64,000 bases of DNA, from the NCBI GenBank assembly GCA_034620365.1, contig JAQGEQ010000354.1:372001-436000 (forward strand), read 5' to 3'. The translations under genes and the position numbers were made by a program. This document shows positions 1-64,000 of the stretch, piece after piece. Each line of letters starts with the position of its first letter. Within the stretch, counting starts at the first letter, position 1. The notes beneath the pieces are model-generated. The model was not told where the DNA came from and did not search any database. It was given only the letters and a program-made list of their open reading frames with translations. Source of the DNA: Pegea sp. RAD2-039. Its lineage: Eukaryota > Chordata > Thaliacea > Salpida > Salpidae.

Positions 1-1630
1 TAAAAATGCAAAATGATATTATAAGTGTTATAAGAATTAATCTAAAAAAATTAATTCATGTTGAAAAATCATTAATTTCTGAAAATGGTTTAAATTCAAC
101 AATTGAAAATAATTAGTTTAATGCATATATAACATAAAAAAGTACAAAAACATGATTCAACAATTAAAATATATCAATTAAAATATATCCATTTCAAAAC
201 TGAACTATTTACTAAACTTAAAAAATTACTACACTTATTAAAACTGATTAAAATTGTATTTCAAATAAATAGTTCAAAACAATAAATGTTAACTTAAAAT
301 TACTAAAGTTGAATTAATGTAAGGCATACAAAATAAATCTAAAAGACATAAAGAAAGTAAGAAGAATAGTAGCTGGATCAATAAAAACTAACTTGAAAAA
401 TAAAAAGTTAACATAATGAAACTGCTAACCGGTTCTTACACGTTCTTACTCTAAAACTGTGAATAGGTTTTTTATGGCTATAAACAGTTTTGCAAACCTT
501 TAAAATTGCGCAAAGGAACTTTAGCTTAAAAATATAAACCTAACATTCCAAAAGCTGCAAAATAACTTTTGTTCCAGATCTGATCAGCAAACCATTTTCT
601 TAAGTTATTAAAATCATAGTCATATTTTATGATTAAGTATTTAAGATCTCATGAATAACTGTGAAATCTATCACCTCTTTCAAAATTTAGTTTAAAAAAT
701 GTTATTTAATAATTTCATTAACAAGGATCTGCTATATAAAGAGCTTTCAAAAGGTAATGGCAACACAGTTAACAAGTTTGTGTTTCATATTAGAAGTTTC
801 GAATAAAAAACGAGGAAAAAAATCGAATAGGTAAAACTGGTAAGGCTTTATTTTAGAGTAAGGTTAGATTAATTGAATGGCAAATTAGTTGCAAGAAGTC
901 AAAATGTTTAAAAACTACCAAAATAGATGTTTAATTATCGAAAAACTTTAATTTTTACGAGTTATTGTTTTATCATGATTAATATCAAACTTATCGATAT
1001 ACAACTGGAAGGTTGTAATAAGTTATTTTATAGCTAAATATAAACATATGTGCCAATTAGTGTACCTAAAAGTTATTACTAAAATTTAGAGTAACGTTTT
1101 TTACAGGTAATTGTATAAACGGAATACTTTTCAAACAAAATTCTTCTGCAATTTATTATGTAAAAAAGAAATTGAATCTAACTGCTGCCAGACTTAACTA
1201 AAATGTTTCTATTTTGAATTAAACAAATGTTAGAACATTATTCCTTACTTTGTAGACTACCAATTTCAAAGAAATCTAACTTTATGGATGATTATTTTAT
1301 CACTGAATATGATATTTTTACTACCGTCCACAAAAATTAGGGACAAATTAACTCGTAAACCTTGAAGAATTCCTTTCTAATCTATGAAGAGATCTATCTA
1401 TTTTGTAATACAACCTGTATTACACACCTTTGATTCCTTATTATCATCCAGTTGTATACTTTCACAGTGAAAAAGTTCTATTTCATCCAGATAGAAATAA
1501 ACCGCTTAAAATTATCAAACAATTTGTCACATTAATAGCTTCTGTTGAGTCTTTGAATTGATCATTTCACAGGAAATTCGGAAACTTCTTCTCAATTACA
1601 ATTTACTCTCTAATTATCAATTTGCATCCC
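1..1630. other. AT-rich intergenic DNA
   Basis: No gene is seen here. The stretch is very A+T-rich with frequent stops in all frames. Bases 661-736 belong to a dispersed repeat that recurs at 17641-17716, listed separately. Confidence 0.6.
661..736. repeat. Dispersed repeat, copy A
   Basis: This block closely matches 17641-17716 in the same orientation. Both contain AATCTATCACCT, then a TTTAAAAAAT core, a TTTAATAATTTC stretch and an AACAAG end. Identity is high over about 75 bases with a few substitutions and small indels. Neither copy sits in a recognisable gene, so it is probably part of an unclassified mobile element. The family is not known to me. Confidence 0.55.
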
Positions 1631-2480
1631 TTCCTCAAAGATCTTCCAGTGATTAGCTTTCGTCCTGTTTCCACCAGTAGCTATGATCCTCAGCAAATAA
1701 TTTGTTAACCAATATCATCCATACCAACATTAACAAAACCTTTGACTCAGTTTCACATCTCATATTAGTAAAACTTCTTAAGCAGTTTAACATTAACCCA
1801 ACTCTTATCTTTTAGATGTAGCAATTTCTTAAAGATAGATAGCAACAAGTCTTAATAATTAATAACACTTCTTCAGGTTTTTATGAGGTTTTCAGTGGTG
1901 TTCCTAAAATCATTATTATTGGCCCACTACATACAGTTCTCCACCGATGGTTCTGGAAACTTCATGCTTTTTGCCGACGATGCCAAACTCTTTGGTAATA
2001 AATCTTCATTTGAATCCACTAATCTATGGCTTCAATTGAAACAACTCAAGCTCGCTAAATGCTTTCACCTGTCAATAAGTAAAAATTTAAGCTCCAACTC
2101 AACTTGAACTGACTTTTATTTAGACAAGAATAACATTTCCCGATTTTAGGTCATTAAAGACCCGTGAATCTTCCTCTCTCAGGACTTAAAATGAACTCAA
2201 CGCACAAATCATTGGTTCAGAATAAGTTCATTAAATTTAAACCAAACTCTTAAATCTTTTAAGATAATAAAATACTTGGACATTATTACAAAGGGTAACC
2301 AAGGTTTGGAATTCCTTTCCCGATTCCATTACTACATTTATCGCATCTTTTAAAATTTCTTTAAAAAGGCACGATATGATTAAACTCTTTATCAAGTGAT
2401 ATATAGCACTGCCAGTGCTTTTCCTATTATTTCGTCATATTAAATTTGCTATTCATCGTTTACGTTTAACTGATGCTTTT
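1630..2480 (+). pseudogene. Decayed non-LTR retrotransposon reverse transcriptase
   Basis: Broken reading frames on the plus strand carry fragments in the order of a LINE reverse transcriptase. Near 1740-1800 is a 'FDSVSH' segment followed by a leucine-rich helix. Near 1900-1990 is an 'FADDAKLF' catalytic-box match, the FADD/YADD motif with both Asp retained. Near 2290-2390 is the 'VWNSFPDSI...SFKISLKRH' tail typical of the C-terminal end of jockey/CR1-like elements. Stops and frameshifts separate the pieces, so no intact enzyme is encoded. It is an old, dead insertion with no flanking gene relationship. The family assignment within LINEs is inferred from motifs only. Confidence 0.7.
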
Positions 2481-2945
2481 ACAGTATTTTTTTCTTTCTT
2501 TATTAATCTTGAATTGTAATACCCAAGACCATTACCTCTTAAATGGTTTTTGTTTGCTATAAGAGCTGTTGAATATATAACTCACAGCTTAATAAATGCT
2601 GCAAAGCTTTTAATTTTTATATCACAAAAAACATTTCATAACAAATTAAAAATAAGATTTTTAACTTTAATTTATCAAAATTGATTCAAATGATAAAAAT
2701 TCTAATATACAGAATAACTAGTCATCTTTCTACTGAAATTTTATCAAATATATCTGCTTAAAATTAAGCAGCTCCTATGGACTTTAAAGGACACAGTGAA
2801 AAGGAGACCATTAAAACTACAACATGTGCAATGTTAAGCGGAGTCCATTTCATCAAATATTTAAGTTTTTGAATTAAAAGCTGTTGATCTAGAAAAAAAT
2901 AAAAGTAGAAGTTAAAGACTTCAGAGTCAAAAAATATTTAAATGT

Positions 2946-5184
2946 TTATGTGACAGCCGCCAAGACTTCTTTATCTTCACTAAACTTTCTGCAAGCAGAT
3001 TCTGCTTCTTGTATGTAACCATGGAAACGCTGATCAAAAATTCGTTGAATGTTTTGCAAGTTGGAAGCAAACTCTTCTTGAAAGCTCATTTTTGTTGAGG
3101 TTCGAGGTGAAGCATGAGCAACTTGCTTGCTTTCATGATGAATGTTTAACAAAGAAGAATCTGAAAACTGAATCAGTGAAGAAAGTGAATGAAAAAATTA
3201 GGATCAAAGATAACCTGTTGGGTTTGAAGAATTGTTAAAAAAGTTGTTTAAACTTTCTTCTAAATTTTCTTCTGTTCTACTTGTCAAGGGTATGATAGTC
3301 TCCAGTCTTTGAAATATTTCCTGAAATCGGTGTTTTGATAAATACTTTGCATTTTTTTTGCTGCCAGGCACTGCTGTCGCCTTGCTGTCAACGGCGCAGA
3401 CCTACAGGAAACCGGGGACCATCTCAGAAGGGTGACTGTGGCTTCAAGGTGTCTTCTACCAGGACTACCACTATAAGACCCATTTAAGAGTGGTTCCCTC
3501 ATAAATGCACATTGAGTTGAGAGTAATGTGCTCTTTAAATTCAATGATTGATGATATGGTCTTAATGACTTGGGACTGTAACCTCAAAGTTAACAGATTG
3601 TAAATTTTATTTCGGAATTTCTCTTTCCTAGAAGTTTTAACATCCTGAAGAGACTATCAAGATATTTTGGAGGAGTTTTTCTTCAATCCCCAAAAAATTG
3701 AAGATTAAATAATCAATTTAAAAAGAGTTTGTAAACTGAAAGCAACCTTAAATGAAGGTCTTTGAAGATCGCATACATTCCAACATCCTTCAACTAGATT
3801 ATTCAATCTAATTGGTGAAGAGAGAGGAAACTTAAGAATCCATTTATTTGCTGGAGTTTCTAAAATCTAATCAAATGGTAAATTAAAACATAATTTAATA
3901 AAAAAATGATTTTATTTGTACCAAACCTGTGAAATACTTCTATTCTGATGAGCAGGTTTTCCAGTCATCATTTCCCATAAAATGATCCCAAATGCGTACA
4001 CATCGTTTTTAGTTGTTATGTGAAAAGGATGTTTAATCATTTCAGGAGCAAGATAAACTATTGTTGATGATAAACCAGGATTTATTCTGAAAAAAGCTTA
4101 CTTGTTAACTTATTTTGAGTATCTACATTTAGAGCTTTCACCGAAGTTTTGAGAAACCATAATCACATATTTTAGCATTTCCATTTTGTTCTATAATGAT
4201 ATTAGAAGGTTTTAAATTGAGATGTAAAATTGGTGGGTCATGTTCATGTAGATAGTTCAAACCATTTGAAGCAGAGATAGAAATTTTAAAGAACATCGAT
4301 AATGGTAATCCATTTTTACACTCTGCAATTTTAAATTCAGTTTAAATTTGGAGGTAAATAAATAAAATACAAACAAAGTAGTTACCAGCTGCAAGAAAAA
4401 TATCTTTCAAAGTTTTGCCACTAGCGTGTTGCACTACAATACATGAATCTAGAGGGTTAGAAACCACCCCGACCACTCCAACAACGTTCTTATGATTGAG
4501 ATTTAGTAATAAAGATGTTTCCACAATCAAATAACTACAATCTGATGATGTCATCTGCCCACTAATTTGTAGTTTTTTAACAATGACTGGTTGGTTATTA
4601 TAAGTTCCTGAATATGAAACAGCCATGTTTCCTTCTCCAATAACATTGACTTTGTAATAACTTAACTTTGTGGGGTCTACTTTAGCACGTTTACTTGAAT
4701 AAGTTTGTTCACAACGACTTTTTTCTTTATTTAAATGTTGCTTTAATTTCAATGCTTTTAATTTAAACTTGTCTCTCTCTAAACTCAACTGTTTCACTTT
4801 TTCAACTAAATCAATCTGGTTTTCAACTTCTTTTTTCGTTACATAACTTTTTTGGATTGCATTTAAAGTATTTGTTTTATTAATGAATTTTTGAACTGGA
4901 AATAATTTTTCTTCAACTGTTTTTTCCAAAGACATGACTACAGCCCTTCCATCTATATTTTCTTTATCTTTTTTGTTAATATCTTGTTTAGCAGACTTTA
5001 TTTTTGGATATTTTTCAACAGACTGAAAAACTTTCAATCTAGATTTTGAACTCTTAGGTTTCGTAGGAGCTTTTTTAGAAAAATCTTTTTGATTAGAACG
5101 TCTTTGAGATGAAATAGTTGATTTCATGAAACCTAACTCCTTTTTTTTGACAAACATTTCTGCATCACCTTTGTTTTTACTCAT
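2946..5184 (-). CDS. Kinase-fold protein (TKL/RIP-like), probable pseudokinase
   Basis: Exons on the minus strand read 5184-4386, 4322-4142, 4086-3927 and 3866-3747. A distal part follows, with an exon ending at 3215 and a last exon at 3160-2946. The joins 4386/4322, 4142/4086, 3927/3866 and 3215/3160 keep phase. The exon between 3747 and about 3283 is unresolved because a repeat lies there. The N-terminus (to about residue 180) is Lys/Ser-rich with a short coiled coil. The kinase fold follows, with a GEG glycine loop, VIVKK lysine, an alpha-C Glu, and C-lobe APE and 'CW...RPSF' motifs. The HRD motif reads HLN and DFG reads DYG, so the catalytic base Asp is Asn; loss of phosphotransfer is inferred. 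The ATG at 5184 lies 25 bases after a TTTTGTTTCAG acceptor. Family placement beyond TKL-like is uncertain. Confidence 0.72.
3365..3605 (-). repeat. SINE-like repeat fragment inside the kinase-like gene
   Basis: A GC-shifted block within an intron of the minus-strand kinase-like gene. Bases 3550-3600 match 38900-38949 in the same orientation. The shared core contains GATGA-ATGGT, ATGAC-TGGGACTGT and CAGATT. The rest of the two blocks differs, so this is either a diverged or chimeric copy. An 86-residue open frame across it has no recognisable protein and is treated as chance. Confidence 0.5.
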
Positions 5185-5209
5185 TATTTTAACAAAGAAA
5201 ATATCAAAG

Positions 5210-6190
5210 CTGAAACAAAAAATCATTACATTTAATAAAAGTATATATAAATTTTGAATCTAATTAATTTATATATTTCTGATTATAATTTTATAAAAAT
5301 ATAACCAACACCAAATAGTTTTTTTTAACTTATAGTAAACGGTGAAAAAATGTTTCTATAACTATTAAAATATATTTTCCATTATGTATGAAACTAAATT
5401 TTATATTTTACAAATAAAGTATGAAAATCATTATAAAATAACATTTGAGAAAACTTTTTCAACAAAAATCAAACTCATTCATAAAAACAATATTGATATT
5501 ATAGAATAAAACTACATTTAAACATTTAAATAAATCAATGGAAAATTATAACTTTTATTTTTTTCAATTCAAATTATAGTTAAACGCAAATAAAAATAAA
5601 ATAGCATAAATAGCATTACATAAATTGTGAAAAATCACTTTATCAACCTTGCATAAATAGCACTTATACATCTAAATAGTTTTATAGCTGAATAACTATT
5701 AACTTTTTTAAGTTCTATATATTTAAGCAAAACATCATAAAATTTCAATAGGTAGCTTCAACCTTCATCCACTTACTATAATCAAAGAGATTTGAAAAAT
5801 GTCGTTTTTAACGATTATTTGAATATTTACTAATTTAGAAAACGATAAACAACAGCTTGATTTAAGAAATTAAAAATGGTGTTAAATTAAAAAAAGGTTG
5901 AACGCACTGTAGAGTTATTAAAACATAGCCCTAAGCCAAGTGTTAAACACCTAAAACTAAATAATTTGTTTATTCAAGTTATAAGTAATATATAATGCTG
6001 TCTATAACTTTACACATTAATTACATTTCATTTTCTTTGGATTTTCTACCTGATCTGTTGGAAAAACTGTAATACAACAAACACAGCTCTCTTATAAAAA
6101 TACATAGACTTCATCAAAATTTTATCATTTTTGTAGATTAAAAAACTTTAAAAAGTATAAACTTATTAGATTTTTTAATTCATTAAGATC
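5210..6190. other. AT-rich intergenic DNA
   Basis: No gene or structured RNA is seen. It holds the 5' flank of the minus-strand kinase-like gene. Sequence is A/T-rich without long open frames. Confidence 0.5.
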
Positions 6191-6570
6191 TTCTAACTTA
6201 TACGGATTATATAAGTCTTAGACCGTTGCATTACCATAAATGGGACAATTATGTTTCCAAAATCTTTGCAAAATCAATCAACCTTGTCTTCCTTATTGTA
6301 AAGACCTTTAATTCTAAGAACCCATGCTTTTTTATCAATCTTTTCAAATTGTACGTACGCCCAATTCTTGAATACAATGTCAGTGCATGGATGCCATATC
6401 AAGTTAGTGATATCAAAAAGATCGAGTCTGTTCAGGCCACATTTACGAGATTATTATGCAGGAAACTTAATATTAAATATGATAGTTATAAACATCGTCT
6501 TAGTCTCTTCAATTTAGATACTTTAGAAATTCGACAGATTAAATGCGATTTAATTCTTATTTTTTAAACT
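6190..6570 (+). pseudogene. LINE reverse transcriptase 3' fragment
   Basis: A 113-residue open frame (6226-6567) matches the downstream end of non-LTR reverse transcriptases. It contains a 'WDNYVSKIFAKS' segment, then 'LYVRPILEYNVSAW', 'DIKKIESVQATFTR' and 'YKHRLSLFNLDTLEIRQIKCDL'. These are the usual hallmarks of the thumb/connection region (compare RPILEY..W.P and IE.VQ..FT). No upstream RT core or endonuclease is joined to it. It ends in AT-rich DNA and is read as a truncated insertion. Whether it belongs to the same family as the remnant at 1630-2480 cannot be told by eye. Confidence 0.75.
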
Positions 6571-6599
6571 ATTTACAATTTAATTAATTTTATAAATTA

Positions 6600-7255
6600 T
6601 CCGCAGATTTATTTCATTCTTTTTACATTTTAATTTCTCGATAGTCTTTGATTTCTCGGTCTACTTTCATGGAAAAGTCCCAGAGTAATTTTTGTCTTCC
6701 ATAAACGGTCCAGAAATATGATTCTTCACATTCAGGAATATCTGCTGCTTTACAAATGCACCAGTTAAAGTATTTAGCTATTCTATTTCTACAATTATTA
6801 AACATCCTAATATGATATGGTTGATGGTTTAGGCTTTAGTTTTACATTTATTTTCTGCATTTGTCGTCTTGAGCGGTTTTTGATATTCTTGTCTAGAATT
6901 TTTTGTAGTTATATTGGTCTTATTACACTAGTAGTCCTTCTGTTTCTACTTTGGGCCTTGCACTGCCATCTATATGTATGAATCAAGGGCACATTAACCT
7001 ACTTCGTACTTTATACAGATTGTCCATGAGGTATATAGTTAATATTTTGATAAATCCAAAAATGAGAGAAAAAAAAATTTTAGGTAATATTATTTTCTTG
7101 ATATAATTTTTTGTAGCACACACTACATAAAGTCAGTAATATAGTATTAATAGTTATTACAACAAAATTTTACAAAATAAACTCAAGTTTTTAGAGCATT
7201 TTGGCTTTTACATAACCAACAAGTGCTTTCTAAATACGAGTTTATCATTATTTCA
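6600..7255. other. Intergenic DNA with an unassigned short minus-strand frame
   Basis: A 60-residue minus-strand open frame (6805-6623) contains Trp/Cys-rich sequence but matches no family I recognise. It may be part of a mobile element because it adjoins the LINE fragment. Nothing else is seen. Confidence 0.3.
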
Positions 7256-7261
7256 CTGATA

Positions 7262-7420
7262 ATCAAGTCAATAATAATGAAAATTCAAGTTATATTAACT
7301 GTTTTATTCGAAACTATACTTTATAGCGGTGTTGTATATGGTTGGCTTGCTTTATAGCCTATATATGAATAGAAAAAGCACTTTTCGAAATAATTTTAGT
7401 TATCTATCACTATCTGATTT
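7262..7420 (+). pseudogene. Degenerate partial copy of the SLC43-like gene start
   Basis: About 100 bases from 7266 match 8556-8665 almost base for base. The match includes the ATG, the MKIQV start and the 'ETILYSGV-YGW' segment. The copy has a 12-base deletion (the TCGACACTATTT of the intact gene is missing) and a CAG-to-TAG stop after 'YGWLAL'. Weaker similarity continues to about 7410. It lies about 1.3 kb upstream in the same orientation, so it is a tandem duplication remnant and not a working exon. Confidence 0.8.
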
Positions 7421-8495
7421 GTATTAGAATGATACAGCTCAAATAATAACATATTAAAATAATTTGTAATCTACATTTAATGCAGAACCATTTTAATTCC
7501 ATTTGCTTCATCTGGTTGTTATCAAATATATCGTAAATTTTCTTGCTCACATCACTACAGGTGAGATGAAAGCAGGAGAGACATTTAAGGCATTCTATTG
7601 CCGGATCTTCACCAGAGCAAATTTGATTGCAGGATAAGCAATAATAATAAAACAGATTTATAAAAACATGGTTTGGTGACGATTAAAACTTTAGCAAACT
7701 GTAAAGTGAAAAACAACTCCAAAAGATTTAAAATTCTTTTAAAACTTTTAAGTAGACATTTTTAATACAGATTACAGTATTTCAAAACGCTTAGTGGTTT
7801 TTATATTTTAAACCTCTAAACTTGAACAGTTTTACAATATACTCTAAATTTTACAAATACTACACAATTGAAATTACTCCAAGTTTATATCCAGTTGGCT
7901 ACAACTTTAATATATTTATTTTACTTTAAACATTAACTTTTTAAAACAAATAAAAATACATTTATATTTTTTCAAGGTTGTTCAAACATAAAATATAAAA
8001 GTTTGAGTTAATCAGCAAACCCACTAGCTGTTAATTCTTAATTCAAACAAATAAATAAAATCAAGCAGAATTATGTACAAAAGTATATAGTAGTCCAAAT
8101 ATCGAGTTGTATATTTCTGAGTACAACATAAGTTCACATCATTTCCGCTGTTGTAAGTCACGCAATCACGTGACGATATCATAATAGAATGTTCAGCGTC
8201 AAAGTAATGCTTAAAAACTTGACTATGTTTACATAATTAGTGTAAGCATTGATCAGGTTAATCAACAAGCTTGATATTAGTGAAAGATTTATTAAAATGT
8301 CGGTTTAAAGATAAAATTTAGTTTGCGGACCACAATAAGAAATTTACAGATAACTATATCTCATTTACTGTAAGTTGTTTAGATCTCTCGTGTTGTGATT
8401 AAATAAACCTTTTAAGTTTTTCCTGCAGATTATTTTTTCTTTAAGTTATCATATTCTATATGATCTTGTGTTTTTATAATATTACTACACATTTT
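7420..8495. other. Intergenic DNA upstream of the SLC43-like gene
   Basis: No gene is seen. A less AT-rich patch at about 7555-7640 may be an old repeat fragment. Near 8168-8180 is a CACGTGAC sequence, a generic E-box-like palindrome. Promoter elements cannot be assigned. Confidence 0.35.
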
Positions 8496-8569
8496 TCAGT
8501 CTTAAAAGGTCAATATGCTCTTTGTAAATGAAACTTTTTGCCATTTTACAGAAAATCAAGTCAGGAATA

Positions 8570-9982
8570 ATGAAAATTCAAGTTGTATTAACTGTTTTAT
8601 CGACACTATTTGAAACTATACTTTATAGCGGTGTTATATATGGCTGGCCTGCTTTACAGCCTATCTTACTTAAAGAAGGATATTTCTTCGAAACCTGTCA
8701 CAACCAAACGATCAATGGAGTAGAATGCTCGGAGCAATCGGACTCTTTAAGTTTAGTTTATACTATCTCACTTGCTTTATCAAACATTCTAAATTTTTTC
8801 CTTGGCTTTCTAATGGATAGAGTTGGTTTATGGTTCACCAGAACACTGATGCTTATAATGATTGGTGTTGGATTTTTACTTGTGGCAGTTGCTAAGCCAT
8901 TAGTAAACTCATTTTTATTGTATATCGCTTTTCCTTTACTATCTGTTGGAGGTATTGGAATTCTAGTTACAAACTTTGGAATCGTTGGGTTATGTCCAAA
9001 TTATAAAGGAACATTAAGTAGTTTCATAAGTGGATCAATGGGATCTTCATCAGTAGTGCTAGTAATCATAGCTGCTATTTATTCATTAGGCATAGAGTTA
9101 AGTCACATGTTTTACTTCTTAGCTCTAATTAGTATTGTTTTTCAATTTCGTACGTTTATATTGATGCCCAAAAATACTGTACCTTCTATACTACCAGCAG
9201 AATACAAGTACGGGTATAAAGAACTAGGTTGCTCTTTATTCAAACAGAGTAGCAAAAGTAAATCAAACACTAATGAGGCAGCTTACACACAGCCAACCGA
9301 GTCACCTAAATGTAGTTTAAAGACTCCACTGAAAAAACTATTCTTTTGGTCTAACGTTTGCTTTTTAAGTATTAATTTATTAGTAATGCTATACTTTGTC
9401 GGAAATTTTAATTCCTGGATTAAAACAAAGGCAGATGATGAGGAAACTGCAAACACTTACACAACTGTTTTTGGCATTCTGCTAAGTGCTGGTATACTCG
9501 TTTCACCAGTAGGCGGAACTATTATTGATCTCTCTTTCAAACGATTCCGGAAAACACTTGATACTAATTTGGCCTCAATGAAAGCAGTAGCAGTGGCTCA
9601 AATGTTCTGTTGTGTTTGTTTGATTATGTCCATGGTCTTCAGTCTCATACCAAGTATTGAAATTCAGTGGATAACGTTTATTTCAATAGTATTTGTGCGA
9701 TCTTTGGGATTTGCCACAACTGCTTCTCTACTAAACTTGTGTCTACCAGTGGAACATTTTGGAAGTTTGTATTCTATTACTTCTTCCATTTGTGGAGGAG
9801 TTATTTTTCTGAACTATCCTATAAGATTACTTACTCATGAAGTGTTAAATGATAATTACACAATTACTTACTCTGGTTTTCTTTTTTTGAGTGTATGTTC
9901 AATGATTCATCCTCTATACTTATTCAAAATTGTTAGAGACAAAGCAAAAATTGCTGCAGAATCACCCATAGTTCAAATTTAA
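8570..9982 (+). CDS. SLC43-family membrane transporter (SLC43A3/LAT-like)
   Basis: A single-exon frame of 470 residues from the ATG at 8570; an in-frame ATG at 8528 would add 14. The SLC43 layout is clear. TM1 carries 'SGVIYGWPALQPIL', a Cys-containing extracellular loop follows, then 'FFLGFLMDRVGLWFTRT' (MFS motif-A region) and 'FPLLSVGGIGILVTNFGIVGL'. Next come 'FISGSMGSSSVVLVII' and 'RTFILMPKNTVP', a Ser/Thr-rich central loop and six further hydrophobic helices. About 12 TMs are expected at the plasma membrane. In vertebrates this family carries nucleobases (SLC43A3) or large neutral amino acids (SLC43A1/A2); the resemblance is closest to SLC43A3. The 8570 start is preferred because it matches family length, the duplicated copy also begins there, and a TTTTACAG acceptor ends at 8551. 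The substrate is inferred. Confidence 0.85.
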   Translation: MKIQVVLTVLSTLFETILYSGVIYGWPALQPILLKEGYFFETCHNQTINGVECSEQSDSLSLVYTISLALSNILNFFLGFLMDRVGLWFTRTLMLIMIGVGFLLVAVAKPLVNSFLLYIAFPLLSVGGIGILVTNFGIVGLCPNYKGTLSSFISGSMGSSSVVLVIIAAIYSLGIELSHMFYFLALISIVFQFRTFILMPKNTVPSILPAEYKYGYKELGCSLFKQSSKSKSNTNEAAYTQPTESPKCSLKTPLKKLFFWSNVCFLSINLLVMLYFVGNFNSWIKTKADDEETANTYTTVFGILLSAGILVSPVGGTIIDLSFKRFRKTLDTNLASMKAVAVAQMFCCVCLIMSMVFSLIPSIEIQWITFISIVFVRSLGFATTASLLNLCLPVEHFGSLYSITSSICGGVIFLNYPIRLLTHEVLNDNYTITYSGFLFLSVCSMIHPLYLFKIVRDKAKIAAESPIVQI

Positions 9983-10134
9983 ATTAAATTATCATATTGG
10001 CAGCAGTTTTTTATTCAATTTGCTAATTTGGGTTTTTTCCTCAATGTTTCTTTAGTTAATTTCAATTTTCTACTACATCTGTCTTTTAAAGTTTAATTCT
10101 TATAAGTAATTAGAATGCATTTTTATGTAGTTTC

Positions 10135-10140
10135 AATAAA
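10135..10140 (+). terminator. Polyadenylation signal of the SLC43-like gene
   Basis: An AATAAA hexamer about 150 bases after the stop codon, followed by T-rich sequence. It is the first good signal after the gene. Confidence 0.6.
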
Positions 10141-11737
10141 GTATATAATTTATATTGCAGTTTGATTACTTCTAAAATTTTTCTTTAGCTTGCAGTAATA
10201 AATTCAATAGTTAATACACACCGATAAAGACAAATGTTATTGCCAGAAATGAACAATGATAAATGATTATACAGCCTCATGGTACACTCCTAATGAACTG
10301 TTTTATCAGCTTCAACCATAAATGATTACTATAGTTTTCAACCAACCATACCTTACCCTTGATGATATGAAATTATTTATTCTTTGTTTATCATTAAACA
10401 TAAACGTTTTTTACAAATCCCTTGTAAGCCTTTTAAATACTTTTAAATATTATTTTAAATAATAATTAACAATCTTAATTTAGAAGAACCGGAATCAAGA
10501 GTTTTTACTATTTTATTTTAAGATACTAGGCAAGAATTTATTAATCATTTTTGATTTTTAACTTTTAGTACTTCTAAGTTAGTTTTTAGATATTTTTTGT
10601 TTATAAATTGGCGTTAATTCTACAAATTAGTTTTGTCAAAAATAATTTATGTTAGTTTCACGAGTATGTAACTAAATCAAAAAGTGACTTAAATTGGTAA
10701 ATATTATCTGATATTTGCTCATTTTTAGAAAATAATTGTTTCACTATGTGGTGAAACTTTCATTAAATATGGAGGTCAAACAATGCAATAAGCCAAAATG
10801 CCAATTGATATCTTGTTCTATCAATTCAGTTTTTATTATTTTGTTGCTGTTATTATGTTATTTGTTTTTTAATGAAATTGTACAATTTATTGATTTAATA
10901 TTTATCTTATTAAGTTTGTTCTTTTATTATTGTATAAACTCATAATTTTTTCACTAATTTTATTGGTATATGTGTAAATATATTTCTTATGGTCTATTTT
11001 TATATAATGTTTATATAATTTTTATAATTAGTAATTGATAAACCTGTCTTTGAAAATGATTTACTCCTAAGCTGTCTTTCAAATAATTTTTTATATATTT
11101 CTGTAAATCATATTTGCTGTTCTTTCAGATTATCTTTTATAATAATATTTTTATTTTAAATTCTTAGTTTTGATAAACCTAAAACAGATGAATTATTTAA
11201 ACTCTTTTTAAGTGAATTATCTAAGAAAAATAATAGATTAATTTTGATTATAAAGATTTAAATTTGTATGATTTTGTTGTTTGCTTATTTGAATATTATT
11301 TGTCATATTAATTTTATACTTATAAATTTAGCTACTAAAGTTTTGTTTAAACAAGTTTATTTTTGCTTAATTTTAAACTATAAAGTATTTAGCGAAAGTT
11401 TATATATAAGTACCTATAAATTTGAGTAGTATTTGAATTATATTACTTTTTGTGTGTTAAATTGTTCTTTTATATTATAGGTACCTTTTAGTTATTAGAC
11501 TTCCTACTTTTAAATAAAAAGATTATTTGTCAATTGCTCTTAAATTCGTACTTTTATTTAGCCCTATTTTTACCTGAATTTAGTGATTAAACTTTTTATT
11601 TATCTTTCTTTGGGGCTAAATGGATTATATCTTCAGAAAAAAGCTCATATATATGAATTTTAAAAATGGAAAATACATTCTTTTAGAATTATAACTTTTT
11701 ATATAAATTTTTTTACTAACTTTTAAATCTGTTTTAG
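10141..11737. other. AT-rich intergenic DNA
   Basis: No convincing gene. A 69-residue hydrophobic frame at 10736-10945 looks like chance in T-rich DNA. At about 10738-10757 there is a perfect 7-base inverted repeat (GTTTCAC / GTGAAAC) with a 6-base loop; no function can be given. Confidence 0.4.
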
Positions 11738-11771
11738 ATTTTTATAATAAAAAGAAAGTAACTGAAAAAAG

Positions 11772-13721
11772 ATGTCTCGTAGTTTCCGTTTTCAAACTTT
11801 AAGAAATTTTGTCAGTTATTCTCTGAAGCAACAAAATACATCAGTAGCAACAAGAAATATTGCAACTAGATTGATTCAACCTAGTTTACAACCTACTAAC
11901 CAGTTGACAAAATCTTTCTTTACAACTGATAGTAGAGAAAATACATGTAATGAAAAAGATAAATTCACCAGTGAAGAAGACACAAAACAACTAATATTAG
12001 AAAGTTCCTTGAAGTATGTTTGTGAGCATGGATGGTCTCGTAAATCATTGAGCTTAGGGGCTGAAGATCTAGGCCTCCCAAGTGTTTCTGAAGGTTTGAT
12101 TGACGGTGGTGGTGATGAATTAGTATTCTACTTTTTAGAAACCTCTAACAAGCAGTTGAAGGATTATCTAATTGAATCTGCTGAGAAGCAGCTTAATGAG
12201 GAAACTAAAACAAAATCTTTTAAGTTTCTTAAAAATGCTGTTCAATTTCGCCTCCGTCTATTGATTCCATACATTAAAGTATGGCCTCAAGCTTTAGTTA
12301 TCATACATTCACCTGTACATTTTAAAAAGTCTTTTTCTATCGCTACTGAAATGATTGATGATATTTGGTTTTACGCTGGTGATCGTTCAACTGATCTTAA
12401 CTGGTATACAAAACGTGCTTTGTTAGCAAAGATCTATGCTAGTACTCAACTGAAGATGTTAAATGATAGCTCAGAGGACTTTTGTGAAACGTGGAGTTTT
12501 CTTGATAGAAGGTGAAATCTTTTTAAAAAATTATATTTTATCAAACTTCTTTTTGATTAACTCATTTACTAATCTTATCATTAGTAAAATATTTTGTACC
12601 TTGTGTGTACCTTAATAGCTTAAAATTTCTCTAATTTTATTAATGATTTTAAGAGACTTGTGTCAACTGACGTTTTAAAATATTTTAAATCCTAATTAGG
12701 TTCAACAGTTAAATGAAAACTAATTGTATCAGCTTTTATTCCCAACTTGTTTTGGCTATTACAAACAAGTGTTGTGTTTAATGATTGAAAGTTTTTTGTT
12801 TCAAAATAAATTTGTGGCTTTAATTTCAATCACTTTAATGGTATGCTGCTTAAATAGTATCAAAAAAGGATAGTTTTCAAGTTTGGTCATTTACTCAGCT
12901 CTATTTGGAGAAAAAATAAACTAGTTGCTGTTAGATGCGGTTACTTTTTGTTTTTAAAATATATTTTAATTCCCATAAATATCTAATTAGTGCTCTTGTT
13001 AAAAATATTCTTTTTGTTGGTAATGATTATGTAAAGAAAAGTTGGTAATCAAAGTCTATTTTGTTTACGACTTTTCTCTTTAATATTGTTTTTATCATAG
13101 ATAAAGTTTAAAGAATATTCTTTTAGTTTACTTACTAAAATTATTTTTAATGATTAAGCGTTTTCATTGAGTATTTATCTTCATTATCTTTAATCACATT
13201 TAAAAACCCAAATGCGTGGTTCTGTCATAAACAGTTTGGAACTTTTATTAGCTTATTATTTATTCTTGGAAAATATTAATTAGAACGTTTCCTTGGTAGT
13301 AACAATTCTATTGATACAAAACATGTTAAACTTCAAAGAACAATATATAATCTCTACAATTAATTTTTGCTACTAATTATAATCAACATTAATTATGTTT
13401 TTATTCATCTTACTACTATAGAATATATCTTTACACAAAATTCTTTTTGTGGTTGATTGTATAAATATTAATTTGCTCTTTAAAATTATTTTTAATCTAA
13501 TTAAATATGAAGCTTTTAATGTTTATTGCTGTAGCTATTTTTATTTAGTATAATAAGTCTTATTAAATAAACTTTTTGTTTTTTATAGATTTGATGATGT
13601 CAAAGTGATGGGTAACATGGTTAAACAATGTTCTTCAATAACACAAACTGTTAGTGAAGTTAGTTTTGCTGGTTTCAACTCGTTGTTAAATATTGTTGGA
13701 ATAGGTCAAACAAAAAGATAA
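11772..13721 (+). CDS. COQ9: Ubiquinone biosynthesis protein COQ9, mitochondrial
   Basis: Two exons, 11772-12511 and 13589-13721, join in phase across a 1077-base GT-AG intron (AG|A gives Arg). The protein is 290 residues, close to the usual COQ9 length. The first ~50 residues are Arg/Ser/Thr-rich and lack acids, as in a mitochondrial presequence. The conserved TetR-like/COQ9 part follows, with 'LKYVCEHGWSRKSLSLGAEDLG', 'RLRLLIPYIKVWPQALVI' and 'DIWFYAGDRSTDLNWYTKRALL'. Exon 2 gives the amphipathic C-terminal helix ending 'LLNIVGIGQTKR'. COQ9 binds lipid and supports COQ7 in the coenzyme Q complex on the matrix side of the inner membrane. The ATG is 34 bases after a CTGTTTTAG acceptor. Confidence 0.93.
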
Positions 13722-16700
13722 AGAATTTTTTACTTTCCATTTTTCTGCTTGGTGTTTGTACTGCGATACATTTAATGTAAAAAAAAAGATTTTACACTTC
13801 TCAAATTGATTTAATTGAATAGATTTCATTCAGTTATGCTATTATTAATTTCACAAAAACAAAAGGAAATTTGTTTCGTGGCAATTTGATTGAAACTTTT
13901 TCTCAATCTTACTTGATAGTAATACAAAAACTTATTGGGTCAATTTAGTCCTTCAATCTATGGAACTTCTCAACTTACAACACCTTGCCTAGATTGAAAA
14001 AGTCTGATAAAAGCCAAGAGACCGATTTTCTACTTTGTGATCTAAGTTGCTGGAAACTATACTGTTTCTAGAAGTGACAAAATAAACAATTTCAAAGAAT
14101 ATTTTTATAGTATGGTTGTGGAAAAAATATTTAAAAATAGTTATAAATACTTAACTATTATTGGTCTTTGCTTTAATCTAATTTTATTTTTTATACGGTT
14201 AGTTGTGAGTGACTGTCTAGTTGCAGGCGCTAGTCTAAGATATTCATTTTTAACAGCTAAGTTAGAAAAGGATACTTTCGTAACTTTGATTTATTTCTTC
14301 ACTTAGTCGTTCGTGATATAAAACCACTTTCAGGTAAGTACAATCTAATTTTGCTTTAACTAATGGATTTACTCATGTAAGTAAACAAAATAAAAGTTTT
14401 GGCTCTACACAGCATTTATAATTAAATATTTAAACCAAAAATGCTAACTTAACGTAAAACTTACTCGTATAAGGTCGGAAAGTTTTAGTTAAGAAGGTTT
14501 TTATTTATTCAGCACGTGGCTGCAAGTTATCAAATTAACAGTTCTTATTGCGAATAAAAACCAAATGTTACGAGCAAAGAGGCAATTGGAAGGTCTTAAT
14601 TATTACGACTTAAGATACGGAAAAAATAGAAATAATGTAGAAGCATAGGTAAAACGTAAATTATAAATAAAAAATTTAGTATAACAAATTAGAAGAGGAA
14701 AATTACATCGTTACGTACCATTTGTTGAGGAAATCACTTAAATCTTGTTTATTTTTTTATAATATTTGATAGTTTCCTATGCTAGAGTAGGATAACATGT
14801 TTTTGCGTTTTAGGAACTACTTAAATATTTTAGGAGAAGATTGCAGCATCTTTTTGCTGTATTACAACAACTGACTTAATAGTATATTTTCAATATATAA
14901 CGTTGATTCTAATTATATGAAAAAGTAGTTTTTACACGATTTAAATAAATAGGACAATTACTTTGACTTAATACACATTTCATATGATAATACTAGCAAA
15001 ATATACGTGCTGTGAGTATAATTTAATCTGATAGAACTAGTAAATGTTAAATTGTGCCTGCGACATACAATGGAATATATTTGATTTTTTTTATCCCTAA
15101 AATTTGTTGTTTGTTTGTTCGTCTATAACTGTGCTCATACGTCTATATTAATTTTTTTATTGTTTCTTAATCAGTGATATATCAATAAAATAAAGCAACT
15201 GTATCAAACTTTTTATGCAAGTACTGGTATAATTCATATTTAATTTAAAGTTTTACGTGTAGCTAAAACTAAAAAATGTATTGTTTGTATAGCCACGTAC
15301 TTCTAAAATATAATTTCTGACTATCAAAAAACTAAAAATAAAAAGTTATTAAAACAATATTTTAATAAAATACTTTACTTTAATTGTCAAATTGTATGCT
15401 TAGTTTAATAAGTGATTTCTAGTATACTTTAGTTTAGTGTTTTAAGCTATATAGATCTAAAACTATTATAAAGCTAATTGTTATACAGGAGAAATGAAGA
15501 TTATTAAAATGGTATGTTTAAAAATGAGTGGACTGTATTTTAGTTAAGGTGTATTATAGCTGCAATATTGATATCAAAGTTTATTTTTGATTTTTACTTG
15601 ACGGTTGAAATCTTTTTTGGGCATTTTGGTCACAGTTTTGGCAACTCTCTCTACTCTAAGCTTAGGTTTGTTTTTCGCAGATGAATTATCGATATTTTTA
15701 TATTTTGTTAAATTTATTTCTTTTTTAAATATTTTACGCAATATAAGTAAAGTTGCAAGTTTTTATTCTTATACTTCTATCTAACTTTGATGTTATTCTT
15801 AATTATTTATTCAGAATATATAATTTTGCAAGTTCTTTACCCATTGCTAGATCTGCTTATCAAAATTATTTTAATTTGTTGAATATATTTTTTTACAAAA
15901 AAAATCAACTTCAAATTATCGTTTCATAACTTGTATCTATTATATTTTTGTAAGTAAATATAGATAAACTAATTGGTTTACTAAGTTTTGTAGTTTTGAT
16001 TATTTATATTAATAGTTTAAGTAATGTTACCTTAAATTCAAATAAAAGCTTATTTTTGTATATGTTAATATAAAACATTATCTTAGATAAATACTAAAAT
16101 TAACTTATTATAAATAAGATGAAAAAATGTAAAGTTTAATTTTCAAAAAATATCTCATAAAAAATATTAACTATTAAAAAATTAGAAATTAATGTAAAAT
16201 GTTTATTGAACTTGAATTTTTTATAATAGAAATACAGTTTTACTATTAAATATGGTATCTTGTATTTAACAAGTTTAGTTTCATTCAGATTACTTTATTA
16301 AAATTTTATCTATTTAAATTTATTTGATTATGATATTATTATATAATGTAGTTTATTGTTAGTTAAAGTTATATAGATAAATATTCTTCATTTTTGAAAA
16401 AAATTATTTTTTTATATTTTGATAAAATGCCTAATGTCAGATTTACCAAAAAATAATTTATGAATTTTATGTTAAAAATTAATTCATTTTAGTGATGAAG
16501 TTTATATTCTAGTTTATTTAAATGTTGAGACTAGTTTTATAGTATATTTATTAATTATATAAAATTGAACTATATTCTGTTTTATGTAGAATGTTTATTT
16601 ATTATGTTCTTGCTATCATATGTTCTATTTAATTAAACAATTTATTTTTATTATGTTGTTATTATGTTTGTATTATGTTTTGAAACAAATTAAATAAAAA

Positions 16701-17640
16701 TAGTTTTTGCATAATATGTATTCTTGATTTTTTATACATCATCTGTTTCAGTTTGATAGATTTTATCATTTTATTCTAATAAAATACAACATAAGCTGAA
16801 AATAAATTTTAAATTATGTTATATCTTCTTAAACCTTTTTACTTTTATTAGAAATTGTTTACATGCTAACACATGATTGAAGTATTTTATTTTTCATAGT
16901 AGTTGTTATATTAGAAATGTAAAATTGAATAAAAATGTTTTAAACTAAGTGTTTTAAAATTTATTTTTTGTTTATCTTCCTTCAAGTTTAAACTTTAGTT
17001 GTAGTTTGTTGCTAATATGATTTATATATATAATTTACATTTTTAAGCTTATCTAGCTGTTAAGACATAAAATTGTTTATTTACGTTAAGTCATAGTAAT
17101 TTATAATTTCAAATTGTAATGTTCTTAAAATTATGAAATTCATTTAGTGCTTCTATTGCTTCTTTAATTTCTGAATCATTTAATTGAACACTTAGTATAA
17201 TTTAATCAATATTTTTTTAATTATTTTTTATTATTGATGTTTAGTTAGTAATTAAATGATGCTCTTCAAATTATGTGATTGATTCTGTTAAATTTATATA
17301 TCTAAGACATAAAAAGTTTCCAATACTTGAATTGAAGTAAGATGATTTTTCTTATTGATCCACACTTTTTCAAAAATAATAATAAAGTTAATTTATTTAT
17401 TGTCATAAATAAGCTTATATAAAACTTTTTATATAAATTATAAATTTTCTTGTATATTTATATTTTCATAATTATGAAATTTATATTTTAGTAGATTTTA
17501 TAAATCTTTTCGAATAGTTTTTTATTAAACTAATAAGTTATACTTCAGAAACAATTAAACAACTATTATATTTACAGATTAAAATCTAATCTTGTAGATT
17601 AGATATAGTTTGAAATATTATTCCCAACTCTAACATTAAA
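13722..17640. other. Long AT-rich gene-poor stretch
   Basis: Nearly 4 kb of A/T-rich DNA with no open frame that resembles a protein, no tRNA that I can recognise and no clear tandem array. It may contain COQ9 3'UTR near its start. I see nothing further to support. Confidence 0.5.
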
Positions 17641-17716
17641 TCAAAATCTATCACCTGTTTAAAAATTCTGTTTAAAAAATTTCATTTTAATAATTTCTTT
17701 AACAAGTTTACTATAA
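17641..17716. repeat. Dispersed repeat, copy B
   Basis: Partner of 661-736, same orientation. It shares AATCTATCACCT, the TTTAAAAAAT core and the AACAAG end. A 63-residue hydrophobic frame starts directly at its end (17716) but has no recognisable family and is not called. Confidence 0.55.
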
Positions 17717-19269
17717 TGATGTCAGCATCTTCATCTTCTCCACTTATTTTGGTAATTTTGATTCATAATTTATACTTTTGTGTCTATAGTGTTCCTATTT
17801 GTTCTACATTAATTATTCTAACTTGTGGTACTTACGACCTTTTCATTATTGTTCTTCTTGCATCCTTTGTATTTACTATAAAAGCTGCATATTCTGTCAT
17901 CAAATAGATAAATATGTGATTTCAATTTGTCATATTCTATATAGTATTTTAATTATTTTATTTTGATTAGATTATTTGAAAATTATTAATTTTATTTTTT
18001 CTTGTTTTTTAAGTTATTACTTATATATATATTGTGAATATATTTTAAGCTTCCTCTTTAAAGTTTTGTTTTATTATTGTTATTTAATTTATTAAGTTCC
18101 TAGTATTTTCCTTATACATTATAAAAAGTACACTATTATAAAGTTCAACAAAGTTATTGATTCAGAATATGTTTTTTAAGATTAGTGACAATATTTAAGA
18201 TTTTATCTTTTATACTTTTTTGTAACCCTTTTATGAAAAAGATTAGTGAGTAAAGATTAACTTTAAACTTTAATCTGAAGTTTTTTGGGCTAATGTTAGT
18301 GGCCATTTAATATAAAACTCCTATCAATTATTAAAACTATTATAAATATAATGTTCTCTTGTCATTAATTGCCATTAAAAACTTAAAATTCATTTTATTA
18401 TTCAAATATGTAGGTTTCATTCAGTTGATATTGTTATATTTTTATGTTTATGATTAGTAATAATAGTTGTTAATATTAAGAAATGATTTAATATTTAATA
18501 GAATACAATTGATTGTTTAGCTTTATTATTTAAAAGTTATAGCAAATATTATGTTTGATATATTATTGTTTATAAATACAATTTTATATTTTGCTATCAT
18601 TTTTAAAGCTTATGCAGATTAGACTTTAAAATTAGATTTAAAAGTAAATCTTTGTTCTTTAGATAAAAGTAATCCCCTTAATTAAAAAAATACTTTTTGG
18701 TGTAAGAATTTGATATTTTAAAGTTTTGTAAAGATTTTCAACTTTATAAATTATTATGTTGTTCAGAATTGTTTTATGAGTTAATTTATTTATTTGTTGT
18801 TTTATAAAAGCTTAACCACCTTGTTTATTGAACCATTTTATTGCTTTATATAAAACTATTTCTATTGTTTCAATTTTTATTGGGAATTAACTCATAAGAT
18901 ACTTAGACACAATCATACCTATCTTATTGTACTGTAATAAAAATCTTGACAACAATACCTGTCTCATAAACATAGGTTTTATAATTAGTGTTTTAGGGTG
19001 CTTAGGGTTCACATACTTGAAATTAGTTTAAGTTTTTAAGGTAGAAACTTTATTTAAGTATAATTTCGTCTTTTCAAATATCGGACAAACTGCTGAATAG
19101 TCTCATTATTAACTGTAGATTTATTGATTTTTATGTCATTTTAAATTGCTTTATTAAATTATTGGCAAAATTTTCAATTATTATTGCTTTTTTCTTACTT
19201 TATGTTTGATACAAAAAAAATTATTTCCGATTCTTAAAAAGATCATTAAAACATTCATTCTATCCACAG
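17717..19269. other. AT-rich DNA upstream of SPEN
   Basis: No gene is seen. It is the 5' flank of SPEN and should hold its promoter or outron. No TGACGTCA element occurs here, in contrast to the gene body. Confidence 0.45.
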
Positions 19270-19322
19270 AAAATGTTTAACTTTTGTATTATTGTTTCAA
19301 ATAACCCTTTTGATATTTAAAA

Positions 19323-22300
19323 ATGAAAGAAACTAGGCACCTATGGGTAGGAGGTCTACCTTCTCATCTAAATGAAGAACGTATAGCTGAGTATTTTGAA
19401 AGGTAATTGTTTATGAGATGATTTGAAGATGAAGATCTATTTGAAAGCATTGGTTTTCAGATATGGACGAATTGACCGTGTGAAGTTGTTAGAAAAAGAT
19501 TGTGATGAGCTTCATTGTGCTGTTGTTGCGTTTGTTGACATCAGATCAGCTCAAAAAGCTCATAGTACTTCTAATATATTAGGAGAGAATCATTTAAAGA
19601 CTAGTTATAGTGAAGCTGCCGGTAAGATTCGAATTTACAGGGAAGTCACCACCTTCTCATTTCCTTCAATTTTCTTATAGTGATGACGTCATCGAGATCG
19701 AGCTCAAAACAGCGTTCTTCATCTCGGCGAGATCCGCCCACACATTTTAAAAATGAATGTTCACCTCTGAACACTTTTGAAGGGTGAGATCTTACTTCTT
19801 TTACTCATTTTCGTCAGAAGACCTACTTGTCGAGCATCTCGATAAAAAATCTAAAAACTCGCGATGCTTGTAAGATCATCCACATCAAAACTAGCAGATA
19901 AATCTGATAATTAGTGGTTGATGGTACTCAGGAATCGCCTGCTACTAACAAACGCGTCAAACAATCACCTAAACATCAGCGTGTGTCTTAATTGATTTTC
20001 AGTTAAATTATTTTTATCTTCATTTCAAAAATGATTTGAATTTAGGAGGTTAGAGGTGCTAAATTGTCTAAAAATCTCCAAACAAATTGCTGTTGACTAT
20101 CTGTATCAATTATCGGCTCCTCACTGCTTCTATCACTCCTGTCTAATTATAATGATTTAACTTCAACAATTATTTTTATTTCTTTCTTTCTAAACTTCAA
20201 TTTGTGTTTTCAATTCATCTTTAGAATGAAAGTGAATATTTTTTGTCAGATTAACTGAGAACAACTCGAAGAAATACTCTCAAAATAGATGCAAATCAGA
20301 TAAATCCGACAGATCATTAAACTTAAGCAAACCAAACCACAAACTACATCGTGAACGAAAAGCTCACCATCAAAATGAAATGAACAATAAACTGATTCTA
20401 AAAAGCAATCAGAAGTAAATTTTCTAATAATTCTCAACTGAACAACTAATTATTGATATTTTCTATTTCTATCATGACAGTCTTATTTCGAAGCTTTGGT
20501 TAATTACCAGTATCTAATTACAATTAATCATTTAAAAACTACTTAAGATGATTAGATGAGTTATTGGCTAGATTCGAAAGTAAAGCTTTTAATTTGATTA
20601 ACAACAGAAAGAGTCTTCCTAATTTTGATAAATTCTTCTCTTTTCAACTTCTCAACCTCATTTCAAAACTATTTGTTTCCAGAAAAAAAATCAAATCAAA
20701 TATAAACATCAATTTGAATGTCAACAAATTCAGCATCAATTCGAAGAGAACAACAAAACCAGCGATCAATCGCTTATCAGGTTTGTTCTCATCCATCACT
20801 CGATGTTTGTCAATTCTCTAAATGCTCAACAGATAAATATCCGCCATCAAGTAGCAAGTCGAACTTGAAGAGGAAGTCGATGAGTCCGTCATCTCATTCA
20901 TCAAATCCTTTTCTCATCATTGCTCTTTAAAGGTGTGAAACGTGAACAAGTAGAAAGCGATGACTCAGATCGAAGCGCGACTTCGATTACGTCAGAATCA
21001 TCGTCTTCATCGTCATCAAAATCTTCGAGCGCTACATCATCTCAGAGTAGCTCTTCAGCAAGCTCCTCAGCTAGTTGCGAAGTAAATGAGAGCAAGAAGA
21101 AGATGAATACGATCAGGGTCTCGAAGTTGCCTTCGCGCTCAACCTTATGTGAGTCGACATCTCGCGCTAAATGCCACGCGCTAAATCTCCGTTTCTATAG
21201 CAACCGTATCACTCCAAGATTTGCTCTATGATGAGTTTAAGAAGTTTGGAAAGATCAAAGGTGTGGAAGTGGTGAACGCGACATCTAGTGACGCGCGTTA
21301 CGCCGAAGTCCACTTCTTCTGGCCACTAGAAAGCAAGAAGGTGTACGACCACCAACTCACCAAAGCTCTACATAATTCCAAGTTCGAAGTATGTAACAGC
21401 AAAAGCAACATCTCAGGTACTTGTGACGTCATCGATGACGTAATCATGTGATCACGTGCTTCGTGTAGAGTTCAGTTACGACAAGTACACGGTGGTTAGC
21501 GGAGTTGTAAGTGAGAAGCACCCACAGGCTTCCAGGACCCTTCATCTGGGTAGTATTGAGAAGAATATTAGTTACAACAACCTCCAATCGATGTTCGGGC
21601 GACTTGGAGAGGTACTAGTAAGTGCCCCTACGCCCCAATTTCTTCCCTGTTTTATTTGTGAAGTTTCAGTCGATAGAAATAAGGAAACAGAGTAATGGGT
21701 TCAATTCAGCTTCAATTCAGTTTATTGATATTGCAACAGTCGTTCGGATTATCAACAAGATGCAAGATCGCGAGAAGTACAACAAAAACAACTTTAAGGT
21801 GCCCCTTACGCCCCCTCTCTTCTTTCTATCGATTCAAACTTCGATTTATTCAACAGCTTGGTTTCGCCAAGACCCCCATCACCTCCTGTTTATGGATCGA
21901 CAAACAAGGATACAAAGAGAATAGCCTGATGTCCTATTTAGAAAGGTACAAACGCCCCAAGAACGCCCTGATCCCTTCATCTTAACTCTTTAACTTGCAG
22001 ATTCGGAAAAGTTGAATTAGTTTTGAATAATCGTAACAATGGTCAATCTGCTGTGATCTTCCAAAGATGGGAACAAGCACAAGATCTTTTCCAAGAGGTC
22101 CGAAAAAGAAAGAACATAAACCGCTTGAAAGTCGATTACGGCGGCTTCGAGTTTCTTCGCGCTTTCAACATGGCGCTGAAAAAATCTGGTAACCACGACG
22201 ACCTTTCACCCCCATCTTTCACCTCACTAACCAGTTGCTTCATTTACAGCTCAACCAGCTGCCAACATCGACAGCATACGTCATCTGATCCACTATCCAT

Positions 22301-25300
22301 CGTCAACAATGACGTCACCATCACTAACGAGTCCCCGCTCATCATCCTCATTCAATCCTTACCCACGTGACAGTTACTATGACGACAACAGCACCGATTA
22401 CTACCACCATTCGTCGTCGTCATGGAAACCTGGTGCTAGTGGTGGATGGGAACAGGAACCGCGTCGCTCGCGTCTCTTTCCTCGTTCGATTACGCCACCT
22501 CGTGGTAAATGTGATGAAGATCTGGAACCGAGAAGTCACTTCTATGATGCTCCTCATCATCATCACCATCGCAACGAGACGCGATATGCGGCTGGAAGTG
22601 ACTACTACGAAGAGCTTCGCGCTTCCAATTCATCTTCATCATCGTCGGCAGTGAACCGTGACGTCACTGATCTCGATTATCGACCAACTTCTGGTGGATT
22701 ACCGCAACTTTCTGAATTCCATCCGAGACGTCATCACCATCATCACCGGACCTCCAGCTACATCTCAGATCATCACAAATCGCGTCGAATCGCGTCAGAT
22801 GCTTCTTTACAGCCTCATCACTATCAAAGATCGCGTCGCAGTCGAACTCCGTCCCCCAATTCTCGCCCTCTTCATCGTGTTAGTGACGTTACAGACTTTC
22901 GAACACGGTCACCGGCCCGAGTCTCCCGCAAGTCGCGGCCCACCGACTATTCACCGCGTCGTGAAGTTACTTCACCGCGTAACCCAGTCAAGAGTAAAGT
23001 TGTGACGTCATCAACGAGTGGTGACGTCACTGCTGAAATTTACTATCACACGGGCGGAAGCGCGACGCCGACGCGCGACGAGAACTCTGATGTTATCATC
23101 GGCGAAATGATGATCAAACAGCCGGAAGCAAAACAGCAAAATCCGGTCAAGATGAAGTTGAATAAGCGCAACAAGTTAAAAGGTCACTTAGGGCCAGGAC
23201 AGGGGTTGACGGGGACCCAACAGGGGTTGTCGGGAAGCGAAAAGAAACCACAAAAGAAAGTGAGGGCGCACTCTGGTGGTGAAGTTCCCGAAAAGTTAGC
23301 ATCGCCATCTAGCGGTCGAAAACGGAAATTAGCGGAAAGCGTCGATGGTGAAAAGAAGAAAATGAAGTCAGCGTCGAGTGATGCTGGTGATGACGTCATT
23401 AGTTGTCATGGAAACATGGAACAAGCTTCGGCGTCAGTTGACGATAAACTGGTAACCAACTGCAATCAGATAGCGATGGACATTGATGTCACTGAACACG
23501 CAAATACGCCGCGTGACGTCATCAGTCATGAAAACTCTCTCGCTGTTGACAATCACGTAATTAGAAACGATGACGTCATAGGCGAGATTGCACAGAGATC
23601 AATGGATGGTAAATCACCAAATGTCACTGATCAGGCGGTTACCTGTGAGGTTTCCATGACAACAGGCCAGAAGTTGGTTGCTAAGCAATCGATAAAAGGA
23701 GTTGTTGAGCAAGAAGATATTTATACAGTTGTAGATGAATATAAAGATGATAGTTGGGACACAAATATGGGGAAAGATGGGATTAGTTCATCTCAAACTC
23801 CGTCTACATCACTTCCTTCAACTCCTCTTCCACCCACTCCGGCTCCTCAGACCCCGATCACTCCGGCTCCTCAGACCCCCATTACTCCGGCTCCTCTTCC
23901 TCCGGCACATGAGGTCCCGATCATTTCAGCTCCACAAACTCCAATTACTCCGGCTCCTCAGCCAACTGTTGAAACCATCAAATCTGATCCCGATCTCTAT
24001 CTCTCGCCTTTTCTTTATCCCAAACCTGACTATCATCAGAGTGATGACGTCATCAGTAGCAACGAGAAGGCTTCGAGCGTTGAAGCGGTCAACAAATCAT
24101 CGATGAAAGAAGAAGTGAAAAAAGTTTTCAAAACTCCGAAGGAAGATGAAACCGTCAAATTGGTTTATGACGAAATCAGTAAAATGGCGAAGAACAAAGC
24201 GACGCCGCCACTTCCGGTCGCTGTTGATTCGCCCTTTACCCCGAAAAGTACCCCTTCCAAACACTCGCTGTCGTCGGTTAATGAAACGCCTTCACCGTCA
24301 GCTCCTAGGTCAGCTCACAATCGTCACAAACCCGAACATCATGACATCAAAAGGTAACCAACCACCATTCGCTCGACTGTATGACGTCATCTTTTGTTGT
24401 TTCAGGACGCTTCAACAACAGCGCGTATCACGCGATCGTATGACGTCATCGAGTAGTAAACATCACAAGATGATGTCATCAGACAATCATCATCAAAAGC
24501 ATCATCACAAGAAACAGGATCATCGAAAACGTCATCACAACCACTATCATCACCATAACGACACCAACTATCATCATCATCGCATCGAAAATCAATCGTT
24601 ACATTATGACGTCATTCCGAAGGTGATCACGCTCACGACGGGATGTAACACGAGCAAGAACAAGGTGAGTAAGCGATAGGAGGGTTGTCGAGTTGTGACT
24701 CTATTTGGTTGCTTGGTTACAGTCGATGTCACAACAAGAACTCGAGAAAGTTCGAATGGAATTACTGAAGATTAAACAACAACCATCTTATTCACACATC
24801 GATTCGAGCGACGATGACGTCATCTACACAGCTCCTCCACTTAGCCCTATCTTGAAGAGTCCTAATTATGGAAGAGATCTGTTAAAAACGGTGAGCTTCG
24901 TTAGATGGTTGCCATGGTGATGGATTTCATAGAAACTGTTGCAGGCGGATGGTGAGAGGCATGTCCGGGTGACTAAATCGAAGTCGGATTCCGGATTTGA
25001 TCTCAAGATGAGATTGAAATCGATCGGAAAGGTGAAGAAGAGGACAAAGATCTGTGAAGAGATTTCAGAGAATATTGAAAGTTGTAAAAATCATCAGACG
25101 CTCCAATTTCAAATTGGAGATAATGATCTTCTCAAGTAAAACTCTTTAATCTTTCAAAAAAGATCTTCTCAAATCTTCATCTTTACAGATCTAATATCTT
25201 TGAACAAGATTTAGAGCGTTTATTGCACGGAAAATTTGCATATTCGAAAATCGAGTTCCTTCCCGACCAATCACCACTTTTCTCCATTCTATACCAGCAA

Positions 25301-28300
25301 CTGGTGGCCAAACCAGCGCCAGTAGAACCATCAGCGACCAGCATCCAACCATCAGCGACCATCATAAGCGACCAGCAAACAAAAAACGTGCAACCTCTCA
25401 GCAATAGTGTCCCGGCGTGTGCTGAGAGAGAATGTGTTGTCAACGCCGGAACCGACGACGCTATTCTGCGCCCTATTAACCCAATCAACACTTGCAACCT
25501 CATCCAGCTGACATCCAAAGATCGATTAGTGTCCGAAAACGAAGAGTCGCGATCATTTGATGACGTCACACATCAAGAAGAGTCTAATGAAACAAAACCG
25601 GAAGTGATCCGTGACTTCGACGAAGAAGAAAGTAAGCATAGCGACGATGACGTCATCAAACAACCACTGGATGGTAGGGAGGTGATGATGTTGGGAGATG
25701 ATGAAGTTGATGATTCGAATATTTTGATGGAAAATGATCTGATGTTGGAAGAGACTGTCGTGGAAGTTGAAGAAGATTTTATGCAAATTACATCGAAGAT
25801 GAAAGAAGATCCGGATCAGATAAAGAGTCTTCCTGATCCGCAATTGATACCTGATCCACAAAGACTGGAAGATTTGTGTAAAGAAGAATCTTTGTGTCCA
25901 CTAGAGAGCAGTAAAGAGAGGGATGAGGTAAAAGGAAAAGCGGAAATGAAGAAGGACCGGAAGATGAAGAAGATGCGCGAAGTTAGTGACGTCATCATTG
26001 CGTCTGACGAACAGCTGAGTGATGAGGAGAAGCAAAAGTATTCTGCTAAAAAGAAGCATCATCGCGAAATGAAGATCGCGTCGAAGAAGAATCGAACTGA
26101 AGAAGGATCGCAAAAGAAGCGTCATCATCTCGATCTCCAACGTCGATCATCTTCTGATCCCAAACTCAAATCTCAATTCCACTCTCTCCTCCTCTCACTA
26201 TCTTCCGACAACGATGATGACGTCACAATGACGTCATCATCAAAACTGAAAATGCGTCAGTCGCGCGTGAAGAGGTTGAAGTTTGGAAGTGGCGACAACC
26301 GGAAGCGAAAACGGATCCCAGATAATCTCAAATCCGACTCATCAGGCTCCGATGTAAAAACAAAACTCGATGACGTCATCGATCCTATGAGGAAGCCGCG
26401 TCGTTCCAAAGAGAAAGTTGTAGCGCCACCTGGCGACGAGAAGAAGAAGAGTGGAAAGATGCGTGCAAAGCGGAGAACCAATGAACATCAGCTGACTGAT
26501 TGCAGCGACAATGACGTCATCACCGCGCAATTGACCAACTCGCCGCTTAGAAGCAAGCCCACAACAGAGCTTGATGCTTGTGACGTCACTGGGAGCCACA
26601 AAAGACCCAAGCCACTAAAATCGCGGCTTGTTTCCAAGAGTAACAAGCAAGCGATGAAGATCGCGGCGAAGAAAGCTGCCAAAAGCAAATTGCACCTGAA
26701 AACCTCTGTGACGTCATCACCTCACGTGACCAACCGAAAGTCGGAAGTAGCAGAAATGACGTCAGCAACATCAAAACTTATGACGTCACGTCTTCTCGAC
26801 TCACCCAAGAGTCCAATGGTAGAATCGAAAGAAACAGTGAAGCGGAACTTCCATCCGTTGATGAAGAGTGCGACTCTGACGTCATCGTCGGCGTCATCAT
26901 CAGATGACGAGACTTCTGGCAAGTTACATTTGAGTCGAACTCTGACTGAAGAAGAACAAAAGAAGCTTCTCGGCTTCAAGCGGATGACGTCATTGTCATC
27001 GAAGGATCACAAACGCGTAATTGAAAAGAAACAAAGTCATGATGACGTCATTAACGCACAAGATCGCGATTCGCGTGAAGACGAGCGAAGGACACATTTG
27101 AGCTCTCGTGAGCCATCTAGCGGAATTAAAGATCGCAGATTGAGCTGGATGCGTGACAAACTGATGACGTCAGAGCGACCGCGCGTCAAGAAGCAGCTTC
27201 CGGTGGTGGAGAAAGCGAGAACTTCTTCGACATCATCTGTGAAAGAGAAGTTGAAAAAAGATTGGTTGGCGTCGTCGGTACCGAGTGTCAGTTGTCGCTT
27301 CGATAAAGCTTCGAGCGCTTCGATGCGCGTTCCTCGACCCGCTGTTAAAGAACGCCACCGCGTGGTCGCAACTGAAGCTCGTCATAACTTGCAGCACTTC
27401 CGCAAATCTCTCGATTCACGATTCCGCGAGAGCTTTCCAAAACGCTTCGAACACACAAAGAGCGCTAATTGGAATCGTCATCTTTCGCTCGACTCCGCCA
27501 CAGTCATGTCATCATCCACTGATGATGTGACGTCATCAAAGCGCGCGCCTCTTCACTCGACTTTCAACGATGGTTTGAGTGACGACGAGCGCCCTCCAGT
27601 GGCCAAACCTGAGACCTTCTCCTCATCCTCTAACTCGCCTCCATCTTCAGATCAACTGAAATTGGAAATTGATGAAGATAGCAGCTACTTCGATCAGAGC
27701 GTCACCAAACCCAAAGCTGATGACGTCAGCATCGGTGATGACAACGCACCGCGTTACCACGGCAACTTGTTTGCGCGAAACGAGCAGTTGTCACGTGAAC
27801 GTGATGAGGAAGCGGTTCGTTCGATTATGGGTGGCAACACAGAAATAGGCGTGGTTGCTATGGATGAATCTATGGAAGATGACGTCACAGAGACGATGGC
27901 GGGAAATGAGGTTGGTTTGGAGGGTCGAAGCGAAGAAGATGAACAAGAACTTGCTGCTGCTGTGAGCTCGATCTTTGAGGATGCGACTTGTGTCGGTGAA
28001 GATGTTTATATGTTGGATGTTGTTAAAAAAGCTCCTCCTGTTCAAGAAAGTCAACGGATCGAAGGGAAGTTGTTGGATCCGTTTATATTTCAAACGAGAA
28101 GAGATGAGGATGTAGGTCAAGGAAGATCCTTGATCAATCATGAGAAGAAGTTTACGAATAAGGTTTCTGAGGTTTTCTATTGGTCGAATTTTGCGACTAA
28201 TTTGCATATTTTCTAGTTTGACATCTCATTACAATCTGCAAATGTAACAACAGAACCGGAAGATTCAAATCTTCTTCATCTTCCTCAATCTTTCATTTGT

Positions 28301-31300
28301 TCATCCAATGGTGAGTCTTTGTTGAATCAACATCAGTTGGTTTTTACTTCAACTCGATATTTTTGCTTTCAGATGATGCAGTTTGTAAAGAAAACGAAAA
28401 AGATTCGATGTTGAAATCTGGAAGTGATTTAGACGGTATGGAGAGTCCAATGTCAGAAGAACAACAGTTGTTAATTGATGAAGATAGCTATGCTGGTCAT
28501 CTGATCGATTTTCAATCACAAGCTAAACAGAATAAAAATAGTTTAGGAAATATCTGTGATAAATACTCGAAAGATATTCAGTTTCCTCATTACATGGCTG
28601 CTGAAGAAAATAGTTTTGCAATACAAAACAGGAATGAAGATCTACAGAAAACAATTCATGAAAAACAGAAAAAAAGAAAGCAACAAGAAGAATTAAAAAG
28701 GAGACAAATTGAAGAACAAAGAAGAGAGGAACAAGAAGAAGTGGAAAGAAGGAAGTTTGAAGAACAGCAAAGAAAAGAACAAGAAGAATTTAAAAGAAGA
28801 ATGTTTGAAGAACAGAAAAGAAAGGAACAAGAAGAAAAAGTAAGAAGACAAATAGAGGAACGGAAAAGAAAGGAACAAGAAGAATTGAAAAAGAGACAAA
28901 TAGAAGAACAGCAAAGAAAGGAACAAGAAGAATTTAAAAGAAGACAATTTGAAGAACAGAAAAGAAAGGAACAAGAAGAATTAAATAGAAGACAGTTTGA
29001 AGAACAGAAAAGAAAGGAACAAGAAGAATTGAAAAGAATGATGTTTGAAGAACAAAAAAGAAAGGAACAAGAAGAATTAGAAAGAAAAATGTTTGAAGAG
29101 CAGCAAAAAAAAGAACAAGAAGAATTAAAAAGAAGGCAGTTTGAAGAACAACAAAGAAAAGAACAAGAAGAATTAAAAAGGAGGCAAATAGAAGAACATA
29201 AAAGAAAGGAACAAGAAAAAATAAGAAGACAGTTTGAAGAAGAGAAACGGAAACAGGAAGAATACCAAAGGAGGATGTTTGAAGAACAAAAACGAAAACA
29301 AGAAGAATACCAAAGAAGAATGTTTGAAGAACAGCAAAGAAAGGAACAAGAAGAATTAAAAAGAAGGCAGTTTGAAGAACAGAAAAGGAAACAAGAAGAA
29401 TACCAAAGGAGAATGTTTGAAGAGCAGAAAAGAAAAGAACAAGAAGAACTGAAAAGAAGACAGTTTGAAGAGCAGAAAAGAAAGGAACAAGAAGAATTAA
29501 AAAGGAGACAAATTGAAGAACAGCAAAGAAAAGAACAAGAAGAATTTAAAAGAAGGCAGTTTGAAGAACAGAAAAGAAAGGAACAAGAAGAATCAGATAG
29601 AAGAAAGTTTGAAGAATTGAAAAGAAAAGAACAAGAAGAATTTAAAAGAAGACAAATTGAAGAACAAAAAAGAAAGGAACAAGAAGAATTGAAAAAGAGA
29701 CAAATAGAAGAACAGAAAAGAAAGGAACAAGAAGAATTCAAAAGAAGGCAATTTGAAGAACAGAAAAGAAAGGAACAAGAAGAATTAGAAAGGAGACAAT
29801 TTGAAGAACAAAGAAGAAAACAAGAAGAATACCAAAGAAGAATGTTTGAAGAACAGCAAAGAAAGGAACAAGAAGAATTAAAAAGAAGGCAGTTTGAAGA
29901 ACAAAAAAGGAAACAAGAAGAATTTCAGCGTCACCAAGAAGAGTTACAAAGAAGACAAGTAGAGGACCAGAAGAGAAAACAACAACAACAATTTGAAATG
30001 CTAGAAAAGTCATCTCAGTTACAACATAGCCATTTACATAATCAAATAAAAACGGACAAAGATGATGTAAAGATGAAAAGACTTTCTGCAGATAATACAG
30101 GTGCACCAATCTCAGAACATATTCAACGACAACAAACTAAGAATGTGCATGATTTAATCAAATATTCCCCTGTAGTGCAACAAACAGTCAACAAAGACAA
30201 TCCTACTTCATATAATATCCCTTCAAATGCTGTGTTTAGTTACGATTTTAAAGATAAAAATCTTCCAACAAATTCTACATTGATCAAATCTGTTTATGGT
30301 TCTATGCAACCAGCCTCTGATGTCCACGACCCTTCCAACTTGTCCATTCTTTCACGGCACAGTCAGAAACTAACGTCACAACACCCTTCCTCTACTTATG
30401 AAACTTTTAACTTTCCTTCCACAAAAGCTTTTCCTGCCAAAACTACTTCTGTAGCAGAACAATCGTGTTGTGCTACGTCAACTAACGTCTACAAACAAAC
30501 CGATAAAATTCCGCTGCAGAATATTAACAAAATACAACTTACTAACACTTGCTGTGAGCAACCAACAAGCCTACCATCCACCATTGGAGGTAAATCACCC
30601 ACTTCTTTCTTCTTGCATGCTTCTTCTGCTTATTAACACACTACTTGTTCTGCTGTTTGCAACTCGTCTCCATTTAAAAGCATCTTCACACATTTCTTCT
30701 CATTTTAACAGCAAAGAAAAACGAAAAAGTTTATAAAAAGATTGAAGATTCGATGGAGGACCGACGGATGGTTTCGAGTCCTTATCATTTACAAGTCAGT
30801 TACGTATTTATTTGCACTTCAATCGAAAACATTAATTAGCTGTCAGCTCGTAAAAGTCTGTACAAACCGCGCGAACATGTCTTTTTATTTATTTGTTTTA
30901 TCAACATACTTCAAAAACTGCACCGCGCGCGCTTTTTCAATTTTCGATGTTTTTCAGAACAACTCAAGAAGATGTTCACCGAACACAGAAATTGAAAAAG
31001 CTGGTGATGAACGCTCGAACGGTTTGTGATGACGTCATTGCCGATGACGTCACGACTAATTAAGTATCCCGTGCAGCTGGAAGCAGAAGACCTTCAAAAG
31101 AATTCAACTCGGAAAGAAAAAATTGTGAAAAACAAGAGATGAAACAATCTTCAAAACAACTTCATCATCCAGAGACACAATCAAGATGTAACTCCCAGTT
31201 GATCCAACATCTTCACATGACAACTCCTCATCTTATCCACTCACAACCGCGTTGCCCCCAGCAACAACGCGTTCCTCTACTACATCACACATCACAGCTA

Positions 31301-33145
31301 CCTGCATCAACATATCTATCTGATCTACGACCATTTACATCACAAGTAAGCGTGAAACGATGACGTCATCACCTGAATGACGTCACCACTCACAGGCGGC
31401 TATGAATAAGACGAGTAATTCATCTTCGGTGAAATCTTCTCATAACTTTTACAACCAACCTCCACCGGTATCTTCTATTGACCACGTACCCCCCTTCTCT
31501 CAAGGAGTTCTCAACCTCAGTAAGGACACCACACGCCCCAATTCAACTTCATCTGACTTTGATCTTTTAGCAGGTCTTATCCCGTATGCTCTTCGACCCG
31601 AAGCGATGTACGCGCGGTCCGCTTTTCATCCTGGTCACCAACCACCCTTCCCTGCCCACCAACCACTCACGTTTGCAATGTCCCTCAACCCTCAGGGTCT
31701 ACAACAACAGTCGATGATGAGGTCATCACCGCGATCGCCTCAAACCACCTCAATTCGTCACCTACCACCTTCTCGACCTCACCCCAAACCCAAGGGTCCC
31801 TCCACGCCGCCCAAACCACCTCCAACGGTCGACAAATCGATCGACAAAAAGGTGGAAGAGCACTTCGTGAAGTCAGGTCAGTACGCTCGTCACGCTTCAG
31901 CGATTTCGCGCTTTCAACATCAATTTCAATCATCAGGGTTCCCCACTGTGCATCCGGTTCAATTCAATCCTCGTGTCACGCCCGCTGCCCCATCAGGTAC
32001 CTCATCTGCTTCCCGACTTCTACTTACCTATTACATTATCAGGAATGACGTCTCGCGATGGAATCCAGCGCTTCCCGTCTATCCTGCGCTATCACCACCC
32101 ACCTGCTGCCCCGTTTATTTGGGGAGCAGCTGGTCCAGCTCCTGAATACATGCCACGTCTGCCCTGGCCAGTCGATGGCTTGCCACTTCAACCACCTGTA
32201 CCTACGTCATCAGTCGCGCGTAACGCTGTTCATCAACAACCAATGACGTCACAACAAGCAAGCAAACCACCGAAGCAAGAAGTTCAAGCAAGCACCTCAG
32301 CTGAGTTGCCATCCGCACATGGAAACGACGTTCTCTACTCGGTTGGTTTCTTCCACGTTTCTATAACAACTAACACGTGCTTCTAAAATACTCCTTGAAT
32401 CTCACTTGTCACTAAATTGTACTTTTATGACGTCACAACCGATTTGAAGTAAGATTGGATTGAACAGAAGGAACTACATCACTAACATCATCATGAGAGC
32501 TTGCACTAGTGGTTTAACTTACCAGATATTTTATCCACAGCGATATCCGATCGTATGGCAAGGCAACATCATCGTGAAGAGTCAAGAAGCCTCTGTACAG
32601 ATTCACTACATCGCCGGCAATCGAGAAATTGCGACCAGCAAACTTCCGAAGAGCAAAATTGTAACTGATTCTGGACACTTATTGGCGAATCTTAGAATTA
32701 AAGATCGCTTACGAGTAACTCCTCAAAATTTGGACCTCCTAAACTCAAAGATGATGGTGAGCAGAAAAAGATCTTTGTTACGAATCTTTAACATTTCTTT
32801 TATGATCAGGATGAACTTAGTTATTGCATGTTGCTGGCTCTTCCATGTGGACGTGATAGTACGGATCTTCATAAACAAACAACTTTGCTCAAATCGAAAT
32901 TTATCGATTATTTACGCGATAAAAATGTTGCTGGTATCATCAATCTAGAATCCAATGAGAAACAAGTAAGTAGCAACTTCCACTTTTCAAACAACTCTTC
33001 TATTCGAATCCATCTACAGCCACACGTCCTACATTTCTTCCCCCCCGGTGATTTTTCAAATGAAAATATACAGTTAAGGGCACCAGATCTCTACATCAAT
33101 GTGACAGACATCCATCATCTGATGCTCCTCATAATGCCCGCTTAA
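19323..33145 (+). CDS. SPEN: Split ends / SHARP-like transcriptional co-regulator (SPEN)
   Basis: SPEN proteins bind RNA through RRMs and recruit corepressors through SPOC in the nucleus. Exon 1 (19323-19402) and exon 2 (19461-19621) give RRM1 ('RHLWVGGLPSHL', 'AFVDIRSAQKAH'). RRM2 spans 20933-21148 and 21201-21416. RRM3 and RRM4 lie on 21469-21617, 21670-21798, 21857-21945 and 22001-22188. Large disordered exons follow: 22250-24353, 24406-24664, 24723-24890, 24945-25135, 25189-28171, 28217-28310 and 28373-30589. Then come 30712-30794, 30958-31021, 31077-31345, 31396-31996 and one from 32043. A 'YALRPEAMYARS' segment resembles vertebrate SPEN. SPOC is on 32541-32756, 32810-32965 and 33020-33145. 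Joins were checked for phase except at 19783-20933 and 32340-32541. An exon at 20250-20414 is likely; others in those gaps are uncertain. The gene is much richer in G+C than its flanks. Confidence 0.93.
21101..22188 (+). other. SPEN: SPEN RRM2-RRM4 block with about 52-58 base introns
   Basis: Three RNA-recognition motifs are split by very short introns (21149-21200, 21417-21468, 21618-21669, 21799-21856, 21946-22000). RRM2 has 'NTIRVSKLPSRST' and 'LYDEFKKFGKIKGVEVV'. RRM3 has 'RTLHLGSIEKNISYNNLQ' and 'FGRLGEVL'. RRM4 has 'TSCLWIDKQGY', 'LERFGKVELVL' and 'SAVIFQRWEQAQ'. RNP1 is weak in RRM2-RRM4, as is usual for SPEN paralogues. All five introns restore the family alignment. Confidence 0.88.
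22309..27890 (+). repeat. TGACGTCA (CRE palindrome) cluster in SPEN
   Basis: The 8-base CREB/ATF palindrome TGACGTCA occurs about 30 times in this 5.6 kb, often extended to GATGACGTCATC. It is read as Asp-Val-(Ile/Thr) in one frame and (Met/Val)-Thr-Ser in another. The third frame would give a stop. At least one copy is intronic (about 24381). Further copies lie at about 19684, 21423, 31030, 31045, 31363, 31377, 32243 and 32428. Outside SPEN I found it only at about 42278 and 54094. Counts are by eye. Confidence 0.85.
23810..23965 (+). repeat. SPEN: Pro/Thr-rich short coding repeats in SPEN
   Basis: The DNA repeats units close to CCGGCTCCTCAGACCCC-ATCACT, giving 'APQTPITP' several times between Thr/Ser-Pro stretches. 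It is part of the disordered middle region. Such short repeats expand and shrink easily, so length differences between alleles are likely. Confidence 0.7.
28655..30000 (+). repeat. SPEN: Coding minisatellite: 15-16 residue coiled-coil repeat in SPEN
   Basis: About 27 tandem units of 45 or 48 bases encode variants of 'KEQEELKRRQFEEQKR'; shorter units read 'KQEEYQRRMFEEQKR'. The result is a highly charged Glu/Lys/Arg/Gln helix of about 440 residues, either a single alpha-helix or a coiled coil. The purine-rich strand leaves the antisense strand open for over 1 kb, but that is a by-product. TGACGTCA elements are absent here although dense just upstream. The block sits inside one exon (28373-30589). 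I know of no such block in vertebrate SPEN. Confidence 0.9.
32541..33145 (+). other. SPEN: SPOC domain exons of SPEN
   Basis: Three exons (32541-32756, 32810-32965, 33020-33145) encode the Spen paralogue and orthologue C-terminal domain. It starts at 'RYPIVWQGNIIVKSQ' and continues through 'LLALPCGRD' and 'AGIINL' to 'LHFFPPGDF', ending 'HLMLLIMPA'. In SPEN this domain binds the SMRT/NCoR corepressor and phospho-Ser peptides. Intron phases are consistent and the protein ends at the usual SPOC C-terminus. Confidence 0.93.
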
Positions 33146-33222
33146 TATTTTCATTGTCTTTTTCTTTGTACTCAAATTTTTCATGTGTTCCGACAGTTGT
33201 GTATTATTGTGATTTATTTGCA

Positions 33223-33228
33223 AATAAA
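33223..33228 (+). terminator. Polyadenylation signal of SPEN
   Basis: AATAAA 78 bases after the SPEN stop codon, in a T-rich context. Confidence 0.65.
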
Positions 33229-34762
33229 TTGCAGAAAACACCAGTTTTGACTAATCAAGGAGTTTGGTTCGTTTGAAATTAAACAATTTTTAATTTTTTT
33301 TTGCAAATCTATTCGCATGTTATTATTTTATTTAAATGTTTGTTGTATGAGAAAGTGGGCCAATAAAATTGGCAAAACATTTTTGTCACCATCTCATAAC
33401 AACCATTTTGAAGATGGTTCGGTTGCCAGGTTGGTAGACTTGAACTTGACATGGTTTTAACCTCATCTGCAAACGTTCAAAACCATTTTATTAAATCGTT
33501 GTGAAGATTAACTTTTAGCAACTGCACATTAAATAACACTTTTAGTTTTCCTAGTACATTGTTGTTCCTGAAACGGGTTTTTCACATGATTAATAAATGA
33601 TGCAATTTATCAATTGTTGATTGAAGATTACTGTGTGCTACTTCGTGAGATTTTTATTTACAAACTACTAAAGTAAACATCTACTGATAACAACTATTAG
33701 CGAAGGTCAGCAACTAAAAGTTGGGATTTTTCTACAAGTATTTTGTGTGCAGTTTTAATATCATGCTTCAAATAGTTAGAAATTGAAGTTTGTAAGACAT
33801 CTACTTAAGCCCTCTGGCAATCTTTACTCAAAACGCTTTCATTGAAACAATCTCTGCAACTTTTGTTTGTTTTCAAATCAAATGAATATGTTTTAGGTAG
33901 ATTATTTGGAAGTTTCACATGAAAAGAAAATTAGCTTTTAATTTTCAGCTCTAACTTTGATGAACATAAGAAACCCGAATTGTTTATTTGATAAATTTTT
34001 ATTGCGTTGCTTGAATACTTTACAAGAACAAATCTACAAATAGTTACACAAAGAAGCTTTTAAGTCGATTAGTTTGAAAGATCAACATTTTGTTTGAAGT
34101 TATCACATAATCTTCTATGCAACGATTTCCATGAAAACAAAATTGACAGAAAACTATTCAAAGGATGATTGGAAATCAAATGATTTGAAAATAAAGGATT
34201 GAAAATATGTAAACGTTTAATTTGACGAAAGTTAAACTAAAGAAAAAAGTCAACAGACGATCTGTTGTAGAAACGGAGTCGGTAAATTGTATTTACAAAC
34301 AAAAGTAGAAATAAAATTTTATGAATTTCTAGATAGATCTAGAAAGAATATCATGACAAGGAAAGTTTTTATGCAAACTTAATTGAAATAAAATTCCTCT
34401 TTCTACCATTTAACTGCAAAGGTTTGAAATGATGAAAAGTTACATAAGCTAGGTATGATCTTTAAATAGGTGATGATCTAACAATTGATCAGTCAACAAA
34501 AAAACAAGGTAAAAAAGACAATAAAAAGTTGGTTTTTGGACAGTTTCGACAAGTTGTTTGTTAATAGCAACACAATAGAGTACATTTTAAGCTTTTAGCT
34601 ACACAATGAATATTTGTTGGACAAATGGAAATTAATTAGAAGGTACATTATACACAAATGTCCTAAGTACATCTTCGAATGTTAACATGATCTTAAATAC
34701 AAATTTTACAGCCTTCAAGTCAAGAGGGATTTATAAATACAAAAAAATGAATTGTTTTCAGC
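33229..34762. other. Convergent 3' region between SPEN and JAK
   Basis: No separate gene is seen. TTTATT at 33983-33988 and 33998-34003 reads AATAAA on the minus strand. These are candidate polyadenylation signals for JAK and would give a 3'UTR of about 760-780 bases. The two transcripts would then end several hundred bases apart without overlap. Confidence 0.45.
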
Positions 34763-37700
34763 TTAAAATATTGATTCGCGAGTCCTTAGCTGACTAAAAC
34801 AGAATTGAAGTTGGCGAAAAGTCATTCTATCTTCTGGATCAAATCTCCAACACTCTTTCATTAAATCATAAACTTTTTCAGGACAATCTAAAGGTTTGGC
34901 AAGCCTTAAACCATCTTTCAGTTTTAAATAAAGTCGATATAAATCTTTTAAAAGTAAATTTTTGATTTCTCTATCAGGGTAAGAAGGAGTAGCACAATAA
35001 GAAAACATTTCCCACAAAAGGACCCCATAAGACCACACATCTGATTGTAATTTGTAGACCTTTTTCTGGTTGACATTTTGTAGACATTCTGGGGCGTACC
35101 ACAAGGCAGGTAAATAGAGCAAATTGCCCCGGTAATAGTCTTCATCCTCATGTAGGACCCTTGAAAGACCAAAATCAGATATTTTGATGTGAAAGGCCTT
35201 GGTAGTTGCATCTTTGGCTAAGAGGATGTTCCGAAGAGCTAGGTCCCGGTGAAGAATTTTAGCATCTTGTAGATAAACCATACCTTCAGCTATTTGTTCT
35301 GAAAATTTGAGGAATTCAATTTGTAAATTCCGGATTGGATGTAGAACAGGATTACTGTTTTGATAATGTCTTTGTTTAATGATCCAATCATAAAGTTTAC
35401 CTTCAGGTAAATACTCAAGAACTATCATCTCATTTGGACTCGTAATACCTTTCAGACGGACAACAAAATCGTGATCTAGTGACCTCATCGTCTCAATCTC
35501 ATTCCCACTCCACTGAGTACCATTTTGAAGAGCTTTCACCGCCACTTGGATAGTTTTGTGTCCTTGAATATACTCGAATAGGTCTACATGTCCAAAGTGA
35601 CCCTTACCCAATGGCTTCACAAAATTCAGGTTGACTTCATAGAAAGTGTCTAAGTTGAGTTTCGGTTCTTTGATTTCAGCTAATTGCTCCTCGCTCAATT
35701 GTTCATCGACTTCGAACACGTGACCACCTTCAGTTATAATACTCCGAAGTTCTCGAAGCACTTGTCGAAATGGAGGACGTTTCGGGGGGTTAACACTCCA
35801 GCATTGACGCAATAGGGCGTGAAACTCCGAATATCGGTCCCCGGACAGCAATTTTGCAGGTAGTATGACACTTGCAGTGGTATACTTCTGGACCATTTCA
35901 GCCGTGAAGGTATGGACGCTATCATTCCACGCAATCTCGCGGCCCAGGTGACAAATCTCGTAGACAGTAGTGGCAAAACTCCACCGGTCACCACTGAGGG
36001 TCGGGTAGGTCATGCTGCCCACATTGACTTGTGAACGACCAGTCACAGCACAAAACTCATACGCGAGCCAAGGAGGATGTAAAGAAGCCTGGTATATATG
36101 TCCATTTGTTCTAGGAAACGAGTCCGTCCTTGAACAGATAGTCACACCCGCATCAGAGAGCTTAACGTGAGGATGAGGGTTCGCTTTCATCAACAAAACG
36201 TTCTTACCTCGAATTGAACCATGTGGTAAGTTGTGTTCTTCTAGATAAGTGCAAGCATGTGCTAGTTGCCAGAAAACAGTTAGAAACCAGGGTTCGTTAA
36301 AGTCTTCAAGAGCTTTCTGTCCTCTTATTCGAAGTATAGAAGTGATGGAACCCATCACCACGTGTTGAAGAACAATCATATTTTTGATAGTTCCAATAAA
36401 CTTGACAATATGACTCGTGTGGACTTTACTCAGTAAGTCACGTGACTGTTCAAAAGAGTCATCAACACACTGCTTCTGTTTATAATCGATTCCTGTTTGA
36501 TTGGATGAGATCTCCTTGTGAATTGTCTCCTTGATTACTACCAACTTATCATTTTCTTGATTACTTTTATATAATTTGACTTCAGTAAACCGACCCCTTC
36601 CTAGGTAGCTGACGATGTTGTAATGACGAATACAAAGAAGAATTGAAGAGACATTTTGGGTGACTGGATCTGATATATCATCACCACAACGACAAACAAT
36701 TAAATTAGAAACTTGTTTGACTTGTGGTGGGAAAATATGATCAAGTTGAAATGGTAAAGGATCATGACAACCATCCCGGCAGCTTTTCAATAAAGATTCC
36801 AAATCGAGATACTTATAGGATTTCGAGTCCCCATAAATACCTAGAAACTGACCATCACGATTTAATTTATAATTTTTGACGATGACTTTGGGCTGAGTGC
36901 TGACCACTGCATTAATAAAGAACTCATCATATGATTTAAAACTTTGGCGTAAGATACAATCTCCTACGTGAACGTTTGGTTGATCTTCTAAAATCTTCCC
37001 AGCAAACTCCACAGAGATTGGACCATGACAAAATAACTTAAGAAGCTTTACTTGGCGGGGAGAGACGATATCAGCGTTGAGGTAGTAGTGTGCATCAACT
37101 AGTAGACGATAGTAACCTTCAACACAGCTTGCAAAACTATTCGCTACTTGTCTGTTTTTGAACCGAAACTTCATTACCCCTCCTTTTAATAAACTGAAAC
37201 TTACAACACAAGATTCATCATCTGGTTCCTTGTTGTTGTCGATCACTGCCATATCAGAGATGTCACAGAAATCCAAGCTTCGTTCCTCTTTACGTGTGAT
37301 GGCCAACACCTCGACAATTCCTCCATCACCACTCACAAGGACCTCTTTGCACTCTCCATGGAGCTTATAAATTTCACAATGATCACATCCAGTAACCATT
37401 TCTAAGTTCATCAAATACTTCATATATACAAATGAGATGTGATGTCGATCACCTTCAAGATAACCCTCAAAGACATGTTCAAAGTGATTGATGAAGTATT
37501 TGAATTGTAATCTTGTTCTTTTGATGAACAGAAATCCCATCTCGCGGATGTACTTCTGGACATTACAAGGCAACAATCTTTTAAATTTCACTTTTTTCTG
37601 GACTCTTTTTAAATCCCAGTTTAGCTCTTTAGCTATTCGAACTATATCCAGCACCGCTACTCCTAATTGGACACTTACATCTTTAGATTCAACAAAATTA

Positions 37701-38179
37701 GACTCAAGCTTGCCTTTAATGAAATCGTTTCTTCGTTGATGGAAGTAGTACTTGATCACAATATCATTCATCACATATCTTGTTGATAAATCATCTTTAA
37801 GAAACTTTCGGTGGCTAGTTTGCATTTGACCATTTTTGGTACATTCACTTTTAAATGCAAATCGAACTCGAAGTTCAAGCTCTAATAAATTTCCATTATT
37901 TTCCATTAAATCTTCAAGTTTTGCAGAATTCATGACCCAAATATCAGATGAAGCATGTTTAAATGCAAACATTGAACAAAATAATGGTTTGATAGAGCAA
38001 TCAGTTAAACATTTTATAAAGATATCATCAATAAGTGTCTTTTTACTGCCTCTATATTCTAATAGTTCAACACTATTAAGACATTGAAAGAGTTGAGATG
38101 TTGGGTCATATTCTTGCCCACTTGCTGGTGGTTTAGAGAAAACTACAACTTGTACTTTGATATTTTCTTCTTCATTCAT
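34763..38179 (-). CDS. JAK: Janus kinase (JAK), complete single-exon gene
   Basis: A continuous 1138-residue frame from the ATG at 38179. Domain order is that of all JAKs. FERM is at about 5-360. An SH2-like domain is at about 380-475 ('CHGPISVEFAGKIL', Arg kept in 'CILRQS'). The JH2 pseudokinase is at about 520-815, with HGS in place of HRD ('HGSIRGKNVLL') and 'SDAG' in place of DFG. The JH1 tyrosine kinase is at about 850-1130, with a GKGHFG loop, VAVK, 'HRDLALRNILL', 'SDFGLSRV', the 'DEDYY' activation-loop tyrosine pair and 'WYAPE'. JH1 looks catalytically intact. JAKs sit under cytokine receptors at the membrane and phosphorylate STATs. The absence of introns in 3.4 kb contrasts with SPEN next door. 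A GGTTTATTAG acceptor lies 18 bases upstream of the ATG. Confidence 0.95.
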   Translation of the reverse strand: MNEEENIKVQVVVFSKPPASGQEYDPTSQLFQCLNSVELLEYRGSKKTLIDDIFIKCLTDCSIKPLFCSMFAFKHASSDIWVMNSAKLEDLMENNGNLLELELRVRFAFKSECTKNGQMQTSHRKFLKDDLSTRYVMNDIVIKYYFHQRRNDFIKGKLESNFVESKDVSVQLGVAVLDIVRIAKELNWDLKRVQKKVKFKRLLPCNVQKYIREMGFLFIKRTRLQFKYFINHFEHVFEGYLEGDRHHISFVYMKYLMNLEMVTGCDHCEIYKLHGECKEVLVSGDGGIVEVLAITRKEERSLDFCDISDMAVIDNNKEPDDESCVVSFSLLKGGVMKFRFKNRQVANSFASCVEGYYRLLVDAHYYLNADIVSPRQVKLLKLFCHGPISVEFAGKILEDQPNVHVGDCILRQSFKSYDEFFINAVVSTQPKVIVKNYKLNRDGQFLGIYGDSKSYKYLDLESLLKSCRDGCHDPLPFQLDHIFPPQVKQVSNLIVCRCGDDISDPVTQNVSSILLCIRHYNIVSYLGRGRFTEVKLYKSNQENDKLVVIKETIHKEISSNQTGIDYKQKQCVDDSFEQSRDLLSKVHTSHIVKFIGTIKNMIVLQHVVMGSITSILRIRGQKALEDFNEPWFLTVFWQLAHACTYLEEHNLPHGSIRGKNVLLMKANPHPHVKLSDAGVTICSRTDSFPRTNGHIYQASLHPPWLAYEFCAVTGRSQVNVGSMTYPTLSGDRWSFATTVYEICHLGREIAWNDSVHTFTAEMVQKYTTASVILPAKLLSGDRYSEFHALLRQCWSVNPPKRPPFRQVLRELRSIITEGGHVFEVDEQLSEEQLAEIKEPKLNLDTFYEVNLNFVKPLGKGHFGHVDLFEYIQGHKTIQVAVKALQNGTQWSGNEIETMRSLDHDFVVRLKGITSPNEMIVLEYLPEGKLYDWIIKQRHYQNSNPVLHPIRNLQIEFLKFSEQIAEGMVYLQDAKILHRDLALRNILLAKDATTKAFHIKISDFGLSRVLHEDEDYYRGNLLYLPALWYAPECLQNVNQKKVYKLQSDVWSYGVLLWEMFSYCATPSYPDREIKNLLLKDLYRLYLKLKDGLRLAKPLDCPEKVYDLMKECWRFDPEDRMTFRQLQFCFSQLRTRESIF

Positions 38180-38199
38180 TTTCAACAAACAATTATTCT

Positions 38200-38745
38200 A
38201 ATAAACCTATTCACTATTTTAAAAAGTGAAAAAATTTGAAAAAAATTAAATTCTTAGTAAAAAAAAATTTGATTTTTAAGCACAGTGAATAAAGTTATCA
38301 TAAATGTATACCACAAAGTTAAAAAGCAATTTAAATCAAGACTTTAAAATCATTATCTCTAAGCTTTTATTAATTATATGAGTATTCATAACAAAGTTAT
38401 AAGTTTACAAACATCTTTAAGTGATAATTAAAGGATAAAACCAATATTTTGAAAATGAAAAAGAATGAAAACCAGTTTACTAATAACAGCAAAATATAAT
38501 TGAATAAAGAAACTAATAAAGACACTAATAAAATATATATCTAAAGATCATATCAAAAAATTTCAAAACTACTTGAAGATGTTTATAAAATCAAAGCATA
38601 AAGATGCTTTTTAAAAATAAAAGTATAACTACAAATTAGCTACAATCAGCTTACTATATAAAGTTTACAATAAAAGCAAAATTACTTTTGATAAAAATTT
38701 AATAACTTAATTGAGAAAACTTAAGATTTATTTCAGGATTATTTT
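38200..38745. other. AT-rich DNA upstream of JAK
   Basis: No gene is seen. It is the 5' flank of the minus-strand JAK gene and is A-rich throughout. Confidence 0.45.
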
Positions 38746-39145
38746 ATTTGCTAGCAGCACTATTTTTGGCTAAGCCTTGTAGACTGTAGCAGTAGAGTGA
38801 AGGAAGTTAAAAATCATGCTTTCTTGCTACCAGAACATGAGATTTTATTATAGTGAAAAAGTGCGCAATAAACTATCGTTTTCTTAAGATCCACTGTTTG
38901 ATGACATGGTACAATGACCTGGGACTGTGGAATCAAGGCTAGCAGATTAGGGGTTTTTGTCTAGGTTTACTCCCATAGCATTTGCTTTTCCTTAGCATCC
39001 AAAGGTACTACTTACCCACATTTAAAGAGATGCTTGCCAGGTTCACTTACTAATTATCTTTTACAATGAAGTAGAACTTGAACCCACACATCCAAAGCAC
39101 AAGGATTTACAGTCATTTAACATCACAGCTCCTTCATACTTTAAG
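38745..39145 (-). repeat. tRNA-derived SINE-like repeat
   Basis: Read on the minus strand from 39132, the block starts with a tRNA-like head of about 65 bases. GGAGCTGTGATGTTAA resembles a box A, GACTGTAAATC resembles an anticodon arm, and GGTTCAAGTTC (39084-39074) matches box B. A non-tRNA body follows, and its core at 38949-38900 recurs at 3600-3550 in the same orientation. This is the layout of a tRNA-derived SINE with a shared body. The box A match is poor, so the element is old. It is less AT-rich than its surroundings. Confidence 0.55.
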
Positions 39146-41580
39146 ATTACAAATACTATATAGTAGATTAAAAGAAGAAGTGTAAACTCTTTTAGATAAC
39201 ATTACTGAATTTTTAAATGCATTGACATTTTATAGATAAAAAAAGAGATAAAGTAAAACAAAAGCTTATAATGAAACATCTGTTATTGATCAACTAAATT
39301 AATGGTCTACAACCAAGTTTTACTAAATTAAAAAAGTAAAGTTTATTGATGGTTGACATCTAAATGATAAACTCTAAAAAATCAGCTTAAAATCATAAGC
39401 AACAAAAAATAATTGAAGTTAAATAATGATTCATAATTTAATATTGTTTGTATTAACCATATTATCATTAAATCAACAAAACAAATAGTCTTAATCAGCA
39501 AAATAGGAATTATTACCAAAAATATATCATAGTAAACAAATATATTCTAAGAATCGAGTAATGAATATAATAAATACAATTTGATAATTAACTAAAAAAT
39601 GCACTAAAACTTTAAAAAGCATTTTAAGTGGTTATAAATAGCCTTTCTAAATTTAATACTAATATTAATACCTTAGTAAATACTTTACTACCCACCTATA
39701 TTGCTCAGTTATACTTTAAATTAAACTTATGAAGTTGATTATAGCAATTATGGTAAGATTAATTAAATATTTTTTGGCAATTAGCTTAATACTGTCACAA
39801 TTATTTTCCTTTTATAGAAAATATAAAAAGGAATAAGCAATGTTTTAAAGCTAAGTTTACATGCTTAAAATTGTAATGTAAATGTTTTTATCTAGAAATA
39901 ACATAATTTCAATAGATCTTAAATCTTAGTATAGAAAAACAACTTTTCAAACTGATATTTAAAAATAAAACAAACTTTGTTTATCTAGAAAAGACAAAAC
40001 GAAACTAAAATAAAACTAACCTAAGGAAATTAGAGTAAAATATGAAATGTATGAAGCCAGGTATTTGTATAAAATCAAGTGTTTATCACGTGACATATGC
40101 TAGCTTATGGTTTTTGGTGTAAAATACGGCAACACCATATGTTAGCACAAATGAAATATAAACTTTATGTTGACAATAATTTATTGCTTCATATTGTCTA
40201 TACATTACTTAATTGAGTATTTTTGGGACTATTGAAGAAAATTTATAGTCTGAATTTATAAAAAAAGATTGTTTTGTAAAAATCAAAATAATTATATAAA
40301 CTCTCATACTTTTAAGGAATCATTTAAAAGATAAGATAACACTTACCTATTTTAGATTATCATAAAAGGGTCATACTAAGTAATAGGATACTCCTCAGAT
40401 GCGATATTATGCCTGGATAAAAAATGTTAAGCAATACTTAATTTATTCATTACAATAAATGCGAAGGAGGGTGCCTGAAAAGAGCACCTCTCGCTAACAC
40501 ACATTCTCACAAATAACATCTCGAAATATATTTCTTTCTTCTTTTTTTATATATATTTTGAATCAAGGTACAATTTATTTATCAATTTATTTGCCAAATT
40601 TAAGTCATTTTTTTGTTTTTGTATCCTTTGGTAATGCGATTAACATTTTAAATCGATTTTGTTTATTAAGCACTTTTAGGCTATACAGAGGCCTTTAGAT
40701 AACAAAATTATATATTAATAAATTCAATATAAAACAAAAAAAATATTTTTGAAGTCATTTATTTTCTTTTAATTTGTAAAACTGTATAAACATTTAATAA
40801 AGTGTTTTTATCGGTGCTAGATTATTGTCCTACCAAATTGTCTTAGGGTCAAAATATTCTTATTTCTATGAGTTGTTGAAATTTGTATGCTGTTATTTGT
40901 GCTTTAGTAATATTGTTGTCATTTAATTATTGAAAAATAAATAAGTTTTAAACTTTAAAAATAGATATAAAAGTTGTTCTAGCTATTATACTTTGTTTTT
41001 AACTTTAGTTTGCTTGTATATCCAGTTTTCTTGACAATACTAAGTATTGACAATCTTGATATTTAATTGGATAAACATTAATATATATTATATGGTTGTA
41101 TAAAATGATTTTTCTCTAACTATGAAATTATTACATGCTTTAGTTTTATTATGAATTTTCCTGTGAATGAATTTTTGCTAAATTAAGGAAATTTGAGTAT
41201 CATTCTAAGTTAAACTTTATTTTTAATAGAATATTTGTTTTTGTTTAGATGTCATTAAATCAGTTTGTTTTTTTGTTTAGAGTTGAATTTTAAAACTACT
41301 CATAGAAATCAATTTTTATATATAAATGTATTTTTCTATTTAATCTTTTGTTTAATATAACTAAAATTATTATAAGGTGCTTTTAATCTAATAAATGATT
41401 AAATAAAATGTTTAACATTAGTTCACCAGTGTTTTAAAAAGTATTTAATTTACCTTATTGTAATATTCAAACTATTGTCTAAAATAGGAAGTTATGTTTG
41501 ATAATTATAATAAAAATATATATAAAAATAGTTTTTATTTTAAGAAGTATATTTTGGTTTGTTACATAAACTTTTTTTCA
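39146..41580. other. AT-rich intergenic DNA
   Basis: No gene is seen. Near 40460-40500 is a short GC-richer patch of unknown nature. The rest is A/T-rich up to the acceptor-like TTTTTTTCAG at 41581 before NDUFS7. Confidence 0.45.
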
Positions 41581-41662
41581 GATTATTTTGTTTAAATTTA
41601 CATTTTTGTTTAGAGGTAGCTCCTATTCAGTTTTTATAAACTTTTTTGATTAATTTCAAACA

Positions 41663-42376
41663 ATGTTTCTATCAAAAGTTTTCTCTAGAGGTTTAGTGAA
41701 TATACCAGCCTTACCATGTACAAAGCTATATCATACAACACCATCTAACAACAAAGAAGGTATGTTAGACAAAGAACCAGCTCAAGCATACCAACCAGTA
41801 CGCCAAGAGCTTCAAAATATCAGAAATGCTCCCAATAAAGCAGAATATCTTTATACTAGAGTTGATGATCTAGTAAACTATATGAAAACTAGTTCAATTT
41901 GGCCTATGACATTTGGACTTGCATGTTGTGCTGTTGAAATGATGCATTTTGCTGCTCCTCGTTATGATATGGATAGATTTGGTGTTGTATTTCGAGCAAG
42001 TCCTCGACAAGCTGATCTCATGATTGTGGCTGGAACTCTAACTAACAAAATGGCCCCTGCTCTTCGGCTTGTATATGATCAGATGCCGGAGCCAAAATGG
42101 GTTTTGTCCATGGGCAGCTGTGCAAACGGTGGAGGGTATTATCATTACTCGTATTCAGTTGTTCGAGGTTGTGATCGCGTTGTTCCTGTTGATATTTATG
42201 TACCTGGATGTCCTCCAAGTGCCGAGGCTCTTCTGTACGGCATTCTTCAATTACAAAAGAAGATTCGTCGCGAGCGTATGACGTCATTTTGGTATCGTGA
42301 AAAGTCACCGATGATAGAAGAGAGGTTTCCTTTAAGAAAGAAAAAAGTGGAAGACGTGAAACAAGTATCAGAATAA
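41663..42376 (+). CDS. NDUFS7: NADH dehydrogenase [ubiquinone] iron-sulfur protein 7 (complex I PSST), mitochondrial
   Basis: One uninterrupted exon of 237 residues. The first ~30 residues are basic and hydroxylated ('[10 protein letters not shown]', 'TKLYHTTPS'), fitting a mitochondrial presequence. The core carries the ligands of the terminal N2 [4Fe-4S] cluster: the tandem Cys in '[11 protein letters not shown]', the Cys in '[17 protein letters not shown]' and the Cys in '[14 protein letters not shown]'. NuoB/PSST passes electrons from the Q-module to ubiquinone at the base of the complex I arm. It is about 24 residues longer than human NDUFS7, part of this in a Lys/Glu-rich tail after 'KKIRRER'. 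That tail's DNA includes a TGACGTCA. Candidate acceptors lie at 41581 and 41613. Confidence 0.96.
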
Positions 42377-42458
42377 GAGATGAAGAAGTTTTTTTTCACT
42401 AAATATATTATTTTAAAGCTGGTTCTCTTCTTCACATTTCTTACTTTTCATCTGAAAA

Positions 42459-42464
42459 AATAAA
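42459..42464 (+). terminator. Polyadenylation signal of NDUFS7
   Basis: AATAAA 83 bases after the stop codon. Confidence 0.55.
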
Positions 42465-43941
42465 CCAATCGTAATTTCGATAACCTAAAACTTTAAGTTT
42501 TCATTTTCTGTCAAATTGTAAAATAGTTTTAAAACTAAACTGGTAATTATACTTTTCGTTTGCAAAAATAAAATAGAAATCTTATTTACAAATGAAAGTT
42601 CCAAAAGATACTTTTTACTAAAAACGAATTGAAATATCATTTCTGAAAAAACTGTTAAAAGTGATTCTAAAACAAGACGTTTACGATCGTAATATGCAGT
42701 AGAAGTATACACTAATCTCCTAATGGGGTGTTTGCAATGAGAAACAAAAACTTATCTGCCAACATAAGTAAACTTACTTAAAAAAATCCATTTTTACTGC
42801 GTCAGATGGCTTGCTTACTTTTTATATTATGTTCAGTTTTTATTGTGATAAAGAGTTCAGTCATAAAGTTATTACCATTTAACTGTGTTTAATATGTAGA
42901 ATTTTTGTACAGTGGAAAAAGGTTTACTTTTTAAAGAATTATTGAATGTACTCGAGGTCAGAAGATAAATGATCATGCAATGAATGTACAAAAGATATAT
43001 CAAGAAAAAGAGACCAAAGATGTAAAGATAAAATCATAATTTATTATCTGATGTCGAAAGGCACATGTGACCACGTCTTTTAGGATGTGATTAAGATAGC
43101 TGAGTAAGCGTGGGACCCTTATCTTTCTTGCGCTTTCTTTTTATCTGCAACGTCGGCTTTAGATTGGCTCACAAAATATATTAACGTATTGTTGAAATTT
43201 TTAATGTTGCATGATCCACTACAAGTTAAGATAAATGAGAAGATTAAACAATGAATTTAAGTTGAAAGTATATGCATAATTTTTAAAGCATAAGTTAACC
43301 TACGTTCTAACTCGTTAAAGTTTATCTCGATCTAACCATTTCACTCTTATAGCTTTTTTTATGAAACTTATTAAATAATAAAAACCTAGAATAAGTTAAG
43401 ATCTTATGAACCTTATCATCAACACCTTATTAGATATATTAGTGAAATTAGGGTCAAATTTTGTCTATAGAAACAGTATAACTTAGGTTACCATAACATT
43501 CTATACCGCTTTATGTACTATTCTTATTCAAGTTTTTTTTTCTTATAAATCAGACCTTTACACGATTTGTTTGTTATTTTTAAAAGTAAAAAGTTTTTCT
43601 TTTTTTTTCAAACTTTTGTTATGGTATTTACTTATTTTGTTACTTCTGTTTTGGCATCAAATAAAGTTGAAATGTTTTTTTTGGATTAAGATCTTTTATT
43701 TAATACTTTATTTTAATTATTATTATTGAAAGCTTGCTCTAGCAAAAGTATATTTATAGTTTATTTTTATCTAGAGGATTAATTAATATTTTCATGTATA
43801 AATTTCACGAAAAATATTTAATTATTTCACTATTGAACTTAATTAAATACTATAAATACTAATATTTTATAATAATCACTTTCATTACAGTATATATTTC
43901 AATTTTGACTCGATAAACTACTTTTATTCATTTAATTACAG
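42465..43941. other. Intergenic DNA between NDUFS7 and LRP2BP
   Basis: No gene is seen. A 75-residue minus-strand frame at 42712-42485 has no recognisable family. Around 43060-43160 the sequence is less AT-rich but encodes nothing evident. Confidence 0.45.
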
Positions 43942-44027
43942 ATGAAATTAGTTTGCATTTGGTTTTATCATAAATCAAATCTTTAAGTCTGCAGTTACAT
44001 TTGAATTGTTTATAATTAAAAGAATTA

Positions 44028-45933
<1,906 letters not shown>

Positions 45934-46183
45934 TCTTGAACAAGTCTTAATCTTCATTCCTAATTAGGACTTGGTTCCACACCATGTAATTAAAAACTGT
46001 AATTATTTTCTATTTCTTATTCAATGTATCGATAAATCAAACTGAGATCTGCATGTGAGATTTTCTATTTTCTGTCGCTTATTGTCTTACTGCCCTATTG
46101 TTTTTGTAAACAAAGTCTCTAGTTGTTCATTTTTCTAAGTAAGCATTTAAACATGAATCTAAACCAAACTTGTATAAGCTTTT

Positions 46184-46189
46184 AATAAA
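46184..46189 (+). terminator. Polyadenylation signal of LRP2BP
   Basis: AATAAA about 250 bases after the LRP2BP stop. It faces a candidate minus-strand signal (TTTATT at 46402-46407) for the convergent methyltransferase gene. Confidence 0.5.
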
Positions 46190-46519
46190 TATATTAAATC
46201 ATAGTTTATATTGAATACATACTTGCAAAATTCCTAAATTATTCTAAACAAATCACTGCTGGTTCTGTACCTTGGTTAAATGTTAAATTGTTTGAATATT
46301 AGTTTTGTAAGCAGAATAAATAAATAAAATTTTATACATTTCGTAGTGGGTTGCAATAGTCAGGATTTGTTTTCAGCATAAGAGATAAATTGTGTTTCAA
46401 CTTTATTGAAATTAGTTTCAAAAAACCATTTTAATTCGCCAAAATAGATTTTAATTTATATTTATAAATAATTAAGATTTGACAAAAATTAAATGAATAT
46501 TGCAATTAAATTTTGGGAA

Positions 46520-47377
46520 TTATTTCAAAATATTTGAAGCCATAAGAACAAAAACTTTCCATTTTACAATAATCTCAGTTACATCACCAATCTTTTCTTC
46601 CAAAGATTTTTCTAACTTTCCAAGTATGTCATAATCTTCTGTGTATTTAATCATAGCTTCTTTTTCTGTCATACTTTTTTTTAATTCTTCGATTGTATCT
46701 ACTCTATGGTTGTGATAACCAGAAAATGAAGATAGATACTTAATGAAATTAGAAAGAGTCATCTTTTTTTCCATCACATTTTCGTCAACTAAGACTTTAT
46801 CTTGACTTGGAAGTTGAAGAAATAAAGTCTTGTAATGATCAAATAGATGATCGATTCTTCTGTCAAAATGACATTGTTTAGCAAAAACTTTAATATCATC
46901 AAAACTGTAGCTAACATCCAAGTTTGACTCAATAAATGGCATATCATACCCAAACGCAACCAAACAACCCTCTTTCTTTAACACCCTGGCACATTCTTTA
47001 TAAAACTTATCAAAGTTAAACCAATGAAAAGCTTGTCCAACAAAAACCATATCGACAGTATTATCATCGGCTGGTAATTTCTCGTCTATTCCAACCTCAA
47101 ATCGGACATTTTTCAAACAAACAGTATTCTTTGCTTCATCGATTTGACTTTGACTCGGGTCAATTCCGATTGCTTCGTCAAAGTAAGATGATAATTTAAC
47201 GATAGATTGTCCGCTTCCACAACCTACATCTAATAATAACGAATATTTGTTTTGATTTTCAATCTTTGTTTTTTCTCTTAAGAACTGGATTGCTTTATCA
47301 ACCATAAATTCTGGAGTTTCTGGTCGATACTTTGCATAAGCTGCAGCAATTAACTTACTTTCAAAATGTCGGTGCAT
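46520..47377 (-). CDS. Class I SAM-dependent methyltransferase (Methyltransf_11 type)
   Basis: One exon of 285 residues from the ATG at 47377. SAM-binding motif I is 'LLLDVGCGSGQSIVKLS', followed by an acidic strand-2 end ('EAIGIDPSQSQ'). Motif II/post-I is 'VGIDEKLPADDNTVDMVFVGQAFHWFN', and 'ECARVLKKEGCLVAFGY' follows. The 'AQAFHWF'-like segment places it with the small cytosolic methyltransferases related to yeast Tmt1 and Dictyostelium DDB_G0268948-type proteins. The substrate is unknown. A longer frame runs upstream to 47494, but its hydrophobic start is rejected: a GCAATTTTCAG acceptor at 47425 lies between it and the conserved 'MHRHFESKLIAAAYAKYRP' start. Confidence 0.85.
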   Translation of the reverse strand: MHRHFESKLIAAAYAKYRPETPEFMVDKAIQFLREKTKIENQNKYSLLLDVGCGSGQSIVKLSSYFDEAIGIDPSQSQIDEAKNTVCLKNVRFEVGIDEKLPADDNTVDMVFVGQAFHWFNFDKFYKECARVLKKEGCLVAFGYDMPFIESNLDVSYSFDDIKVFAKQCHFDRRIDHLFDHYKTLFLQLPSQDKVLVDENVMEKKMTLSNFIKYLSSFSGYHNHRVDTIEELKKSMTEKEAMIKYTEDYDILGKLEKSLEEKIGDVTEIIVKWKVFVLMASNILK

Positions 47378-47424
47378 TTTACAATTGAAATTACAAAATA
47401 AAACTCTTAAAAGTGTTTTGTACC

Positions 47425-50400
47425 CTGAAAATTGCAAACAATAATTTAGTTTAAGTAGATAATAAAAAATGTAGAAATAAAAGTCAAACAACATAAATCG
47501 TTTTTAAAAAGAAAGAAACATTCTATCTCACTAACATCTGATATTACTCATAATCTGACCTCATGTAAATTCTTAAAAACAAAAGTTATAACAAAGTAGT
47601 TCAATTTGATGAGAAATCTAAAAAATTTCTATCAAACTTGTACATTTTGTATATAATCTTGTTTTGTATATTTATGTACTTCATGTGGTTTTAAACTTTC
47701 AGTTTTTTTCTCAAACTTCAACATTTTATTCATTTAAAAAAAATTTTTAACTAGAAAAGAAAGAATAAAAATAGATTTACAGTTAAACATATCGATTTAT
47801 ATATTAGATCTAGATTATTAAGAACCAAGTTGTTGGGCCTAAAGCTAAATTTATTTTTGAATTGTCCATTTCACTTACAATTTTCTCAAATTCTAACTAC
47901 AAAAGATACTTAAAAACTTTCAACTAACTGCTGGTACAGGTTTTTTTCTGAGTATTAGTCAACTACTTGAATAATTTTCTGACTGCTTTTTCTGAACTTA
48001 AAAATGCAACGTGTCAATTATAAAACACTTTTTTTGTATTTTTTCTGAGTGAAATTACATATGCTTCAGTAAATTTGTTAGAATTAGTTAAAGTCTGCTA
48101 TACAGTTTCTAGTTAATCATTGAATTGTTTTCAAAGTTAAAAAAGTAGTCATTTTAAATGTTTACATTGAAATTGTGTTTGTAGAGTAGCATTTCAACTA
48201 TAACTATTTCAGCTAGCATCTTAATGAAGAGGTTCTAGATCTTTTTAAAAGGTTCAATACAATTGTTTAGGTTGCTAAATGAGAATCAATATTTCAAACT
48301 CACATAACTGATTTTTGAGAGTTTTTTTTGTCTTAAACCGAAGTTATTTTTAATTTTCTAATAAAATAAAGCATTTAAAGATTATAACTTTGTGTTTTAC
48401 TATTACCAAAAAATTTGCTCTCTAAGTAAACTTTTGCACAAGGAACAAAGACAGAGTTAATAAAAGATCGCATATATCATGTTTTTGTAGAATTATAACT
48501 GTAGTAGACTTTTGTAATTTTGTCTAGTTGAGTTACAACTGAATATATTTCTAAAAGGTTTCTTTTTCAAAGTTAAGTTGTACAGTAGTAAGTTTATTCT
48601 ATTTCATATTTGTAGTAAGATTATCTTTTATTAAATTATAACCAACTTAGGGAATATTACTTTTTGAAAAAAAATTATTAAAAATTTATTTTAAAAATAT
48701 ATATTTTTTTAAGAACTATTTGATATATAAAAAAACAAATTTTAATTATTAAATTTATTTATTTAACGCTGAAATATTAAAAGGATAAAAAAAGAAAATG
48801 TACTATTATAAAGTTCAGCTTTTTATAGTTAAAATCGGTAAAAATATAATATATTCAGCATTAAAATATTTCTTTATTACTTTGTAAAAGTAAACAGTAA
48901 AATAAAAGTTTATAATTTGTAGCTTTAGTAGTTGTAATTTTAATAGGTTTGAAATAATTAAAGTAACTTTAAAAGTATTTTAAATAAATTAAAAAAATTA
49001 TTTTTGAGATCTTTAAATAAGTTCTCCGTAATGCATAAAACCATTAAATTTATTAGTCAGCAATAGTCTCGTGGCTTATAATTAAGACGTTTATTTTACT
49101 AATCCAAAGCTTTTACCATCCTGTTTACTTATACACTAATCTCAAGTCTACTTTATTATCTGACAAAGTATAAACAATACAATACTGCAATGGTACATAA
49201 TTAAATATTATATACTTAACTACTAACATAATAAATGCCTTAACAGGCGGTATAAGTCGTTATAAGGAATCGGTAAGAATACTAGACTCTGGGTTAAAAA
49301 GCATTTTTTTCTGAAATATTTAATGATGAAACTAAAACCTAAAAAATAATTTTTTCTTTGCTGAAGTAGTATAAAAACAGATTTAGCTAATTTCTAGCTT
49401 AAGGCCGTTTATTAAATATACAAAATAAATTTTTCAACGTAAGATTGTTTTCAATTTTCAATTAGATTTTATTGTTTTAACAAAAACTAAATTTCCTTTT
49501 CTGAAAAAATACTGCAAGTTATTGTTATTTTGTTAATTTAAAAATTATTAGTCACTTAAATACCAAAGTTTTTCATTACTAAACTATTAGACGATTGTTT
49601 ATACAAATTTTATAGTAGCATTTTATTATCGATAGTATAAGATATAAATAAATAATATATATGCTTATTTACGAATATTATTGATTCATCTTATGGACGA
49701 ATTGAGTATGGTTTTAATTTGAAGTTTAAATAAGTTCTTTATTTGATGCTAAAAATAAGATTAGATATTGATATCTTTCTAATAGATTTAAAATCCAATT
49801 TGAATTCACTAATTAATAAACAGTCCAGTAATAAGTATTTTAGTTTGTTTTTCCTTGAAACAATTTAACGAAATATTGGTTGACTTAGGGACTTGAATTT
49901 GATGGTAGTGCTCTTAAACAATTAAATAATAAAATAAAATTGATACAAAATGATTAAAGTCTAAATAAGAAAGTTAGACTATGGAAATTGTTTATTTTTT
50001 CTGAATGTAAAGTTGTTTTTTTGTTTTTTAAATTACTTTTTTCTATAAGACTTAATAGTTCCTGTTCTCTTAATGTAGCATTAGTTTTAAATTATTTTAC
50101 TAATTCTTTAATTAATTAATTAATTCTTTAATTTTTAAAAACATTTATCAGCAATATTTATCAATTTAATTGTCATGTCAGAATTAAACTTAATTTATTA
50201 ATATTTGCAAAATATAAAATGTAAAGTTACAAAACTATGAAATAAAAAAAAAAAACTACTTTGTAAAAGAATAACTCATTTTTGGTCAAAGTTGTTTTAT
50301 AATATCAATACTTTCTTTCTTTGTACTTTTTATCTAAAAAGCTTTAAAACAGCATAAAATAAGTATTTATGATAAGTAAAAAATATTCAAATGGAAAATA

Positions 50401-50890
50401 GTAAACAAATGCCGTCACAGTTTGCTGCATATTATGAGCATTTGTACTTGTCCTTAAGTACTCACAAACTTTTATTCATGATATGTTAATACTACTAAAT
50501 AGCAAATCAACAAGCTTGGTGGTTTTTGAGAAAAAAAAACTTTATTGATGAAAGATAAGGAAGGTAGAAATAAATGGAATCGTGAAATGATTGCTTTTAT
50601 TAGACAAAAAAAAACTTCTAAAAACTGTCTTCATTTCAACTTTTAGTAGAAAATCAGATTCTTATATTTTTTCAAAAATAAAATAATAAATATGAATTTA
50701 TGAAAAAATACATCAACTCAATTGAAATTGACATTTAGCTAAGAGTAATGATTTGTATATTTACTTTTCCATCTTTTGATAAGCAATGCAAATACCACTT
50801 GAAGTTCTACAAAACGATTATATCAGAAAAATACGTTTGCAATCTGACTTCATCACCAGATCTCACATTTCATCATATATTGTCTTGAAA
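47425..50890. other. AT-rich gene-poor stretch
   Basis: About 3.5 kb with no supportable gene. It is A/T-rich with short homopolymer runs and a small TTAATTAATTAATTAA-type palindrome near 50105. Nothing else is seen. Confidence 0.45.
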
Positions 50891-50903
50891 CCACTTGTGC
50901 GTG

Positions 50904-51449
50904 TCAATTGTTCACAAAGTGGTCCTGTTTTCGGTTCTCAACCAACCATTTCAACCCTTCTTTCAATCCTTCGCCAGTTTTAGCAGATGACGATTGAACA
51001 AACCATTTATGGGAGTCTAGACTGCTGAGATCTAGTGAGCAGATGATCTGATGTGATTTTAGGGCTCCAGGGAGATCTTGTTTGTTCGCCATGATCAAAA
51101 TTGGAAATTTTTCATCGGGTTCGTAGTTAATGATGTTAGTCAACTCTTGTTTCACTTCATTGAATCTTTCTACATCATTACAATCTACTACAAAAATTAA
51201 ACCGCTTATCGATTTTAAGTAATAACGCCATAATGGTCGTATACTATCCTGGCCTCCAGTATCGCATATTTCTAAAACTGCTTTTTTTGTTTTGACTCGA
51301 TGTACTTTAAAACCTTCTGTCGGTACAACTGATACTACAGTTCGCTTTTTTAGCTTGTTAATAATTGAAGTTTTTCCTGCAGAGTCCAAACCCATTATAG
51401 AAATTCGTAGCTGCTTTTTAAAACTCATAAATGAAATTATTCTGTCCAT
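50904..51449 (-). CDS. Divergent ARF-like small GTPase
   Basis: One exon of 181 residues. All nucleotide-binding motifs are visible. The P-loop is 'GLDSAGKTS' (about residues 20-28), switch I is 'VPTEGFKV', switch II 'CDTGGQDSIRPLWRYY', then 'FVVDCNDVERF', 'MANKQD' and 'SSAKTGEGLKEGLKWL'. ARF/ARL proteins act on membranes as GTP-dependent switches. Three points are odd: residue 2 is Asp, so there is no N-myristoylation Gly; the usual WDVGGQ reads CDTGGQ; and PTIGFN reads PTEGFK. It could be an ARF, ARL4/11/14 relative or a lineage-specific ARL, and I cannot assign a subfamily. A TATTTTTTCAG acceptor lies 19 bases upstream of the ATG. Confidence 0.9.
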   Translation of the reverse strand: MDRIISFMSFKKQLRISIMGLDSAGKTSIINKLKKRTVVSVVPTEGFKVHRVKTKKAVLEICDTGGQDSIRPLWRYYLKSISGLIFVVDCNDVERFNEVKQELTNIINYEPDEKFPILIMANKQDLPGALKSHQIICSLDLSSLDSHKWFVQSSSAKTGEGLKEGLKWLVENRKQDHFVNN

Positions 51450-51479
51450 TTTCTACCATGAAGTAAAACTGAAAAAATA

Positions 51480-54400
51480 TTAGAATAAAATATAAATTAT
51501 AAGTATTATTAACCAAGTAATATATTTATAGATATCTTTATATCAGCTTTTAGGTTCAGTTTCACAAATTTATTTAATTCTCTATTAACTTGTTTGCTTT
51601 AAATACAAAAATATACGTAATGAACTAACTATTATTTTACAATTAAACTAATAAATAATTATTTTCAAAATTACTATTTATGAATAATAATTAAAATAAA
51701 GTTTTATTAGATTTATTTTGACTAAAATTAATTTAATGAAAAAAATATATATAAATTGCAAATACCACTAAAGCCAATTTTTTATCAAATAAAATTAATT
51801 TAAGTTTTTAATTAAAATGTTAAAACAAGTTTTTAAACTGAGCCTCAAACTAAAAAAAAGTATCTACTATTAGCTGATGTCTTAATACAATCTATATCTT
51901 GTTTTGTAAATAAGCAAAAAATAAACGAAATGGTTGTCTATAAGCATCCTTAACTAAGTAAAGCATGACTTAGTATTTGATATGCTTTTTTACAAATATT
52001 AAACAACAACCCAAGTGAGCATTGAAATTAGAATTAATATTCTAAAAAAAGAAAAAAAGGCAATAAAACTGTAAATGTAAATTGACTATAGAATAACGTT
52101 TCCATCAAAATCTGAATACACTATTGAGATAGATGAATGCGACATAAAAATGTGAATACACTATTGAGATAGGTAAGAATGACATAAAAATCTATTTTAG
52201 TATCTTTATTTCTGCATACAATTAAAGCAAACTATCAAAAGCGATTTTTGGTTTTTAAAGCTAAACCTTTTTAGAAAACCGCTATAAACTCATTTTGTTA
52301 AAAAAAGTTTCATTAGCGATTAATGATATATCTCAAATGTATTATCAACATTTTAAATACAATAAAAAACAAATAAACAAAATCATGGACAGTTTTTAGA
52401 CTTTAATCTCTACAACATCTTAAGCCATTTTGCCAATTGTTTATGAATAAGATACTTTGATAAAATATTTTACCAACACTAACTTTTATAATTAATTATC
52501 CTGTATAAATCAATATCAACAGCTAAACTATAAATGTTGCTTACAACATTTGAAGCAACAAAGCTAAAAGGTATTTACTAGTTGACTGCTGACTTATATA
52601 ATATTAAGTGATCAAAGAATCTGTAAAATCAGCTCCAAAAATTAAATAATTGATGAATATTTGCAGCTTAACTATAAAAATGTTGCTTTTACTACTATTT
52701 ATAAAAAGTCTGAATATTTTCAACTTGGCCTTTTCTACTTGTAAGCTTATACAATCAAATAATACTTATCCAAAAACTTTTCAGCACAAAAATGTAAACA
52801 GCTTAGTGCCAATTAACAGTAACAAACCATTTGTTGCACACATTTGTAGCGATAATCATTCTGAATAATAATTAACTACCCAACAAACGACCAAGTTGTT
52901 TAAACAAAGTGCATATATGGATAACAAAGGTTTAAATTCTAGTTGCTTAGAATATAATTCTTTAAATTACTTAGAAAGCTATTAAATACTATCAATAAAA
53001 TGTTTGCTCAAAGTCCACTAAGCGCACAATAAACTGATTAAATAGGTGAGGTAGGAAGCACATTAATTACAAAAATTTTGTTCTTGATTTACATGACAAT
53101 TTTATTTTAAGAATAGTTTAAAATATTCAAGTTTTAATAAATGGATACTCAAAGTACAATTCTTGACAAAAATGTTAGTATTGGTATATCAATAAACAAT
53201 TTATTCTCAATGTAAACAAAACACATTTTTAGTTTTCTTTAAAAAAGAAAACAAAATAATCCTTTTCAAAAATAATTCTTTTTTTCCTCATCATCATTTA
53301 TTACAAAACTATTAGATTTGAATGAAAATTAATTGATTTGCCAATAATTTGCTTATACAGTTTGACAAATCAATATTCTAAAGCATTCATCAATAAATAT
53401 ATTCTCTTTAAACAGTAAAATTGAAAACATAAATCAATAGATCCGATCTTATTAACTGTCAGGTTTTCCTGGTAGAGTAATTTTATAAAAAAAAAATCTA
53501 AAAATCTAGATCTAATTTTGTAAAAATCTAGATTTAACTTATTTCAATAATTTAAAAATTGTTTAAGGCTTATAGATTTAATTTTACTAGTTAATTTTCA
53601 ACAACATATCATTTCATTTTTTAAACAAGATTTAATTCAAGTTTAGTGCTAAAATAAATATAAAAAATGATTGTTTTATAGAAAAAAATTTAAGGTACAT
53701 TTTTTTGGCATGTAGTTAACCTCTAATTTGCAAAGTAAAACTTATTTGCTTATACCACATAATTGATTTATAGGCTCTAGTTTTATTTATCTTTACGATT
53801 TTCATTTGCTTTCATAAAACATAGATTTATAGATTTACATAACTACTTCATTAAGTAACATCATCAGCTAAAACTGGGTTTAAACTCTTAATTAAAAGAA
53901 ACTTAGTTTCATAGCAAAAAGACTCTATTAATAAAAGCTAACTATCATAAAATATACTATTGGCAAGGTTTATTATAGTTATAAAAGTACAACTTAACAA
54001 AAAATAAAACTGAATAAAAGAACACTTAAAAAGTTCAGCTTATCTCATAGTATTAAAACTTCTCATAAAACAGCAACACATGACTTCCTAAATGACGTCA
54101 AGCTAAAGCCTACAAAAAATATCAAATTGTAGCAAATTAAATTGTTGTTTTTTTAATTCAAAAGCTCTATCACGATTCTTGAAATGACAAAAGCTGGTTT
54201 TTTTATTTTTAATTATCACAATATATCTTAGAACAATATATCTTTGAAAAGTAAATAAGAAGTAAAAGTTTATTACACTAGAAAGTAGAGACTGACTTTA
54301 AATATTGCATCATGAAGAATTGTTTTCCTTTAATTCTATGAAACTTAAAAGTTCCTGGTTTAAACTGAAATAGCTATTAAAGGTACAATCATTAAAAACT

Positions 54401-56460
54401 TTAATTTTTACATTTAAAATATCAATAAAATAATTTTATCAAAGTTACAGTCATTTTTTCCTTCATAAAATTCCTCTAATTTTCTTTAATGTTTAAAAGA
54501 TAATTAAATCTATAACGATTGATTTTAAAACTGTAATTATTTCAAAAAAAATTATTTAATCAAGATAGATTAACTTTAGCAGTACATTTATTATAAAAAT
54601 CTAGAAATAAAAACAGTAGAAATTTATCAGTTTAATCTCTTTTTTTATATTTTTAGTAAAAAAATTAAATATTTAATTTTGATAAAATAAATACATGAAA
54701 ATTTTCTGAATATTCATGTTTGATAAAAAAATCAAAATAGATTGAAGAAATTATAAAAATTTAGTAAAAATATCCATAGCATTTGAAAATATTTAATTCT
54801 TTTTGAATTAATATATTTTGCTAACTTCAAATATAAAAAGTCATAAATTGTGTTTGTAACAGCTTGTCATCAAAATTACGCATAAATGTATAATGATTTT
54901 ATTAAGAAATAATTTATGCAATTTAGTTGTAATGACTTGACTTGCAATAAAACTTAAATCTGCTTTCAAGTTTTTGAAGTATTATGTTAGCTTTTACAAG
55001 TATCTTTTGTTATCTAAAAATGAAAAATATTTTGAAAATTATTGAACATGCATATAAAGAAAGAAAATTTGATTTAGTTTAATGAATTTAAGTATTTCAA
55101 TTTGTATTTATTTAAACTTAAATTGGATATTTCATAATTAGAATATTTATATGCCATAAATAAAATAAACTTTTTAGTAACTTCCTTCCAAAGGTCATTA
55201 ATCAAAACTAAATTAAATTCGGTTTAAAAAATCGATTTTAAATATATAAAAACAAAATATTTAAAAAAAGTTTTTATGCAATGGCATCAAGTAGATAATG
55301 TTTTTTAATAATTTTCTTGTCCAATAATAATAATATTGTCTAATAATTTTTGTATTATTGATCATTTTTATTAGCAAAAGATGAATATTTATTTTTCTAT
55401 CTTCTATTAACTATGTAATACTAAGTAATTAATCAATCATAAATTGCCTAAAAATTTCCACTGAAAGCAAATATATTACTTAAAAATATAAATTGTATCT
55501 CAATTGTATCATAAAAAGGTCAATTATACATTTTCCCATTATTTTCATTAGCAAGTTATTATGTAAAAGTCTGTGGTGCAAACTTTGAATAGTTTGTACT
55601 TGTAAACTGGTTTGCATAACTAGCTATGAGCTAATCTTACTTTTTATTAAGTTGATGTTTTATGAAAGTTAATCAAAATTTGCAGCAAGTATGATTTAAA
55701 ACTTTTGAATATGGGACTTTGTCACTAATATTTTTATAAGCCCATTTTACTAGTGTTCCAAGGCTGGTGATTTTTGTTGTTACCAGAAGCAGGTGATATT
55801 TTAGCACTAATAAATTTGTCTTGGCTCGTCGCTGTTAAACAAAATATTTTTTATAAGCCGATGATGCAAGCTTTCTCATTGAATATCTTCAATTTTTCTA
55901 TCCAAACCCGACTCAATTTGCTCATATTTTGAGATAAGGTCGAAATTGCACTGCCAAAAGATCACATTAAAATATAAGATAGACAAAACTTGAACATAGT
56001 TTAAATAGAAACTGATATTTTCTACTCACACGACAAAAATGGTTGTTTGTGAATAGTTTATTTTAAATTTGCTATAAATGTCTAAGGGTTATTAAAAAAT
56101 CATATAAGAAATTAATAATAATAATTATACAACGACATAAGCAGCATCACAAACGTAAGATTGTCAGAGTTACTTGAAATGACCTAAATTAAAAGTTGAT
56201 AATCTATATTGATCTAATAAAATATTGGATTGAATTTTTATAAACTTTTTCTTATAAGAAATAATTGAACTTCTGAAAATGATAAGTTTCAGATTCCACC
56301 AAATAAATTTCGTTGTCCTTCAGATATTGCAGATCAAAGTCACTAATGTTTACAATTTTCTAAAACATGACCACCAGCTGCCATTGATTTGCAGGAGTTT
56401 GTTTACTGTGGCAATTATTTTACTTCTTTATCTAAAAAACAGTTTGAATTAAAAAGAATA
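51480..56460. other. Long AT-rich gene-poor stretch
   Basis: About 5 kb. A two-copy 40-base tandem repeat lies at 52114-52193. A 72-residue frame (52650-52868) begins with a hydrophobic, signal-like stretch but has no family match and is not called. One TGACGTCA occurs near 54094. No gene can be supported. Confidence 0.45.
52114..52193. repeat. Two-copy 40-base tandem repeat
   Basis: TGAATACACTATTGAGATAG is followed by about 20 more bases ending GACATAAAAAT, and the unit then repeats with a few changes. It is a simple local duplication, probably recent because the first 20 bases are identical. Confidence 0.75.
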
Positions 56461-56463
56461 CCA

Positions 56464-57876
56464 TTAATTAAGGTTTTTTACCAGGTATGGATTAGAAGGT
56501 GGGTAAAAATTAAGTTGTGAAAAAGGGTTTCCAAATACATTTCCTCTAAATAAAAAAGGGTTGCTTGGTTGACAAAATCCCAGATAAGGGTTAGGATACA
56601 TATTCATTAATGGATTTGGTTGCCATAAGGGAGGAGGTCCATAATAACAACAGTTGATAGGTATGGGACTTAAGTGTGGAGCTAGACAAGTTGCAAAAGG
56701 GTGAATAGGTTGTGGTGCCAAGCCAACAAACTTGTTATCCATCATCTTTGGATCTGGAATTTTACCAGAGAATTCAGGAAACTTGGGAGATTTTTGATCG
56801 TTCATCAAATTATCGGATTTCGAGACTGTGGAGAAAATATGTCATTCTTGGAATAGGATTTGATGAAAAAACTGACATTTTGTAGGACTGGGTTGTTGGA
56901 CTTGACCAATTCGTTTGCCACTAATCTTCCGTTTCTTTTTCTTCAAAATCAGCTTAAGCTTGTTTTCAAGAAGTTTTAAATTAGTTCGCGCCATATACTC
57001 CTGAAATAAACAAACTTTATTTATCTTATCTACTCGTTGTTAAACTTTAATAGCTACCGTTTGCTCCTAACATAGATGTTGTAAGTTGATCTATTAAAGT
57101 TTACCTTTTTAGTTTGATTAAAATGACATCTGGTGTGGTATTTCAGCTGCCAAGCCTTTTTAAATGGAGGACGGTCGCAGTCAGCCCACATACACTTATG
57201 CAATTCTTGGCTAACAGCATGACCCCGACACAAATGCTGAATAAAAAATTGTAAATTAAAAATCATCCAAATAGCTGAAGTCTTACAATCTCAAATCGGT
57301 TGATTACATCAAATTGTTCACCACATCCTTTCCACTTGCAAATGATGTACTCCTTTTCTTTGGAAGTTTCTTGTAAAGATTTGCAAATTTCTAAAAATAT
57401 CATCAACATGTTTTATATTTGGAGCTAGAAGTTGTAAAACTACACATCTTACTTTTAGCAGCCATTCCACTTTTAACAGCTTGGGCGATCTAAATGTAGA
57501 AGTTATTTGAGATAATTATTCTTTTGATAAATTGCAAGTCATATGTGACTTCATATAATTTATAAAAATATACACCATGGCTAAAAATTACTTAGATTAA
57601 ATAAATAAAATTAGTGAAAATAAGAACCAGAAAAAGTCGATAGCGAAAAACCGTCTAAATTAGACGCAATAAAGGTAATTTTTTTACATTACCAAACAGT
57701 AAGCTTGCTTTATATTCATGTAACAAGATATAAACGTTTTAGAATCAAACTTTAAACATAGTTACTGGTTTAATAACAATAATTAAGGTTACAAAAAGAT
57801 TTTAATTACTCACAAAATTTCGGAAAGTAGATAAATCAGTCTTTCTAGCTTCTTCTTGCAGATTTGGAGGTACCAT
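56464..57876 (-). CDS. Small two-finger C2H2 zinc-finger protein of unknown family
   Basis: Six minus-strand exons join with consistent phase: 57876-57814, 57489-57453, 57390-57287, 57236-57105, 57000-56877 and 56825-56464, giving 273 residues. Two C2H2 fingers straddle the exon 3/4 junction. One is Cys-KWKG-Cys-(12)-His-(4)-His in 'CKWKGCGEQF...HLCRGH'. The other is Cys-MWAD-Cys-(13)-His-(3)-His in 'CMWADCDRPPF...HTRCH'. A Lys-rich helix with a KKKKRK-type nuclear signal follows. The tail is rich in Pro, Asn, Phe and Tyr ('YYGPPPLWQPNPLMNMYPN'). The CxWxxC spacing recalls the fingers of ARID2, but no ARID or RFX part is present. A nuclear nucleic-acid-binding role is inferred. A GATTTTTTCAG acceptor lies 28 bases before the ATG. 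Confidence 0.7.
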
Positions 57877-57904
57877 TGATAAGAAAAACTTAAATTTAAT
57901 TAGT

Positions 57905-60900
57905 CTGAAAAAATCGATAAGATTTTAAAATTCTTTTTTGCTATTAATACCAGCAACAAAATTAAAAAAACTCAAAATATTTCTGGAATTTAATTTCTTG
58001 GGAATTCTAACAATATATAAAAAGCGAATTGTATCGATTCAACTTTTTAAACATATTTCTTGTTAGATGCCACCAGTTTGTCACAAATTATCAAAAAGTA
58101 TTAAAGTAGTCAACATCTGTAAACAAACAGAATTACAATCAAAGACATAAATGTTTGTATTCAAATTTATAAAAAGGTTTTTAGATTGAGATTTCGAGTC
58201 AAAAATGCATTTCTTTTTTATTAAAAACAAACTTTTATTCTTGTTTTATTCCAATCTAAATGAATGCATAAATATTTAAAGATTTTTATATAAAAGCGCC
58301 AAGCTATTTTGGTATGTTTATATTATGATATTTTATCTTTCAGTAATGTCAACAATCTAAAAATCGACAAAAGCAGTTTAAATTTATTAATTAAAATCAA
58401 AAATAACTAGCTCAATTCGAATTTCTCAATTAACAATATTTTTGTTATAAATTGATTCTGCAAGTTCTACAAAAAACTCTGAATCAGACTAAAGGAGTAA
58501 AAACTGCAATCTATTAATCATTTTTCAAGGAAAGGAAAGAACTGCAGATTGTTACGCAGTAATACTTGCTTCGTTAGGCTTTTGCGCTATCGCTTTATCA
58601 TCACACATTCTCCGTTACTTTTTATTGCCTTTCAAGATGACTGTAACATTTATAATTCAACTTTTAATTATAAGCTTCTCAAGACGGGTTTCAATGCACT
58701 TAATTTCCTTTTATTAAATATTTATCTATATTCATCAAATTCTGACGCAAATTTGCAAACTAAGCAATCAAACACCATGAGTAAAATGTTATAAACTAAA
58801 AAAACTTGACAGATCAAAAGTAAGAATTCATATCAGCACTTCAGATCTTATCATATTAGTTTTTCATAGACTAAATTATTTAAAAAATGCAACAGATATA
58901 GACAATTAAATAAATATTTAAGCTGATATAACATTTATAAGTAACTTAAAATAGTGTTTCAACTTGAAAATACCCTAAAACTTTTCCAAGAAAAATAAAT
59001 CTACACAAACTTAAAAACAAGAAAACTTCAAAACATCTTATTATTTTCAGCAAAAAGAAAATCTAAAAAATAATATTAAAAAGACTGTAGACTCAAGTCT
59101 TTCAATATCTGAGCACAAACCTTTAGTTCGAATTGTAAGCATAGCTTTTCTTGAATTTTGTGAAATAGTTTTACAGACTACATATAATAAGTTAATCAAT
59201 CATTCAAATAGATGATAATCTTTATCTTTCAAACTCAAGATTGACATATTTAATCCAGATTAAGATCTTCATTTTTTGTGCTTTAAGAATAATTAAATAT
59301 AATTTAAAAGACTAAAAATAAACTGACAGGAGTTTTTTTTAGTAGCTGTAAAAATAGATCTTAAAAATAGCTTTTATTCAAAACTATTCAAAAACAATAA
59401 TATGTTTACCTCAATATGACAAAACATTACACCTACAGCAGAAAAAACATCTTTAAGGAAAAAAAATAACTCAGCCATTAACAAAGATAATAAAATTCAT
59501 GAAATGATCTAAATATAGTTATATACATCTCAAAATCAAGAAAATTAAACTTTTGTTAAAACAAAACTTTTTAAGAATATTCCTGATGTACAGATGTGTG
59601 AAAATTAAACATTTGCTAAATTGTTACTTGAAAACAGTAGCATGTATCTAATTTGCAAAAACAACTTATAATTAAATTTAAAACGCATTGGTGTTACAAA
59701 ATTCGCATAATAATCGATATTCATGAAAAGACCCTTACTAGCGAAAACAGTAACATTTCAAAAATGATCTTCTATTTCAAAACAACAATTTAAAATTTAT
59801 CCAGAAAAGCCTTTATACATCAAGCTAGAATTCTTTTTTTGCCTTTTTCCTTAATTTCTATTCTATAATCTTTAAACAAAAACATGTAAAATTAATGATT
59901 TCTTATTTTCATTAACTTTTGAATAACAAGTTGTTTAATAAAGTTTTTGAATATTAAAAAACACTTTCCTATTGTTGAAAACTAATACAAAATGTTTTAA
60001 AAGAAGTATTTCTACTAATTTTCCAAAAAACATTTTTTGACTCAATATCAAAATATTACAGTTTATAAAAAGTTTAAAAGACAAACTTTCAGGTCTTTGG
60101 TACTGATGATAATTGAAAATGTATAAATGTTGTCTTAGACGTCTACATGTAATAAGCTGAAACTCAACTGACTAAATGAAAAAAGCGAATTAAATTATAC
60201 ACGTCTTTTCAGTAAACTTCAAGAACAGAATATTTGTGTTACAGTGAGATTTTTTAATTTAAGTATTTTTTCTAATAATACCGGTTTTATTTTTACTAAT
60301 AAAACCACTTTTCAATTCACTTTCTTTTGTTTACTTTTATTAGATTATTTTTCAATTACAATTCAAAGTTTTGTTAAAACTTTCGTTTGTTTAGATTAAA
60401 TAAATAAATAAATAAAAAAAGTACAATTTGAAAAAGTATAATTAAGTATAAAACATTTTTCTAATTTTTAACATTTGAAACTAAACAATCTCTCTTATCA
60501 CCAGCAGTTTAATTATGTTGTAATTTATTGCGTTTTTCATGCTTTAATTAAAGAAATATCATATTAGATAACTCAAAGTTATGTAATTATTTTCATTGCA
60601 GGAAAAACATTTAATTGTGAAATCTATGTAAGTCAATTCAAGCTTTTAATAGCTTTAAAATTGTTCATCTCTTATGCAAAAAGATCTTGGTTTAAATAAG
60701 GTTGTGTAGCAAAAAAATCATTTCTGATCATATTTCAAACAATGAATGTAGCAGTTACAATTTGTTAAAAGTATTTTTACAATAAAATGAGAGTTTCAAA
60801 AATTAAAACTAATAAATTTAGATAAAATTTACAATTTATATAAATCCATCGATTTCTTAGATAATACTTCAGCAGTAGATCAACTCTCACAAACTAGTAG

Positions 60901-61790
60901 ATCTAAAAAACTTCTTGATTTAAACAAAATCGATCTATGATGTAATAATCGTGATAAACTTTTTTAGAGTAAATTACAGACAGATCATAATCTGTGATAA
61001 ATGAATTGTTTAGATAATCTTGATTAACCAGATAAAAGTGAAATAAGATTGTTAATAAAGTAAATAAAAAAATCAGCAAAATACGAACGTTTTAAAATTG
61101 ACTTTAATAAAACATGAAACTAACCTTATATAACTTATTTCTGTAATTATGTCATTTTTGTATCTGCTTCCTTTTCTCTATCTTCAAGACTCAAAGCGCT
61201 ATCTTATTAACTTATTTTTAACACCTAATGCAACAAATAGTTATTACTTCCGTTACTACACATGATTCAAGTTCCAAGTGCTGCAACAAACACAAGGTTA
61301 AGGAAATGTTTGCTTTGAGATATCCAAGATTTGAAAAGATTTTCAACTTGGGACAATTTTGGGCGATTTCATTTATGCTTTATCCTTTTTTTTTTTTTAA
61401 TTATTTAAATTCAAAAATAGACTTTAAAAGTTTATATCTGAACGACCAATAAGTTTCATCTAGTTTCAAGTTTTTAGCTAACAGTAACGTTTTGCTACAT
61501 AGCTTCTGTAACTTTTTCCTAATACCTTAAAGATACAATTTAGCTACAAGCGTCAATAAGTTGTCAATAAGTTGTCATAATTATCAATCAGTAGTTTACA
61601 TTTTATAATGATTTTCATATATGGCGACTAGGATAATTATAGCTCTCAAATTCGATTGACTCGAAAATGTTTCCAAATTATTTTTATAAAATTTCGGAAA
61701 TCTCAAAATATTTATCAAAGTGAAAGATTTGTAACCACTGGCAGTTGTTTCTTAATGCAAACAAACCTGCAATAAACCAGTAGTTTCTTT
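57905..61790. other. AT-rich gene-poor stretch
   Basis: No gene can be supported. Frames at 58549-58794 and 61228-61452 are short, lack any recognisable domain and sit in AT-rich DNA. No tRNA or tandem array was recognised. Confidence 0.45.
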
Positions 61791-61799
61791 CTTCTTGTA

Positions 61800-62150
61800 A
61801 AACAATATGATGATAATAATAACGGTCTGCTTCGGCAGAGAACAATCATGCTGATTGCACTCAAGAAGTGATGTCGAAAAAAGCAAAACAAAAAGCCAAA
61901 TGCAAAATGAAGAAAAAAGTTTTTAGGATCCCGTCCTTTTTATTGATGTTGGTTTTTTCTTCTCTATCTTTCAGTTGTTTGTGGAGTAGAGAGCGCCATT
62001 CGGAGCGATTTGCTTCGGTATCCTAATTGCTGGAGTTGATGTTGAGTAGCTTGCAAGTATTTTAAAAAGTGAATACAAATACGGCTTTGCGATTTGCTAG
62101 CTATCCATACAACAGATCCGGACTTTCCAAAGGACGGATAGATTTAATGA
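61800..62150. repeat. GC-shifted block, probable mobile-element remnant
   Basis: This 350-base block is clearly richer in G+C than the 6 kb around it. It contains unusual segments such as GGTCTGCTTCGGCAGAGAAC and GAGAGCGCCATTCGGAGCG. It follows an ATGATGATAATAATAA run, a common insertion context. No open frame survives. The element class is not known to me. Confidence 0.4.
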
Positions 62151-64000
62151 TGAAGTTTTTATTAGTAACTTGAATACAGTTTTTTAAAATCTTAGGATCT
62201 TAGATTAACCATTATCAAAAATATTGAAAGAATAAGACAAGTTCAAAAAGCTCAAGAAAAAAGTTCATTGTTGTTTAAAGAACATTTGAAACTAATACCG
62301 GATATCTTTTTTCTTATGAAACAAGTAAAGTAGACCTTTGGGTAATAAATATAAACTTACTAAAATAAAATTACTGAATAACATTTTGTGGGAAAATAAA
62401 CAAATTTTCAGTAATTTTTTTTAGTTTCACAACGAGCTTCCTGCTATTTAACCAAATATTTGTTAACTATTTAAGAAAACAATTAAGTTGTTTATGTTAT
62501 TCTAACTATTATTTGAATATTTCTGAGTTTAAGTTGTAAAAAAGTTCGCAAGTTATGTTAATTTTTTTCTGAACGGCTAAGAGCAATTAGATTAAATAGT
62601 ATTAATTAGTAATTAGAAAAAATAGCGCAAGAAGAGAACATCACCATTTCAGATTGAAATGATGTTTCCTTTTGGAGGATGTATATTATAGAAAAAATGA
62701 TTAATTTGTTTCTAAACTTTATAAGCATAAATTTTTAATTCAGAGATAAGCAAATGCAGTAAATTTATTAAAATAATCTAAATTATAAAATAAAAGTTGA
62801 TTAAGCTTATTGAGGAGCATGTATTGATGATCATATGAAAAATAAACTTTAAAGTTTAGTCGAACTTTTAGTCTTTTAAATAATCTTATAAATTTATTCT
62901 GAGAAAATCAAAATTTCGATTCTGAATAGTATATTACTAAAAGCGGAAGCTGATAACACTATTTCAATCTAAAAAAATGTTTTAAGACAAAAAAACTTTA
63001 GAAAATTATCTCTCTTTGAATTTTTCCATCCCTTGATTATAATTTAAATGTTTTATATATCATATTTCTTAGTGACTTTACCAAATCTATTTAAAGTTAA
63101 CTTGTGAGCCTTTGATTTAAAACACAGAAACCCTTACTGTTTTTAAAAACTTATAAGTCTTGACAATTGAGTTTTCTTTAGAAGGTTCCATACCGTCTTT
63201 GCTCTAAAAATATGTTTGTGTAATCTGTGCCTAAAAACATTATTGAGTTTATTTTTGCGTTTAGGCTTAGTATATAGTTATTAAAAAATAACTGTAATAA
63301 AGAGCTTCGCATAAAGTTGGTTTTTTATTTTATGATGAGCCTATCTCTTTTTGATGTACACTGATATTACAGAGCAGCCAAGCTCTTGCACCAAACACAA
63401 AAATTATATTTAGTAGCTAAAAAGGCTTTTAGAACAAAGCTATAAGCTAAAGATGGGATCTTTTTACTTAAACAATTTTCTAGTCTTTCATAAATATTAA
63501 AAAATAATTTGTTCTAAAAGAAAATCTTATTTTTGCAAATATTTTGCTTTCATTATTTTGAGTGTGTACTGCTAGTTAATTTCCAACGTTTTATTGACCG
63601 AAAAAAGCTTTTAAAGCTCCAGTCGTACTAAGTTTAAACGTTTTTCGGCGTAAAATTAAATTTGAATATTGTACACTTGCTGTATGATTTAAGTTTTTAT
63701 TAGCACAGAATTCTAAGTTAAACTTTAATTTTATAAGTAAAATTCTTCAGACAATTAACTTTTAAATTAAATATATTTCTTGATATGAAACTAGTAAGAT
63801 AAATTTCATAGCCTTCGCCATCTGGCTAGTTTGATTTTTATGAGAAGCTACTCAAAAACTTTACTACTATTTATAATAATTGATATTGAAAAATAAATGT
63901 AAAAAAATATCTAAGGAGTTTTAATAAATTTATTCCATTTGAATATATTTAAGCATAAAGTTTTTCAAGCATACGTCAAACTTTTGTGCTATAGTGTTTC
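62151..64000. other. AT-rich DNA to window end
   Basis: I see no gene, RNA or repeat array that I can support here. Confidence 0.4.

Follow-up and report, generated by a model that had tools for sequence, protein, structure and literature searches.

A CRE-like palindrome in large excess across the genome of Pegea sp. and dense in a SPEN-like gene

The SPEN-like locus

The window, the whole stretch of 64,000 nucleotides of Pegea sp. DNA analysed here, contains 40 exact copies of the palindromic octamer TGACGTCA, of which 38 lie in one locus and 30 of these within 22310–27887 (Table 1). The exact search returned the figures that an earlier note had obtained by eye (about 38 copies in the locus, about 30 of them in 22.3–27.9 kb), and it likewise found only two copies in the rest of the window. 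The statement that these numbers lie far above chance also holds, as local dinucleotide composition predicts 0.35 copies in the locus, and 100 dinucleotide shuffles of the whole window gave a mean of 0.53 copies and a maximum of 3, with none of the 100 reaching 40. An RRM_1 match near the start of the locus and a SPOC match near its end support its assignment as a SPEN-like gene; the scanned pieces of its long middle gave no Pfam match above cut-off, and when the SPEN core was searched for another allele or a paralogue, only the SPEN locus itself was returned.

Table 1. Features of the window that bear on the distribution of TGACGTCA
Feature	Position	Strand	Basis
SPEN-like locus, 38 TGACGTCA palindromes	19684..32435		exact search; RRM_1 and SPOC matches
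RRM_1 match, 23.4 bits (cut-off 20.7)	21185..21388		Pfam
Copy in putative intron 3' of the RRM exon	21424..21431		borders by eye
SPEN core part 1, 708-codon stop-to-stop frame, 8 in-frame copies	22231..24357	+
SPEN core part 2, 1,029-codon stop-to-stop frame, 18 copies, GC 0.464, CpG o/e 1.25	25127..28216	+
Closest TGACGTCA pair of the window, 11 bp apart, in different frames (Asp-Val, then Met-Thr-Ser)	26218..26236
Repetitive charged frame of the SPEN locus, GC 0.327, CpG o/e 0.35, zero copies (internal contrast)	28315..30636	+
Two copies (31361, 31378), no open frame above 18 codons, putative short GT...AG intron	31361..31385		borders by eye
254-codon frame of the SPEN locus, GC 0.525, CpG o/e 1.02, zero copies	31381..32145	+
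SPOC match, 27.9 bits (cut-off 25)	32448..32945		Pfam
JAK-like frame adjoining SPEN, 1,144 codons, GC 0.38, zero copies (neighbour contrast)	34763..38197	-
Isolated copy in NDUFS7, read Met-Thr-Ser (residues 209-211)	42279..42286		gapless alignment with PDB NDUFS7 chain
Second isolated copy outside the SPEN locus	54093..54100		exact search

The two long frames of the SPEN core together hold 26 copies, which are read in two ways, as Asp-Val in 16 cases and in the other 10 as Thr-Ser preceded by Met (six), Val (three), or Leu (one). The use of two reading frames described in the earlier note is therefore confirmed, and the missing third frame is of no significance, since reading the word that way would introduce an in-frame TGA. 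The earlier note needs correcting in that some copies lie outside exons: a pair falls in the putative short GT...AG intron, and the copy downstream of the RRM exon appears intronic by eye.

Abundance across the genome

The assembly comprises 105,744,746 bases in 387 contigs and contains 27,792 copies of TGACGTCA, a density of about one per 3.8 kb, against 969 copies of a control word made of the same letters in reversed order, which for TGACGTCA is likewise a palindrome. A search of the assembly for COX1 gave no match. An unbiased sample was drawn as 18 stretches of 10 kb (of 20 chosen), cut from different contigs at one fixed coordinate and amounting to 180 kb; it holds 34 copies where about 1.0 is expected (68 against 2.0 on both strands), a figure that includes two copies in a duplicated arm of L017 and becomes 32 without that arm. 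The distribution is uneven, with 22 of the 34 copies in two of the 18 stretches and no copy in seven. Further loci were picked for their motifs (L019–L023, L031, L033, and L034), and L032 was picked as seemingly motif-poor; counts given below for all sampled DNA include these loci, L032 among them, whereas those for the 18 loci exclude them. For the counts of density, palindromes, third-order expectation, CpG bins, pairs, and flanks, L030, which repeats the window, was excluded and the L017 arm was masked or cut.

Comparison of all 256 palindromic octamers, made in 279 half-kilobase bins with a GC content of at least 0.30 from all sampled DNA, motif-picked loci included, places TGACGTCA 90-fold above second-order expectation (180 against 2.0), and the next palindromes with at least six copies are TCACGTGA at 8.7-fold and CCAGCTGG at 5.7-fold. 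TCACGTGA, an E-box and not a CREB/ATF site, has 4,614 copies in the genome against 237 of its control, and the enrichment of this second palindrome counts against an explanation through CREB/ATF proteins.

SPEN is one of several dense loci, and the motif excess is not special to it. Among the loci picked for motifs, an RCC1/BTB gene carries 30 sites in 5 kb and an adenylyl-cyclase-like gene 33 sites in 6 kb, putative introns included, and both are denser than SPEN. The earlier suggestion of a CREB array peculiar to SPEN, lying within the gene and feeding back on cAMP signalling, has the 38 copies there in its favour, but it is left without support because other genes are as dense or denser, and with 27,792 copies genome-wide it has become very improbable. 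The same note had also considered a dispersed oligomer that acts at the level of DNA and is tolerated in disordered coding sequence, and this is supported by the genome count, the SPEN frames, and the other loci. Equal density in all GC-rich coding DNA, which the note had named as evidence against its proposal, represents one extreme, and the outcome lies between, the motif being genome-wide yet very uneven.

The recognised word

The recognised unit is longer than eight base pairs. Two self-complementary 10-mers with the same letters, core, and CpG differ 54-fold in the genome, ATGACGTCAT having 11,048 copies against 121 of its control and TTGACGTCAA 204 against 160, and the 14-mer TGATGACGTCATCA has 1,972 copies against none of its control. 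The consensus of the iterated word is TGATGACGTCATCA, with the core RTGACGTCAY, and the unit extends to 10–14 bp with a decisive base at −1. When the flanks of 109 sites were read on both sides, with one arm of the L017 inverted duplication masked, the preference was symmetric: T occurred at −1 in only 7 of 218 cases, and the favoured bases were G at −2 and, at −3, T; a purine before and a pyrimidine after the octamer (R..Y) were present at 312 of 388 strand-counted sites. The spacing is that of the 8-bp CRE octamer and not of the 7-bp AP-1 site, since the 27,792 copies of the former stand against 969, and the AP-1 word TGASTCA is hardly enriched in the genome (11,142 against 9,494).

The transversion neighbour TGAGGTCA (784 and 845 copies) stays near its control (669 and 678), and the CpG-decay word TGATGTCA (5,503 and 5,567) lies well above its reversed control (1,373 and 1,300), the latter excess persisting under a third-order model, at 1.35-fold for the 18 unbiased loci and at 1.8-fold for all sampled DNA. 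Under the same model, with the motif masked in sampled DNA, single transitions of the octamer are 1.8-fold in excess (61 against 34.0, strand-counted), single transversions 1.1-fold (66 against 58.6), and TCACGTCA lies below expectation (2 against 5.9). The inner hexamer GACGTC is found almost wholly within TGACGTCA (194 of 212 occurrences in sampled DNA, the other 18 lying outside). One transversion neighbour, TTACGTCA, forms a second tier at 2.4-fold in all sampled DNA (18 against 7.6) and 1.5-fold in the 18 loci (5 against 3.3), and has R..Y flanks at 15 of 20 sites, compared with 4 of 25 for TGAAGTCA, 2 of 10 for TGATCTCA, and 5 of 10 for TGTAGTCA; a second-tier word with motif-like flanks is what graded affinity would predict. 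A..T flanks surround 14 of 40 copies of TGATGTCA and 2 of 25 of TGAAGTCA; some copies have decayed to TGATGTCA by CpG loss, and their flanks are still those of the intact motif. The counts show the profile of a protein dimer with symmetric recognition, whose affinity is perhaps graded.

CREB/ATF dimers favour purine–pyrimidine flanks, and the genome encodes a CREB1-like bZIP exon that shares 37 of 46 residues with CREB1 (E 8.6e-20); it has at least 12 bZIP_1 matches, one of them JUN-like by eye. The candidate reader of the palindrome would be a bZIP dimer of the ATF/CREB class, a reading that fits the counts of ATGACGTCAT, TTGACGTCAA, and TGATGACGTCATCA together with the weak AP-1 signal, all of which make codon bias, self-pairing, or a methyltransferase with a short site less likely as the cause. 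The link to CREB/ATF proposed in the earlier note thus stands as sequence specificity only, in the form of a flank-dependent preference over 10–14 bp and an encoded CREB1-like bZIP. CRE matches in this genome are, taken alone, no evidence of regulation. Self-pairing of DNA or RNA as the cause was rejected, ATGACGTCAT and TTGACGTCAA both being fully self-pairing and yet 54-fold apart.

Base composition and position of the copies

Motif density rises with GC. In bins from the 18 loci and the window, with CpG observed/expected ratios (o/e) computed after motif masking and the tandem arrays of L007 and L015 also masked, bins above GC 0.36 hold 45 copies in 29 bins at o/e above 0.9 and 5 copies in 22 bins at 0.5–0.9; without the window the corresponding figures are 10 copies in 11 bins and 1 copy in 14. 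Bins of GC 0.28–0.36 hold 9 copies in 27 bins at o/e above 0.9 and none in 78 bins at 0.5–0.9, and below GC 0.28 there is no CpG trend (4 copies in 102 bins, 2 in 109, and 1 in 41, in order of rising o/e). The 254-codon frame of the SPEN locus shows that CpG richness can occur without copies, and 19 isolated copies lie in ordinary surroundings, poor in CpG from a distance of about 50 bp outwards.

At the SPEN, L033, and L034 loci, copies occupy gene bodies and putative introns. In a survey of sampled DNA for open frames 220 codons or longer, with L030 and low-complexity frames excluded, 7 of 30 frames carry a copy, and none was found in the JAK-like, JUN-like (461 codons, GC 0.415), three DNMT-like, and MFS frames surveyed. 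Density also varies on a larger scale: among the first 100 matches to ATGACGTCAT listed on contig C1, 36 fall in the first 1.994 Mb and 64 in the next 0.149 Mb, corresponding to 18 and 430 per Mb within the first 2.14 Mb, and such variation at the 100-kb scale goes beyond what binding alone predicts.

Effects on proteins and origin of the copies

In the two long SPEN frames, Asp-Val occurs 24 times where composition predicts 8.5 (Poisson tail 1e-5), the eight occurrences outside the motif matching chance, and Thr-Ser occurs 24 times against 13.6 expected (Poisson tail 0.007), ten of them within the motif. These excesses indicate that the motif added residues to SPEN and did not merely direct synonymous codon choice. 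The copies whose origin could be checked arose by substitution in place. The NDUFS7 copy lies within a 155-residue stretch that aligns without gaps to a PDB NDUFS7 chain, and the first BTB match of L033 (residues 22–92) carries five copies across 71 Pfam profile positions with zero net length change, a residue alignment to KEAP1 being weak (E 0.46) and broken by small gaps that fall between the motif sites. L034 looks by eye like an adenylyl-cyclase gene, although Pfam gave no match in the single piece scanned; copies also occur in its putative introns, one of which has four in succession.

Local tandem duplication accounts for some close copies. Fifteen of 171 gaps between neighbours measure 20–24 bp, and motif-bearing arrays with units of roughly 20–70 bp are visible by eye in L033 and L034. 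In a comparison of pairs at least 45 bp apart, flanks beyond the 14-mer were more than 60% alike in 2 of 111 pairs separated by 45–150 bp, both in L033, and the same held for about 1 of 1,084 distant pairs. These arrays and short gaps favour the proposal that the motif spread by copying, through short tandem or dispersed duplications or a mobile element; against it stand the flank comparison and the NDUFS7 and BTB-domain copies, which replace residues without net length change, and as a general account it is improbable. A mobile element as the general origin was rejected on the flank data and on a repeat family in which one member, L013, has the motif and the three relatives aligned lack it.

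Possible causes of the excess

The genome-wide excess, the sharp core, the flank requirement, and the link with CpG retention in GC-richer DNA are the observations to be accounted for, and the reading we favour, with about an even chance of being right, is a weak and pervasive fixation bias that depends on binding. Ordinary point substitution, inside and outside coding DNA, would create most copies, and a bZIP dimer of the ATF/CREB class would read them, so that they would be fixed more often than neutral changes. The bias, which would act at fixation, would work best in CpG-retaining DNA, presumably unmethylated in the germ line where CpG is rich, and elsewhere copies would decay through CpG deamination. 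If detailed balance (reversible substitution) is assumed, the scaled coefficient behind a 90-fold excess would be only ln 90 = 4.5. In a large population this is a modest value, and either weak selection there or biased conversion could supply it. As the source of the bias, weak selection for gene-body occupancy is tentatively preferred, itself a possibility well short of probable, over motif-directed biased gene conversion, which we regard as unlikely though deserving attention. With about 28,000 copies in the genome and with Asp-Val and Thr-Ser pairs added to a protein, drift or drive of binding sites may, if the fixation-bias reading is true, shape coding sequence widely, and polymorphism at motif and near-motif sites could separate weak selection from biased conversion. 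The dependence on CpG leans partly on SPEN and is absent below GC 0.28, which counts against the fixation-bias model.

Under biased gene conversion, the allele with the bound palindrome would be the repair template in heterozygotes and the motif would spread without benefit to the animal. The motif alters the SPEN protein and occurs within NDUFS7 and within a BTB domain, copies occupy exons and putative introns alike, and the cluster of about 150 kb on contig C1 is something that a recombination-linked process could give. We know of no animal precedent for the spread of a bound motif by gene conversion. The ade6-M26 hotspot of fission yeast needs ATGACGT and also requires Atf1-Pcr1 (PMC3534124), which makes a link with recombination worth considering, though sites that attract breaks should be lost (the hotspot conversion paradox) and the bias would have to run in the opposite direction; in budding yeast, motif copies are not significantly associated with breaks according to the same study. 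In its fullest form, this picture has a transcription-factor dimer that reads a 14-bp word and drives the word's accumulation by way of repair or conversion in the germ line. Introns and proteins would be rewritten across the genome with no service to the genes that carry the word, and a highly iterated palindrome would be known for the first time from the nucleus of an animal; we regard this as unlikely.

The remaining explanations fare worse. The flank rule argues against codon use, self-pairing, and CpG retention as sole causes, since ATGACGTCAT and TTGACGTCAA hardly differ in these respects. Retention alone, an improbable account in which bound or unmethylated sites escape CpG decay and so appear enriched, draws on the CpG o/e link in GC-richer bins and on the motif-like flanks of the decayed TGATGTCA copies; yet 15 control CpG palindromes of like composition, pooled, reach at most about 3.2-fold in any bin, 6 of the 10 control copies in that bin being TCACGTGA, while TTGACGTCAA, with identical CpG, stays near background, and escape from decay cannot make a 90-fold excess where CpG o/e is already about 1. 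About equally improbable is a system like HIP1, in which the palindrome would be made and maintained by a sequence-specific methyltransferase together with repair of the methyl-directed or very-short-patch kind. The count profile does resemble that of HIP1, seven long open frames in the genome contain a cytosine methylase domain, and HIPs accompany methyltransferases (PMC4390886), but the inner hexamer is rare outside the octamer, the unit reaches 10–14 bp with a decisive −1 base, and a short-site methyltransferase is unlikely because of this sharp flank rule. Repair of T to C should moreover deplete TGATGTCA, which instead exceeds its reversed control; very-short-patch-like repair was ruled out on this excess. 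Chance arising from base composition, codon bias, or protein repeats is scarcely credible, for although dense loci are richer in GC, the expectations already include local dinucleotides, the next palindrome reaches 8.7-fold against 90-fold, and the same-letter 10-mers are 54-fold apart.

Relation to known iterated words and binding sites

The palindrome behaves like a highly iterated palindrome, but it is an animal one, another word, and shows no indication of a cognate methyltransferase with a short site. Bacteria are known to carry highly iterated words, whose origin there is still under debate, and the nearest analogue, cyanobacterial HIP1 (GCGATCGC), is likewise an 8-bp palindrome in great genome-wide excess that peaks over its near misses (PMC4390886). 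Here too a single short palindrome, TGACGTCA, is in genome-wide excess, although the word differs from HIP1 (GCGATCGC has two strand-counted copies in the 180-kb sample), the genome is that of an animal nucleus, and a 14-bp flank rule applies. HIP1 reaches about one copy per kb as reported there, compared with one per 3.8 kb here, where the distribution is very uneven along the contig examined. Cytosine methylases are encoded, and the inner hexamer, which a cognate methyltransferase would read, is without enrichment here, with 18 of 212 GACGTC occurrences outside the octamer. A search of the open-access literature, with subscription journals mostly outside its scope, found no published animal case of a highly iterated palindrome.

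Natural transformation and RecBCD are absent from animals, and uptake sequences and Chi sites are generally not palindromes. Bacterial DNA uptake sequences and Chi sites share with the present word the character of dispersed short oligomers far above chance, and have roles in uptake or recombination (PMC4390886).

By its letters the palindrome is a CRE, though its location seems not to be of the vertebrate type. The CRE bound by CREB/ATF proteins (PMC1796609) is alike in the octamer, the CpG at its centre, and the decay to TGATGTCA, and the symmetric site used in a CREB study is AGATGACGTCATCT (PMC11514473). In vertebrates, however, the CRE is promoter-proximal, near transcription starts, whereas here the word fills gene bodies and exons and alters proteins; this counts against the fixation-bias reading, though the same source finds the positional bias in vertebrates only (PMC1796609).

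The ATGACGT core with A at −1 that marks an M26-type site is present here by sequence. We know of no report that this hotspot word has accumulated across the fission yeast genome. The ade6-M26/CRE meiotic hotspot of fission yeast shares with the Pegea word the 10-mer ATGACGTCAT with its A at −1, and in yeast its activity depends on ATF/CREB proteins (PMC3534124).

Cytosine methylase frames

A cytosine DNA methylase domain is found in seven open frames of 832–873 codons each, located in the stretches L035, L036, and L037 of the same genome and at places on contigs C32 and C52; seven such frames would be unusually many for an animal. Each of the three methylase frames scanned with Pfam carries two BAH stretches, and no domain other than the methylase and BAH scored above the cut-off in these three. 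Two of these three lie approximately 4 kb apart in inverted orientation. Judged by eye from their sequences, the methylase frames look DNMT1-like and intronless.

A second palindrome

In a word count over the whole genome assembly (G000), a second palindrome, TCACGTGA, of the E-box type, occurs in 4,614 copies, compared with 237 for the reverse control, in which the same letters are read backwards. Two copies lie in the SPEN core frame at 25127–28216 of the window. TCACGTGA sometimes overlaps the CRE palindrome, as at positions 23084 and 23089 of contig C1, and, among the first places listed, its spacing seems by eye to be more even than that of the CRE palindrome.

Other frames, repeats, and duplications

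Within the SPEN locus, a charged, highly repetitive, coiled-coil-like frame occupies 28315–30636 of the window; it shows 81% self-similarity over 1.1 kb, is low in CpG, and contains no copy of the CRE palindrome. In the neighboring JAK-like frame (see table), matches to SH2_1 and FERM_F1 both fell below their cut-offs.

Coordinates of the JAK-like frame and of the repeat arrays
Feature	Location	Remark
JAK-like open frame, 1,144 codons	window 34763–38197, minus strand	FERM_F2 and two kinase stretches
Long arrays, 14- and 15-bp units	L015 5543–6616 and 7549–9671	adjoin an ABC-transporter-like frame
Array, ~3.3 kb	L007 1296–4561	

As a search of the assembly for the COX1 family returned no match, the mitochondrial genome may be missing from it. 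In stretch L017, positions 1–1703 and 5609–7306 form the arms, each of 1.7 kb and 99–100% complementary, of an inverted repeat, explained either by inverted duplication in the recent past or by a fold-back in the assembly; the reading frame that the arms enclose appears by eye to be sulfotransferase-like. A fragment at 6187–6585 of the window resembles a reverse transcriptase by eye, and copies 87–89% alike are carried by L003 and L005.
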